DNA of 40,953 nucleotides from a virus, in the IMG/VR virus record IMGVR_UViG_3300025771_000063, positions 1-40,953 of that record; one strand, written 5' to 3'. The position numbers and the translations under genes were made by a program. Position 1 is the stretch's first letter; each line of letters starts with the position of its first letter. The notes under the pieces were generated by a model. That model saw only the letters and a list, made by a program, of their open reading frames with translations, made no database searches and had not been told where the DNA came from. Of this stretch, positions 1 to 40,953 are shown piece by piece.

Positions 1-185
1 GGCAATGTAACTATTGGTATTAGCTAAATGTAATAAAGTATTAGCAGTATGCGCTGCTTCTCTTGTTTCTACAGCGGCAATGTAACTATTGGTATTAGCT
101 AAATGTAATAAAGTATTAGCAGTATGCGCTGCTTCTCTTGTTTCTACAGCGGCAATGTAACTATTGGTATTAGCTAATGCTGTTC
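1..185 (-). repeat. 75-bp in-frame tandem repeat within the fibre gene
   Basis: Bases 1-75 and 76-150 are identical as read, and a third copy starts at 151 and diverges after about 30 bases. The period of 75 bp equals 25 codons, so copy-number change keeps the frame. Each unit encodes LANTNSYIA followed by a 16-residue spacer. The window edge falls inside the array, so the true copy number is unknown; identical copies like these can also break or collapse an assembly. Confidence 0.9.
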
Positions 186-1389
186 TTTCAGTAGCAGAAA
201 CGGTAGCAATATAAGAGTTGGTATTGGCAAGAGTTGTTTGGAATACAGTATTTGTTACATATGTGCCACCTACCGTTGATTCTGTTTGTACTGCTGTTAC
301 ACTACCACCCTCTACAGTAGCGTACCAACCACTAGAGTTAGCGAAAAGAGAAGAGTTATTACCAACATATATTGTGCCGCCAGAAATATAAAGATCTCTA
401 AATTTCTTTGAAGAAGTACCTAAGTCATAAGTTTCATCTTGATCTGGTATAATATGTTGAGTTGTAATTGTAGTAGTAAACGTATTAGGACTAGGAACAG
501 TATTTGCTTCCCACTTACCTTTAGTGGCATTATATACTAATGCTTGACCGTCTGATGGACTTTTAACAGTATTATAGTCCACATCATCTAGACGATGTAA
601 CCAAACTTCACCAGATCCAGAAGATCCACCACTTCTACTAGATAATGCTAATCTTGTTACTTGAGCACTTATAGAATCTCTAAAGTTTTTTAAGCCTTCT
701 TCTAGTTCTTGTTTAAGAGGTTTTAGATCAACAAGTCTACCATCTGCCCCCGGCGGTCCGATTGGACCTGGGATCCCTTGTTCGCCTCTATCACCTTTAT
801 CGCCCCTGGGTCCAACAGGTCCGATATCGCCTTTTTCACCTGGGACTCCTTTTTCTCCTTTTTCTCCTTTTTCGCCCTGTGGTCCTTGAATCCCTTGAAT
901 ACCGACTGGTCCTCTAGCGCCCACATCGCCTTTATCGCCTTTATCACCTTTATCTCCTTTCGGTCCTTGTGGACCCGCAATACCTTGTTCACCTTGAGGT
1001 CCTACGGGACCGACTGGACCTTGTTCACCAAGATCCCCTTTTGGTCCTCTACCGCCTCTTGGTCCAACAACTTCACCAACTTCTAGTTGTTCGCCATCAG
1101 AGAAATTTAAGATTAAACGATTTTCGAATATTCCTGCTTTGAGTATAGCATTGCCAGCGTCACCTTTATCTCCTTTGTCTCCTTTCTCACCTTTAGGACC
1201 AACGGCTTCTACAATGACAGACTCAGCAGCATCACCACGATCACCCTTTGGACCTTGCGGTCCAGGTGGTCCTTCGATAGTTTTGATCTCTTCTATCTCT
1301 TCACGTAGTTCTTTTACGTTTTTAGAGATTTCTTGTTTAGCGAGTTTTAGAGATGCTGCTAATAACTTGGCGTTTTCTATGTCTTTCAT
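1..1389 (-). CDS. Collagen-like tail fibre protein (3' end beyond window)
   Basis: The frame opens at ATG 1389-1387 and is open for 463 codons to the window edge, so the C-terminus is missing. Residues 1-38 look like a short coiled coil. Gly-X-Y repeats occupy about 40-52, 64-79 and 109-217; the last is a run of about 36 triplets, many GDK, GEK and GPQ. A spacer with a motif of the type LDDVDYNTVKSPSDGQALVY follows, then a structural part ending in 25-residue repeats (LANTNSYIA plus AVETREAAHTANTLLH). Collagen-like segments in phage proteins are trimeric rods, so this is very likely a virion fibre. Its ATG overlaps the portal stop codon by one base (TGATG), so it is translationally coupled to gp20. 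Its position, between portal and the expected prohead genes, is an accessory slot. The exact fibre type is unknown. Confidence 0.85.
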   Translation of the reverse strand, partial: MKDIENAKLLAASLKLAKQEISKNVKELREEIEEIKTIEGPPGPQGPKGDRGDAAESVIVEAVGPKGEKGDKGDKGDAGNAILKAGIFENRLILNFSDGEQLEVGEVVGPRGGRGPKGDLGEQGPVGPVGPQGEQGIAGPQGPKGDKGDKGDKGDVGARGPVGIQGIQGPQGEKGEKGEKGVPGEKGDIGPVGPRGDKGDRGEQGIPGPIGPPGADGRLVDLKPLKQELEEGLKNFRDSISAQVTRLALSSRSGGSSGSGEVWLHRLDDVDYNTVKSPSDGQALVYNATKGKWEANTVPSPNTFTTTITTQHIIPDQDETYDLGTSSKKFRDLYISGGTIYVGNNSSLFANSSGWYATVEGGSVTAVQTESTVGGTYVTNTVFQTTLANTNSYIATVSATERTALANTNSYIAAVETREAAHTANTLLHLANTNSYIAAVETREAAHTANTLLHLANTNSYIA

Positions 1390-3038
1390 CAGACTTCCTC
1401 ATCATCATTCATCTCTATATTTTCTAATAAGGATGTCATTTTACTAACGAGTTTTTTATCTTCTTCTGACATTTCTATTGGTTGAAATTCTTCTATTACT
1501 GTATTCGCGTTTATAGATTCCATTGGAGTATCATCTTGATTGTTATCTTCATCATCATTCATAGGACTATCAGGATCATCAGATTCTTCTTTGATCTCTT
1601 TATCCATCTCTTCAATATCCTCTTCAGACATTTGAAGAATGTTCTTACGAACCCAAGCCATTGAGTAGTATTTACCAACAAAACCATCAATCTCATTGGC
1701 AAGAGATAGTCTTTCTCTTAATACTTCTGCTTCTTTTAATTCAGCAAAATAGTTATCATGAGCAAACTCGTAGTAGATATCTTCACGAATTTTTTTCCAA
1801 TCTTTTCTTGATATTACACCTTTTAGAACTAACTGTATTTCTAAAAGATTATCAAATAGATGTGAAAATCTATTTCTAAGTCTTTTTATAAACTTGGAAA
1901 ATTTTAACTCATCGCGAGTAATTTCTGTAGATCTACCAAGATTAAACTGATTCTCTGCTTCCATACGTGTGACAGGAACATTCAGAGACTTGTAGAGTTT
2001 ACGACGGAAATAATCTACATCGTCCATCTCTCCAAGATTTTGACCGCCTGGAAGTGTAGTAATCTCGGTGCCTCTACCACCTTCTCTACGAGGAAGCCAG
2101 AAATCTTCTAACATTGTCATAAACTTACGATCATCTCTAACTTCACCAGTCGAAGCATCATAGACAAGACGATTCTTATGTTTTGTCATCATGTCTTGTA
2201 GATATTGTTCAGCCTTCATCTTTGGAAGATTGCCTACATCGATATAAAATATTCTACGTTCTGGTGCACGAGATAAACGATAGATTACAGTTGCGTCTTC
2301 TAACATTCTAAGTTGATTCAATGGTTTGATTGCTTTGTTAAGATATCCTAGTACAATCTTATTTGATGGATCGTTTATACCACTTGTAACATGACAGATA
2401 GAATCTTTAGCGATCTTTACCGCGTTTTGAGCGCCTGAAGAAGTAATCCCTTTTGGATGATAGATGTAGTACTCGTTGAACCCTTTCTCAACTGTTACCC
2501 TTGTACGAGGATGAGTTTCAGTTATTTTTTCACGTATCTTTTTAATTTTTCTAGGGTCTATTTTACGAAGTTCTTGTATACCATTCCTAGGTTTTGATTC
2601 GTTGACGAGTATGTGATAATATAAACGTCCATCAACATACCATTGTTTGAATATGTCATATCCTTGATTATTGAAGTCGAGAAGTTTTAATACGTTATAA
2701 AATTCTTCTCTAACTTTGTTTTTAAAAGAAACAGAGTATTCCAAATCATCAAGAACAATGTCTATTGGGTTTTCATTGTCCAATACGATTGATTCGTTTA
2801 CGATATCTTCGATGGCGCTATCACATTCTGGTTGCATAGACATTTCGCGATAACGTGTTACTAGTTCTCCTTCAGACTTAGCAGAACCTTCTAGATCTAC
2901 ATAAGTACCATAAACACCACCAGCAGCGACTTCTACCGCGCCGTCTTCAAAATTAGGTGCAACAAAGGATTTTACATTTTTTTCTTGTTGTTCTTGATTA
3001 GATTTCTCTATCTTAAAACCAAATAGCTCTACTGCCAT
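1389..3038 (-). CDS. 20: Portal vertex protein (gp20-like)
   Basis: This 549-residue protein resembles the T4 gp20 portal family (T4 protein 524 aa). It forms the dodecameric ring at the unique head vertex through which DNA is packaged and ejected and to which the neck binds. Recognisable family stretches are the N-terminal RYREMSMQPECDSAIEDIVNE, the segment QWYVDGRLYYHILV, the central YRLSRAPERRIFYIDVGNLP region and LPGGQNLGEMDDVDYF. The C-terminal 50 residues are strongly acidic. A late promoter (3072-3079) lies about 33 nt upstream, and a terminator separates it from gp19, so it starts its own late transcript with the collagen-like fibre. High confidence from length, motifs and order after gp17-gp18-gp19. 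Confidence 0.96.
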   Translation of the reverse strand: MAVELFGFKIEKSNQEQQEKNVKSFVAPNFEDGAVEVAAGGVYGTYVDLEGSAKSEGELVTRYREMSMQPECDSAIEDIVNESIVLDNENPIDIVLDDLEYSVSFKNKVREEFYNVLKLLDFNNQGYDIFKQWYVDGRLYYHILVNESKPRNGIQELRKIDPRKIKKIREKITETHPRTRVTVEKGFNEYYIYHPKGITSSGAQNAVKIAKDSICHVTSGINDPSNKIVLGYLNKAIKPLNQLRMLEDATVIYRLSRAPERRIFYIDVGNLPKMKAEQYLQDMMTKHKNRLVYDASTGEVRDDRKFMTMLEDFWLPRREGGRGTEITTLPGGQNLGEMDDVDYFRRKLYKSLNVPVTRMEAENQFNLGRSTEITRDELKFSKFIKRLRNRFSHLFDNLLEIQLVLKGVISRKDWKKIREDIYYEFAHDNYFAELKEAEVLRERLSLANEIDGFVGKYYSMAWVRKNILQMSEEDIEEMDKEIKEESDDPDSPMNDDEDNNQDDTPMESINANTVIEEFQPIEMSEEDKKLVSKMTSLLENIEMNDDEEV

Positions 3039-3071
3039 ATTTTCATTTCCTAAAATGTATTTTGTTTTATC

Positions 3072-3079
3072 TATTTATA
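3072..3079 (-). promoter_or_regulatory. T4-type late promoter for gp20
   Basis: The minus strand reads TATAAATA, the full T4 late -10 element recognised by the phage late sigma factor gp55. It sits about 33 nt upstream of the gp20 ATG and downstream of the gp19 terminator. Confidence 0.8.
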
Positions 3080-3094
3080 AATGAAGATAAACAT

Positions 3095-3128
3095 AAAAAA
3101 ACGGTGGTCTCATAGAAACCACCGTTTT
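3095..3128 (-). terminator. Intrinsic terminator between gp19 and gp20
   Basis: A perfect 11-bp stem, AAAACGGTGGT (3098-3108) with ACCACCGTTTT (3118-3128), closes a 9-nt loop. On the minus strand a T-run (positions 3100-3095) follows it, as in a Rho-independent terminator for the gp18/gp19 transcript. It is the clearest terminator in the window. Confidence 0.85.
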
Positions 3129-3147
3129 AATACTCTACAAACTAATA

Positions 3148-3708
3148 TTAACCAAAGAGCGGGGCAGTTACCTGACCTACAACACCTTGACCAGCTTGCC
3201 AGAAATCGTAAGAGAACGTGACATCAAAAGTTTCAACGGCGTCGTTTGTACCCCAATCAAGTGCAATTGCACCAACTGTTAATGGGAACAGACCGACAAA
3301 GTTGTAAGTTCTGATTGGTTCTCCAGTTTTAGCAAATTGTGTAACGGTAGCATTTGACTTGTACTGTGCGGCTTGCGCTAGAGCGGTAGAACGAATGTTT
3401 GTTTGTAGTCCGTTGATTGCATTTGACCAACGTTCCATTCCATCGCGGATTAGGAAGTCTTCGTCATTCATGACTGTAACTGTCCAATCAGCGAAAACTC
3501 TGTTACCAGCATATTTGATCTGCCGACCGAAGTAGTTGACTGTAGCTACGCCAAGAGTTGCTTCGGGAATCTGAGCTGCCTGAACCATGAATGAGGTCTT
3601 AATAAATGAACCACGGTCAACTGGATTGTCAATGGTTACTTGAAACAGATTGGGGCGAGCACCACCACCAGTTAGCTGTCCTTGAAACCCTGCAATATTA
3701 AATGCCAT
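3148..3708 (-). CDS. 19: Tail tube protein (gp19-like)
   Basis: This 186-residue protein is of the T4 gp19 family (T4 163 aa). Hexamers of it stack to form the inner tail tube through which DNA passes. Family features are the start MAFNIAGFQGQL, the segment RPNLFQVTI, a KTSFMVQAAQIPEATLGVA stretch, the conserved FADWTVTVMNDEDF segment, and the C-terminal beta-strand region around VTFSYDFWQ. It lies between sheath and portal, the usual place. It has its own late promoter (3733-3740) and ends just before the hairpin terminator, so it can be made at high level independently of its neighbours. Confidence 0.97.
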   Translation of the reverse strand: MAFNIAGFQGQLTGGGARPNLFQVTIDNPVDRGSFIKTSFMVQAAQIPEATLGVATVNYFGRQIKYAGNRVFADWTVTVMNDEDFLIRDGMERWSNAINGLQTNIRSTALAQAAQYKSNATVTQFAKTGEPIRTYNFVGLFPLTVGAIALDWGTNDAVETFDVTFSYDFWQAGQGVVGQVTAPLFG

Positions 3709-3732
3709 TTTATGACTCCTTATCTTTACTTT

Positions 3733-3740
3733 TATTTATA
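3733..3740 (-). promoter_or_regulatory. T4-type late promoter for gp19
   Basis: TATAAATA on the minus strand, immediately downstream of the gp18 stop and about 25 nt before the gp19 ATG at 3708. Confidence 0.8.
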
Positions 3741-5669
3741 TTAAACTTGACCAACAACTTCACTAAATTCAACACCAGTGCGGCCAGCTACGAAGTTTAG
3801 TTGAATAAAGTTGATTGACCGAGAGGGTTTGATAAAGATATCGCCAACAAATTCATTACGATCAATAACTTCAAGAGTATTGTTTGTTTCGTCACAAACA
3901 ACTCTGAAATCTGTGATACCACGGCGACCTTGTACGTCACGGAGTAATGGTTCTACAAGATTTACAAAGTTAGCTCTTGTAAACTCATCGTTGAATTCAA
4001 AGAGTGTAAACTTAGAAGCAGTAGAAATAGCTTTCTCTAGTACAATAAAGAGACGGCGAACATTGATACGATCAAATGCGCTTGGTTTAGCAAGAAGTGT
4101 CTTATCACCAAATAGTACAGTTCCTTGTCCTGGGAATGTAGTAATTGGATTGATGCCCTTCTTATAGAGTTCATCCCTTTCAGCTTTATTAGGTGTGAAC
4201 GCCATTTTAACGACATTCTTGATTTGACCACGGTTGAAACCAGCAGGTGAATACCAAGGATCACGAAGATTGTCTGTCCGAGCCATCGTTCCTGCTACAT
4301 CACCATTAGCTGGAATGTAACGATATACGTCATTGTACTTGTCGTATTGATACTTCCAACCAGAGTCCATGATACCATATGAACTTGATGGTAGAGTATC
4401 ACGATAAGCAATGATGTCTTCTGTTTCTGAACCAGCGAAGAGACGATTGTCTACAACGTCTGTTTTCTCTGGAGAAATAACAGCAACACAGTCTTTACGA
4501 ACTTCACATATTTGTTCGATAAGATAACGCGCTCTTACAACATTAGCAGAAGCGCCAAGAATTATTGTTACGTCTACTTCTTCAGCGTTTTTGAACTTGT
4601 CATATCCTAAGAGATAGTTAGCACTGGTTGGTGTATTACCATCGCGTCCGTTTACAAACGAACTGGTCTGTACATCGGTATCACCAACAAAGGTAACACC
4701 AGAAGCTTTCTTACCAGCATTTGTATTAGAAGCATGATGTTTAGTCCACCATACATACTGTGACCGATTATTAATAACATCCTTATAGTAATTACTACGT
4801 CCATCTTCTGTCTTAGCATCAGATGCCATAGAAACGGCTGGAAATACTTCAATAACTTGATTCTTTACACCAGTCCATTCACCATCTTCATCTACTACAG
4901 CGATATGCATTTCATCAGCGGTTGCACTAGCAGTATTAGCATATGTTGAAGTTCCTGGTGCAATATCAAAGAAGTTGTAGAACTCCCAATAACGAGTTGC
5001 AGCATAACCACTAACAGTGTTGCCAGTATACTTTCTTTCAAGTGTTAGTACTGTTGAGTTGGCAATAGCAGAAACACGAACTTTTTCTTTATCTGGACCA
5101 ATTTCTAGTAGGTCACCAACAACTAATTGTGTATCAAAGAAAGTAGATGTACCGGTAACAGCAGTTGTTTGTGTGGTTACAGCAATCGTACCAGCGATAG
5201 AATTTGACCATGCTTGTGCGCTTGGACATACAGAGATTTTGAGAGAGTTACCCAATTCCCCTGGATATTTTGCAACCCATTCACCAACATTTGAGATACC
5301 TGTAGAATAGTTATCTTCGTAGTCATCTTCGTTTTTGATGACAGTGTTTAACGTATTTGCAGCGTTTGTTGTTGCATTACGTGCTGAGGTGGCCACAGAA
5401 CTGTTACCAGTTGCTACAACACGAACTACCTGTAATGCATTTGAATATGAGAGGAAGTTAGTTGCTGTGAAGAAGTCTTCCGCAGTATTTGCGTTAGGTT
5501 TCTGGAATGTGCTTACAAGAGCGGTTTCTTGGGAAACTAAAACTCTCTTATCTACTGGACCCCACCGAAAATGTCCAGCAATAGCACCAATAGATGTTGA
5601 TACAGCGGGTACAACAGTAGTAAGATCAATCTCACTAACGTTGACGCCTGGAGAAACTTGGAATGCCAT
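3741..5669 (-). CDS. 18: Contractile tail sheath protein (gp18-like)
   Basis: This 642-residue protein matches the T4 gp18 sheath family (T4 659 aa). It polymerises around the tail tube and contracts on infection. The N-terminus (SPGVNVSEIDLTT, then IGAIAGHFRWGPVDKRVLV) and C-terminal sheath core (NVRRLFIVLEKAISTASKFT, FNDEFTRANFVNLVEPLLRD, GRTGVEFSEVVGQV) are typical; the C-terminal 150 residues form the interlocking core domain. The variable middle with many Thr/Ala/Ser-rich strands is the outer, less conserved region. It has a late promoter upstream at 5715-5722 and is followed at once by gp19. Confidence 0.97.
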   Translation of the reverse strand: MAFQVSPGVNVSEIDLTTVVPAVSTSIGAIAGHFRWGPVDKRVLVSQETALVSTFQKPNANTAEDFFTATNFLSYSNALQVVRVVATGNSSVATSARNATTNAANTLNTVIKNEDDYEDNYSTGISNVGEWVAKYPGELGNSLKISVCPSAQAWSNSIAGTIAVTTQTTAVTGTSTFFDTQLVVGDLLEIGPDKEKVRVSAIANSTVLTLERKYTGNTVSGYAATRYWEFYNFFDIAPGTSTYANTASATADEMHIAVVDEDGEWTGVKNQVIEVFPAVSMASDAKTEDGRSNYYKDVINNRSQYVWWTKHHASNTNAGKKASGVTFVGDTDVQTSSFVNGRDGNTPTSANYLLGYDKFKNAEEVDVTIILGASANVVRARYLIEQICEVRKDCVAVISPEKTDVVDNRLFAGSETEDIIAYRDTLPSSSYGIMDSGWKYQYDKYNDVYRYIPANGDVAGTMARTDNLRDPWYSPAGFNRGQIKNVVKMAFTPNKAERDELYKKGINPITTFPGQGTVLFGDKTLLAKPSAFDRINVRRLFIVLEKAISTASKFTLFEFNDEFTRANFVNLVEPLLRDVQGRRGITDFRVVCDETNNTLEVIDRNEFVGDIFIKPSRSINFIQLNFVAGRTGVEFSEVVGQV

Positions 5670-5714
5670 TTCTTACTCCTTAGATTAAAACGAACAAAGA
5701 TATCATTTTCTTTT

Positions 5715-5722
5715 TATTTATA
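5715..5722 (-). promoter_or_regulatory. T4-type late promoter for gp18
   Basis: TATAAATA on the minus strand, about 45 nt upstream of the gp18 ATG (5669). The gap also separates gp18 from the opposite-strand NUMOD3 gene. Confidence 0.78.
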
Positions 5723-5762
5723 TTTTTAACGTTTTTAATAAACTTAGTTAATAAATAGAAAT

Positions 5763-5963
5763 ATGAGAAAAACGGAAGAAACCAGACATAAAATGAGTCT
5801 TGCTAAACTTGGTAAACCCAAGTCTAAAGAAACTCGTATTAAGATGAGTAAGGCACATATGGGCAAATCTCATAGTGAAGAAACTAAAAGAAAAATTAGT
5901 GAGAGTATGAAAAAGAAGTTTCAATCTGTTCTATTCGTTGATCCATGGTCTACCAACGATTAA
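5763..5963 (+). CDS. Orphan NUMOD3-repeat protein, likely homing-endonuclease remnant
   Basis: This 66-residue basic protein consists almost wholly of repeated motifs of the form ETRxKMSxAxxGKxxS (about residues 5-20, 21-37 and 38-50). These are NUMOD3 DNA-binding modules, usually attached to GIY-YIG or HNH homing endonucleases. No nuclease domain is present in this frame or beside it. It lies on the strand opposite its neighbours, between gp18 and gp17, and its last 14 bases overlap the 3' end of gp17. No ribosome-binding site is visible; an AATAAATA element (5750-5757) sits directly before the ATG, so any transcript from it would be nearly leaderless. It may be a decayed remnant or a stand-alone DNA-binding peptide; expression is uncertain. 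Confidence 0.7.
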   Translation: MRKTEETRHKMSLAKLGKPKSKETRIKMSKAHMGKSHSEETKRKISESMKKKFQSVLFVDPWSTND

Positions 5964-7599
5964 TAAACTGGTCTTTAAGATCTTCTAGACTGTAAGGATC
6001 GTTTACGATCATTTCTGCATCATTTGCCGCATCATATCTAAAACCAAACGGTAACATATCTTCTTCCATCATAGATTCTTTATCTTCTAGTATTCTTTTT
6101 CTAATATCAGTGTTTGTAAGTTCTTTGAAATAATCTTGTCTTACAAGCCATCCAAATAATACTAGACACATTACTAAATCGTCGTGATATCCTTCATCGG
6201 CTTCAAAAGATTCCTTCTTACTAATGAAATTAGATAACTCTTCAATTATGTCAAAATCTTGTATAATAATTTTTTGATTCTCTACCATATCTTTTAAGGT
6301 AGAACAACCAATTCTTTTGACTTGTTTTGTAGTTCTTACACCATATTGTGGTTTATTGCCAAATCCACTACCAATAATTTGACCAGATCTACCTCTCATA
6401 TTTGTCATGAAAATATTTTCATATTCCAAGTCTCTATAAAGAGTAGAAGCAACTTGTTCGCCAATATCATTTATTTCAACTAAAACAAAAGCATTGTTAA
6501 AGTTCTTAGCTACATTATATACTAACTCTGGATATAAAATAGGTGAAATAGTAGAGTCTTTGAATTTAGCGACAACTCTATATGGTATCTGTGTGATATC
6601 GATAACAGTGAAAGCTGAGTTATCTCCACCAACGCCACGAGATGTATCGACAGATATTACATACTCGTGTTTTTCTTTTATATCTTCATACTGATCAAAT
6701 CCATTTTTTGAAAATTTAGGGTTGACAAAGGTCAAATTTCGGAGTATATTTACATTGATGAGTGTATTACTACTACCTAAGAATTCGCAAGCAAACTCTT
6801 GATTAAAATCTTCTTCACTTGTATTTGCTATTTGTTCTTCTTTCCACTTCTCATCTCTTCCTGGTGTTTCCCACCAATCAACAGCAATTGGTATAAACTT
6901 ACTGCGTTCTTCTTCAGCCTCAACCCACATCTTGTAGAAATGATTCATACCCGATGGTGTAGAGACTATAATCATTTTAGTCTCTTGACCAGATGAGATT
7001 GTAGGATAAACAGACTTAAAGAACTCACTAGCAATACCATGAGGAACGAAAGCAAATTCATCTAGAAAGACAAGAGAGAATGATTGACCACGAGCAGCAG
7101 AACCCGTCGTAGATGTAGCGAGAATTTTTGATCCATTTTCTAGTTCAATAGAACCTTTATTCCATACAGCAATACCTTGTTGCATCCATAAAGGTAGATT
7201 CTCATATGCTTTCTTTAATCTATCAAGAAGTTCTCTAGCCAATTCTGCCTTATTGGCAAGTAATGCTACGTTTTTATTTTCATTGAAAAGAACATAATGA
7301 AGAATAAATCCAATGACCGCAGTTGATTTACCAGACTGTCTCGGCATCTTTGTGATAACAAAACGATTATTATGAAAAGTATTGATCATTCGTTCTTGAT
7401 ATGCATATAGATCTAAAGGAATAAGACCTTTATCTACATGAACAATCTTGACATAATTTTTTACAAAGTATATTGGATCCTGAGCACACTTAATGTACTC
7501 TTGAATTTGATCTTGAGTAAATTCAATATCAACACCGATCTTTTTTAGATTCGGATTACTTAAATAAGCATCAGACATATCTTCTAAAAATTCTATCAA
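5950..7599 (-). CDS. 17: Terminase large subunit (gp17-like)
   Basis: This 549-residue protein is the DNA-packaging motor and nuclease of the T4 gp17 family (T4 610 aa). The ATPase domain shows Walker A MPRQSGKST at 85-93, Walker B SLVFLDE at 175-181 and the coupling motif STPSG at 213-217. The C-terminal RNase-H-like nuclease shows acidic residues in VISVDTSRG (D318), LVEIND (E375) and YHDDLV (D473/D474). All key residues are present, so it looks active. It binds the portal and cuts and translocates concatemeric DNA. Its start overlaps the small membrane-protein gene by 29 bases, so it is probably translated from the gp16-led message. The small subunit gp16 lies two genes upstream rather than directly adjacent. 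Confidence 0.97.
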   Translation of the reverse strand: MIEFLEDMSDAYLSNPNLKKIGVDIEFTQDQIQEYIKCAQDPIYFVKNYVKIVHVDKGLIPLDLYAYQERMINTFHNNRFVITKMPRQSGKSTAVIGFILHYVLFNENKNVALLANKAELARELLDRLKKAYENLPLWMQQGIAVWNKGSIELENGSKILATSTTGSAARGQSFSLVFLDEFAFVPHGIASEFFKSVYPTISSGQETKMIIVSTPSGMNHFYKMWVEAEEERSKFIPIAVDWWETPGRDEKWKEEQIANTSEEDFNQEFACEFLGSSNTLINVNILRNLTFVNPKFSKNGFDQYEDIKEKHEYVISVDTSRGVGGDNSAFTVIDITQIPYRVVAKFKDSTISPILYPELVYNVAKNFNNAFVLVEINDIGEQVASTLYRDLEYENIFMTNMRGRSGQIIGSGFGNKPQYGVRTTKQVKRIGCSTLKDMVENQKIIIQDFDIIEELSNFISKKESFEADEGYHDDLVMCLVLFGWLVRQDYFKELTNTDIRKRILEDKESMMEEDMLPFGFRYDAANDAEMIVNDPYSLEDLKDQFINRW

Positions 7600-7918
7600 A
7601 CATTAAAGCGAGTAACATAGCAGCACCTGCGGTCAACATAGATTCTGTATATATGCCATCATAACGAGATGGATGACTTAAAATATCAGCAACAAGAGTG
7701 GCAAATCCAGTTAAAGCCAATGCAAACCATTTACTATGATTTATATTAAATAAAGATAACATTACTGTAAGTACTAAAGCAATCACTGCTGTTTTACTTG
7801 CTGTTATAAAATGACTTAATGTAAGTACAGTTAAGTCTCCTTGAACCATACAAAGTAAACATGCTAAAAACGGTTCTAGAAACTTTTGTACAAAATAATC
7901 GTAATTAGTTTTTATCAT
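7571..7918 (-). CDS. Small multi-pass membrane protein between the terminase genes
   Basis: This 115-residue protein is hydrophobic, with likely membrane segments near residues 43-58, 63-80 and 93-109, and a possible weaker one near 14-32. The C-terminus is basic (FDRIFRRYV). No enzymatic motif is visible. It overlaps the MscS-like gene upstream by 14 bases and gp17 downstream by 29 bases, so the three are probably translated together in late infection. Size, charge and position would fit a holin or holin accessory, but I see no family signature, and a structural or host-membrane role is equally possible. Confidence 0.75.
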   Translation of the reverse strand: MIKTNYDYFVQKFLEPFLACLLCMVQGDLTVLTLSHFITASKTAVIALVLTVMLSLFNINHSKWFALALTGFATLVADILSHPSRYDGIYTESMLTAGAAMLLALMFDRIFRRYV

Positions 7919-8378
7919 CTTTGTTTTTTAACTTCTCTATTTCTTCTGCGTTTTTTGCAATATGATTATGATTAGAATCAATCTTTTCATCTTGTGCAGA
8001 ATCAATCATTCTTTGTAATCTTCTACCTTTTTCTTCTTCACTATCTTTGTGTAATTCAGGATCGACTACTTTTTCTAACTTTAAAAATGGTATTCTTTCA
8101 TTTGGTACATATCTCCATGTATATCCTTTATCACTGAATACACCAAATACTGTTTGTTTCATACCAACTTTTACAATAATAGCATCTGAACCATCAAGAA
8201 TAACTTTATCACCTTCATTGAAGGCTCGGTTCATTTGAAACGCCATACCTTTGGCAAAGTTAGTTACAAAGTCTTTTAACATAAACGCAATGATTGCTGA
8301 TACTAGAACAGCAATCCATGGAAGAATCAGAGTTGTCAAGTCTCCACTGAGAGAATTAATCGACTGAACTTCTTGCAT
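7905..8378 (-). CDS. Mini MscS-like mechanosensitive channel protein
   Basis: This 157-residue protein has one hydrophobic segment (about 14-34), then an amphipathic helix and beta domain resembling the pore helix and first soluble domain of MscS: FVTNFAKGMAFQMNRAFNEG at 37-56, GDKVILDGSDAIIVKVG at 56-72 and WRYVPNERI at 88-96, which aligns with the MscS stretch ending in IPNGKI. The C-terminal 50 residues are charged and probably helical. The first two MscS membrane helices and the large C-terminal cage are missing. MscS forms heptamers that open under membrane tension; this version could form or perturb such a pore. It lies between gp16 and the small membrane protein, overlapping both. Function in the phage is unknown; osmotic protection or a lysis-related role are both guesses. 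Confidence 0.75.
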   Translation of the reverse strand: MQEVQSINSLSGDLTTLILPWIAVLVSAIIAFMLKDFVTNFAKGMAFQMNRAFNEGDKVILDGSDAIIVKVGMKQTVFGVFSDKGYTWRYVPNERIPFLKLEKVVDPELHKDSEEEKGRRLQRMIDSAQDEKIDSNHNHIAKNAEEIEKLKNKDDKN

Positions 8379-8757
8379 TTTTTTCTCCTTGAATAAGTTT
8401 TTGAAGATCAGCAGTTGAACCTACAAATAATGCATTGGTTACATTCTGCGGTTTATCTTCTTTTGTCTGTAATATATCTTTCTTTTTCTTAGCCAACTCA
8501 AGGAGATCTTTGTTTGTATCAGTTAATGTTTTAAGTAAATTTGTCGCCACTTCAAATGCTCTTGGAGATTCACTCTGTCGAGCAATTTCCATAACTCTAT
8601 CTAAATCACCCATTCCAGAGTCAATTAGATCTCTTAAATTACGTCTAGCATAGTCGTAATCATCTTCTATTTGTTTATTAATATTAGGTTCTATAACCTC
8701 CACTTCATTAGGAGGATCTATGTTTAGTACATGACTGAATTTAGAATCGAAACTCAT
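8356..8757 (-). CDS. 16: Terminase small subunit (gp16-like)
   Basis: This 133-residue protein matches the T4 gp16 pattern (T4 164 aa): the acidic start, DDYDYARRNLRDLIDSG near residue 32, a helix pair containing SESPRAFEVATNLLKTLTD, and the C-terminal motif NVTNALFVGSTADLQKLI, which parallels NIQNATVFMGSPTEL in T4. It forms a ring that recognises DNA for packaging and regulates gp17. Its ATG overlaps the end of gp15 by 4 bases, and its 3' end overlaps the MscS-like gene. It is predicted to act with gp17 although two membrane-protein genes separate them. Confidence 0.9.
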   Translation of the reverse strand: MSFDSKFSHVLNIDPPNEVEVIEPNINKQIEDDYDYARRNLRDLIDSGMGDLDRVMEIARQSESPRAFEVATNLLKTLTDTNKDLLELAKKKKDILQTKEDKPQNVTNALFVGSTADLQKLIQGEKNARSSVD

Positions 8758-9602
8758 GGTTGTTGATCACTTCCTGTTCTTGGATTATATATCAAACCGT
8801 CTGTATAGAAGAAGGTATTCGAAGCAAATCCATAATTATCATTTACATCAATTAAACTTCTATCAATAGACGCTGCACTATTTGTAGTAGGCGCGCCATT
8901 AGCTAATAATCCAGGAACAGTAACAAGACGACTTGACCTTGGAGTATTTAAGGCTGTATTAGCATGTAGATCAATCTGTATTCTTGTAATTGGTCCGCTG
9001 TTTGTAGTTGGTCCGTATAGATAACCTTTTAAAGTAAAATTGAAGTTCCAGATAATAGTTCTTCTAGTAGAATAATCACCATCATATACATCCTCAAAAT
9101 CTATACTATTCAATATAATTGGTATATCCATAGTTATATTCATAGATGGTATTAGATTTACTGATACGTTCCATTCTGGTTTAAAATATGGAACAATTTG
9201 TTCTACTATTTGTGTACCATCATCCGCATTCTTCACAAACGCTGATAACACAAATGTAATATCATAAGGAACAGGTGTATATTGTGTTCTCAACTGAGTA
9301 TTATCAGATGTGATAATATAACTATTCTTTTGAGTGGAGTTTATTTTTCTCGTAGAATCATATGTAAGGCCGGTCAACTCAAATCCAAGACGTGGAAGCG
9401 ATATAGCAACTTCTCTATCTAGATCTGGATTTGTATCTAGTCTGACAAGAAATTTTTGTTTGGGTCCATACGCTAAAGGAACAGCAAGTGTTTGTACTCT
9501 ATTACCGTTCGAATCCGTTCTTACAAGTTGGATATCATTGAATAATGATCCGAATACTTGAACATAACGTCTAATTGTACCGTGATAAAAATACTCAAAC
9601 AT
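8754..9602 (-). CDS. 15: Tail sheath stabiliser / tail completion protein (gp15-like)
   Basis: This 282-residue protein is of the T4 gp15 family (T4 272 aa). A hexamer of it caps the finished tail and joins it to the neck. Characteristic parts are the start MFEYFYHGTIRRYVQVFGSL, the segment ISLPRLGFELTGLTYD, the strand QYTPVPYDITFVLSAFVK, and EQIVPYFKPEWNVSVN, with TRRTIIWNFNFTLKGYLYGP after it. It follows gp14 by one shared base and precedes gp16 with a 4-base overlap, forming a compact neck/packaging operon from the gp13 promoter. Confidence 0.96.
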   Translation of the reverse strand: MFEYFYHGTIRRYVQVFGSLFNDIQLVRTDSNGNRVQTLAVPLAYGPKQKFLVRLDTNPDLDREVAISLPRLGFELTGLTYDSTRKINSTQKNSYIITSDNTQLRTQYTPVPYDITFVLSAFVKNADDGTQIVEQIVPYFKPEWNVSVNLIPSMNITMDIPIILNSIDFEDVYDGDYSTRRTIIWNFNFTLKGYLYGPTTNSGPITRIQIDLHANTALNTPRSSRLVTVPGLLANGAPTTNSAASIDRSLIDVNDNYGFASNTFFYTDGLIYNPRTGSDQQP

Positions 9603-10462
9603 CAGAATCTACCCTCTGACCATGGATCTTTTTCACTAAAATCAATAATATCGTCTTCTAGTATATTAGATTTATATACAGTATCATTATCTGCTTGTGC
9701 ATCAATTGTAGAAATTTGGAATTCTTGTACGATACCATCACCATCTTCAGCTAGTAGAACTTCGCCATCTTCAAGAAGTGTTTGATAGAAAGTTTGATCA
9801 AGTGAATATTGATCTTCAACAATATCAATCTCACTATATCCAGTATCAAGTTTTTCAGAACTATAAGAAAATAATTCACAACGTAAATCATATGTCTGTA
9901 ATCTACCGGTTTGATAAAAAATCTGTTCGTGTTCAACAAACTTGATCTCAAATATCTTATCAACCATTGGAAAATAGATTAGATCTCCTTCTAATGGACG
10001 ATTAGAACTGATTGAGTATCCATTAGCAGTGCCTGCTTCTAGTACGATAGATTCTGTCTCATTGTTCCCTGTGAGAAACTGTCTTGATGGAACAGCCGTA
10101 TTTGCCTGTTCTGTAAGTAGATTATAACCTACTTCTGTCATCAACTTTTCTGTACGAATCTGATCAAATCTTTTACGAGCAAGAGTGAAAGTCATCTCAT
10201 CTCGTATCTGTAAACCGAATCTTGAGAGTAGATCACCTTCTCCTTCAAATCCTTCCACGTTTTTGATATACATCTCAACATCAGCAGCGGTTGTAAACTT
10301 CATCAGTGGATCTTCACCGAATAAGTTATCTCTCGCTACGATTGTTTTTGGAATGTACTTTACATCATGACCATAGATCTTGATAGCCTCAATCGTGAGA
10401 TCTTCAACTAGGTCTTGCTCTCTGGCGTATGAGAAGTTATTGAAATACTTATTCGTCGCCAT
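9602..10462 (-). CDS. 14: Neck protein / head completion (gp14-like)
   Basis: This 286-residue protein resembles T4 gp14 (256 aa), which forms the neck collar joining head and tail. Conserved pieces are EAIKIYGHDVKYIPKTIV, the FGEDPLMKF motif, EGFEGEGDLLSRFGLQIRDE and the pair EGDLIYFPMVDKIFEIKFVE plus QIFYQTGRLQTYDL. The C-terminal third is acidic, ending near FSEKDPWSEGRF. A family-atypical insertion (about residues 108-150) lies before the EGDLIYFP stretch. It is packed against gp13 and gp15. Confidence 0.95.
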   Translation of the reverse strand: MATNKYFNNFSYAREQDLVEDLTIEAIKIYGHDVKYIPKTIVARDNLFGEDPLMKFTTAADVEMYIKNVEGFEGEGDLLSRFGLQIRDEMTFTLARKRFDQIRTEKLMTEVGYNLLTEQANTAVPSRQFLTGNNETESIVLEAGTANGYSISSNRPLEGDLIYFPMVDKIFEIKFVEHEQIFYQTGRLQTYDLRCELFSYSSEKLDTGYSEIDIVEDQYSLDQTFYQTLLEDGEVLLAEDGDGIVQEFQISTIDAQADNDTVYKSNILEDDIIDFSEKDPWSEGRF

Positions 10463-10465
10463 AAT

Positions 10466-11209
10466 TTATCCAATCATATCATGGACGGGCAATGAATAAC
10501 TCGTAATCATTTCATCTTCTAACTTATTAATTTCTTCTCTTGCTTCACCTAGAATACGAACACCGTCAAATTGAATTCCTCCTGGAAGTTGAATACCTTG
10601 AAACTTAGATAGATTTTCGCCCCACTGTCTTTTAAATAAAGCAGTCGAATATCTAAGTAACCATCTATCACCCCAAACATCTGTATATGTATTTGGATCT
10701 ACTGTGCGATAACAATCAATGATGATGTATTCATCTACGAGAACATCTGTTTCCCAATCCATATCAATATAAAGTCGATCTGTGTGACGGTTGAAACGAA
10801 TAGGTTTCTTACCAACAAAGATTTCTTCAAGCATTTCTACATGTCTCATAGCGTTCACATAAGGAACATATGAAGCACTAGAAAAATCAAAAAGATCGTT
10901 TAGATGAATTTGATATCGAATATTGAATAGATTTGAACTATTAATAGAATCCCCAATATCAAACACTCTCACGATCCCTTGAATATTTTCTGGGATAGAG
11001 ATGTATTTGTTGGTTTTATCTGAAGAAGTAATTTGATGTTTTAAATAAACATGTTCTGTGCCATCGTAATGATAATCACGATAGTATTGTAATGCTTCGT
11101 CAATTCTATCCTCTAGTTGTTCGTCATCAACGTTGATATCTATAACTGGAGAACCTAGATTTCTAAGGCAATATTGTTTATGTTGTTCTCTGGTCGCAGG
11201 AATAGCCAT
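10466..11209 (-). CDS. 13: Neck protein (gp13-like)
   Basis: This 247-residue protein belongs to the gp13 neck family (T4 309 aa; marine relatives are shorter). It binds the portal and with gp14 completes the head. Typical features are the start PATREQHKQYCLRNLGSPVI, the acidic helix DDEQLEDRIDEALQYYRDYH, the SISIPENIQGIVRVFDI-like segment and a C-terminal helix with GVRILGEAREEINKLEDEM. A late promoter lies at 11238-11245, so gp13 heads the neck-terminase transcript. It stops 3 bases before the gp14 ATG. Confidence 0.95.
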   Translation of the reverse strand: MAIPATREQHKQYCLRNLGSPVIDINVDDEQLEDRIDEALQYYRDYHYDGTEHVYLKHQITSSDKTNKYISIPENIQGIVRVFDIGDSINSSNLFNIRYQIHLNDLFDFSSASYVPYVNAMRHVEMLEEIFVGKKPIRFNRHTDRLYIDMDWETDVLVDEYIIIDCYRTVDPNTYTDVWGDRWLLRYSTALFKRQWGENLSKFQGIQLPGGIQFDGVRILGEAREEINKLEDEMITSYSLPVHDMIG

Positions 11210-11237
11210 AGTACCCTCTTTGTATAAGTCTTATGAC

Positions 11238-11245
11238 TATTTATA
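11238..11245 (-). promoter_or_regulatory. T4-type late promoter for gp13 operon
   Basis: TATAAATA on the minus strand, about 29 nt upstream of the gp13 ATG, in the 48-bp gap after the oxygenase gene. Confidence 0.8.
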
Positions 11246-11257
11246 ATGTTTATATTG

Positions 11258-11959
11258 TTATTGCCATTTAGGTCCACGTAACCAAATAACAAGACTTCTA
11301 CGAATACCATTTGTTACTGGTTTTACTCTATGATATGTAAAAGAAGGAAAGAATAATGCTGAACCTTTTTCTTTAAAGTGTGGTAGTTTAATAGGTTCCA
11401 TTACATTATAACCATCAAGATTTAGTTGTTCTTCACGATTTTCTTCTTTTTTTTCTTTTAATGATAACAACTCAAATTCTCCACCATCATATTCACTAGG
11501 GTCTGTCAATTGAATACTACAACTGATTTTACGAACGGTATTTTTTAGAATATGATCTTCTGGATAATCGGGTTGTAATGTTCTATCATTTACAATGGTA
11601 TCTGTATGCCAGTGATAATGATTTTGGTCACCATAATATATTGTATATTGAAATGGCTCTATAGCAGTAATGTTGTAGTTCCATCCACTTTGTTGATTGA
11701 CATCAGCGATTGTTGGACGAATCATAGAATATAGTTCTTCATTATCATGCCAAGATACTTTGTTCTTACGAATAGTATGATTGGCGTTTTCTGGATTATC
11801 AATACCATATGTTAACGCTTCTTCTTCTTCACTTTTTTCACAAATCTCACGAATACGCATAATCTGTTCAGGCCAGAATAAAGTTTCATAGTACCAATAC
11901 CAATTATTTTCAAATGTAGTTGTTAGAATTTGACCTTCATGACCAATATTTATTGACAC
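11258..11959 (-). CDS. Fe(II)/2-oxoglutarate-dependent oxygenase A
   Basis: This 233-residue protein has the double-stranded beta-helix oxygenase signature: HWHTD gives the iron ligands H118 and D120, YHRV gives H210, and the 2OG-binding Arg is probably R220 or R221 in GIRRSLVIW. These are the prolyl-4-hydroxylase type of enzymes, which hydroxylate protein or small-molecule substrates using Fe(II), O2 and 2-oxoglutarate. It is AT-rich like native phage genes. The protein at 12771-13376 is its clear relative (shared FWPEQ, RKNKV.W, IEP.QYTIY, CS/V.QL.DP..YDG, RGP.W) but is GC-rich. Oxygenases in this slot are familiar in marine T4-like phages; the substrate is unknown. Confidence 0.9.
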   Translation of the reverse strand: MSINIGHEGQILTTTFENNWYWYYETLFWPEQIMRIREICEKSEEEEALTYGIDNPENANHTIRKNKVSWHDNEELYSMIRPTIADVNQQSGWNYNITAIEPFQYTIYYGDQNHYHWHTDTIVNDRTLQPDYPEDHILKNTVRKISCSIQLTDPSEYDGGEFELLSLKEKKEENREEQLNLDGYNVMEPIKLPHFKEKGSALFFPSFTYHRVKPVTNGIRRSLVIWLRGPKWQ

Positions 11960-11960
11960 A

Positions 11961-12668
11961 TTATTCTCCAGACTCTTCAGTTCGTTTTACGATAGAGAAA
12001 CGAATCTTTCTATCATTATCCGTCGTTTCCATTAATTCTTTATAATATTCACTTTTACCAATAGGTTCAATGAATAACTGTTCTCTGCGATCATATGCAA
12101 ACTGTTGAAAAGGACCAAAACAATCTACATAATGTAGAAATAATTGACATTGCCAATCTGTTGTTTTAGGTGGATTAAACTTTTCTCGCCAATGCGGTAC
12201 GTCACATCCACGATAAATCATTGCTTCTTTAGGTTGGACAGAAACAGGCATTCTTACTGTTAAGTCATCTGGATCTGCATACCAGATAGGCCAGTCAAAC
12301 TTCCCAGATTGTCCTAGATTGATTGTAACAGAGATTTCACAAGAAGGTCTATCAGAATGATAGCGTAATTCTTCACCAGGACCATATACACGCATGTAGG
12401 TATATGTGGGTAAGAGTTTTAAACCTGTAAGTTCTTCCATTTTAGGAAGACAATCAACCATTACATATTCACACATAGGTTGTCCATACCAAGCCTTAGA
12501 GTTGATGGGACATTGTGAGTCGTTTAGTTTATTTTCAGTATCTTCTTTTGCTAATTTAACATATTCATCTGAGATAATTTTAGCGACATCGGCGTCTACA
12601 AAGTCATCTACTGCTAGGTATTTCTTCTTTTGAAAATAATATACACCAGCACTATTACGAAGTTTCAT
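11961..12668 (-). CDS. Fe(II)/2-oxoglutarate-dependent oxygenase B
   Basis: This 235-residue protein shows YHSD (H104, D106) and a distal CDVPHWRE (H159), the iron facial triad of 2OG oxygenases, in a context LLPTYTYMRVYGPGEELRYH. The usual Arg about ten residues after the distal His is not evident; the corresponding stretch is DWQCQLFLHYVDCFG, so 2OG binding may use another residue (R161 is a candidate). It is not a close relative of oxygenases A and C. It ends one base before the oxygenase A start and probably has its own promoter at 12688-12716. Substrate unknown. Confidence 0.85.
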   Translation of the reverse strand: MKLRNSAGVYYFQKKKYLAVDDFVDADVAKIISDEYVKLAKEDTENKLNDSQCPINSKAWYGQPMCEYVMVDCLPKMEELTGLKLLPTYTYMRVYGPGEELRYHSDRPSCEISVTINLGQSGKFDWPIWYADPDDLTVRMPVSVQPKEAMIYRGCDVPHWREKFNPPKTTDWQCQLFLHYVDCFGPFQQFAYDRREQLFIEPIGKSEYYKELMETTDNDRKIRFSIVKRTEESGE

Positions 12669-12687
12669 TCATTTTCTCCATTTAAAA

Positions 12688-12716
12688 ATTATACCACATC
12701 ACATTATATATAATAA
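12688..12716 (-). promoter_or_regulatory. Possible extended -10 promoter before oxygenase B
   Basis: The minus strand reads TGGTATAAT (12696-12688), an extended -10 box, about 20 nt before the oxygenase B ATG. A weak -35 (TTATTA) lies 17 bp upstream. The gap is AT-rich, so chance occurrence is possible; if real it allows host sigma-70-type expression independent of the late promoters. Confidence 0.4.
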
Positions 12717-12770
12717 TATTTTAACCAAGGCTACGGATTCCCGAGTGAAGCGTGGGGAACAATACCACAA

Positions 12771-13376
12771 TTATCGCCAAGGTGGACCCCGGAACCAGCA
12801 GACCAGGGATTCCCGTTTTCCGCGGGTCAAGGGCGTGACTCGGTGCATCGCGTTCGACGGGAAACAGACAATCGACCCCGCCTCTTTCGGGAAGGATATT
12901 GGCACGGGGCGAAGCTCATTGTCACGCATCGTGAGCAGTTCGAGTTCGCAGCCGTCGTAATCTTCCGGATCGGACAATTGCACCACACAGGTTACCTTGC
13001 GAATGTTCCCTGTGGGGGCCGCGGTAGATCCGCCTGAATCGTCCGAGTGCCACGTATAGTGATCTTGTGTCTCCCGGTAGATCGTGTATTGCAGGGGCTC
13101 GATCTCGCGGATATCGACGTCCCAACCGGCCGCGCGAAACACGTGATTTTGAATCGGGCGGACAAACCGAAAATCTTCCTCCCGAGACAACCACCGCACC
13201 TTGTTCTTGCGAACATCCGGGCCGTCGCCACCCGAGGTAGATGCTTCTTCCTCCGAGACGTCTCTCGCCAATCGGCGAAGTTCCATGACCTGTTCTGGCC
13301 AAAACCACCGGCGGTGATACTGAAACCAGACCGGGCTATTGATCGCCCCGAGTCCTTGCCCATCGAGCCCAATCAT
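12771..13376 (-). CDS. Fe(II)/2-oxoglutarate-dependent oxygenase C (GC-rich)
   Basis: This 201-residue protein has a complete oxygenase active site: TWHSD (H110, D112), MHRV (H178) and R188 in RGKRESLVCW. It shares with oxygenase A (11258-11959) the motifs FWPEQ, RKNKV, IEPLQYTIY, DPEDYDG and RGP.W, so the two are homologues, yet this copy is strongly GC-rich. It is shorter, lacking the long acidic loop before the distal His. It overlaps the sulfotransferase upstream by 4 bases (ATGA), so it belongs to the transferred cassette. Likely a hydroxylase of an unknown substrate, possibly a virion protein or surface sugar. Confidence 0.88.
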   Translation of the reverse strand: MIGLDGQGLGAINSPVWFQYHRRWFWPEQVMELRRLARDVSEEEASTSGGDGPDVRKNKVRWLSREEDFRFVRPIQNHVFRAAGWDVDIREIEPLQYTIYRETQDHYTWHSDDSGGSTAAPTGNIRKVTCVVQLSDPEDYDGCELELLTMRDNELRPVPISFPKEAGSIVCFPSNAMHRVTPLTRGKRESLVCWFRGPPWR

Positions 13377-14041
13377 ATCATGGGTCGCACTTCGTGAAGG
13401 TTCCGGTGATTTAGCACGTAGCTTGCACCGCTGGTGTCTATGCTCGGTGCGGACAGATCATATCGATGCGGCGCGAGGTCTAAGAACGTCTCTACGTCTC
13501 GCAGGGTATTCTCCGGCTCGCGGATCCAATCCTCATATTCGAGCACGAGCCAACTTTTTGAGCGGATCGCCAGCGATAGCTCCGTCGTTTGAGCAAAAAC
13601 CCGTGCCTTCGAGATGAACTGATCCACCTCTCGTGCATCCATAGTTGATGGCAACGCGTCTCGGAACGATTGCTCTATTTCCGCGAACGGCCGCCGGACA
13701 TAGATTAGCGGTAAGTCTTCCCCGAACACGTCGAGGAACATATTTCGATTGGCCAGCGTGCTCCAGTGCCCGCTTTTGTCCAGCGCAAAAGTCTTAGCGC
13801 TACAGGATCGAAAGAACGCGTCCGCCGTCCCTCGGAAAAACTGAGACATGCCCTGTCTGACTTCAACGGAGGATAGCTCTATCGAAAAATTTCTGTCCGT
13901 GTAGAGTTCGTATTGCCTCCACAACAACTCCACCAAGGGCGACTGAAACGGCACGTACAAATCCGGGTGCTGATTGAGCATGGCGGAGAATATCGTGGTT
14001 CCACTACGGGGCGTACCGGTGATCGCGCCTTTGAGTATCAT
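13373..14041 (-). CDS. Sulfotransferase family protein
   Basis: This 222-residue protein has the 5'-phosphosulfate-binding loop of PAPS-dependent sulfotransferases, TGTPRSGTT at 8-16. The 3'-phosphate-binding element is at 113-126 (IYVRRPFAEIEQSF, with R116/R117 and S125), and a typical C-terminal stretch is VLEYEDWIREPENTL plus FLDL near 166-189. Such enzymes move sulfate from PAPS to hydroxyls or amines of sugars, proteins or small molecules. It is GC-rich and lies between the MAH-type gene and oxygenase C with 4-base ATGA overlaps on both sides, so the three are co-translated. No signal peptide or membrane segment is visible, so it should act in the cytoplasm. Substrate unknown; a fibre, capsule or lipopolysaccharide component are options. 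Confidence 0.88.
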   Translation of the reverse strand: MILKGAITGTPRSGTTIFSAMLNQHPDLYVPFQSPLVELLWRQYELYTDRNFSIELSSVEVRQGMSQFFRGTADAFFRSCSAKTFALDKSGHWSTLANRNMFLDVFGEDLPLIYVRRPFAEIEQSFRDALPSTMDAREVDQFISKARVFAQTTELSLAIRSKSWLVLEYEDWIREPENTLRDVETFLDLAPHRYDLSAPSIDTSGASYVLNHRNLHEVRPMI

Positions 14042-14448
14042 TCCCAGACTTTCAACTGTTCGTTCCAGGTTTTACAAGTGAAGGTTCCCTGTTCCGGATT
14101 ACCTTCATCCGGCATTCCTTTCGGCGGCACCCACCGCGCGATTTTTTTATCCAACACCCACGAAGGGTACGGCTTGTCGCTGTCGAGAAACAGATCTTCC
14201 GCGGCGTCGTACTTCCCGCCCACCCGAGCGAAGTTGCCTCGCTTTGGAGATTTCCCTCGACGATGAACGCCGTTCTTCATGTTAAACGACGTTTGTTTGA
14301 AGGTGTTTTTGCTGCCCGTGACGCGCTGGCAAAAATCGATGCCAATATCTTCGTTCTCCTCGCCAAAAACGTCGAGCGTGTCTTCGTCCGCAACGACGAT
14401 GACATTGACCACATTCCCGTCAGAATCTATTTCCGCAAAGTGAGCCAT
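14038..14448 (-). CDS. Conserved marine-phage protein of unknown function (MAHFAEID type)
   Basis: This 136-residue protein begins MAHFAEIDSDGNVVNVIVV and contains a KRGNFARVGGKYDAAEDLF region, a SWVLD motif and conserved tryptophans. Proteins with this start recur beside fibre genes in marine phages; I know no assigned function. It is soluble and probably beta-rich. The gene is GC-rich. An 8-codon copy of its own 5' end precedes it (14452-14478). Its stop overlaps the sulfotransferase start. It may be a small virion or fibre-associated protein. Confidence 0.8.
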   Translation of the reverse strand: MAHFAEIDSDGNVVNVIVVADEDTLDVFGEENEDIGIDFCQRVTGSKNTFKQTSFNMKNGVHRRGKSPKRGNFARVGGKYDAAEDLFLDSDKPYPSWVLDKKIARWVPPKGMPDEGNPEQGTFTCKTWNEQLKVWE

Positions 14449-14451
14449 CTT

Positions 14452-14478
14452 TTAATCCAATTCCGCTAAGTGAGCCAT
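14452..14478 (-). pseudogene. Vestigial 5' copy of the MAH-type gene (MAHLAELD-stop)
   Basis: The ATG at 14478-14476 overlaps the adhesin stop (TGATG) and encodes MAHLAELD followed by TAA. Three bases later comes the real MAH-type start, MAHFAEID. The two starts match at 6 of 8 residues and nearly all bases. This looks like a recombination scar where one member of the family was replaced by another, leaving the first 24 coding bases. Confidence 0.75.
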
Positions 14479-16205
14479 CAGGGCACCGTGAACGTCCCGG
14501 TTGAGTTGAATTCGTGTATGTAGTGCGTTGGAGTTTGGGTTTTGGTCCCACCCGATATGTCCGCCGGAGCATTTCCATAGGTGGGGTCGTTTTTGGGATA
14601 TCGAACAACCACTTTACCCGAGCCCCCCGCGCCGCCAGGAGTGGAGGGAGAGGTCGCGCCGCCGCCGCCGCCGCCGGTATTCGTCGCCCCCACTTCCGGC
14701 CCGGGCGTCGGGTTCCCGCCGTCTCCGCCGCCACCCGTGCCGCCGACGCCATAGTTAGGATCCCCGCCTGCGCCGCCGCCCCCGCCGCCTGCGTAGTTGA
14801 CCGGCGAGCCCGTGTAATCGTTGGGCGAACCCGCGCCACCAGGACCGCCGCTGTTTGCGGGAGAAGGACCAAATGTTCCCGCGGAGCCCGCGGCCGCTTT
14901 TCCGCCGCCCCCGCCGCCGCCGCCAATGGCCCCGCCGCCGGCCCAACCCGCGCCCGGCCCCCCAGGGTTCCCTTGCCCCGCGACCCCGGTGCCACCGCCA
15001 GTGGGAGCGTACATGGGACCGCCGCCCCCGGATCCACCCGGCACGCCTGTTGACCGAGCGCCTGGATTTCCGCTTCCTCCGCCCCCACCAGCAGACGTGA
15101 CCGGCGCGGGCCCGTGCCCCCACACACTATTTCCTCCAGAACCGCCGATAACATCCGGGGACGAAGCCGGGGGGCCAGACGCCCTTCCCGCAGCCCCGCC
15201 CGCGCCCACGGTGATTGGCACGGGGGAGCCGGGGGCCAGCACCACACCAGTTACCGTCTGCATGCCTCCCGCGCCGCCACCTCCGGCGTAGTAGAACCCT
15301 CCGCCCCCGCCGCCGCCACCGACGATGAGAACGTCCGCGACTATGGTGTTTGGGGGCGCCGCGGCGTTATTTCTTAATGTAGTGAGCCAATTGCCCTCTA
15401 TTCTTCTACCATATACACTACTTTCATCAGTTCCATTAATCGACCAGACACCAGAATTATATTTTCTATCAGGAACTCCGCCAATGAAAGCGGAGGTGGG
15501 TGGCGTGAAATTTGTGGTATATCTAGCGACATCCGATAGCCTCAGATCATCTATATAGCCATTAAGTTCGACGTTGGCGGACAACCCTTCAGCGATACGC
15601 AATCCACCGTCGCCGCCGTCGAGCAAATCCGTGCTGTCCGTGCCGGACCCCCTACTAACGCCGTCAACGTAAATAGTTATGGTCGAGCCGTTCCTAACAA
15701 CGGCAACGTGATACCAAGTCGCTGTTGAAAACGCAATCGTGCCAGTAATCTGGGCGGTGGCGGTCTGACCGTTGTAGGAGTTCCAGACAATGTTATTAAG
15801 GCCGGTGTCCGTGCGTATCAGCCAATTTCCGTTCTTGCCCACGGTGAAATATCCAGCGGAGCCTATAAGCCCCTGGTAATTGGTTGTCGCGTTAAACCTT
15901 ACCCAAAACTCGACCGTGAACGCCCCCGTTCCAAGATCGAACGATGGATGCGCGGGAACGGAAAGATAATCGCCCGTGCCGTCAAACACACCGGATGCGC
16001 CGCCGAATTTACTCTGAGCGGTGTCGACTTGCGCGTTCCCCACCGCCGTCACCGTGTGCTGGTTTATCGAGTTATCGGGGAACGATGTGGAGGTGTCGGC
16101 GCCATCCATGTTCAACAATAGCGCGACACTAGCGCTAGCGGGGGGAAATGTTATTACAGTAGAATTAGCAGTACCGGTGAATTCATATCCTATGTAACGA
16201 GGCAT
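14478..16205 (-). CDS. LamG-domain plus glycine-rich tail adhesin (mosaic gene)
   Basis: This 575-residue protein begins MPRYIGYEFTGTANSTVITF. A concanavalin/LamG-like jelly roll spans about 28-240, with FTVEFWVRF, WYHVAVVRNG, TIYVDG and GYIDDLRLSDVARYTTNF. A linker (244-280, including GVWSING) precedes a long glycine-rich domain (about 284-525) opening DVLIVGGGGGG, and a short C-terminus ends STGTFTVP. Glycine-rich domains of this type form the polyglycine sandwich of tail-tip adhesins such as gp38 of T-even phages. LamG folds bind carbohydrate. The most likely role is host-receptor binding at the fibre tip. Codons switch from AT-rich (residues 1-21) to GC-rich (22-243), AT-rich (244-280) and GC-rich again, with the frame kept. 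It is expressed with the 121-aa gene from a double late promoter. Confidence 0.88.
   Translation of the reverse strand: MPRYIGYEFTGTANSTVITFPPASASVALLLNMDGADTSTSFPDNSINQHTVTAVGNAQVDTAQSKFGGASGVFDGTGDYLSVPAHPSFDLGTGAFTVEFWVRFNATTNYQGLIGSAGYFTVGKNGNWLIRTDTGLNNIVWNSYNGQTATAQITGTIAFSTATWYHVAVVRNGSTITIYVDGVSRGSGTDSTDLLDGGDGGLRIAEGLSANVELNGYIDDLRLSDVARYTTNFTPPTSAFIGGVPDRKYNSGVWSINGTDESSVYGRRIEGNWLTTLRNNAAAPPNTIVADVLIVGGGGGGGGFYYAGGGGAGGMQTVTGVVLAPGSPVPITVGAGGAAGRASGPPASSPDVIGGSGGNSVWGHGPAPVTSAGGGGGSGNPGARSTGVPGGSGGGGPMYAPTGGGTGVAGQGNPGGPGAGWAGGGAIGGGGGGGGKAAAGSAGTFGPSPANSGGPGGAGSPNDYTGSPVNYAGGGGGGAGGDPNYGVGGTGGGGDGGNPTPGPEVGATNTGGGGGGATSPSTPGGAGGSGKVVVRYPKNDPTYGNAPADISGGTKTQTPTHYIHEFNSTGTFTVP
15365..15475 (-). 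other. AT-rich island inside the GC-rich adhesin gene
   Basis: This roughly 110-bp stretch encodes the linker PDRKYNSGVWSINGTDES and EGNWLTTLRN with native AT-rich codons, while both flanks are GC-rich. It connects the LamG domain to the glycine-rich domain. It is probably a conserved fibre linker that served as a recombination point. Confidence 0.75.
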
Positions 16206-16220
16206 TATACAGCCTCCTTA

Positions 16221-16586
16221 TTAAGAATCGTACAATTGTTCGAAAGATATCGTGTAAGATAAATCGTCGTTGGCAGAAGCTGCTCCACCAATTGTTGAAT
16301 TTTCTAACATATAGAAACCACTATTTTTATCTACTGCTACTAACGCGGCGTCACTAGGGACCACAACAGTTTTGATAATAAAGTTATTAGACCCCTGGTT
16401 ATTTAAAATCAAATCAAAATCCGCATTTGCTGCGCCATCGATATTTGTAACTGTTACAGAGTTGATTTTATATACAGCGCCACTAGAAGCTGGATTTGTA
16501 ACAAACACCGTATTGCTGGATATGAATGTGCCTGTGACAGTGTTTGCTAAGATCCTAGCAACGTTTACGATATTTGGATTTGCCAT
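16221..16586 (-). CDS. Small virion-associated protein of unknown function
   Basis: This 121-residue protein (start MANPNIVNVARILANTV) is rich in Asn, Ser, Thr and Val with alternating strand-like patterns and no Cys, as in phage structural beta proteins. The segment YKINSVTVTNIDGAANADFD and the end LSYTISFEQLYDS resemble small proteins found beside fibre genes in marine T4-like phages. No function is known to me. It has two tandem late promoters directly upstream and lies 15 bases before the adhesin, so it may be a fibre-tip adaptor or minor virion protein made with the adhesin. Confidence 0.75.
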   Translation of the reverse strand: MANPNIVNVARILANTVTGTFISSNTVFVTNPASSGAVYKINSVTVTNIDGAANADFDLILNNQGSNNFIIKTVVVPSDAALVAVDKNSGFYMLENSTIGGAASANDDLSYTISFEQLYDS

Positions 16587-16613
16587 TTTATTCCTCTATA
16601 TCTAACTTTCTCA

Positions 16614-16630
16614 TATTTATATTATTTATA
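16614..16630 (-). promoter_or_regulatory. Tandem double late promoter for the adhesin cassette
   Basis: The minus strand reads TATAAATAATATAAATA: two full TATAAATA elements (16630-16623 and 16621-16614) spaced 9 bp apart, 28-37 nt upstream of the ATG at 16586. No other late promoter is visible until 11238-11245, so this pair probably drives the 121-aa gene, adhesin, MAH-type gene, sulfotransferase and oxygenase C. Confidence 0.78.
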
Positions 16631-16635
16631 GTTTT

Positions 16636-18138
16636 TTAACCGAAGACAATAGCCATTGCAATTGCTTTACCTGTTGTTATACCAGCAGACGCCGCGCTTG
16701 TTTGCGTTGAACCATCAGGGAATTTGAAGCCCCCACTGGTGGATTCGATCGTGCCAGCTACTTCTAATAAGTTTGTTGTTGGGGTGCGTCCGATGCCGAC
16801 TTTTCCGTCGGCGACGATACGCATACGTTCTGGTACACCTTCTGGAGTTCCAGAAGCGCCTGTACCAAAAGCAATGCCTTGATTACCGCTGTTATTAAAC
16901 TGCATCCAGCCCATATAAGTTGAGTCAATGCGTTGTTGCAGTCGTGTCGTAGCTGTTGTCCAGTCAGAACCTGCGGATGTGCGAAGCTGACTAATTTCAA
17001 AATGAGACTCGTTGGAGCCGGGTCTACCTTCAATATTTACGTTGACTTGCTGGTCATTGGCAGAAGACCCAACACCATTACTATCCAAAACATGTAGCTG
17101 TGCGTCGGGCACACTGTATCCAATGCCAACTTTTCCGCTGCTGTCGATACGAACGCGCTCTGCTCCAGAAATACCCAAGGCTAAATATGGACTTCCAGAA
17201 TTATAAGCACCGCGAATGAATGCAGCATCGTTATCACTTGGTGAACCCCAAAAAATATAACCACTTCCAGTATCATTTGTTAGTAAACTCATACCCATAT
17301 TGTCAGTGTTTTCAATCACAAAATCATCACCAAGGGTAGAAGCTGTAACGGCTCCTGCGCTTCCACTGAAAACATGCAACTTGCCATCAGGAGAAGAAGT
17401 GCCGATACCGACGTTACCAGTAGAGCCCTTGATAGTCAAGACAGCGTCAGCGTCCGTAACTTCGGTCGCGTCTGCATCATAGTTGCTGCAGAAGTAAGTG
17501 TCACCACCGCCGTACGCAGCGAACCTTTCGTGAATAATAGCAAACTTCGCTACGCTGTTATCCTCGGGGCTAACGCCCAACTTTAGAGCGGCTGAAGCTC
17601 CTCCCGTCCCGTCTGGATTGCTAACGAGTAGGCTAGAGGTGTCACCGACAGTAGCTCTGTTTATATGTACGAACTGGGCGGGAGACGACGTTCCGATGCC
17701 GGTGTTGCCGCTGCTATCGATGCGCATACGTTCTGTGTTATTTGTTAGAATGATTAACGGATGATTGGTTTCTGTTCCAATCTGTGCAAGTGCTCCCGCA
17801 GCAGCGATATCGAATTTTCCAACGTATGTCCCGCTCTGTGCTGTAATTTTTAGTCCTGAGCCACCAGCGGTGCCATTGTTGGTTTGCGTAAGGAACGTGA
17901 CGCCGGCGTCGACCGATTGCGTTGCGGAGAGAGTACCGTTGTCTGCAATAAGTACAGAAGAATCTTGCGCTAATCCACCGCTTGTACCATCAAACCGCAT
18001 AACAGCATTGTCTGTAGAACTACCAGGATTTGCAACAAACCCAGCAGAATTTGCAGCCAAATCCTTAATAGTATTGACATTATACATCATCTGATTGATG
18101 GTGTTAGAGCCGGTCAATGTAGAAACTGGTATAGACAT
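16636..18138 (-). CDS. Tail fibre protein with GIGT repeats
   Basis: This 500-residue protein carries four related motifs: ERMRIDSSGNTGIGTSSP at 136-153, a version ending NVGIGTSSPDGKLHV near 242-256, ERVRIDSSGKVGIGYSVP at 327-344 and ERMRIVADGKVGIGRTP at 437-453. It ends near a GGFKFPDGSTQTSAA box (469-483). These repeats and the FPDGSTQ box are common in tail fibres of marine phages, where they build a trimeric beta shaft. The N-terminus (MSIPVSTLTGSNTINQMMYN) should attach to the virion. Codon use is less AT-rich than in the baseplate genes, suggesting some exchange. It has its own late promoter at 18171-18178. The exact fibre position is unknown. Confidence 0.85.
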   Translation of the reverse strand: MSIPVSTLTGSNTINQMMYNVNTIKDLAANSAGFVANPGSSTDNAVMRFDGTSGGLAQDSSVLIADNGTLSATQSVDAGVTFLTQTNNGTAGGSGLKITAQSGTYVGKFDIAAAGALAQIGTETNHPLIILTNNTERMRIDSSGNTGIGTSSPAQFVHINRATVGDTSSLLVSNPDGTGGASAALKLGVSPEDNSVAKFAIIHERFAAYGGGDTYFCSNYDADATEVTDADAVLTIKGSTGNVGIGTSSPDGKLHVFSGSAGAVTASTLGDDFVIENTDNMGMSLLTNDTGSGYIFWGSPSDNDAAFIRGAYNSGSPYLALGISGAERVRIDSSGKVGIGYSVPDAQLHVLDSNGVGSSANDQQVNVNIEGRPGSNESHFEISQLRTSAGSDWTTATTRLQQRIDSTYMGWMQFNNSGNQGIAFGTGASGTPEGVPERMRIVADGKVGIGRTPTTNLLEVAGTIESTSGGFKFPDGSTQTSAASAGITTGKAIAMAIVFG

Positions 18139-18170
18139 ATCTTTATCTTTTCTCTATTATCTATTTTATC

Positions 18171-18178
18171 TATTTATA
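18171..18178 (-). promoter_or_regulatory. T4-type late promoter for the 500-aa tail fibre
   Basis: TATAAATA on the minus strand, about 33 nt upstream of the ATG at 18138, in the 92-bp gap after the glycine-rich adhesin. Confidence 0.78.
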
Positions 18179-18230
18179 TAGAATTTAATTAGGTACATCA
18201 ATATTCATTTTTATAGTTTTTGTAGTAGTA

Positions 18231-19166
18231 TTATACAAAATTGTATGTTCCATCTGGATTAAACGTAATTGTATGTGCTGTATCATTTGATATATTAAGA
18301 TTTGTATATGGTTGAGTGTTTGCATTAAGTTCACTGATACTTTCATTGAATTGGACAAACACAGCACCATTTGCATTACCAGGACCAAGAGAATATATTG
18401 GTGAATATCTAGTTCTTCCTTGAACGGTATTGCTTGAGTAGTGATATGGGTGCGTCGTGTTTGCAAAACCAGAACCACCTCCACCGCCTTTACCGTTGTA
18501 CGGCGGCGAGCCAGGATCAGCAGTGCCGCCGCCGCCACCGCCACCGAAGTAACCGCCGCCCCCGCCGCCACCACCTTTAGGTCCTTCAGGGCTTGGTGGC
18601 CCAGGAAATCCTGATCCACCCGCGCCGCCTACAAGATATGCACCAGGACTTCCTGGTGTTGCTCCAGCAGATCCAGTACCACCGGCTGCTTGTGTACCAC
18701 CTCCAGAGCCACCGGGTTGTGTTTGACCCACAGTACCACCTCCAGCGCCACCGGTGCTTGTAGTAAAAGAGAGTTCGAGCCCACTTACAGTACCGCCTTC
18801 GCCACCTGAACCCCCAACAACAGCAAGAAGATTTGGTTGAAAGGTAATTGGAACTGAAGCGCCAGGTGTGGGAACTGCTGATGTAGCTAATATAATACCA
18901 CGACCACCAGCACCACCGTTCTTGCTGGGGCTCCCCGGTCCACCCGCCGCCGCTGGTGTTGTTTTAATTGAAAGTGTTTGATCTGCAATATTTTGCAAAT
19001 CCATAACATATTCTGTAGTTCCACCCTGCATATAATCTAAAGTGGGTGCTGGCGCGCCCGGCGAAAATGTTCTACCTTCTCCTAGAAGAACAATTTTTAC
19101 CCATCCTTGCACACCACCAACACCAGAAAATCCACCAAATCTTCCAACTAATGTATTAATAGACAT
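18231..19166 (-). CDS. Glycine-rich tail adhesin
   Basis: This 311-residue protein has a compact N-terminal part (MSINTLVGRFGGFSGVGGVQGW, then WVKIVLLGEGRTF), a glycine-rich middle (about 70-235, with runs GGGGGGGG) and a C-terminal strand region ending HTITFNPDGTYNFV. The glycine-rich part resembles the polyglycine receptor-binding domain of gp38-type adhesins. Unlike the adhesin at 14478-16205 it has no LamG domain and its glycine codons are mostly GGT/GGA. It follows the 329-aa fibre by 3 bases and is probably its tip protein. It is the second adhesin of this general type in the window. Confidence 0.8.
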   Translation of the reverse strand: MSINTLVGRFGGFSGVGGVQGWVKIVLLGEGRTFSPGAPAPTLDYMQGGTTEYVMDLQNIADQTLSIKTTPAAAGGPGSPSKNGGAGGRGIILATSAVPTPGASVPITFQPNLLAVVGGSGGEGGTVSGLELSFTTSTGGAGGGTVGQTQPGGSGGGTQAAGGTGSAGATPGSPGAYLVGGAGGSGFPGPPSPEGPKGGGGGGGGYFGGGGGGGTADPGSPPYNGKGGGGGSGFANTTHPYHYSSNTVQGRTRYSPIYSLGPGNANGAVFVQFNESISELNANTQPYTNLNISNDTAHTITFNPDGTYNFV

Positions 19167-19169
19167 ATC

Positions 19170-20159
19170 TTATGTACTCAAACTTCCTATTAAATCCCAT
19201 TCATCTGTATCTACCTTTTTACATACCGCCGTCTGCCACTGATTTCTAACACGAAGTTTACCACCATCACTATTTACAATAACACCAGCAGCATTAGAAA
19301 ATTGAAATGCTGAGTTAGAACCAGTCCGAACAAAAAGATATTCAGAACCAATAGGAATAGAAGTTGTAGAATTAGCAGGAATAGTTATACCAATTGTAGT
19401 AGAACCACTTGCTGTTGTATTAGCGTAGTCTAGACGATGATAAAAACCAGCATCAGCCGCAAGTAATGAATAAGAATTTGATGTAGTTGTTTTTACTGGC
19501 GCACCTAATCTGAATTGATTAGTAGAAGTGAAATTATTATTAGAAGCAAGAACAGGAGCCGCTGCCGCAGTTGCTGCAATATAAGCATTTGTATTTGCTA
19601 GTGAAGATCTTTCAGTTGCCGCAGTAGTTGCAATATAAGAATTAGTATTAGCAAGGGCAGAGTTAAATGTAGTAGTATTTACTTTAGTAGCAATATAAGC
19701 GTTAGTATTTGCTAATGCAGACTGAAACGTACTATTTGATACAGCACTACCTATAGACTGAAACTGTATCCAACCACTTACAGTATAACCCTCAAACGTA
19801 GAAGTAGATGTATTATATCTAAAATGTCCTACACTATTATGAGCGGCTCTTTGTGCGGTCGTTCCAGATGGTACTTTAACTGCACCAGTAGATGTCATCG
19901 TCAGATTACCACTAATTTTCACATTTGACGATAGTATATTTGTATTTACTACACTAGCCGCAAACGTAACAACATTTCCAGAAAATGTACTATTTCCACT
20001 TAAAGTAATAATGTTTGTGAAAGTAGCATTAGCGGATGTTACTTGCGCTACTCCAGTAGTATTCGCAAGCTGATTGATAAAATCAACTGTATCGTTTGTA
20101 CGGACTCTCCAAGCATTAAATGATTGTGTAAGTTCTACGTTTGCAAGTCTTTGTGGCAT
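19170..20159 (-). CDS. Tail fibre protein with ANTNAYIA repeats
   Basis: This 329-residue protein starts MPQRLANVELTQSFNAWRVR, an N-terminal attachment type seen in marine-phage fibres. A beta-rich shaft follows, then TTAQRAAHNSVGHFRYNTST and FEGYTVSGWIQF, a common fibre module. Repeats of LANTN(A/S)YIA occur at least three times near residues 145-200. The C-terminal domain includes YHRLDYANTTASGST and IPIGSEYLFVRTGSNS, typical of a beta-sandwich tip ending in WDLIGSLST. The ANTN repeats match those of the collagen-like fibre at the left edge. It shares one base with the small coiled-coil gene upstream. Confidence 0.82.
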   Translation of the reverse strand: MPQRLANVELTQSFNAWRVRTNDTVDFINQLANTTGVAQVTSANATFTNIITLSGNSTFSGNVVTFAASVVNTNILSSNVKISGNLTMTSTGAVKVPSGTTAQRAAHNSVGHFRYNTSTSTFEGYTVSGWIQFQSIGSAVSNSTFQSALANTNAYIATKVNTTTFNSALANTNSYIATTAATERSSLANTNAYIAATAAAAPVLASNNNFTSTNQFRLGAPVKTTTSNSYSLLAADAGFYHRLDYANTTASGSTTIGITIPANSTTSIPIGSEYLFVRTGSNSAFQFSNAAGVIVNSDGGKLRVRNQWQTAVCKKVDTDEWDLIGSLST

Positions 20160-20374
20160 TAATTCAACTTCTCTGCTAAAGATGCTAATAAGTTTTCAAT
20201 ATTTATTAGTCGTTCATCAAGGTGTTTAATCTTATCTTCCATATTATCTACTTTCTGAAACTGCTTCTTTCTCGCTTTATAAGCTGCTAATCCAGCGTCA
20301 TCTATACTAAGAATAGCATTGCTTCTTGTATCTCTTACAATACCTTCATGTTCTTTTACTTTCACATAAGTCAT
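20159..20374 (-). CDS. Small coiled-coil protein of unknown function
   Basis: This 71-residue protein starts MTYVKVKEHEGIVRDTRSNA and ends in a heptad-like helix (KIKHLDERLINIENLLASLA). Proteins of this pattern and size are found between the large baseplate/fibre gene and the fibres in marine T4-like phages. The N-terminal half has basic and aromatic residues and could bind a virion partner; the C-terminal helix should oligomerise. It starts one base after the 2090-residue gene ends and shares one base with the next fibre, so it is co-translated. A fibre connector or trimerisation helper is plausible but unproven. Confidence 0.75.
   Translation of the reverse strand: MTYVKVKEHEGIVRDTRSNAILSIDDAGLAAYKARKKQFQKVDNMEDKIKHLDERLINIENLLASLAEKLN
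20200..20207 (-). promoter_or_regulatory. Possible variant late promoter (AATAAATA) before the 329-aa fibre
   Basis: AATAAATA on the minus strand within the small coiled-coil gene, about 40 nt before the fibre ATG at 20159. It is the same variant as before gp25. Weak support. Confidence 0.3.
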
Positions 20375-20375
20375 C

Positions 20376-23300
20376 TTACACCTGTAAGGCTATAGCTCTT
20401 AAATCTCTCACTCTTGGTACAACATGAGAACCTACTGAAGATCTTAGAACAATCTTAATGGAAAAATGTTTGAAAGTATCAAATGCAGCGCCATCACCAT
20501 TATGATATCTAACAACATCATTATTACCACTATTTTTAAACGCACCCAAATTACTCGCATTAGCACTTGGGAATCCATATTCAAATTCTCTATAATCAAA
20601 AGTATTCACTCTACTAGAGATTGTATTTGCAGAAGTAGTCTGAGTTAGTTTAGTATAATGTTTATCAGAGAAATCATCAGGATCTTCTGCATTTTGAATA
20701 CGACAATATACATCAACTTCTGTACCAGAAGGTTTGTAAGCGGTCAAGATTACTTTAATATCTTCAGCTTCTTGACCATCCGCAAGAACAATCTTCTTAG
20801 AAATATATCTTGAATTAGCTAGTCCTTGATTTATAATTTCTTTTGTATTGACATTATTAATAATATTATGAGTAACAATCGCTGATCTAGAACGACCAAT
20901 ATCAACTACTGGTGACAATCTACTTGTTGAAGATGTTAAGGAACCAGTAATTCGTAAAGTCTTCTTAGAAGAAGTATTATTTACTTCGTTTGTTCTACTA
21001 GCAATAATCTTTTCACCCGTAATGAATTCATTGTCTATGAAAGCTTCTACACTATCTTGCGCTTGACTAATAACATATGTATTAGAAGTAACATTAGCTG
21101 TCCATACTACATCACTCTGATTGTATTTGATATAAGATATGATGGGTTTTAATGTATCATACTTATAGTCTTTTAAACCATATACTTGTGCTGAGGCGTT
21201 TGTTACTTGACCACGATAGAAACCATCATCAGCGGTTGTATTTGAACTAAATGTACCACTTGAACCATTAGCAACGATTGAATTTCTACCCGCTGAATAA
21301 TATTGTACGAAACCAGTAGCAGTATTCACTACCGAGGTATTTAATACACCAGTAAAAGATCCACTACCATTAGCAAAGGTTATTGTAGAACCATCAGCAA
21401 TAGTACCTTTCATATCAACTTTAATCCATGGAGTATTATTGGCTGAAACAATCTTACGAACTTTACCAGTGTTTGCACCAAGAGTTACTGTATCATTAAC
21501 ACCAATTGGAGCAGTGTTCGAAGTCATTTTTAGAATACTTTCACCACGAATTTTTTCACCAATTTGGAATCTAGTTGAAGAGAATTGTGTAGCATTCATA
21601 TATTCATCATCTTCGTTTGTATATACGACGCTACCAGTTACGGTAGTATCAAAGTTTGCTCTCCAGATAGTGAAACAAATATCTTGATTTTGTCTTGGTG
21701 TGTATGTTCTATCGTTAGCAGAAGTAAACATAACACCAACAGCGGGTTGTTGATCAATTAACGCACCCGTTACAGTATCAATACCACCCAGTTCTGCGAT
21801 CCAAAGACGATAACTAGGATCTGAACCTTCTGGTTTGACAACAAAACAATACTCTTTATCACCGCGTAAATATACCGGTTCATCAAAATAGAATGGAGTT
21901 ACAAGAGAACCATCATTTGAAACGTTTACATCTTCTGGATTAATTCTCTTGAAACCAAATGGTACACGAATACCAGTAGGTGATCCATTTACAACTTCTC
22001 TAATTTCTACAGCAATGCCAGCCGTAGTACTTTTTTCAGCGAAATACAAATCTATACAAGAGACAAAGATACCATCTGCGCCATTACCGAACTTATTGTC
22101 TGTGAAGTTTAGATTTTGGAATTCAAAATCTCCTATAGAAAACGATTGTGCTACAGGATCTCTATGTAGTTGTAAGCCTTCAAATTCACTAATTGTTACT
22201 GTATTTGTTTCGCTAGTTGTATCTGTAGTAATTCTTGCTTCTCTAGTAGTAAGTTCAATACCTCTTTCACTACTAGCAAGACCAGAAGAAATAAAGTTTT
22301 TAGTAGCACTAGTTGTTTGAGTTCCGTCTTGTGTGGTTGTATTAGCGATATCTTGTAGTTTGAATGGACGCTCACCGACTCGGAACTTTAATGTATCGTT
22401 GTTTGGAATAATAAAGACACCATATACAGCACCATTAGCGTTTGTATTCAGAGCCGCTTTAAAGGCACCAGTATTTGCATACTCTTTTGTAGTTGGTTTG
22501 ACGTAATCATTCACGAGAATATTATCAAAATAAGGATATACGCGAGTATTTGGTCTTAAACCAGTTGCTGTAAATTGTACTTCACGAGATCTCATGAATG
22601 GAACAATATCTGTTCTTGTGATAAAAGCGCCAGTTCTTTGTGTTCTAGTAAATGGTTCTACGTTAATTCTAGTTTTAGTTATTGTTTCTGTTTGTGTAGA
22701 TGTAACCTTAACATCATCGAGTGCACTATGGGCGTCGGCGAAAGTACCAAAGTCTAACCCCGCAGGTGGTGTAAAGTCTACATGAGCAACACCACGCACT
22801 TCTCTAGTTGTATTTACTGGACCTCTAGCAATATCGCTAACTTGAGTAAATCCATCTAGTCCTTGAAGACTACTTGCGATATCTACTTCCAACTGAACAT
22901 CAGGTTCTGTAGTTGTATCAACGAAATGATCTGCTTCAGGAATAAGATTTAGATTACCAACCCAGTTAAATGTTAGTTCTCCGACTGGATTGATAAGTTT
23001 AGATGCATATGGTTGATCAATATAGATATCATTGGTATAAGGTAGGGTTAACAAAGCTCCTGGTTGTGAAGTTTGAACGGCAGAAATAACACCAGTGTCA
23101 GCATCACCATTTCTTTTTAATGTAGAAGATACTGTAAATGTACCTGTTGTATTATGCAAGTACAATCTTACATTACTAGTATTGGAAACTACTGATCTTA
23201 CAGTACCAGTAGCAGTGGCTGAACCAAAACTACTACCTAAGTATACAACATCATCATTTTGATAAGAGTTAGTATTAGAGGAAAGATCTAATCTAATCGC

Positions 23301-26300
23301 TTTATTTTTATTTGTAACATTCGTTGATAGTGTTGTATTATAAGCAATATCAATATTTTGTAAATCATACTTAGGTATAAGTTCACCTAGTTTAGTATTC
23401 ATAGAGATAGAATAAGCGGGATCAGTAATATTAGAATTGTCTGTTCCAAAGAAGGAATCCACAAATATACCGTTCTTAAATCTATCTAGACCATTACCAT
23501 CAGGAACATTTAAATCTCTTGCAGATTTTTCTAGAATATTAAGAGCAGTATAATATTCTAGTCTATCTATACGACTTTCAATCCCAGAGATATCTTGCAT
23601 AGTATATCTTCTCTGGAAGAATGGTTTTACTCTTACAGCAAGATCTACTCTTGGTGAATCAGTTTGAGGATCTTTATATGTTAATGCGTTTTCATAAGAT
23701 AAGGAAGGATATGCAGGAATGTTTAGTAAGGCGATAGTCATAACCTCTGCTGGTTCTGCTGGAGGATATGCTTTTACTGCTGGAATACCTTTGACAACCT
23801 TTTTTGTACCATTTTTACCAATAACGACTCTATCAACTCTTGGAAGATAGTAAACAACATCAGATGTGAAGTTTTTATCTGGAACAGGCACATATGAACC
23901 ATTTGTACCATCAATATCAAGAGTTGTTGATTCTGCTGGATTAACAGCCGAGTTTACTAATGTAGTTAAGTTAGTATTAGAAGCACTCGTTACGCGAGGA
24001 CGGAAGTCTAAACTATCTCTCAAATCATAAACTTGATTTGTTGTAGTTGAAGAAAATCTTGGAATTTGAGGAGTAGTAATAGCAGTAGTATTAGCCGTAG
24101 ATTCATTGGGATCTATTGAATAAGAGTCTACACTAGAAAATCCAATACCACCTGATCTGTTGTGTTCGAAATAATCAAATTCTACTACAATTCTATCAGT
24201 CGTTTTTAGTACAACATCACTTGTTGGTTTTATCTGAAGTCTTGAAGTACCATAAATGTTGTCATTAGTGTTTCTCCAAATACGAAATTCTTTTACTAGA
24301 TTTCTATTTTGAGTGTTATAGGTTGGACCTACATATACCGCACGTAGATTAAAAGCGTCTGCAACACCTAATGACCATGGACCAGCAATTCCTGCACTAT
24401 GTGTAGATAAATCAAGTCTGATAAATCTATTTTTTCTAACAGTTTTAGTTATACCAACAGCGGTTTCTCTCTTATTATTAAAGAAAAGAGTCATGGTTGG
24501 GTTTGTAGTAAATACTTCTTGTAAATCAAAGGTTGCTTCAGTCGTAGAAGTAACAGTTACAGTTCTTTCGGTGGGACTACCATTATTAGTACCATTCTCT
24601 GTTAGATCAAATATGTGTCCCTGTGGGTAAATTCTGTATATATTCTGTGGTGTGTCGTCGTTTGTAGTACCATCAATAGTAGGATTAGTTGTAAGAGTAT
24701 TAGCACTATCGATACTTACAATTCTACCATAATTATTTGCATTACCAATAGTAACAAAATCACCTACTGTAAATAATGTATTAAAGTTTGTGCCAATACC
24801 ATTTAATGTATTCGCGCCATGTTGAATACTACCAGTAAATCCAGCAGTAGCATTAATAGTCGATTGAGTCATAAGAGTGAAAGTTCTCTTATTTGAATCG
24901 TTTAATGCGCCGACACCAAAAGGTAATTCTTCTGTACCGCCAGGATGCACACCACTTAATGTTAGACTAGCAGTACCTGTTGCACCTGTGAAAGATAGAC
25001 TTGCTTTATCTTTGAATTCATAACTAGCATTTACAGTACCTGAAGTGGTGCTCAACTGTTTTGTGGCTGTAGTGCCTAGTTTCCAAATCCCCTTATTAAA
25101 ATCAGCGTCTTTTAATACAGCAATTGTTACCGTCGCGGCGCTGCTACCACCACCTGTTGTACCAATTGAAACAGTTTCTAATACAGTATCTGCTGAACTA
25201 TCAGGACCACTAGGATTATTAATATAAAGAGATCTAACATCACCAAAAGATTTGTTAGATGCAGTCATCTTTATATCAAATAGATATAATCTATATCTTG
25301 CTGTATAATTTCCTTGAGAACCAGATTCCCATTCAATACCGCGTACTTTTGCTGTACCAATCTCTGAACCAGCAGCCGCGGCCGCGCCAAGTGTGCCAGA
25401 AGACACAGCCGTTCCAGCAGTATCTCTAAGACTTACACTAGAATATTGTGTCATATCCCAAGGGCCACACAATTCATTTACAATAACATAGTTACCAAAA
25501 TTAGTAGTTACGGTGAGTGATGTTTCTGTGTTTGTGGTAATAGCTTTGGTTGTTTCAATGTACTCAGTAGTTAGTGTTTCATTACGATAACCTTGAATAT
25601 ATGCAATACCCGGTTCGATACCAATGGCAAGTTTATTCTTATCTCCGCCTTCACCAGAGGAAAATCTACCAAAGTTTGAACCAGTATTTAAATGCTCTTT
25701 TACTTGAGCATTAATTTGTCTTAACTGATAGTTACCAGATTCTTCGTAAGTTCTTTTTGCTAGTTCACGAGCAATACTATTAAATTCAGTATCTTTCTTA
25801 ATAATCTGGACGTTACCATTTTCCACTTTAAATAATGGTAATAGATTTTCTGTATTAGAAGTATCAGTAAGTCTTCTTTTTACTAGATTAGGTGTTAGCT
25901 TTAAACGGTCTGCGCCTGGAGCCGTATAGTTATAAGAACCAGTGGCATTATCAAGTAATGTTGTATCTGTTACTGATGTTACGATACTTTCGACAGTCTT
26001 AAATCCAACTTTATAAGAAGGTGTGGTAGAATATTTTTCTAAAATAATTACTTGTGAGTCTACATTAATAAAATGACCTTTTTGGAATATGATACCGTCA
26101 CCTGTATGAAAAATACTACCAAAACCAAAAGCACCAGAAGAGATAGTATTTGCTCTTTGTCCAGAACCACCATCAGCAGGTAGATATACTAATTCTTCAT
26201 TTAAATCAAAAGTTTTATGTACTTTATCAGTACCACCGTCGAGATATTTAACTATAAATGTATTGTAGTCTGGTGCATCGACTTCTGCGCCAGAAGCAGT

Positions 26301-26648
26301 AGCAATAACTTTAGCGCGAACTCCAGAAGTTACACCTTGTATTGTAACATTAGCAAAAGTAGAAACGGTTACTGTGTTACCACCTGAGTCGTTATCTCTT
26401 AACTTTACAAAAGCGACGTTAGCATCATATTGAAAATCACAACCATCGATAACTGTTCCGTCTTTGTAAATATTATCACCAAATCTAGCTACTTGTTCTT
26501 GTAGAATAGTTTGAAGCTGTGTAAGTTCACGAGTTTGGACAGCAAGACCAGGCTTAAATAAAATTCTATGATAGTCTTTTAATTTAGCACTAGTTTCGTA
26601 GTCATCAAAATAAGGTGAAACATTAAAGTTTGTTTCTAATTTAGCCAT
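20376..26648 (-). CDS. Giant baseplate/tail-fibre-connector protein (DUF4815-like N-terminus)
   Basis: At 2090 residues this is the largest protein here. The N-terminus (NVSPYFDDYETSAKLKDYHR, LFKPGLAVQTRELTQLQTIL, then FGDNIYKDGTVIDG) is a conserved start of large structural proteins in marine T4-like phages, which I associate with DUF4815. The rest is a series of beta-rich Ser/Thr/Asn modules without membrane segments; a conserved region near residues 1100-1180 includes FFQRRYTMQDISGIESRIDR. It lies directly after gp8 where T4 has gp9-gp10-gp11 and fibre genes, so it probably forms the outer baseplate or anchors the fibres. A TATAAATA element within gp8 (26772-26779) could serve it. The gene symbol is left open because no clear T4 counterpart is visible. 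Confidence 0.8.
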   Translation of the reverse strand: MAKLETNFNVSPYFDDYETSAKLKDYHRILFKPGLAVQTRELTQLQTILQEQVARFGDNIYKDGTVIDGCDFQYDANVAFVKLRDNDSGGNTVTVSTFANVTIQGVTSGVRAKVIATASGAEVDAPDYNTFIVKYLDGGTDKVHKTFDLNEELVYLPADGGSGQRANTISSGAFGFGSIFHTGDGIIFQKGHFINVDSQVIILEKYSTTPSYKVGFKTVESIVTSVTDTTLLDNATGSYNYTAPGADRLKLTPNLVKRRLTDTSNTENLLPLFKVENGNVQIIKKDTEFNSIARELAKRTYEESGNYQLRQINAQVKEHLNTGSNFGRFSSGEGGDKNKLAIGIEPGIAYIQGYRNETLTTEYIETTKAITTNTETSLTVTTNFGNYVIVNELCGPWDMTQYSSVSLRDTAGTAVSSGTLGAAAAAGSEIGTAKVRGIEWESGSQGNYTARYRLYLFDIKMTASNKSFGDVRSLYINNPSGPDSSADTVLETVSIGTTGGGSSAATVTIAVLKDADFNKGIWKLGTTATKQLSTTSGTVNASYEFKDKASLSFTGATGTASLTLSGVHPGGTEELPFGVGALNDSNKRTFTLMTQSTINATAGFTGSIQHGANTLNGIGTNFNTLFTVGDFVTIGNANNYGRIVSIDSANTLTTNPTIDGTTNDDTPQNIYRIYPQGHIFDLTENGTNNGSPTERTVTVTSTTEATFDLQEVFTTNPTMTLFFNNKRETAVGITKTVRKNRFIRLDLSTHSAGIAGPWSLGVADAFNLRAVYVGPTYNTQNRNLVKEFRIWRNTNDNIYGTSRLQIKPTSDVVLKTTDRIVVEFDYFEHNRSGGIGFSSVDSYSIDPNESTANTTAITTPQIPRFSSTTTNQVYDLRDSLDFRPRVTSASNTNLTTLVNSAVNPAESTTLDIDGTNGSYVPVPDKNFTSDVVYYLPRVDRVVIGKNGTKKVVKGIPAVKAYPPAEPAEVMTIALLNIPAYPSLSYENALTYKDPQTDSPRVDLAVRVKPFFQRRYTMQDISGIESRIDRLEYYTALNILEKSARDLNVPDGNGLDRFKNGIFVDSFFGTDNSNITDPAYSISMNTKLGELIPKYDLQNIDIAYNTTLSTNVTNKNKAIRLDLSSNTNSYQNDDVVYLGSSFGSATATGTVRSVVSNTSNVRLYLHNTTGTFTVSSTLKRNGDADTGVISAVQTSQPGALLTLPYTNDIYIDQPYASKLINPVGELTFNWVGNLNLIPEADHFVDTTTEPDVQLEVDIASSLQGLDGFTQVSDIARGPVNTTREVRGVAHVDFTPPAGLDFGTFADAHSALDDVKVTSTQTETITKTRINVEPFTRTQRTGAFITRTDIVPFMRSREVQFTATGLRPNTRVYPYFDNILVNDYVKPTTKEYANTGAFKAALNTNANGAVYGVFIIPNNDTLKFRVGERPFKLQDIANTTTQDGTQTTSATKNFISSGLASSERGIELTTREARITTDTTSETNTVTISEFEGLQLHRDPVAQSFSIGDFEFQNLNFTDNKFGNGADGIFVSCIDLYFAEKSTTAGIAVEIREVVNGSPTGIRVPFGFKRINPEDVNVSNDGSLVTPFYFDEPVYLRGDKEYCFVVKPEGSDPSYRLWIAELGGIDTVTGALIDQQPAVGVMFTSANDRTYTPRQNQDICFTIWRANFDTTVTGSVVYTNEDDEYMNATQFSSTRFQIGEKIRGESILKMTSNTAPIGVNDTVTLGANTGKVRKIVSANNTPWIKVDMKGTIADGSTITFANGSGSFTGVLNTSVVNTATGFVQYYSAGRNSIVANGSSGTFSSNTTADDGFYRGQVTNASAQVYGLKDYKYDTLKPIISYIKYNQSDVVWTANVTSNTYVISQAQDSVEAFIDNEFITGEKIIASRTNEVNNTSSKKTLRITGSLTSSTSRLSPVVDIGRSRSAIVTHNIINNVNTKEIINQGLANSRYISKKIVLADGQEAEDIKVILTAYKPSGTEVDVYCRIQNAEDPDDFSDKHYTKLTQTTSANTISSRVNTFDYREFEYGFPSANASNLGAFKNSGNNDVVRYHNGDGAAFDTFKHFSIKIVLRSSVGSHVVPRVRDLRAIALQV

Positions 26649-26661
26649 TTTTTACACAACC

Positions 26662-28233
26662 TTAAAATCTTACGGTAAGTTTAATATCTTCTGATTGATC
26701 GGAAGCTCTAGAGATTGGTAGTCGATTTTCTACATATAGAATATCACCATCGAAGTCTTTTAAATCTCTTTTATTTATAGAAGATAGAGTAGCTGTTACA
26801 GAAGAAGTATTTCCTGTTAATGTTTCACTAGTACTAAATGCACCATCTAGACCAGTAACGCTTACGACACCAGCAGTTCCGGTTGCATTAGTATTCGAGA
26901 AAGTTACAAATCTTGCTTTAGCACCACTTGTTCCACCACTAATAATTTCATCAGCGCTAAAAGATCCTGATTTACTTGTAACAGTAAGTCTTGTTGTCAT
27001 ATCGTATACTGTACTATTTGCCTGATTTCCGTTTGCTAGATTAGGATTTGACATCAATCCAATAATACGGAAGTCGTTGTTTGTGAAAAGTGTATTAGAT
27101 TCAGAACCATCAAACTTAACAGACAACATAACATTATAAGCGCCTAATTCTTTAACAGGATCAGATCCATGTCCGCCATATGGAGCAATATTACCATTTG
27201 CAGTAGCACCACTACCATGAGAAGTGTTAGCATCAATCACTATTTCATATTTGGAATAATTAGATCCCTTATTGATAATAACAATACCATTGATGGAGTT
27301 TCCTGTTGTAGAAGAAGCTAATGCAGGTAGAGTTACATTAGCATAAGCTAAAGCCCCGGTCCCATCACCTACCACACTAACACGTGGACCAATATAGTAT
27401 TGTGACTCTGTATTTGGTGTTGTGGTAAAAGCGCCATTTACAGTTATTGTTTTAGTAGCGCCAACATAATTTACAATTCTTCTTAATTGACCTGAACCCA
27501 GACCGCTCTTAATGTATAATGAAGAATAATTATATACGTCATCTGTACCACTAGAATGTGATGCTAGTTGAACTACTGTTGAATTAGTAACTGCTGCAAA
27601 AGTACCATTCGTTGATAGATATCCACTACCATTGGCAGTAAGTTTAACAAACTCTACAGCACCATTAACTGCGGCTTGTTGAACATCCCACTGAATAGAA
27701 GAATCGTCAGATGTAAGAGTTTTTACAGGAATATAAGAAGATGTGACAAACTTCAACACATCGGATGCAGTAATATTATACATAAACTTCCAACTATAAC
27801 CATCAGAAGTTTTAAAAGTTGATGTGCCAGTAGCGGTTGGTTCAACTGTAGAAGTTGCTCCATTATTATTATCAATGCATTTGTAAACATTATAAGATGA
27901 AGTTACAACATAGAAATTACTAGAGTATAAAGAAGTATTTCTATGAGAATATGGAGTATATACTGTACCTGTAGTCCAGGTATATCTTGTAGTAACAAAT
28001 CTTACATCTGTTGCTGTACATCTTTTTACAGCAAGCATATTTCGCCAGACATTAAAATCTGTGTTTTGGATAGTATCAGTAGGTGTAGGCGCAACGGTAT
28101 CACTTGTTCCCCAAGGCTGCGCTCTACCCAAAAACATATAATATCTTGTGTTAATATTTGCTGCCTCAGTAAAAGACTCATATAATTGAGTCGCATTATT
28201 GAGTCTAAATTTATAAGTTACGATTCCTGGCAT
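26662..28233 (-). CDS. 8: Baseplate wedge protein (gp8-like, enlarged)
   Basis: This 523-residue protein aligns in pattern with T4 gp8 (334 aa). Near the N-terminus, RYYMFLGRAQPW parallels T4 IFITFGRSEPW. In the middle, a YKCIDNNNG and SDGYSWKFMYNITASDVLKF stretch parallels YRCLD and GDGYVWEYLFEI. The C-terminus ILYVENRLPISRASDQSEDI parallels MIYMENRPPIIMAMDQTEEI. About 190 extra residues lie between these shared ends, with repeated short beta modules (SGTDDVYNYSSLYI, ISGGTSGAKARFV). gp8 dimers link baseplate wedges. It has a late promoter at 28265-28272. Confidence 0.9.
   Translation of the reverse strand: MPGIVTYKFRLNNATQLYESFTEAANINTRYYMFLGRAQPWGTSDTVAPTPTDTIQNTDFNVWRNMLAVKRCTATDVRFVTTRYTWTTGTVYTPYSHRNTSLYSSNFYVVTSSYNVYKCIDNNNGATSTVEPTATGTSTFKTSDGYSWKFMYNITASDVLKFVTSSYIPVKTLTSDDSSIQWDVQQAAVNGAVEFVKLTANGSGYLSTNGTFAAVTNSTVVQLASHSSGTDDVYNYSSLYIKSGLGSGQLRRIVNYVGATKTITVNGAFTTTPNTESQYYIGPRVSVVGDGTGALAYANVTLPALASSTTGNSINGIVIINKGSNYSKYEIVIDANTSHGSGATANGNIAPYGGHGSDPVKELGAYNVMLSVKFDGSESNTLFTNNDFRIIGLMSNPNLANGNQANSTVYDMTTRLTVTSKSGSFSADEIISGGTSGAKARFVTFSNTNATGTAGVVSVTGLDGAFSTSETLTGNTSSVTATLSSINKRDLKDFDGDILYVENRLPISRASDQSEDIKLTVRF
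26772..26779 (-). promoter_or_regulatory. Possible late promoter inside gp8 for the giant structural gene
   Basis: TATAAATA occurs on the minus strand within the gp8 coding region (in SSINKR), about 124 nt upstream of the ATG at 26648. The match is full, but the internal position and longer leader make it less certain than the intergenic ones. Confidence 0.35.
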
Positions 28234-28264
28234 GTCTCATATTCTCTATTAAGTTTGTTTTATT

Positions 28265-28272
28265 TATTTATA
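28265..28272 (-). promoter_or_regulatory. T4-type late promoter for gp8
   Basis: TATAAATA on the minus strand, about 32 nt upstream of the gp8 ATG (28233), directly after the gp7 stop. Confidence 0.8.
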
Positions 28273-30624
28273 TTATAATTGACGACCTGATCGCGCGCCA
28301 CTACTAATCCAAGAAAATACTCCTTGAGAAAGATTTGCACCTTCATAAGGCGAACTTAAAGCCATCACCACGTTTCCTGAACTAGTAGATGAAACCACGT
28401 TTATAGCATACTGTCCATCTGTATTAGCACCGGTAGAATTAAATATAATCATATCCATTTGTGAAGTAATTTGACGTGGATAATGTAGTCTTGAACCAGA
28501 AGAACTTGTAGCGGTTTGGGCAAATAATGTATTAGGATAATATGTGGTACCTATATGTATCAATGATCCATTAGTTACCATGTGTGTATCGTTGGCAATA
28601 GATACGACCGTCACAAATACTGATTCGTCGTTAGCCTCGTTTCTAGCATATATAGCATCTCCAACATTAAACGAAGTAGTAAAGGTTGTTCCATTACCAA
28701 TAATCGTATTTGGGGAAGCTGTTAATTGTCTTATATATCCTGGTGTTGCGTCGTTATTATTATCACTATTAGAACTAAAATGTGTAGTGTTACCAAAAAC
28801 AAGTTTCTTACTATTTAAATCCGTAATTGAAATATTAGCAAAAGCATCTATAGTTGTAGGCACTCCTGTACCTACAGTTGGTTGATCTACAAATGGAGAC
28901 AAAGTAGTATAGTTATATATGAAAAGTCTACCACTATGTCTATTGAAAGGAGGTTCAACTAGAGATGCGATTGAAGCTGAATTTGGTGTGCCTACATCAT
29001 AATTGATGAATATTGTTGAATCAAAGACAATACTAGAATCTACATTTAAAACGTTTGAAATTAAAACTGTACCAAATAATTTTGTTCCTGAAGGATGTAA
29101 AAGAGTATTTACAACCTGTCTGTATGTATCAATAAATTTTTGGGATCTTAATACATAACTGAATTCTTGATAGTAATCATTTTGTAAAAATTGATCCCAA
29201 CTAATAAATCCTTTTGTTGATAGATATTTACCTTCTCTTACTTCTACACCACTAACAACTGGAGAAGCAAGAGCGTTTACAGTGCCTGCTCTAGTTTGGT
29301 TTACAATACCAATATTTTCAAACTTAGAATAAGAACTACCTTTATTTGTAATTCCTACGGCGGTTATTGATCCTGGTAGATATACAGCCGATAGTTCGGC
29401 GTTATCACCATATATTCCACCATCATGAGGATCTTTTAGACCTTCATTAGCTACATTTGCTAATCTAACAGAAGGTCTTGGTAAAACACTATAACCGGTT
29501 CCATAGTTAATCATAGATATAGTTTGAATTGTACCAGTCTCTGTATTCTGAAATAACAAACCATTAATTATAGAACTAGAAACATTAGCAGCGGCTAGAT
29601 TAGCAGATACAGCGGCGGTATTAGTACCTAAACTTACAAAGGTTGGTCCGGTGTTTAAAATAACATTACTCATAGGTGATATAACGTCTTGACAAATACT
29701 TAAAATAGAAGTATTTCCAATAGAAGTAATTTTTGCTTCTGCACCACTGCCACTACCACCGGTAAATACAATTGGCAGATTATTAATATAACCAGAACCA
29801 CCTGAAATAATAGAAACATTAATAGCAGATTTATCATTAGTAGATATTACATAACCATTTGCACCACTACCAGTATCAGACGTAAATGTAACTACATCAC
29901 TAGAACGATGAAAAACACCACCTCCAAAACCTCTAGGTCTTAAAATGGTTTTTTCTTGTATTGTAACGCCTTGTAAACTACCAGAGGTAGCATAGATAAA
30001 ACCTCTTGTATTAGTAACATCTGATACTACTTCTTCACCATCCGAAAAATCTATATTGTTCCAATTAGAAACTACAAGTTCAGTAATAGTAGAACCGAGT
30101 TCAATGGTTTGTATTTGTTCTTCTACTCTACCAGTAGCGCCAGTGCTTTGTCCTGTAATTAATTGGCCCAAAAAACTATCAAGATCGCTAGAAGATACAT
30201 TAGTTAATCTGACAATAGAAGGTTGATTCCATCTACCATCAGATGTTCTCAAGATATTATCTGATGGAAAATATACTTCTAAATCTTCGTTATATAAAGC
30301 TCTGAAAAGAAACTTAAAAGATTTCTCATTACCTTTTTGATAATACATCTCGCGAATATGTTTCGCAAGAAGAGCCTTATCTACTACGGCGTCGTCTGGA
30401 ATATTTTTATATATTTCTTCGCGAAAGTATTGAAAATAATCTGTTACGGTAGTATCAACATCTGCTCGTGAAAGAAGACTTTTACTGACTTCAATGTAGT
30501 TATTGCTTTGTTCTAAGAATTCATAATAAGCCTTAATAAAGGCTTCCAGTTTGGGACCTTCATCCCGAACAAAATCCGGTAACTGTTGACTTATAAGAGC
30601 GGATGTTTTTTTAGTAATAGCCAT
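28273..30624 (-). CDS. 7: Baseplate wedge protein (gp7-like)
   Basis: This 783-residue protein resembles the C-terminal wedge domain of T4 gp7 (1032 aa). Its N-terminal part has DEGPKLEAFIKAYYEFLEQS, then MYYQKGNEKSFKFLFRALYNEDLEVYFP, which parallels T4 FYSTKGIEASYKFLFKVLYNEEVEI. The remainder is beta-rich and ends SSGARSGRQL. The large N-terminal beta-propeller part of T4 gp7 is absent, while about 600 extra C-terminal residues are present, so the architecture is rearranged relative to T4. It lies between gp6 and gp8, the T4 gp6-gp7-gp8 order, and starts 2 bases after gp6 ends. Confidence 0.87.
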   Translation of the reverse strand: MAITKKTSALISQQLPDFVRDEGPKLEAFIKAYYEFLEQSNNYIEVSKSLLSRADVDTTVTDYFQYFREEIYKNIPDDAVVDKALLAKHIREMYYQKGNEKSFKFLFRALYNEDLEVYFPSDNILRTSDGRWNQPSIVRLTNVSSSDLDSFLGQLITGQSTGATGRVEEQIQTIELGSTITELVVSNWNNIDFSDGEEVVSDVTNTRGFIYATSGSLQGVTIQEKTILRPRGFGGGVFHRSSDVVTFTSDTGSGANGYVISTNDKSAINVSIISGGSGYINNLPIVFTGGSGSGAEAKITSIGNTSILSICQDVISPMSNVILNTGPTFVSLGTNTAAVSANLAAANVSSSIINGLLFQNTETGTIQTISMINYGTGYSVLPRPSVRLANVANEGLKDPHDGGIYGDNAELSAVYLPGSITAVGITNKGSSYSKFENIGIVNQTRAGTVNALASPVVSGVEVREGKYLSTKGFISWDQFLQNDYYQEFSYVLRSQKFIDTYRQVVNTLLHPSGTKLFGTVLISNVLNVDSSIVFDSTIFINYDVGTPNSASIASLVEPPFNRHSGRLFIYNYTTLSPFVDQPTVGTGVPTTIDAFANISITDLNSKKLVFGNTTHFSSNSDNNNDATPGYIRQLTASPNTIIGNGTTFTTSFNVGDAIYARNEANDESVFVTVVSIANDTHMVTNGSLIHIGTTYYPNTLFAQTATSSSGSRLHYPRQITSQMDMIIFNSTGANTDGQYAINVVSSTSSGNVVMALSSPYEGANLSQGVFSWISSGARSGRQL

Positions 30625-30626
30625 TT

Positions 30627-32504
30627 TTAGACCGCAAAAGTAAATCCAGAAGAGGTAGTTGCAATAGCATTTTCTGTGTTAATAGTAGTGCTAACACCAG
30701 CCGTTGCTACTGTACCTACTGTTGATGTAATATTATTTGTATTGTCATCAACTGTACTAATAGTTGCTCCAGATATTAATAGTATCTGATTACGCGAAGC
30801 AAATATGTTTTTGTTTCTTGGTTTAACTTTCACAGAAAGATATTCGCCATCATACGCTGAAATTAAAGTGTTATTAATTGTAACTAGACCAGTGTCATAG
30901 TCTATAATACCAAAATTTCTATTTCTATATACTTTACCTGTAGGAGTCTGAGTAAAGGATCTTAAAATTCCATACCCGTTGTCATCAATTTTTTGACCAC
31001 TAATACCATCTATAGTAAACGAAGAAGTAGACACTAGACCATTGAGATGTCCTTCATGTGGATGATATACGGCTTGATTAAATACTAATTGATATGTATT
31101 TGTTGTAGTTAGTGGAATAAATCTTTTCTCAATTGTAATATCAGCATCTACAGACACAAAACTGGAATTAACATCTTTGATTGTTTCTATCATTTTGTAT
31201 AGATAGAATTTTTGATCAAAAGTTCCAAGATTATTTGATTCGTAAGAAATTAGAGAATTCTGAATAATAGTATTTAATTCACCTGCTGTCAAAGATGTTG
31301 TTTGAGGATTATATCTGACAGTAATCGTTGGATTAATGTAAAGATAAGTAGCATCGACCATTTCAACGTCTATAGAAACAGTATTTCTTGTTTTCAATGA
31401 AGCTCTAATAGCTTCTTTTCTTTGATTTGAAAGAATTGCACCAGATAGAGGTTTAGTAGCAATAAAAACTTTACCATATACAGCAGGTATATTTTCTTCG
31501 CCACCCCAAACACTAATTGATTGAATATCGCCTTGTTCAGATAAAATTATATTCTTATAATCTTGCTTGGTTACAAGTCTATCTTGTGCTTGGAATTTGA
31601 ATGGTGCATTAAACTTAATAGAATCTATTGTTTCTTGTGGTGCGCCGCCTTGGGCTGATGATGTAGTTGTAATAGTAAAGTTTGAATATCCAGCAAGAGA
31701 TTCTGGTGCGCTAAACGTATTAGCACCATTAACAGTATTACCTGATGTTATTCTATAGTCTACAATAATAATGTTACCATCTATGGGTTTATTACCAAAA
31801 ATACTATCACCAAATTGAATTTCATAAAGATTGTCTTCATTCTCTTGGACAAAATATATTTTTGAAGTACTATTTACAGAAGATAAATCACCAGCAAGAT
31901 TATAAGTAGATACTGTTGTGTTAGATGATGATTCTTGTATTCTAACTGTAAAACTAGTTGTGTCAGTATTTTCGTTAGGTAGAATATATCTTACAGGATT
32001 AGCAGTACTTACAGTAAATCTATGTTGAAGTGGTGTGCCTTCTACGATATTAAGAGTACCAGTAAATGTACCATTATCTTGAGGAGACATTGTTGTTGCT
32101 CCTGACGTGACAAAGGTATATTCAATACCATCTATAGTAGATGTAAATTGAGTATTAGCAGGAACAGTAACTCCGGTAGGGCTATCATCGGGTGTTATAA
32201 CAGCAGATAATGCAGCCGTAGCTCCTCTTGCAGATCTTGGTACATAGTTTAACATCTTTGCGCGAGATACAACACTATTTCTTAACTGCGCTGAATCAAG
32301 GAACATTTCATTACCAACCATATTAAGATAGAATGAATTATGATAAGTATTATAAGCTAAAACATCCAATAAAATAGACAAAGTTGAACTGTCAAAATCG
32401 TAGTCTGAAAATTCAGTTTGGCTTCGTAGATATGTCTTTAAACTTGTTTTAATATCATCAAAGTTTAATTCAGAAACATTTAATGTTGATTTGTTGCTGG
32501 CCAT
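30627..32504 (-). CDS. 6: Baseplate wedge protein (gp6-like)
   Basis: This 625-residue protein is of the gp6 baseplate J family (T4 660 aa). Typical are the N-terminal NFDDIKTSLKTYLRSQTEFS and DYDFDSSTLSILLDVLAYNT, YLNMVGNEMFLDSAQLRNSV, and the LRNSVVSRAKMLNYVPRSAR stretch. The central J domain includes QEDLYEIQFGDSIFGNKP-like residues and KAPFKFQAQDRLVTKQDYKN-like residues (FKFQAQDRLVTKQDYKNIIL). gp6 dimers form the continuous inner ring of the baseplate that drives the shape change before sheath contraction. It shares one base with gp25, its binding partner in the wedge core. Confidence 0.96.
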   Translation of the reverse strand: MASNKSTLNVSELNFDDIKTSLKTYLRSQTEFSDYDFDSSTLSILLDVLAYNTYHNSFYLNMVGNEMFLDSAQLRNSVVSRAKMLNYVPRSARGATAALSAVITPDDSPTGVTVPANTQFTSTIDGIEYTFVTSGATTMSPQDNGTFTGTLNIVEGTPLQHRFTVSTANPVRYILPNENTDTTSFTVRIQESSSNTTVSTYNLAGDLSSVNSTSKIYFVQENEDNLYEIQFGDSIFGNKPIDGNIIIVDYRITSGNTVNGANTFSAPESLAGYSNFTITTTSSAQGGAPQETIDSIKFNAPFKFQAQDRLVTKQDYKNIILSEQGDIQSISVWGGEENIPAVYGKVFIATKPLSGAILSNQRKEAIRASLKTRNTVSIDVEMVDATYLYINPTITVRYNPQTTSLTAGELNTIIQNSLISYESNNLGTFDQKFYLYKMIETIKDVNSSFVSVDADITIEKRFIPLTTTNTYQLVFNQAVYHPHEGHLNGLVSTSSFTIDGISGQKIDDNGYGILRSFTQTPTGKVYRNRNFGIIDYDTGLVTINNTLISAYDGEYLSVKVKPRNKNIFASRNQILLISGATISTVDDNTNNITSTVGTVATAGVSTTINTENAIATTSSGFTFAV

Positions 32505-32950
32505 TATCGGATTCTTTCAACTGTAAATTCTAGTTCTGATAATATAGGTGATTCATTGATACGAAATATTATACTAATTGTTATAGCATTGTTGTCTATT
32601 CTGTTTGAATTAACGTCTACATCGACAACTGTTACTCTTGGTTCAAATTGTCTTACGGTATCTTTAATGTTCTCTTTAATCGTTATTTCGGTGACTCGAT
32701 CTAGATTCTCAAATAATAATGCTCTGATATTACCACCGTATAGGGGTTCGAAAAACTTTTCACCACTGTCTGTTAGAATAAGATTTCTCAACGCTCTTTT
32801 AATTGCATCTTCATTCTTTAATACTGTAACTTTTTTTGTTACTGGATGAGCTATAAAATTTAATCCTAAATCAGAATAAATGACATCGTTTATAGGCGAT
32901 GTCGTTCTCGAAGGATTTTTTGCTCCAGAAAAAGTTGCTATTGATACCAT
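32504..32950 (-). CDS. 25: Baseplate wedge protein (gp25-like)
   Basis: This 148-residue protein belongs to the gp25/GPW family (T4 132 aa). It nucleates the wedge core with gp6 and gp53 and contacts the sheath. The family core is LRNLILTDSGEKFFEPLYGG, with the EPLYGGN motif, followed by RVTVVDVDVNSNRIDNNAIT. The final strand FRINESPILSELEFTVERI is typical. A near-consensus late promoter (AATAAATA) lies at 32973-32980. Confidence 0.96.
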   Translation of the reverse strand: MVSIATFSGAKNPSRTTSPINDVIYSDLGLNFIAHPVTKKVTVLKNEDAIKRALRNLILTDSGEKFFEPLYGGNIRALLFENLDRVTEITIKENIKDTVRQFEPRVTVVDVDVNSNRIDNNAITISIIFRINESPILSELEFTVERIR

Positions 32951-32972
32951 AATCTTTTCTCTTGTTTTCTTA

Positions 32973-32980
32973 TATTTATT
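32973..32980 (-). promoter_or_regulatory. Variant late promoter (AATAAATA) for gp25-gp6-gp7
   Basis: The minus strand reads AATAAATA, one base off the full late element, about 23 nt before the gp25 ATG. No full match occurs between here and 38714, so this may start a gp25-gp6-gp7 message. Confidence 0.5.
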
Positions 32981-32981
32981 A

Positions 32982-33221
32982 TTAATATTTAAAGATATCT
33001 TCTACAGACTTGTATTTGGATATTTTTTCTGTTTCTATCATCTCTATGTCTGCTATAACAGCCTCAATGTTTTCTTTCCAATAATTTAAAAACTTATTCA
33101 CTCTTGGGTATTTTGGTTTTATATCCATTGTTTGCCACATAAACTCTTGTATTAAATCTCTATGATCAGGCATATAGTAAAATACATGAAGTGAAACTAA
33201 TACTTTATTTCGTACAAACAT
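32982..33221 (-). CDS. Small conserved phage protein between PAAR and gp25 genes
   Basis: This 79-residue protein begins MFVRNKVLVSLHVFYYMPDH and has a helical middle (RVNKFLNYWKENIEAVIADI). No domain is recognised. It has basic and aromatic residues in the first half and an acidic helix after. It lies in the baseplate operon, in the slot where marine T4-like phages carry a small conserved protein. It could be an assembly factor or minor baseplate part; I have no evidence for either. Confidence 0.7.
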   Translation of the reverse strand: MFVRNKVLVSLHVFYYMPDHRDLIQEFMWQTMDIKPKYPRVNKFLNYWKENIEAVIADIEMIETEKISKYKSVEDIFKY

Positions 33222-33241
33222 TAGAATTCCTATTCTAGATT

Positions 33242-33706
33242 TTAGGGATAATTAGCCGGATCAGATGGGCCTGCTTGATCAAGTCCATAAGTTTCTATCT
33301 GTGTTGTATCTTCAAAATCTACTTCAACAGCAACTAAGTCTATACCATGAACTCCTATAGTTGTTGTTATTGTAGTTACAGTATTTCCTACAGAGACCGT
33401 ACCAGATCCTCCTCCATTTGCAAATATATTAGTTGATCCCGTTTGTGCTTTATTTGGAATCCATGATGAATGTCCAGCAGTAGCATCACCTTGTCTATGC
33501 CATTTTATATTATTTACAAACACGTTTGGTGATCCTGCTAAAGCAGGATCTGTACAATAAGTCTTATCTCCTATTCTAACAGCCTTTTCGTTATTAGCAT
33601 AAGTGTCTGGCGAACCAGTAGCATATCTAGTTTGATGAAAAGGATTTGGTGAAAAACTTAAATGTCCAATATGTCTATCCAGATTTGTTCGAACTACACC
33701 GGGCAT
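33242..33706 (-). CDS. PAAR-like tail-spike tip protein
   Basis: This 154-residue protein shows PAAR-type features: an N-terminal RHIGHLSFSPNPFHQT stretch and repeated G-S-P-x-(T/V)-(Y/F)-(A/V)-N-N elements (TGSPDTYANN, AGSPNVFVNN, TGSTNIFANG) with His and Cys residues that may bind a metal. PAAR proteins cap the gp5 beta-helix needle and sharpen it for piercing the outer membrane (gp5.4 in T4). The C-terminal 45 residues are an acidic extension ending in SDPANYP. It lies two genes after gp5, as expected for the needle tip. Confidence 0.85.
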   Translation of the reverse strand: MPGVVRTNLDRHIGHLSFSPNPFHQTRYATGSPDTYANNEKAVRIGDKTYCTDPALAGSPNVFVNNIKWHRQGDATAGHSSWIPNKAQTGSTNIFANGGGSGTVSVGNTVTTITTTIGVHGIDLVAVEVDFEDTTQIETYGLDQAGPSDPANYP

Positions 33707-33707
33707 G

Positions 33708-34292
33708 TTATTCTCCTTCTAAATCATCATCTTCGCCGAATAAATCAGCTAAACCTGCTTCTAGATCTATCTTTGCACCAGCCAAAACAGTTTCTATCTT
33801 AGGTAATTCGGGAGGTTCAGGTAGTTTTAATACGGGCAAGGTTGGTGGTACAGGTATTATACCTTTCTTTACTATCTCGCCAGTTATTAATTTTTCTACA
33901 TTGGGTACTAATGAACACACATTATCAAGATTTATTTTTCCTGATAAAATGTCTGTTGCTAATCCCTGTATATCTACTCCAGGAATGTCACCATATGTTT
34001 TAATAATATTTGTAATTTGGGATGCAAATGCTGCTGGATTATTTGCCAATGCTATTAAAGCAGTCATGTCTGATATCAGACTAGCAGCAGGTAACAGACT
34101 AGTTGGTAATGGTAGAGATGATAGAATACTATTTGCTATAGTATTTAATTGTGTATTTGTTAAAATTTTTAATGCATTAATATTGGTCGCCAAAGCACCC
34201 GCGCCAGTATTAATAAGACCTTTTACCTGTGTTACAAGTCCCCCTGTCAAGGATTTTACCAGATTTGATCCTAAATCTATACCGCAAGACAT
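33708..34292 (-). CDS. Unknown protein of the baseplate hub operon
   Basis: This 194-residue protein (start MSCGIDLGSNLVKSLTGGLV) is helical and Ala/Leu/Ile-rich through about 145. A proline-rich stretch VPPTLPVLKLPEPPELP follows, then an acidic tail (LFGEDDDLEGE). It has no long membrane segment. Its start follows gp5 by 10 bases and its stop precedes the PAAR gene by one base, so it is made with the needle proteins. Relatives occur at this place in marine T4-like phages without known function. A hub-internal protein, chaperone or tape-measure-related role are all possible. Confidence 0.72.
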   Translation of the reverse strand: MSCGIDLGSNLVKSLTGGLVTQVKGLINTGAGALATNINALKILTNTQLNTIANSILSSLPLPTSLLPAASLISDMTALIALANNPAAFASQITNIIKTYGDIPGVDIQGLATDILSGKINLDNVCSLVPNVEKLITGEIVKKGIIPVPPTLPVLKLPEPPELPKIETVLAGAKIDLEAGLADLFGEDDDLEGE

Positions 34293-34302
34293 AATTTACT
34301 CC

Positions 34303-35703
34303 TTATACCGCTGGCGTTTTAGGGACTGGGTTAAGATTAATTACTTTACTATCATCAGTTAGTCCTGAAATTATAGATAGATCACCCGCTGTAGTATCAA
34401 TAGCCATTTCTTTTTCTGAATGGATTTTTACTTTCTCACTTGCCGCTATATCAATACTATCGAGTGTGGCTATATTCATCTGACCAATACTAATAAGACT
34501 GTGACTACCACGTATTAATTGATAAGAATCTTCCATTATCTGTATATTACTATTCTCTGTTACTTTCTGTGTATAGTTTTTCTGAATAGTTTCATCGTGA
34601 TTTCCTTGAATAAGTTCAGTTCTATCTTTAGCAACCCGCTCTTCTTTTTTACCTTCAATGTTTGTCTGTTGGTCTGTAAATACTTCTTTAATATCACTTC
34701 CCTGTATCTTAGTAATACGATCACCACGAACGGTAACAAATTGGTCACCGCTAACTTCTGTATAGTGATTTCCTTGCACTTTTAATTTACAATCACCAAC
34801 GATTGTAACAGTCATAGAACCTTGTATAAAGACCTTTTTATTTTTTACAACAATTTCATAATCATCTCCTACAACTTTAGTAGACCTTGTACCGTCGTGT
34901 TGTGTTTCTACAAAGGTACCAGTTTTATGAAAAGAATGAATTCTTTCAGCGCCGGGAGTATCATCTACCTCAGTAACATGTCCAGATTCTGAAATATGTA
35001 CATGATTCAAAGGATAGACTGATCTTTTCTTTGTAGAATATTCTTTTGGTGTCTCTCCACCATAACGAGGATTAGGTTCACTCCATTTTGGAAAATCTGC
35101 GGGATAATCTACACCGCCTTTATTTTCAATAGAATTTACTTCTGGTGCTACGGCCTCGTGGACATCATTTACTTTATTCAGAATTTTAGTTTCATAATGT
35201 GTATCACGAGTAGGTCTATCTTTTAATTCAGTTATAAGACCAACATCTTCCGCACTCTTATTAGATAGATTAGATTCTTTTTCACCTCTAGCTGCACGAG
35301 GAATATCCGGTTCTTTTAGAAGATCTGGATATAAACCATTGGGCGAATTAAATCCTTTTTCTTTATTTGATAATTCTGTGGGTATACCAGCAAGTGAACC
35401 TAAGACCATGGGTTTCTGTGCATCTTCGCCATCCATAAAGAAACCAAAAACCCAAGAGCCTTCTACAAGACCAGTTGGTGATCTTCCTATTCCACTAGTA
35501 GCAGCAGAAGTGACTGGTTGAACACATTGAGCCCAAGGTAATGCTTCAGTTGGAATTTTCTTCTTATCGTCTGTATGCCAAGTATAACATCTGACACGGA
35601 CACGCCCAAGTTTTAATGGATCTTTTCGATCTTCGACAACACCAAAAAACCATATAAGATCCATACCAAAATAACTATTTTTAACTTTATCTGAGACAGC
35701 CAT
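34303..35703 (-). CDS. 5: Baseplate central spike protein (gp5-like, lysozyme-less)
   Basis: This 466-residue protein has an N-terminal OB-fold (about 14-105: FFGVVEDRKDPLKLGRVRVR, then LPWAQCVQPVTS and EGSWVFGFFMDG). A long charged linker (about 105-260) follows, then a VgrG/gp5-type triple beta-helix of octapeptide-like repeats (from about 275: VFIQGSMTVTIVGDCKLKVQ, GNHYTEVSGDQFVTVRGD). T4 gp5 (575 aa) carries a lysozyme between these parts; here no E..R or T4-lysozyme motif is visible in the linker. It should form the membrane-piercing needle below the hub and carry the PAAR tip. Lack of lysozyme implies that cell-wall cutting is done by another protein or by force. Confidence 0.92.
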   Translation of the reverse strand: MAVSDKVKNSYFGMDLIWFFGVVEDRKDPLKLGRVRVRCYTWHTDDKKKIPTEALPWAQCVQPVTSAATSGIGRSPTGLVEGSWVFGFFMDGEDAQKPMVLGSLAGIPTELSNKEKGFNSPNGLYPDLLKEPDIPRAARGEKESNLSNKSAEDVGLITELKDRPTRDTHYETKILNKVNDVHEAVAPEVNSIENKGGVDYPADFPKWSEPNPRYGGETPKEYSTKKRSVYPLNHVHISESGHVTEVDDTPGAERIHSFHKTGTFVETQHDGTRSTKVVGDDYEIVVKNKKVFIQGSMTVTIVGDCKLKVQGNHYTEVSGDQFVTVRGDRITKIQGSDIKEVFTDQQTNIEGKKEERVAKDRTELIQGNHDETIQKNYTQKVTENSNIQIMEDSYQLIRGSHSLISIGQMNIATLDSIDIAASEKVKIHSEKEMAIDTTAGDLSIISGLTDDSKVINLNPVPKTPAV

Positions 35704-35714
35704 AATAATATTCC

Positions 35715-37133
35715 TTATTTGTATCTACCGGAGTATTTTTTATTCACATCAACAAAATAACTATCTTTAGCTAATGTTAGATATGTAAAATATCTACCCT
35801 CATTGCCAATAAAGTTATGAGTTAGAGAAGTGATTAGAAATTTATTATTTTTCTTATTTCCAAATAAATGTGAATACGGATTCATTTTATCTTCTTCTAA
35901 ACTAGAAGAAATTGGAATATTTACATTTACTGTTTTACCACAAAGTAGATTGCTATTTCCTGGAACTGCTATTGTCAATGTAGTATTATCTAAAAGATTA
36001 AATTTCATTGCTTTTCGACCATAAGATTTGTAAGCGGTATCAGCATGAAAAATAAACCTGTCATTTTTTTCTGTTATTCTATTTTTAATATATTCAATTT
36101 CTTGATATGTATCGTTGAACAATCTTGCTACATGATATTGTTTGTTTGATTGACCTGTATCTTCTTTGAAAATGGATTCATCTATAATGATATTATTTCT
36201 GTCTAGAGTCTTGAATTTATCTTTACTTTTTTGAATATTCAGATAGTTATTAACTATCGACTTAAATCTTTTTGTTATAGGATCAATTACATCAATTCGA
36301 TTACCAAATTTACCACCACTAGACCCTCTAATTACATCATTACCTCCTGTATATTCAAACTGACTTATAGTTTCATATCTGGTATTATTATCTACTTTAT
36401 TTAAAGTTCTTTCTTCGATACCATGGTCACCCATTATAAAAGTTTCTACAACGTCTTGTTCTAAGAGATAGCTTATAGGTGTGAAAACAAATTCGTCTCT
36501 ATCTTCATAAAAGACAAAATCCGAATCAGGATATTCTGTTGACCTAGAGTTATCAACACATCTCTGAATAAAATCAAAAGGTCTTTCACCATTTACTGTA
36601 ATTGATTGCAATCCATCAGTACTATCTGCTGATAGTGTTTTTTTAAATTTAGGATAATCTATTAATCTAACACCTCTAAATTTTATATTCGATTTTAGAA
36701 CATAAGAATCAAAGATATTTTTAACGATTTCTGAATAAGTCTTGCCTACAAAATTAATGTCTATATTTGTTAAGCTATCAATCATACCTTCAATAGATAT
36801 TAAACCAAGCGTATAATGTTCTAATTTATCATCAACTTTAGTTCTATTATAAACAGAATAAACAAAAAACGTTTTCGTTACAAAAATGTTTCCAGATTCA
36901 GGAGATCTAAAACGAATCGTAAATAATTCATCTCCAATAATAGGTAACTTATCTATTAGACCAAGACCATCCATTATAGAAACACTACCATTCATACAAT
37001 AAGAAAATATATTTTCTTGTATAACTAAATCTGTGATACTATAACGAACATCTATAGATGTTCCGTTTGAACCTAATAGACTAGCCAATTCTATTTCAAT
37101 ATTTTCATTTAAAAATTCTGGTTGTGCCGCCAT
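35715..37133 (-). CDS. 27: Baseplate hub protein (gp27-like)
   Basis: This 472-residue protein shows the hub pattern: N-terminal domain VRYSITDLVIQENIF, GDELFTIRFRSPESGN, KTFFVYSVYNRTKVD, and LISIEGMIDSLTNIDINFVG, then VGKTYSEIVKNIFDSYVLKS. The C-terminal strands are FLITSLTHNFIGNEGRYFTY, as in T4 gp27 (391 aa), where a similar sequence places the tube-like domain. It forms a trimer linking the tail tube to the gp5 spike. Direct succession gp53, this gene, gp5 supports the assignment. It shares one base with gp53. The N-terminal EYPDSDFVFYEDRDEFVFTP region is a typical feature. Confidence 0.85.
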   Translation of the reverse strand: MAAQPEFLNENIEIELASLLGSNGTSIDVRYSITDLVIQENIFSYCMNGSVSIMDGLGLIDKLPIIGDELFTIRFRSPESGNIFVTKTFFVYSVYNRTKVDDKLEHYTLGLISIEGMIDSLTNIDINFVGKTYSEIVKNIFDSYVLKSNIKFRGVRLIDYPKFKKTLSADSTDGLQSITVNGERPFDFIQRCVDNSRSTEYPDSDFVFYEDRDEFVFTPISYLLEQDVVETFIMGDHGIEERTLNKVDNNTRYETISQFEYTGGNDVIRGSSGGKFGNRIDVIDPITKRFKSIVNNYLNIQKSKDKFKTLDRNNIIIDESIFKEDTGQSNKQYHVARLFNDTYQEIEYIKNRITEKNDRFIFHADTAYKSYGRKAMKFNLLDNTTLTIAVPGNSNLLCGKTVNVNIPISSSLEEDKMNPYSHLFGNKKNNKFLITSLTHNFIGNEGRYFTYLTLAKDSYFVDVNKKYSGRYK

Positions 37134-37699
37134 TATCTAAAAACATCCGATAATTCTGAAAGTACGCTTCCTAAAGTATTTGTATCAACATAAATTATAT
37201 TTCTTTTATTATCATTTAATTCTACTTCATAATCATATTTACTAATAGATTCTTTAACTGTGGTAGATAAAGTATTATAAGTCGTTAAATCAACTTTCAA
37301 TGTTCTTTTTGGTATAATTGTTCCATCAAATAGAACCTTTTGTTGATTAAGTATCTTTCTATATTCATGAACTGTACTTTGAGCAGCAGGAACACTACCA
37401 TATCTACTTTCAATATAAGATATGAAATCTCTATATCCTAAAGGCCAGTCATAGATAGGATCATGCATATTATTAATAAGTAAAAGAAACCAACTCAAAT
37501 CAGATTGTCCATATAATTCAAACGCTACATTATCCGGTCTTTGCGCTTCTTGAACAGTATAAGTATAATAAAAACCACGATTCTTTTTTATCGTTTCTAC
37601 TATTTTATATCGTAACATGATATTTGTTACGATTTGAGATTTGTTTTTAAACTTCAAATCGTATGAGATTTTTGGAAAGTTATTAAAATAAAAAGACAT
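37133..37699 (-). CDS. 53: Baseplate wedge protein (gp53-like)
   Basis: This 188-residue protein is of the gp53 family (T4 196 aa), which joins wedges around the hub. The signature is VAFELYGQSDLSWFLLLINN, then MHDPIYDWPLGYRDFISYIE, which corresponds to the YGNPQLYWVLLMCNDNYDPY region in T4. The C-terminal part is helical with a Tyr/Asn-rich end. It lies between gp48 and the gp27-like hub. Confidence 0.93.
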   Translation of the reverse strand: MSFYFNNFPKISYDLKFKNKSQIVTNIMLRYKIVETIKKNRGFYYTYTVQEAQRPDNVAFELYGQSDLSWFLLLINNMHDPIYDWPLGYRDFISYIESRYGSVPAAQSTVHEYRKILNQQKVLFDGTIIPKRTLKVDLTTYNTLSTTVKESISKYDYEVELNDNKRNIIYVDTNTLGSVLSELSDVFR

Positions 37700-37711
37700 T
37701 TAAATGTTCCA

Positions 37712-38683
37712 TTAATTCGGGCCCGTATCAGAAGAGAATGATAAAGTAGGTTCGGCGGGTCGTATTGAAAATTCGAGCTCTTCTGGAGATTTAATATACC
37801 CACCACCGAGGGCCTTAGCTATACCATAATTTTCGTCGTTAGACACACGAACAACCGTTTCTAAGAATGAAGCGTTTAGTGTAACTTCTACAGGAGCGTT
37901 TGTTGGATAATGATATTGTGCCCCTTTACCATGAAAATTAACATCAAAACTTGTCAAAACAGAAGTCTTAATATCAAAAAGATACTTATTATCAGATAAA
38001 GTGATACCAAATTGTTTAGGATAATCATAAAAATGTTTCAATTTATTTACTCCTGGTAACATAGCATTCCTAAACGCGCTAATAATACTTCTTAATATAT
38101 CACTTTCTTTTTCATTCTTTGGAACTATATTCCAAGAAAAGTTGTGTGTTTTAAAGTTTACACCTTCAAATGCAGCGGCTAGATATGGATTTCTAGCTAT
38201 ACCAGCACCAATAGTAATTCCTTGTACTGCTTGTCCTAAACCAGCACCCAATATAGCGCCGACCGGTCCAGCTGATGATGCAAGCAATCCTCCAGCACTC
38301 GCTGTTAATTCAGAACCATAATATAAGGCAAGATTACCAGCAACTTCTTTTAGACTTTCCGAATCTAAACTTAGTCCTTCATTTCCTAATACACTTTTAA
38401 GTCTATTAATAGCACCATCACGGTCTCCTTGCGCGGCTTGTTGAACCGCACCTATTAATTCTGGTGCCTTACTAGCAGCCGCCGCTCCTACTGGTCCAAG
38501 TGATTGACCATTCCAGGTCGTTTGCCAACTTGTACTTAGATTTTGCGGTAAAGGTAAGGTGACAGTACAATAAACTAACTTTTTATCAAAATCTTCTCTT
38601 TTGTATTTGTAACTTTTAGAAATACGAAACATCATAAATTGGTCGTACTCAGATACGTCTAATGGTAATCTAAGATCTGCCAT
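37712..38683 (-). CDS. 48: Baseplate tail-tube cap protein (gp48-like)
   Basis: This 323-residue protein has a central Ala/Gly-rich segment (about 120-165) and a conserved tail-tube-junction region: NPYLAAAFEGVNFKTHNFSW followed by KNEKESDILRSIISAFRNAM and LPGVNKLKHFYDYPKQFGIT. The C-terminal VSNDENYGIAKALGG strand region is typical. It resembles gp48 of marine T4-like phages, and the related gp54 is an alternative; T4 gp48 has 364 aa. gp48 and gp54 cap the hub and start tail-tube growth. A good Shine-Dalgarno (AAGGA) lies 9-10 bases before ATG 38683. It heads the baseplate operon from the late promoter at 38714-38721. Confidence 0.85.
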   Translation of the reverse strand: MADLRLPLDVSEYDQFMMFRISKSYKYKREDFDKKLVYCTVTLPLPQNLSTSWQTTWNGQSLGPVGAAAASKAPELIGAVQQAAQGDRDGAINRLKSVLGNEGLSLDSESLKEVAGNLALYYGSELTASAGGLLASSAGPVGAILGAGLGQAVQGITIGAGIARNPYLAAAFEGVNFKTHNFSWNIVPKNEKESDILRSIISAFRNAMLPGVNKLKHFYDYPKQFGITLSDNKYLFDIKTSVLTSFDVNFHGKGAQYHYPTNAPVEVTLNASFLETVVRVSNDENYGIAKALGGGYIKSPEELEFSIRPAEPTLSFSSDTGPN

Positions 38684-38690
38684 ATAAATA
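38683..38690 (+). promoter_or_regulatory. T4-type late promoter for gp4 (plus strand)
   Basis: TATAAATA on the plus strand, 30 nt upstream of the gp4 ATG at 38721. It overlaps the gp48 start codon region. It is the only full late element I found on the plus strand. Confidence 0.75.
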
Positions 38691-38713
38691 ATCCTTATTA
38701 TAACACTTTTTAT

Positions 38714-38721
38714 TATTTATA
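38714..38721 (-). promoter_or_regulatory. T4-type late promoter for gp48 (baseplate operon)
   Basis: TATAAATA on the minus strand, about 31 nt upstream of the gp48 ATG. It overlaps the gp4 start codon. With 38683-38690 it makes a compact back-to-back late promoter pair. Confidence 0.78.
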
Positions 38722-39161
38722 TGGCATATTCAGGAAAGTTTCAACCAAAAAACCCAAAGAAGTATAAAGGCAACCCATCGAATATAGTATACCGTTCAAG
38801 TTGGGAAGCAAGATGTATGTCTTATTTTGATAAAAATGAAAATGTAATTTGGTGGTCTTCAGAAGAAATAATAGTACCTTATCGAAGCCCTGTCGATGGT
38901 AAAGTTCATAGATACTATCCAGACTTTATTATTAAAGTAAAACAAAAAGATGGTGGTATTAAGACGATTATGATAGAGATAAAACCAGAGTATCAAAAAA
39001 AAGAACCAAAAGTTCAAAAAAGAAAAACAAAGAAATATATAAACGAAGTCTTTACCTATGCTGTAAATCAAGCAAAATGGAAAGCGGCGTCTAGTTTTTG
39101 TAAAGATAGACTCTGGGAGTTTTATGTGTTAACAGAAAAAGATTTGGATATAAACCAATGA
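38721..39161 (+). CDS. 4: Head completion nuclease-like protein (gp4-like)
   Basis: This 146-residue protein is of the gp4 (gp50/65) head completion family (T4 150 aa), which finishes the head after packaging and has a restriction-endonuclease-like (TnsA-like) core. Typical features are MAYSGKFQPKNPKKYKGNPS, NIVYRSSWEARCMSYFDKNE, then WWSSEEIIVPYRSPVDGKVH, RYYPDFI and IEIKPEYQ, so the conserved E, D and E-x-K residues are present. No Shine-Dalgarno is visible before the ATG. It starts the plus-strand cluster and overlaps the next gene by 4 bases. Confidence 0.95.
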   Translation: MAYSGKFQPKNPKKYKGNPSNIVYRSSWEARCMSYFDKNENVIWWSSEEIIVPYRSPVDGKVHRYYPDFIIKVKQKDGGIKTIMIEIKPEYQKKEPKVQKRKTKKYINEVFTYAVNQAKWKAASSFCKDRLWEFYVLTEKDLDINQ

Positions 39162-39433
39162 GTTTTTTTGTATACGCCATCGGACCAGAAAACGGTCCTG
39201 TAAAAATTGGTTTTACCAATAACTTAAAAAAAAGATTAAAAGCTATACAAACTGGTAATTCAGAAAAAATTGAAGTTTTTTATTCAGAACAATTTGATAG
39301 TAAAAAAGATATGATGGAAGCAGAACGTATATTACATCACACATTATCTCACAGAAGACTAAAAGGAGAATGGTTTGATATCTCTCCGGAAGACGCTAAA
39401 TTAGAATTAATTCATATGAAAATGAAATATTAG
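39158..39433 (+). CDS. GIY-YIG-like small protein (T5orf172/MUG113 type)
   Basis: This 91-residue protein shows a short GIY-YIG-type fold: VYAIGP at 5-10 (Y6), VKIGFT at 15-20, R26 in LKKRLKAIQ, and E56 in AERILHHTL, the residues expected for the nuclease centre. The end KGEWFDIS is typical of the T5orf172 family. It is translated with gp4 through an ATGA overlap. Such small proteins may nick or cut DNA, but whether this one is active or has another role is unknown. It contains no DNA-binding NUMOD module; such modules occur alone at 5763-5963. Confidence 0.85.
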   Translation: MSFFVYAIGPENGPVKIGFTNNLKKRLKAIQTGNSEKIEVFYSEQFDSKKDMMEAERILHHTLSHRRLKGEWFDISPEDAKLELIHMKMKY

Positions 39434-39441
39434 GAATCTCT

Positions 39442-39987
39442 ATGATTGTCTTTATACACGGTGCTAATGCTACATCAAAGTCCTGGTCATATATCCTATC
39501 AAAGATAGATGCGAATCACATTACTGTTGACTATGACAGTTCATTAGGATTCAGAAGAAATCTAATCTCAATACGAAGTCAGATTCCAACTGAAGAACCT
39601 ATACAGATTGTTGGTCATAGTCTTGGTGGTATCTATGGAATATATCTAACACAAACACATAATGTCACGAAAGGATTGACACTTGCTACTCCATATGCCG
39701 GTGTCGCCGTGGCAGACTTTATGAAGATGATTTTTCCTGGCTCTCATCTATTGAAGGATATCGGAAAGTATAGTCGATTCATAACAAAATCTAGAAACAT
39801 AAAAATAAAGGTACCATGGACTCAGATCATCACAACAAGAGGATCTTTACCATGGTACCTTGAAAGAAATGACGGTATCGTTCCTATCAGTTCTATGACT
39901 TGTAGAAACGATATAAACTATCTAGAACTACCCTATAACCATTATGAAATTCTTTATTCCGATGAAGTGGTAAATTTAATTACTTGA
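39442..39987 (+). CDS. Alpha/beta hydrolase (lipase/esterase-like)
   Basis: This 181-residue protein is a compact alpha/beta hydrolase. The oxyanion motif FIHGAN is at 4-9, the nucleophile elbow GHSLGG at 58-63 (S60), the acid in RNDGIVP (D144) and the base in NHYEIL (H167), so the triad appears complete. It resembles PGAP1/lipase-like enzymes acting on ester or thioester bonds. No signal peptide or membrane segment is seen, so it should act inside the cell unless released at lysis. It starts 9 bases after the GIY-YIG-like gene and converges with the repeat protein at 39980. Substrate unknown; a role in lipid or host-envelope attack is a guess. Confidence 0.88.
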   Translation: MIVFIHGANATSKSWSYILSKIDANHITVDYDSSLGFRRNLISIRSQIPTEEPIQIVGHSLGGIYGIYLTQTHNVTKGLTLATPYAGVAVADFMKMIFPGSHLLKDIGKYSRFITKSRNIKIKVPWTQIITTRGSLPWYLERNDGIVPISSMTCRNDINYLELPYNHYEILYSDEVVNLIT

Positions 39988-40738
39988 TAATCAATTCATC
40001 AGTCACCACAGCGTCACCAGACACCCTAGCGTTACCAGACACCCTAGCGTTACCAGACACCACAGCGTCATCAAACACCCAAGCGTTACCAGACACCCTA
40101 ACGTTACCAGACACCATAGCGTCACCATACACCCAAGCGTCATAAAACACCTTAGCGTTACCAGTCACCACAGCGTCACCAGACACCCTAGCGTTATCAG
40201 ACACCACAGCGTTACCAGACACCCAAGCGTTATCAAACACCTTAGCGTTACAAGTCACCACAGCGTCACCAGACACCCTAGCGTTATCAGACACCACAGC
40301 GTCACCAGACACCACGACGGCACCATACACCATAGCGTTACCAGACACCCTAGCGTAACCATACACCAAAGCGTTACAAGTCACCACAGCGTCACCAGTC
40401 ACCACAGCGTAATCAAACACCTGAGCGTCATAAAACACCTTAGCGTTACCAGTCACCACAGCTTTACCAGACACCACAGCGTCACCAGACACCACAGCGT
40501 TATCAAACACCACAGCGTTATCAAACACCAAAGCGTCACCAAACACCTTAGCGTTACCATACACCCTAGCGTTACCAGTCACCACAGCGTCACCAGACAC
40601 CACAGCGTTATCAAACACCATAGCTTCGCGTCCAACAAAAACGCTCTCAGAAACAGTGGCGGTATCAGCAACCCATCCACCACCATTAGAATGCTGGTGG
40701 GCGGAGACCGGACCGTTGCCAAAATCAAAAGTAGTCAT
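39980..40738 (-). CDS. Hexapeptide-repeat beta-helix protein
   Basis: I place the start at ATG 40738 (MTTFDFGNGPVSAHQHSNGG) because GGAGGGAG (40744-40751) precedes it by 5 bases; an upstream TTG at 40753 lies inside that signal and is unlikely. The 252 residues have an N-terminal motif around GGWVADTATVSE and then about 36 six-residue repeats, with small or hydrophobic residues at fixed places (V-[SFT]-[GD]-[ND]-A-[RVK]), the pattern of a left-handed parallel beta-helix. No acyltransferase extra domain is seen. It may be a virion spike or structural rod, or a host-surface protein; function unknown. It overlaps the hydrolase gene tail-to-tail by 8 bases and follows the partial upstream gene by 2 bases (TAACTATG). 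Confidence 0.82.
   Translation of the reverse strand: MTTFDFGNGPVSAHQHSNGGGWVADTATVSESVFVGREAMVFDNAVVSGDAVVTGNARVYGNAKVFGDALVFDNAVVFDNAVVSGDAVVSGKAVVTGNAKVFYDAQVFDYAVVTGDAVVTCNALVYGYARVSGNAMVYGAVVVSGDAVVSDNARVSGDAVVTCNAKVFDNAWVSGNAVVSDNARVSGDAVVTGNAKVFYDAWVYGDAMVSGNVRVSGNAWVFDDAVVSGNARVSGNARVSGDAVVTDELIIK
39995..40630 (-). repeat. 18-bp imperfect DNA repeats encoding hexapeptides
   Basis: Near-identical 18-bp units of the type ACCAGACACCCTAGCGTT recur along the region on the plus strand, coding six-residue repeats on the minus strand. The repetitiveness at DNA level, not only protein level, suggests recent expansion or slippage. Confidence 0.9.
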
Positions 40739-40740
40739 AG

Positions 40741-40953
40741 TTACTCCCTCCAATCGGAAATCGTGACGATGGACTTCAACTCTTCGACAAGAGCCCGACC
40801 CACATCGGTAAATAGAATACCCTGATTATATACCCAATGCTCAATGTCTTGGGAATGATAGAAGGTATCCTCTTCAGTCATCCACCGAAGAGCAGTGGTA
40901 CGGTCACCCGCACCTGCTTCGATAACTGAGGCAATCTCAGCCTCGAACTTACG
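40741..40953 (-). CDS. Partial unknown protein, C-terminal 70 residues (5' end beyond window)
   Basis: The frame is open from the right edge to TAA at 40741-40743. The visible end reads RKFEAEIASVIEAGAGDRTT, then ALRWMTEEDTFYHSQDIEHW and TDVGRALVEELKSIV, mostly helical and acidic. It resembles small unknown phage proteins but I cannot name a family. It is less AT-rich than the baseplate genes. Its stop is followed 2 bases later by the repeat-protein ATG, so the two are coupled. Confidence 0.7.
   Translation of the reverse strand, partial: RKFEAEIASVIEAGAGDRTTALRWMTEEDTFYHSQDIEHWVYNQGILFTDVGRALVEELKSIVTISDWRE
40744..40751 (-). promoter_or_regulatory. Strong ribosome-binding site deciding the repeat-protein start
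   Basis: GGAGGGAG on the minus strand, ending 5 bases before ATG 40738. It overlaps the end of the upstream gene, so that gene's end and this initiation are linked. Confidence 0.75.

Follow-up and report, generated by a model that had tools for sequence, protein, structure and literature searches.

By gene content, the window (the whole 40,953-nucleotide stretch analysed) is a T4-like marine phage, predicted to infect bacteria. It encodes Portal_T4 (2e-181) and DNA_Packaging proteins together with phrogs for neck, sheath stabiliser, baseplate wedge, and terminase, and its TerL shows up to 60% identity to those of cyanophages and Melnitz phage. A hypervariable island lies between a long virion gene (20376-26648; 2090 aa, phrog_358) and the neck genes, one of which is located at 10466-11209. 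Within this island, a GC-rich cassette encodes an adhesin, a small protein (p136), a sulfotransferase, and a 2OG oxygenase. The features at the locus, compared where stated with near-identical phages of other metagenomes (siblings), are as follows.

11258..11959, minus strand: resident AT-rich 2OG oxygenase, 39% identity to the cassette oxygenase
11961..12668, minus strand: resident 2OG-type protein flanking the cassette, PHROG 'ferrochelatase' phrog_2954, conserved in siblings
12669..12728, minus strand: native AT-rich spacer, identical to L018 except for 2 bases at 12674-12675; downstream recombination edge at 12729
12771..13376, minus strand: 2OG-Fe(II) oxygenase, 201 aa, PKHD/PiuC-like (PF13640, 7.1e-14; PDB PKHD-type hydroxylases, 1.6e-7)
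13373..14041, minus strand: predicted sulfotransferase, 222 aa (PF13469, 1e-11), PAPS-binding motifs intact
14038..14448, minus strand: p136, 136 aa, phage-only family phrog_7759 (PHROG, 1.3e-31; AlphaFold2 pLDDT 91.4)
14478..16205, minus strand: adhesin, 575 aa, consisting of anchor, Laminin_G_3, linker, and glycine-rich C-terminal domain (Gly_rich_2) (Pfam PF13385, 5.6e-26; PF21722, 2e-12; sibling alignment)
14478..15371, minus strand: foreign glycine-rich C-terminal domain (Gly_rich_2), adhesin slot 2, fourfold GC 0.71
15372..15476, minus strand: native linker VPDRKYNSGVWSINGTDESSVYGRRIEGNWLTTLR, 35 codons, between the two foreign domains, GC 0.36, fourfold GC 0.29
15477..16154, minus strand: foreign Laminin_G domain, adhesin slot 1, fourfold GC 0.67, missing from the sibling adhesin L021:2679-3617
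16155..16205, minus strand: native N-terminal anchor MPRYIGYEFTGTANSTV, codons 1-17, differing from L021 by a single base, fourfold GC 0.10; recombination edge on the upstream side at 16154
16221..16586, minus strand: conserved protein of 121 aa (MANPNI...) next to the slot; viral contigs contain at least 556 relatives
16636..19166, minus strand: two more fibre genes, conserved at their ends and exchanged in the centre, a second mosaic zone (L021 comparison)

The four products named in the initial annotation were recovered by profile searches: an adhesin (Laminin_G_3 plus Gly_rich_2), a sulfotransferase (PF13469), a 2OG oxygenase (PF13640), and a small conserved phrog_7759 protein. Their joints had all been described as overlapping, which holds for two of three (ATGA at 14041-14038 and 13376-13373) but not between adhesin and p136, where the stop at 14478 and the start at 14448 leave a 29-bp gap. 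The 222-aa protein is a predicted PAPS-dependent sulfotransferase of the Sulfotransfer_3 family, scoring 46 bits against a cut-off of 27, and TPRSGTT and R117/S125 of the PAPS-binding motifs are present (alignment A7). In the oxygenase, the HxD...H iron ligands of PKHD-type enzymes (H110, D112, and H178) and the 2OG-binding R188 are invariant (alignment A6). Collagen-type prolyl hydroxylation (X-Pro-Gly) was considered and rejected: Pro-Gly occurs 8 times in the adhesin domain against 11.2 expected, and the motif is enriched neither in the window adhesin nor in sibling adhesins.

Despite the confident model of p136, a fold search against PDB gave no match (best E 2.1), nor did a sequence search against solved structures, and its matches in BFVD with E below 0.001 are uncharacterised phage proteins only. 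No sequence or fold similarity to a known tail-fibre assembly chaperone (Tfa/gp38-like) was found, and this identity was rejected. The evidence for a chaperone role is adjacency to adhesins, and p136 may serve the adhesin in assembly, capping, or presentation. The adhesin itself presumably sets host range; an AlphaFold2 model of the whole protein has a mean pLDDT of 50.5, usable only in the LamG part and poor in the glycine-rich part.

In the block 12729-16154, GC rises from about 34% to 50-67%; per kb it is 0.31-0.36 directly to the left, 0.51-0.67 within, and 0.43-0.48 directly to the right. The adjoining AT-rich DNA had been put at a quarter GC, and it is indeed low in GC, although the actual average is 32-35%. 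All four cassette genes share the G/C-rich codons first described for them, with fourfold-site GC of 0.67-0.76 vs. 0.09-0.24 in backbone genes; the neighbouring fibre genes (16221-19166) have 0.25-0.33. Under backbone usage, the mean synonymous-codon log-likelihood is −1.6 to −1.9 for the cassette vs. −0.8 to −1.15 for the backbone. In tetranucleotide distance, the block scores 0.81, compared with a maximum of 0.30 among 156 backbone windows of equal length, and 0.83 vs. a maximum of 0.41 after correction for base composition. The composition jump is thus confirmed by GC per kb, codon usage, tetranucleotide profile, and fourfold-site GC; by composition, the block material is foreign, and its source very probably had a higher GC content.

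High GC could also arise in native genes merely from encoding glycine-rich protein, since GGN codons raise GC and sibling Gly-rich adhesins have a GC of 0.54-0.57. Third-position composition refutes glycine content as the sole cause: the elevated fourfold-site GC extends to genes that are not glycine-rich, those of the sulfotransferase, the oxygenase, and p136, whereas the Gly-rich domain of sibling L021 has a fourfold GC of merely 0.23. We give this explanation practically no weight.

The initial description also needs correcting in that the block is not uniform: adhesin codons 244-278 (~15372-15476) are low in GC. The stretch 15369-15498, which includes this linker, shows 73-83% nucleotide identity to siblings L021, L037, L041, L044, and L049. 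On sequence grounds, the adhesin is a chimera in which a resident low-GC anchor and linker are combined with two foreign domains. Siblings show a like pattern with other domains: the L037 linker has a fourfold GC of 0.21 and its second LamG 0.61, and the LamG of the second L021 adhesin has 0.59. Import of the entire 12729-16154 segment, linker included, in one step from one high-GC phage would account for the codon bias common to all four genes and for the observation that contigs are not separated by any cassette mismatch. We nevertheless regard it as improbable: the linker is both low in GC and similar to sibling adhesin linkers, and the donor would need the lineage's own linker in low-GC form. 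The proposal of an exchanged foreign unit accordingly stands as to foreign composition and replacement between flanks, but not as to a single transferred unit, given the native anchor and linker within the adhesin.

Comparison with siblings placed the exact edges at 12729 and 16154, no more than 15 bases from those first proposed (12728 and 16141). Siblings carrying alternative alleles have 95-100% nucleotide identity to the window phage, share its flanks, and hold different adhesins in one slot (L021; L016/L018; L046/L019), which argues for replacement between conserved flanks. The spacer at 12669..12728 starts with GGTTAA, which in L016/L018 forms the final codon and stop of the adhesin standing there, and this is possibly a footprint of the replaced allele. 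Farther along, L021 matches 16151-16830, 17893-18187, and 19115-19369 at 95-96%, with no match in between.

A high-GC contig misjoined into an AT-rich phage contig would produce the same jump, and the glycine-rich stretch is hard to assemble, as two related contigs end within the repeat, at 15201 and 15183. Contig L047, however, crosses both junctions with 0 mismatches in the cassette, evidence against a chimeric assembly, and L038, L014, and L020 cross the downstream junction. Mismatches to other contigs number 0 in the cassette and 1-8 in the flank at 11060-11798, and L038, L014, and L047 each have a flank haplotype of their own. In addition, L016/L018 and L021 hold other alleles joined at identical edges, and the genes run in one direction, with the reading frame intact through the native anchor and linker. 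The initial annotation had named a break at both junctions, or close relatives with the same composition throughout, as evidence against transfer; in the part of this that was tested, the junctions are intact in L047 and close relatives lack high GC throughout. A misassembly is therefore very improbable.

No integrase or transposase was detected by Pfam in the scanned window proteins, which comprise every protein of the cassette and its immediate surroundings, in agreement with the initial description, and the cassette genes include no recombinase or homing endonuclease that would indicate an integrase-borne, transposon, or homing cassette. Between the two edges, direct or inverted matches reach 7 bp at most, with no longer terminal repeats or att-like sites. 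Instead, exchange would have proceeded via ordinary phage recombination, with short conserved stretches (the 51-bp anchor, the linker of about 105 bp, and the spacer) as footholds, and a related phage of higher genomic GC would have supplied the incoming DNA, perhaps over two or more events. Both enzymes would travel with the adhesin because they act on it or on the surface structure it binds.

The source had been described as a phage with a higher-GC host. A higher-GC source is upheld, and a relative is more likely than a distant phage. The cassette oxygenase is sister to the lineage's resident oxygenase clade (support 100/99), and the closest sulfotransferases are found in AT-rich phages; for these reasons the donor was probably a relative of higher genomic GC, whose host may also have been GC-richer. 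No donor of high identity was found (best identity about 41-45% for the oxygenase and about 32% for the sulfotransferase), and among relatives with a common neck gene no locus exceeds 46% GC. The sulfotransferase gave a single partial match of 25 residues, in a Colwellia MAG, among genome contigs, and no relative in phage collections except S-SKS1 (22%).

The host recognition cluster (HRC) of pelagimyophages and cyanomyophages is a hypervariable island between VrlC and gp14 that collects metabolic genes and glycosyltransferases (PMC7029224). The cassette site corresponds to this cluster: it lies beside the neck gene gp14 and its hypervariability is seen between siblings, while we infer the VrlC end. 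Like the HRC, the window has a non-syntenic island among structural genes that ends at gp14 and contains tail-fibre-type genes and accessory enzymes (PMC7029224). The HRC paper emphasizes glycosyltransferases and gradual divergence (PMC7029224), whereas the window presents base-level exchange between near-identical phages via internal constant segments of one adhesin gene. Exchange of alleles is highly probable, and the best overall explanation, which we hold with good though not full confidence, is that this T4-like marine phage carries an exchangeable cassette for host recognition, of which the block represents one allele. The comparison captures the exchange down to single bases, and the native anchor and linker mark the joins of foreign domains.

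Host-recognition gene exchange is known in T4-like phages; the gene set is less expected. The glycine-rich adhesin, p136, sulfotransferase, and 2OG oxygenase co-occur in unrelated phages of 30 to 66% GC, and the recurrent set was found in L032, L251, and L339. The window order is also present in the 62%-GC phage contig L032, and L339 shares it. The set occurs at ~30% GC in L251 and in L341, the oxygenase not being detected in the latter. With the sulfotransferase sequence as sole query, a locus survey yielded 28 loci after deduplication. Of these, 10 have p136 as the immediate neighbour, 13 have a Gly-rich ORF no farther than 2 kb away, and 7 have a 2OG oxygenase within that distance. Near and far densities per 10 kb are 1.10 and 0.22 for p136, 1.30 and 0.44 for Gly-rich ORFs, and 1.20 and 0.00 for 2OG oxygenases. 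Among the two genes that follow p136 downstream in other phages, 2OG_Oxy_3 accounts for 12/107 and Gly_rich_2 for 14/107, vs. 1/108 each in distant controls.

In about half of the 28 sulfotransferase loci, both p136 and a Gly-rich ORF are missing from the vicinity, which, with the tendency of the island to collect metabolic genes and glycosyltransferases (PMC7029224), would suit ordinary auxiliary metabolic genes present by chance and unrelated to the adhesin. We consider this doubtful, as p136-sulfotransferase adjacency, often with the oxygenase, recurs across these unrelated phages in at least two separate sulfotransferase clades, and gene order is conserved in L032 and L339. We lean slightly towards a functional tie of the enzymes to the adhesin, in which either the adhesin or its receptor may be the target of modification. 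That the adhesin itself is modified is a tentative form of this proposal, and modification of the host receptor or envelope is somewhat less likely still. It is likewise rather unlikely, as a complete account, that the set forms a portable module for receptor binding, with p136, a protein of a fold not seen before, as dedicated partner of a glycine-rich adhesin whose tip is modified post-translationally by a hydroxylase and a sulfotransferase; if so, a host-range swap would require a swap of the modifying enzymes too. The function of phage sulfotransferases has been described as unclear (PMC10580990), and a literature search on phage sulfotransferases with tail fibres, or on sulfated tail fibres, found nothing on point. 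The recurrence of protein- or sugar-modifying enzymes beside host-recognition genes in many unrelated phages leads to a concrete hypothesis, namely that phage sulfotransferases may serve host recognition, not host metabolism.

Individual parts of the locus resemble known systems. Like the T-even gp38-type tail-fibre tip adhesins, the window adhesin has a repetitive glycine-rich C-terminal domain (Gly_rich_2) in which variable segments separate the runs of glycine. Exchange of gp38-type adhesins is expected to alter host range. Unlike gp38, the window adhesin has its own anchor and a Laminin-G domain, and no sequence match to solved gp38 was found. Contig L032 (IMGVR_UViG_3300031701_000159) encodes, in order, a glycine-rich adhesin, p136 family, sulfotransferase, 2OG oxygenase, and second 2OG protein, but protein identity is about 28-40%, the phage type differs, and the LamG domain was not found. 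The Gammaproteobacteria phage DSL-LC04 (OR003939), which holds the best relative of the LamG domain, places a member of the p136 family next to a 2OG oxygenase and a concanavalin/LamG adhesin; it differs in order and in phage type in the region, with no sulfotransferase annotated in the stretch. Pelagibacter phage HTVC008M (KC465899), also with no sulfotransferase annotated in the stretch and with oxygenases on the strand opposite to the neck genes, carries a cluster of 2OG and phytanoyl-type oxygenases at the corresponding place by the neck gene.

The window is a virus record from IMG/VR, 40,953 bases long, and is T4-like, with genes for portal gp20, neck, sheath stabiliser, wedge, and terminase. 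Its GC content rises from ~0.32-0.36 left of 12.7 kb to 0.51-0.67 at 12.7-16.1 kb, and fourfold-site GC is 0.67-0.76 in all four cassette genes vs. 0.09-0.24 in backbone genes. Codon usage and tetranucleotides concur, bearing out the GC jump reported in the initial annotation, which also identified the genes correctly and placed the block edges at most 15 bases from those found by sibling comparison. The gene overlaps it described hold at two joints (ATGA); the adhesin and 136-aa genes are separated by a 29-bp gap.

12729-16154 (- strand): high-GC cassette (adhesin, p136, sulfotransferase, 2OG oxygenase)
14038-14448 (- strand): p136, 136-aa protein of the phage-only family phrog_7759
14478-16205 (- strand): adhesin
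15372-15476 (- strand): adhesin linker
16221-16586: p121, conserved 121-aa protein

Searching viral contigs with the genes on either side of the cassette yielded sibling phages with 97-100% identity in the neck region. Siblings L018 and L016 match the window from the downstream gene to exactly 12728 and diverge beyond. In L018/L016 the first six bases of the shared stretch, GGT TAA, close the coding sequence of a different adhesin of 374 aa (final codon plus stop); in the window, these six bases may therefore be left over from a gene that was replaced. At the upstream edge, L021 matches through adhesin codon 17 (16155) and diverges thereafter. Other content occupies the cassette slot in L021, L016/L018, and L046/L019. 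L047 contains the entire cassette and both junctions, with 0 mismatches within the cassette, and the downstream edge is also bridged by three more contigs (L038, L014, and L020). L038, L014, and L047 represent different haplotypes, as their flanks carry 1, 6, and 8 differences from the window, respectively. By IMG sample number, the contigs compared come from several metagenomes; some could be repeat assemblies of a single sample.

Alignment with sibling adhesins shows the window adhesin to be a chimera, laid out as anchor (codons 1-17), Laminin_G domain (LamG), linker, and glycine-rich C-terminal domain (Gly). Sibling layouts are anchor-linker-Gly (L021, L044, L049), anchor-LamG-linker-LamG (L037), and anchor-linker-LamG (second adhesin of L021). 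Fourfold GC along the window adhesin is 0.10 in the anchor, 0.67 in LamG, 0.29 in the linker, and 0.71 in the Gly-rich domain (10 to 235 sites each), and the linker shares 73-83% nucleotide identity with siblings. Constant parts of sibling adhesins are likewise low (0.00-0.39) and some variable parts reach 0.49-0.61; the slot thus shows foreign composition repeatedly, not in the window phage alone. Beside the neck gene, L021 (5490-6332), L030, L037, L041, and L044 carry an extra anchor-linker-type adhesin, marking a second slot for exchange, which the window leaves unoccupied.

The favoured origin of the cassette would be recombination at conserved stretches, in a single step or several; import as a single block is less preferred, since the donor would need the low-GC linker of the window phage's own lineage. 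Hypervariable host-recognition islands at the same site have been published for pelagimyophages and cyanomyophages (PMC7029224), and the exchange itself is thus of a known kind. A second mosaic zone adjoins the cassette at 16636-19166, where two neighbouring fibre genes have conserved ends, centres exchanged relative to L021, and intermediate GC. In four 59%-GC phages (L007:4394-4981; likewise L006, L008, and L009), a GIY-YIG/NUMOD3 homing endonuclease gene separates the p121 gene from RCC1-type adhesins; this boundary is the counterpart of the point where the cassette starts in the window, and the endonuclease could drive exchange there.

The cassette and resident (11258-11959) oxygenases share 39% identity, and in the tree the cassette enzyme falls beside the resident clade (support 100/99) on a long branch. 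The closest sulfotransferases (30-32% identity) come from AT-rich phages, including L025, a relative of the window phage, and the best LamG relative is in phage DSL-LC04. On these relationships, the simplest donor would be a related T4-like phage with higher GC; none was found, neck-bearing loci topping out at 46% GC.

Comparing the neighbourhoods of p121- and p136-family genes recovered the window's order (Pfam) in L032 (62% GC; Gly-rich adhesin, p136, sulfotransferase, 2OG oxygenase, second 2OG protein), and adhesin, p136, 2OG, and sulfotransferase in L251 (31% GC). A second search used the sulfotransferase alone, so as not to select on the adhesin. Among its 28 deduplicated loci, p136 lies within 150 bp at 10, and a Gly-rich ORF and a 2OG oxygenase lie within 2 kb at 13 and 7, respectively; farther out than 2 kb, the densities drop 3- to 5-fold or to zero. 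The sulfotransferases with associated genes span at least two clades, so the association does not stem from a single recent inheritance. Tail genes cluster anyway, and the only highly specific link is p136 adjacency. Independently of this search, 2OG oxygenases (12/107 vs. 1/108 controls, Fisher p = 0.001) and likewise Gly-rich adhesins (14/107 vs. 1/108, p = 0.0003) are over-represented among the first two genes downstream of p136 in other phages; the p-values are rough because controls were not deduplicated. A small literature search excluding most subscription journals found no description of this recurrent set or of a base-level two-slot adhesin.

Alignments show the catalytic motifs preserved in both cassette enzymes. 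The oxygenase is similar to PKHD-type hydroxylases; the similarity of the sulfotransferase to polyketide and tyrosine sulfotransferases is weak. The enzymes may act either on the adhesin or on the host surface it binds, and both readings predict co-inheritance; host-surface modification has been proposed for glycosyltransferases of the same island (PMC7029224). Pro-Gly motifs are not enriched in the adhesin, which argues against collagen-type hydroxylation. p136, with >500 relatives in viral contigs, has a confidently predicted fold that matched no solved structure.

Elsewhere, a collagen-repeat protein (1-1389) immediately downstream of the portal gene is truncated by the window end. Distant from the cassette, near the right end, lie a small T5orf172/GIY-YIG-type gene (39158-39430) and, at the window end, a protein of YdcK-type beta-solenoid repeats (VSGDAVVTGNA...; 39983-40753) with strong GC skew.
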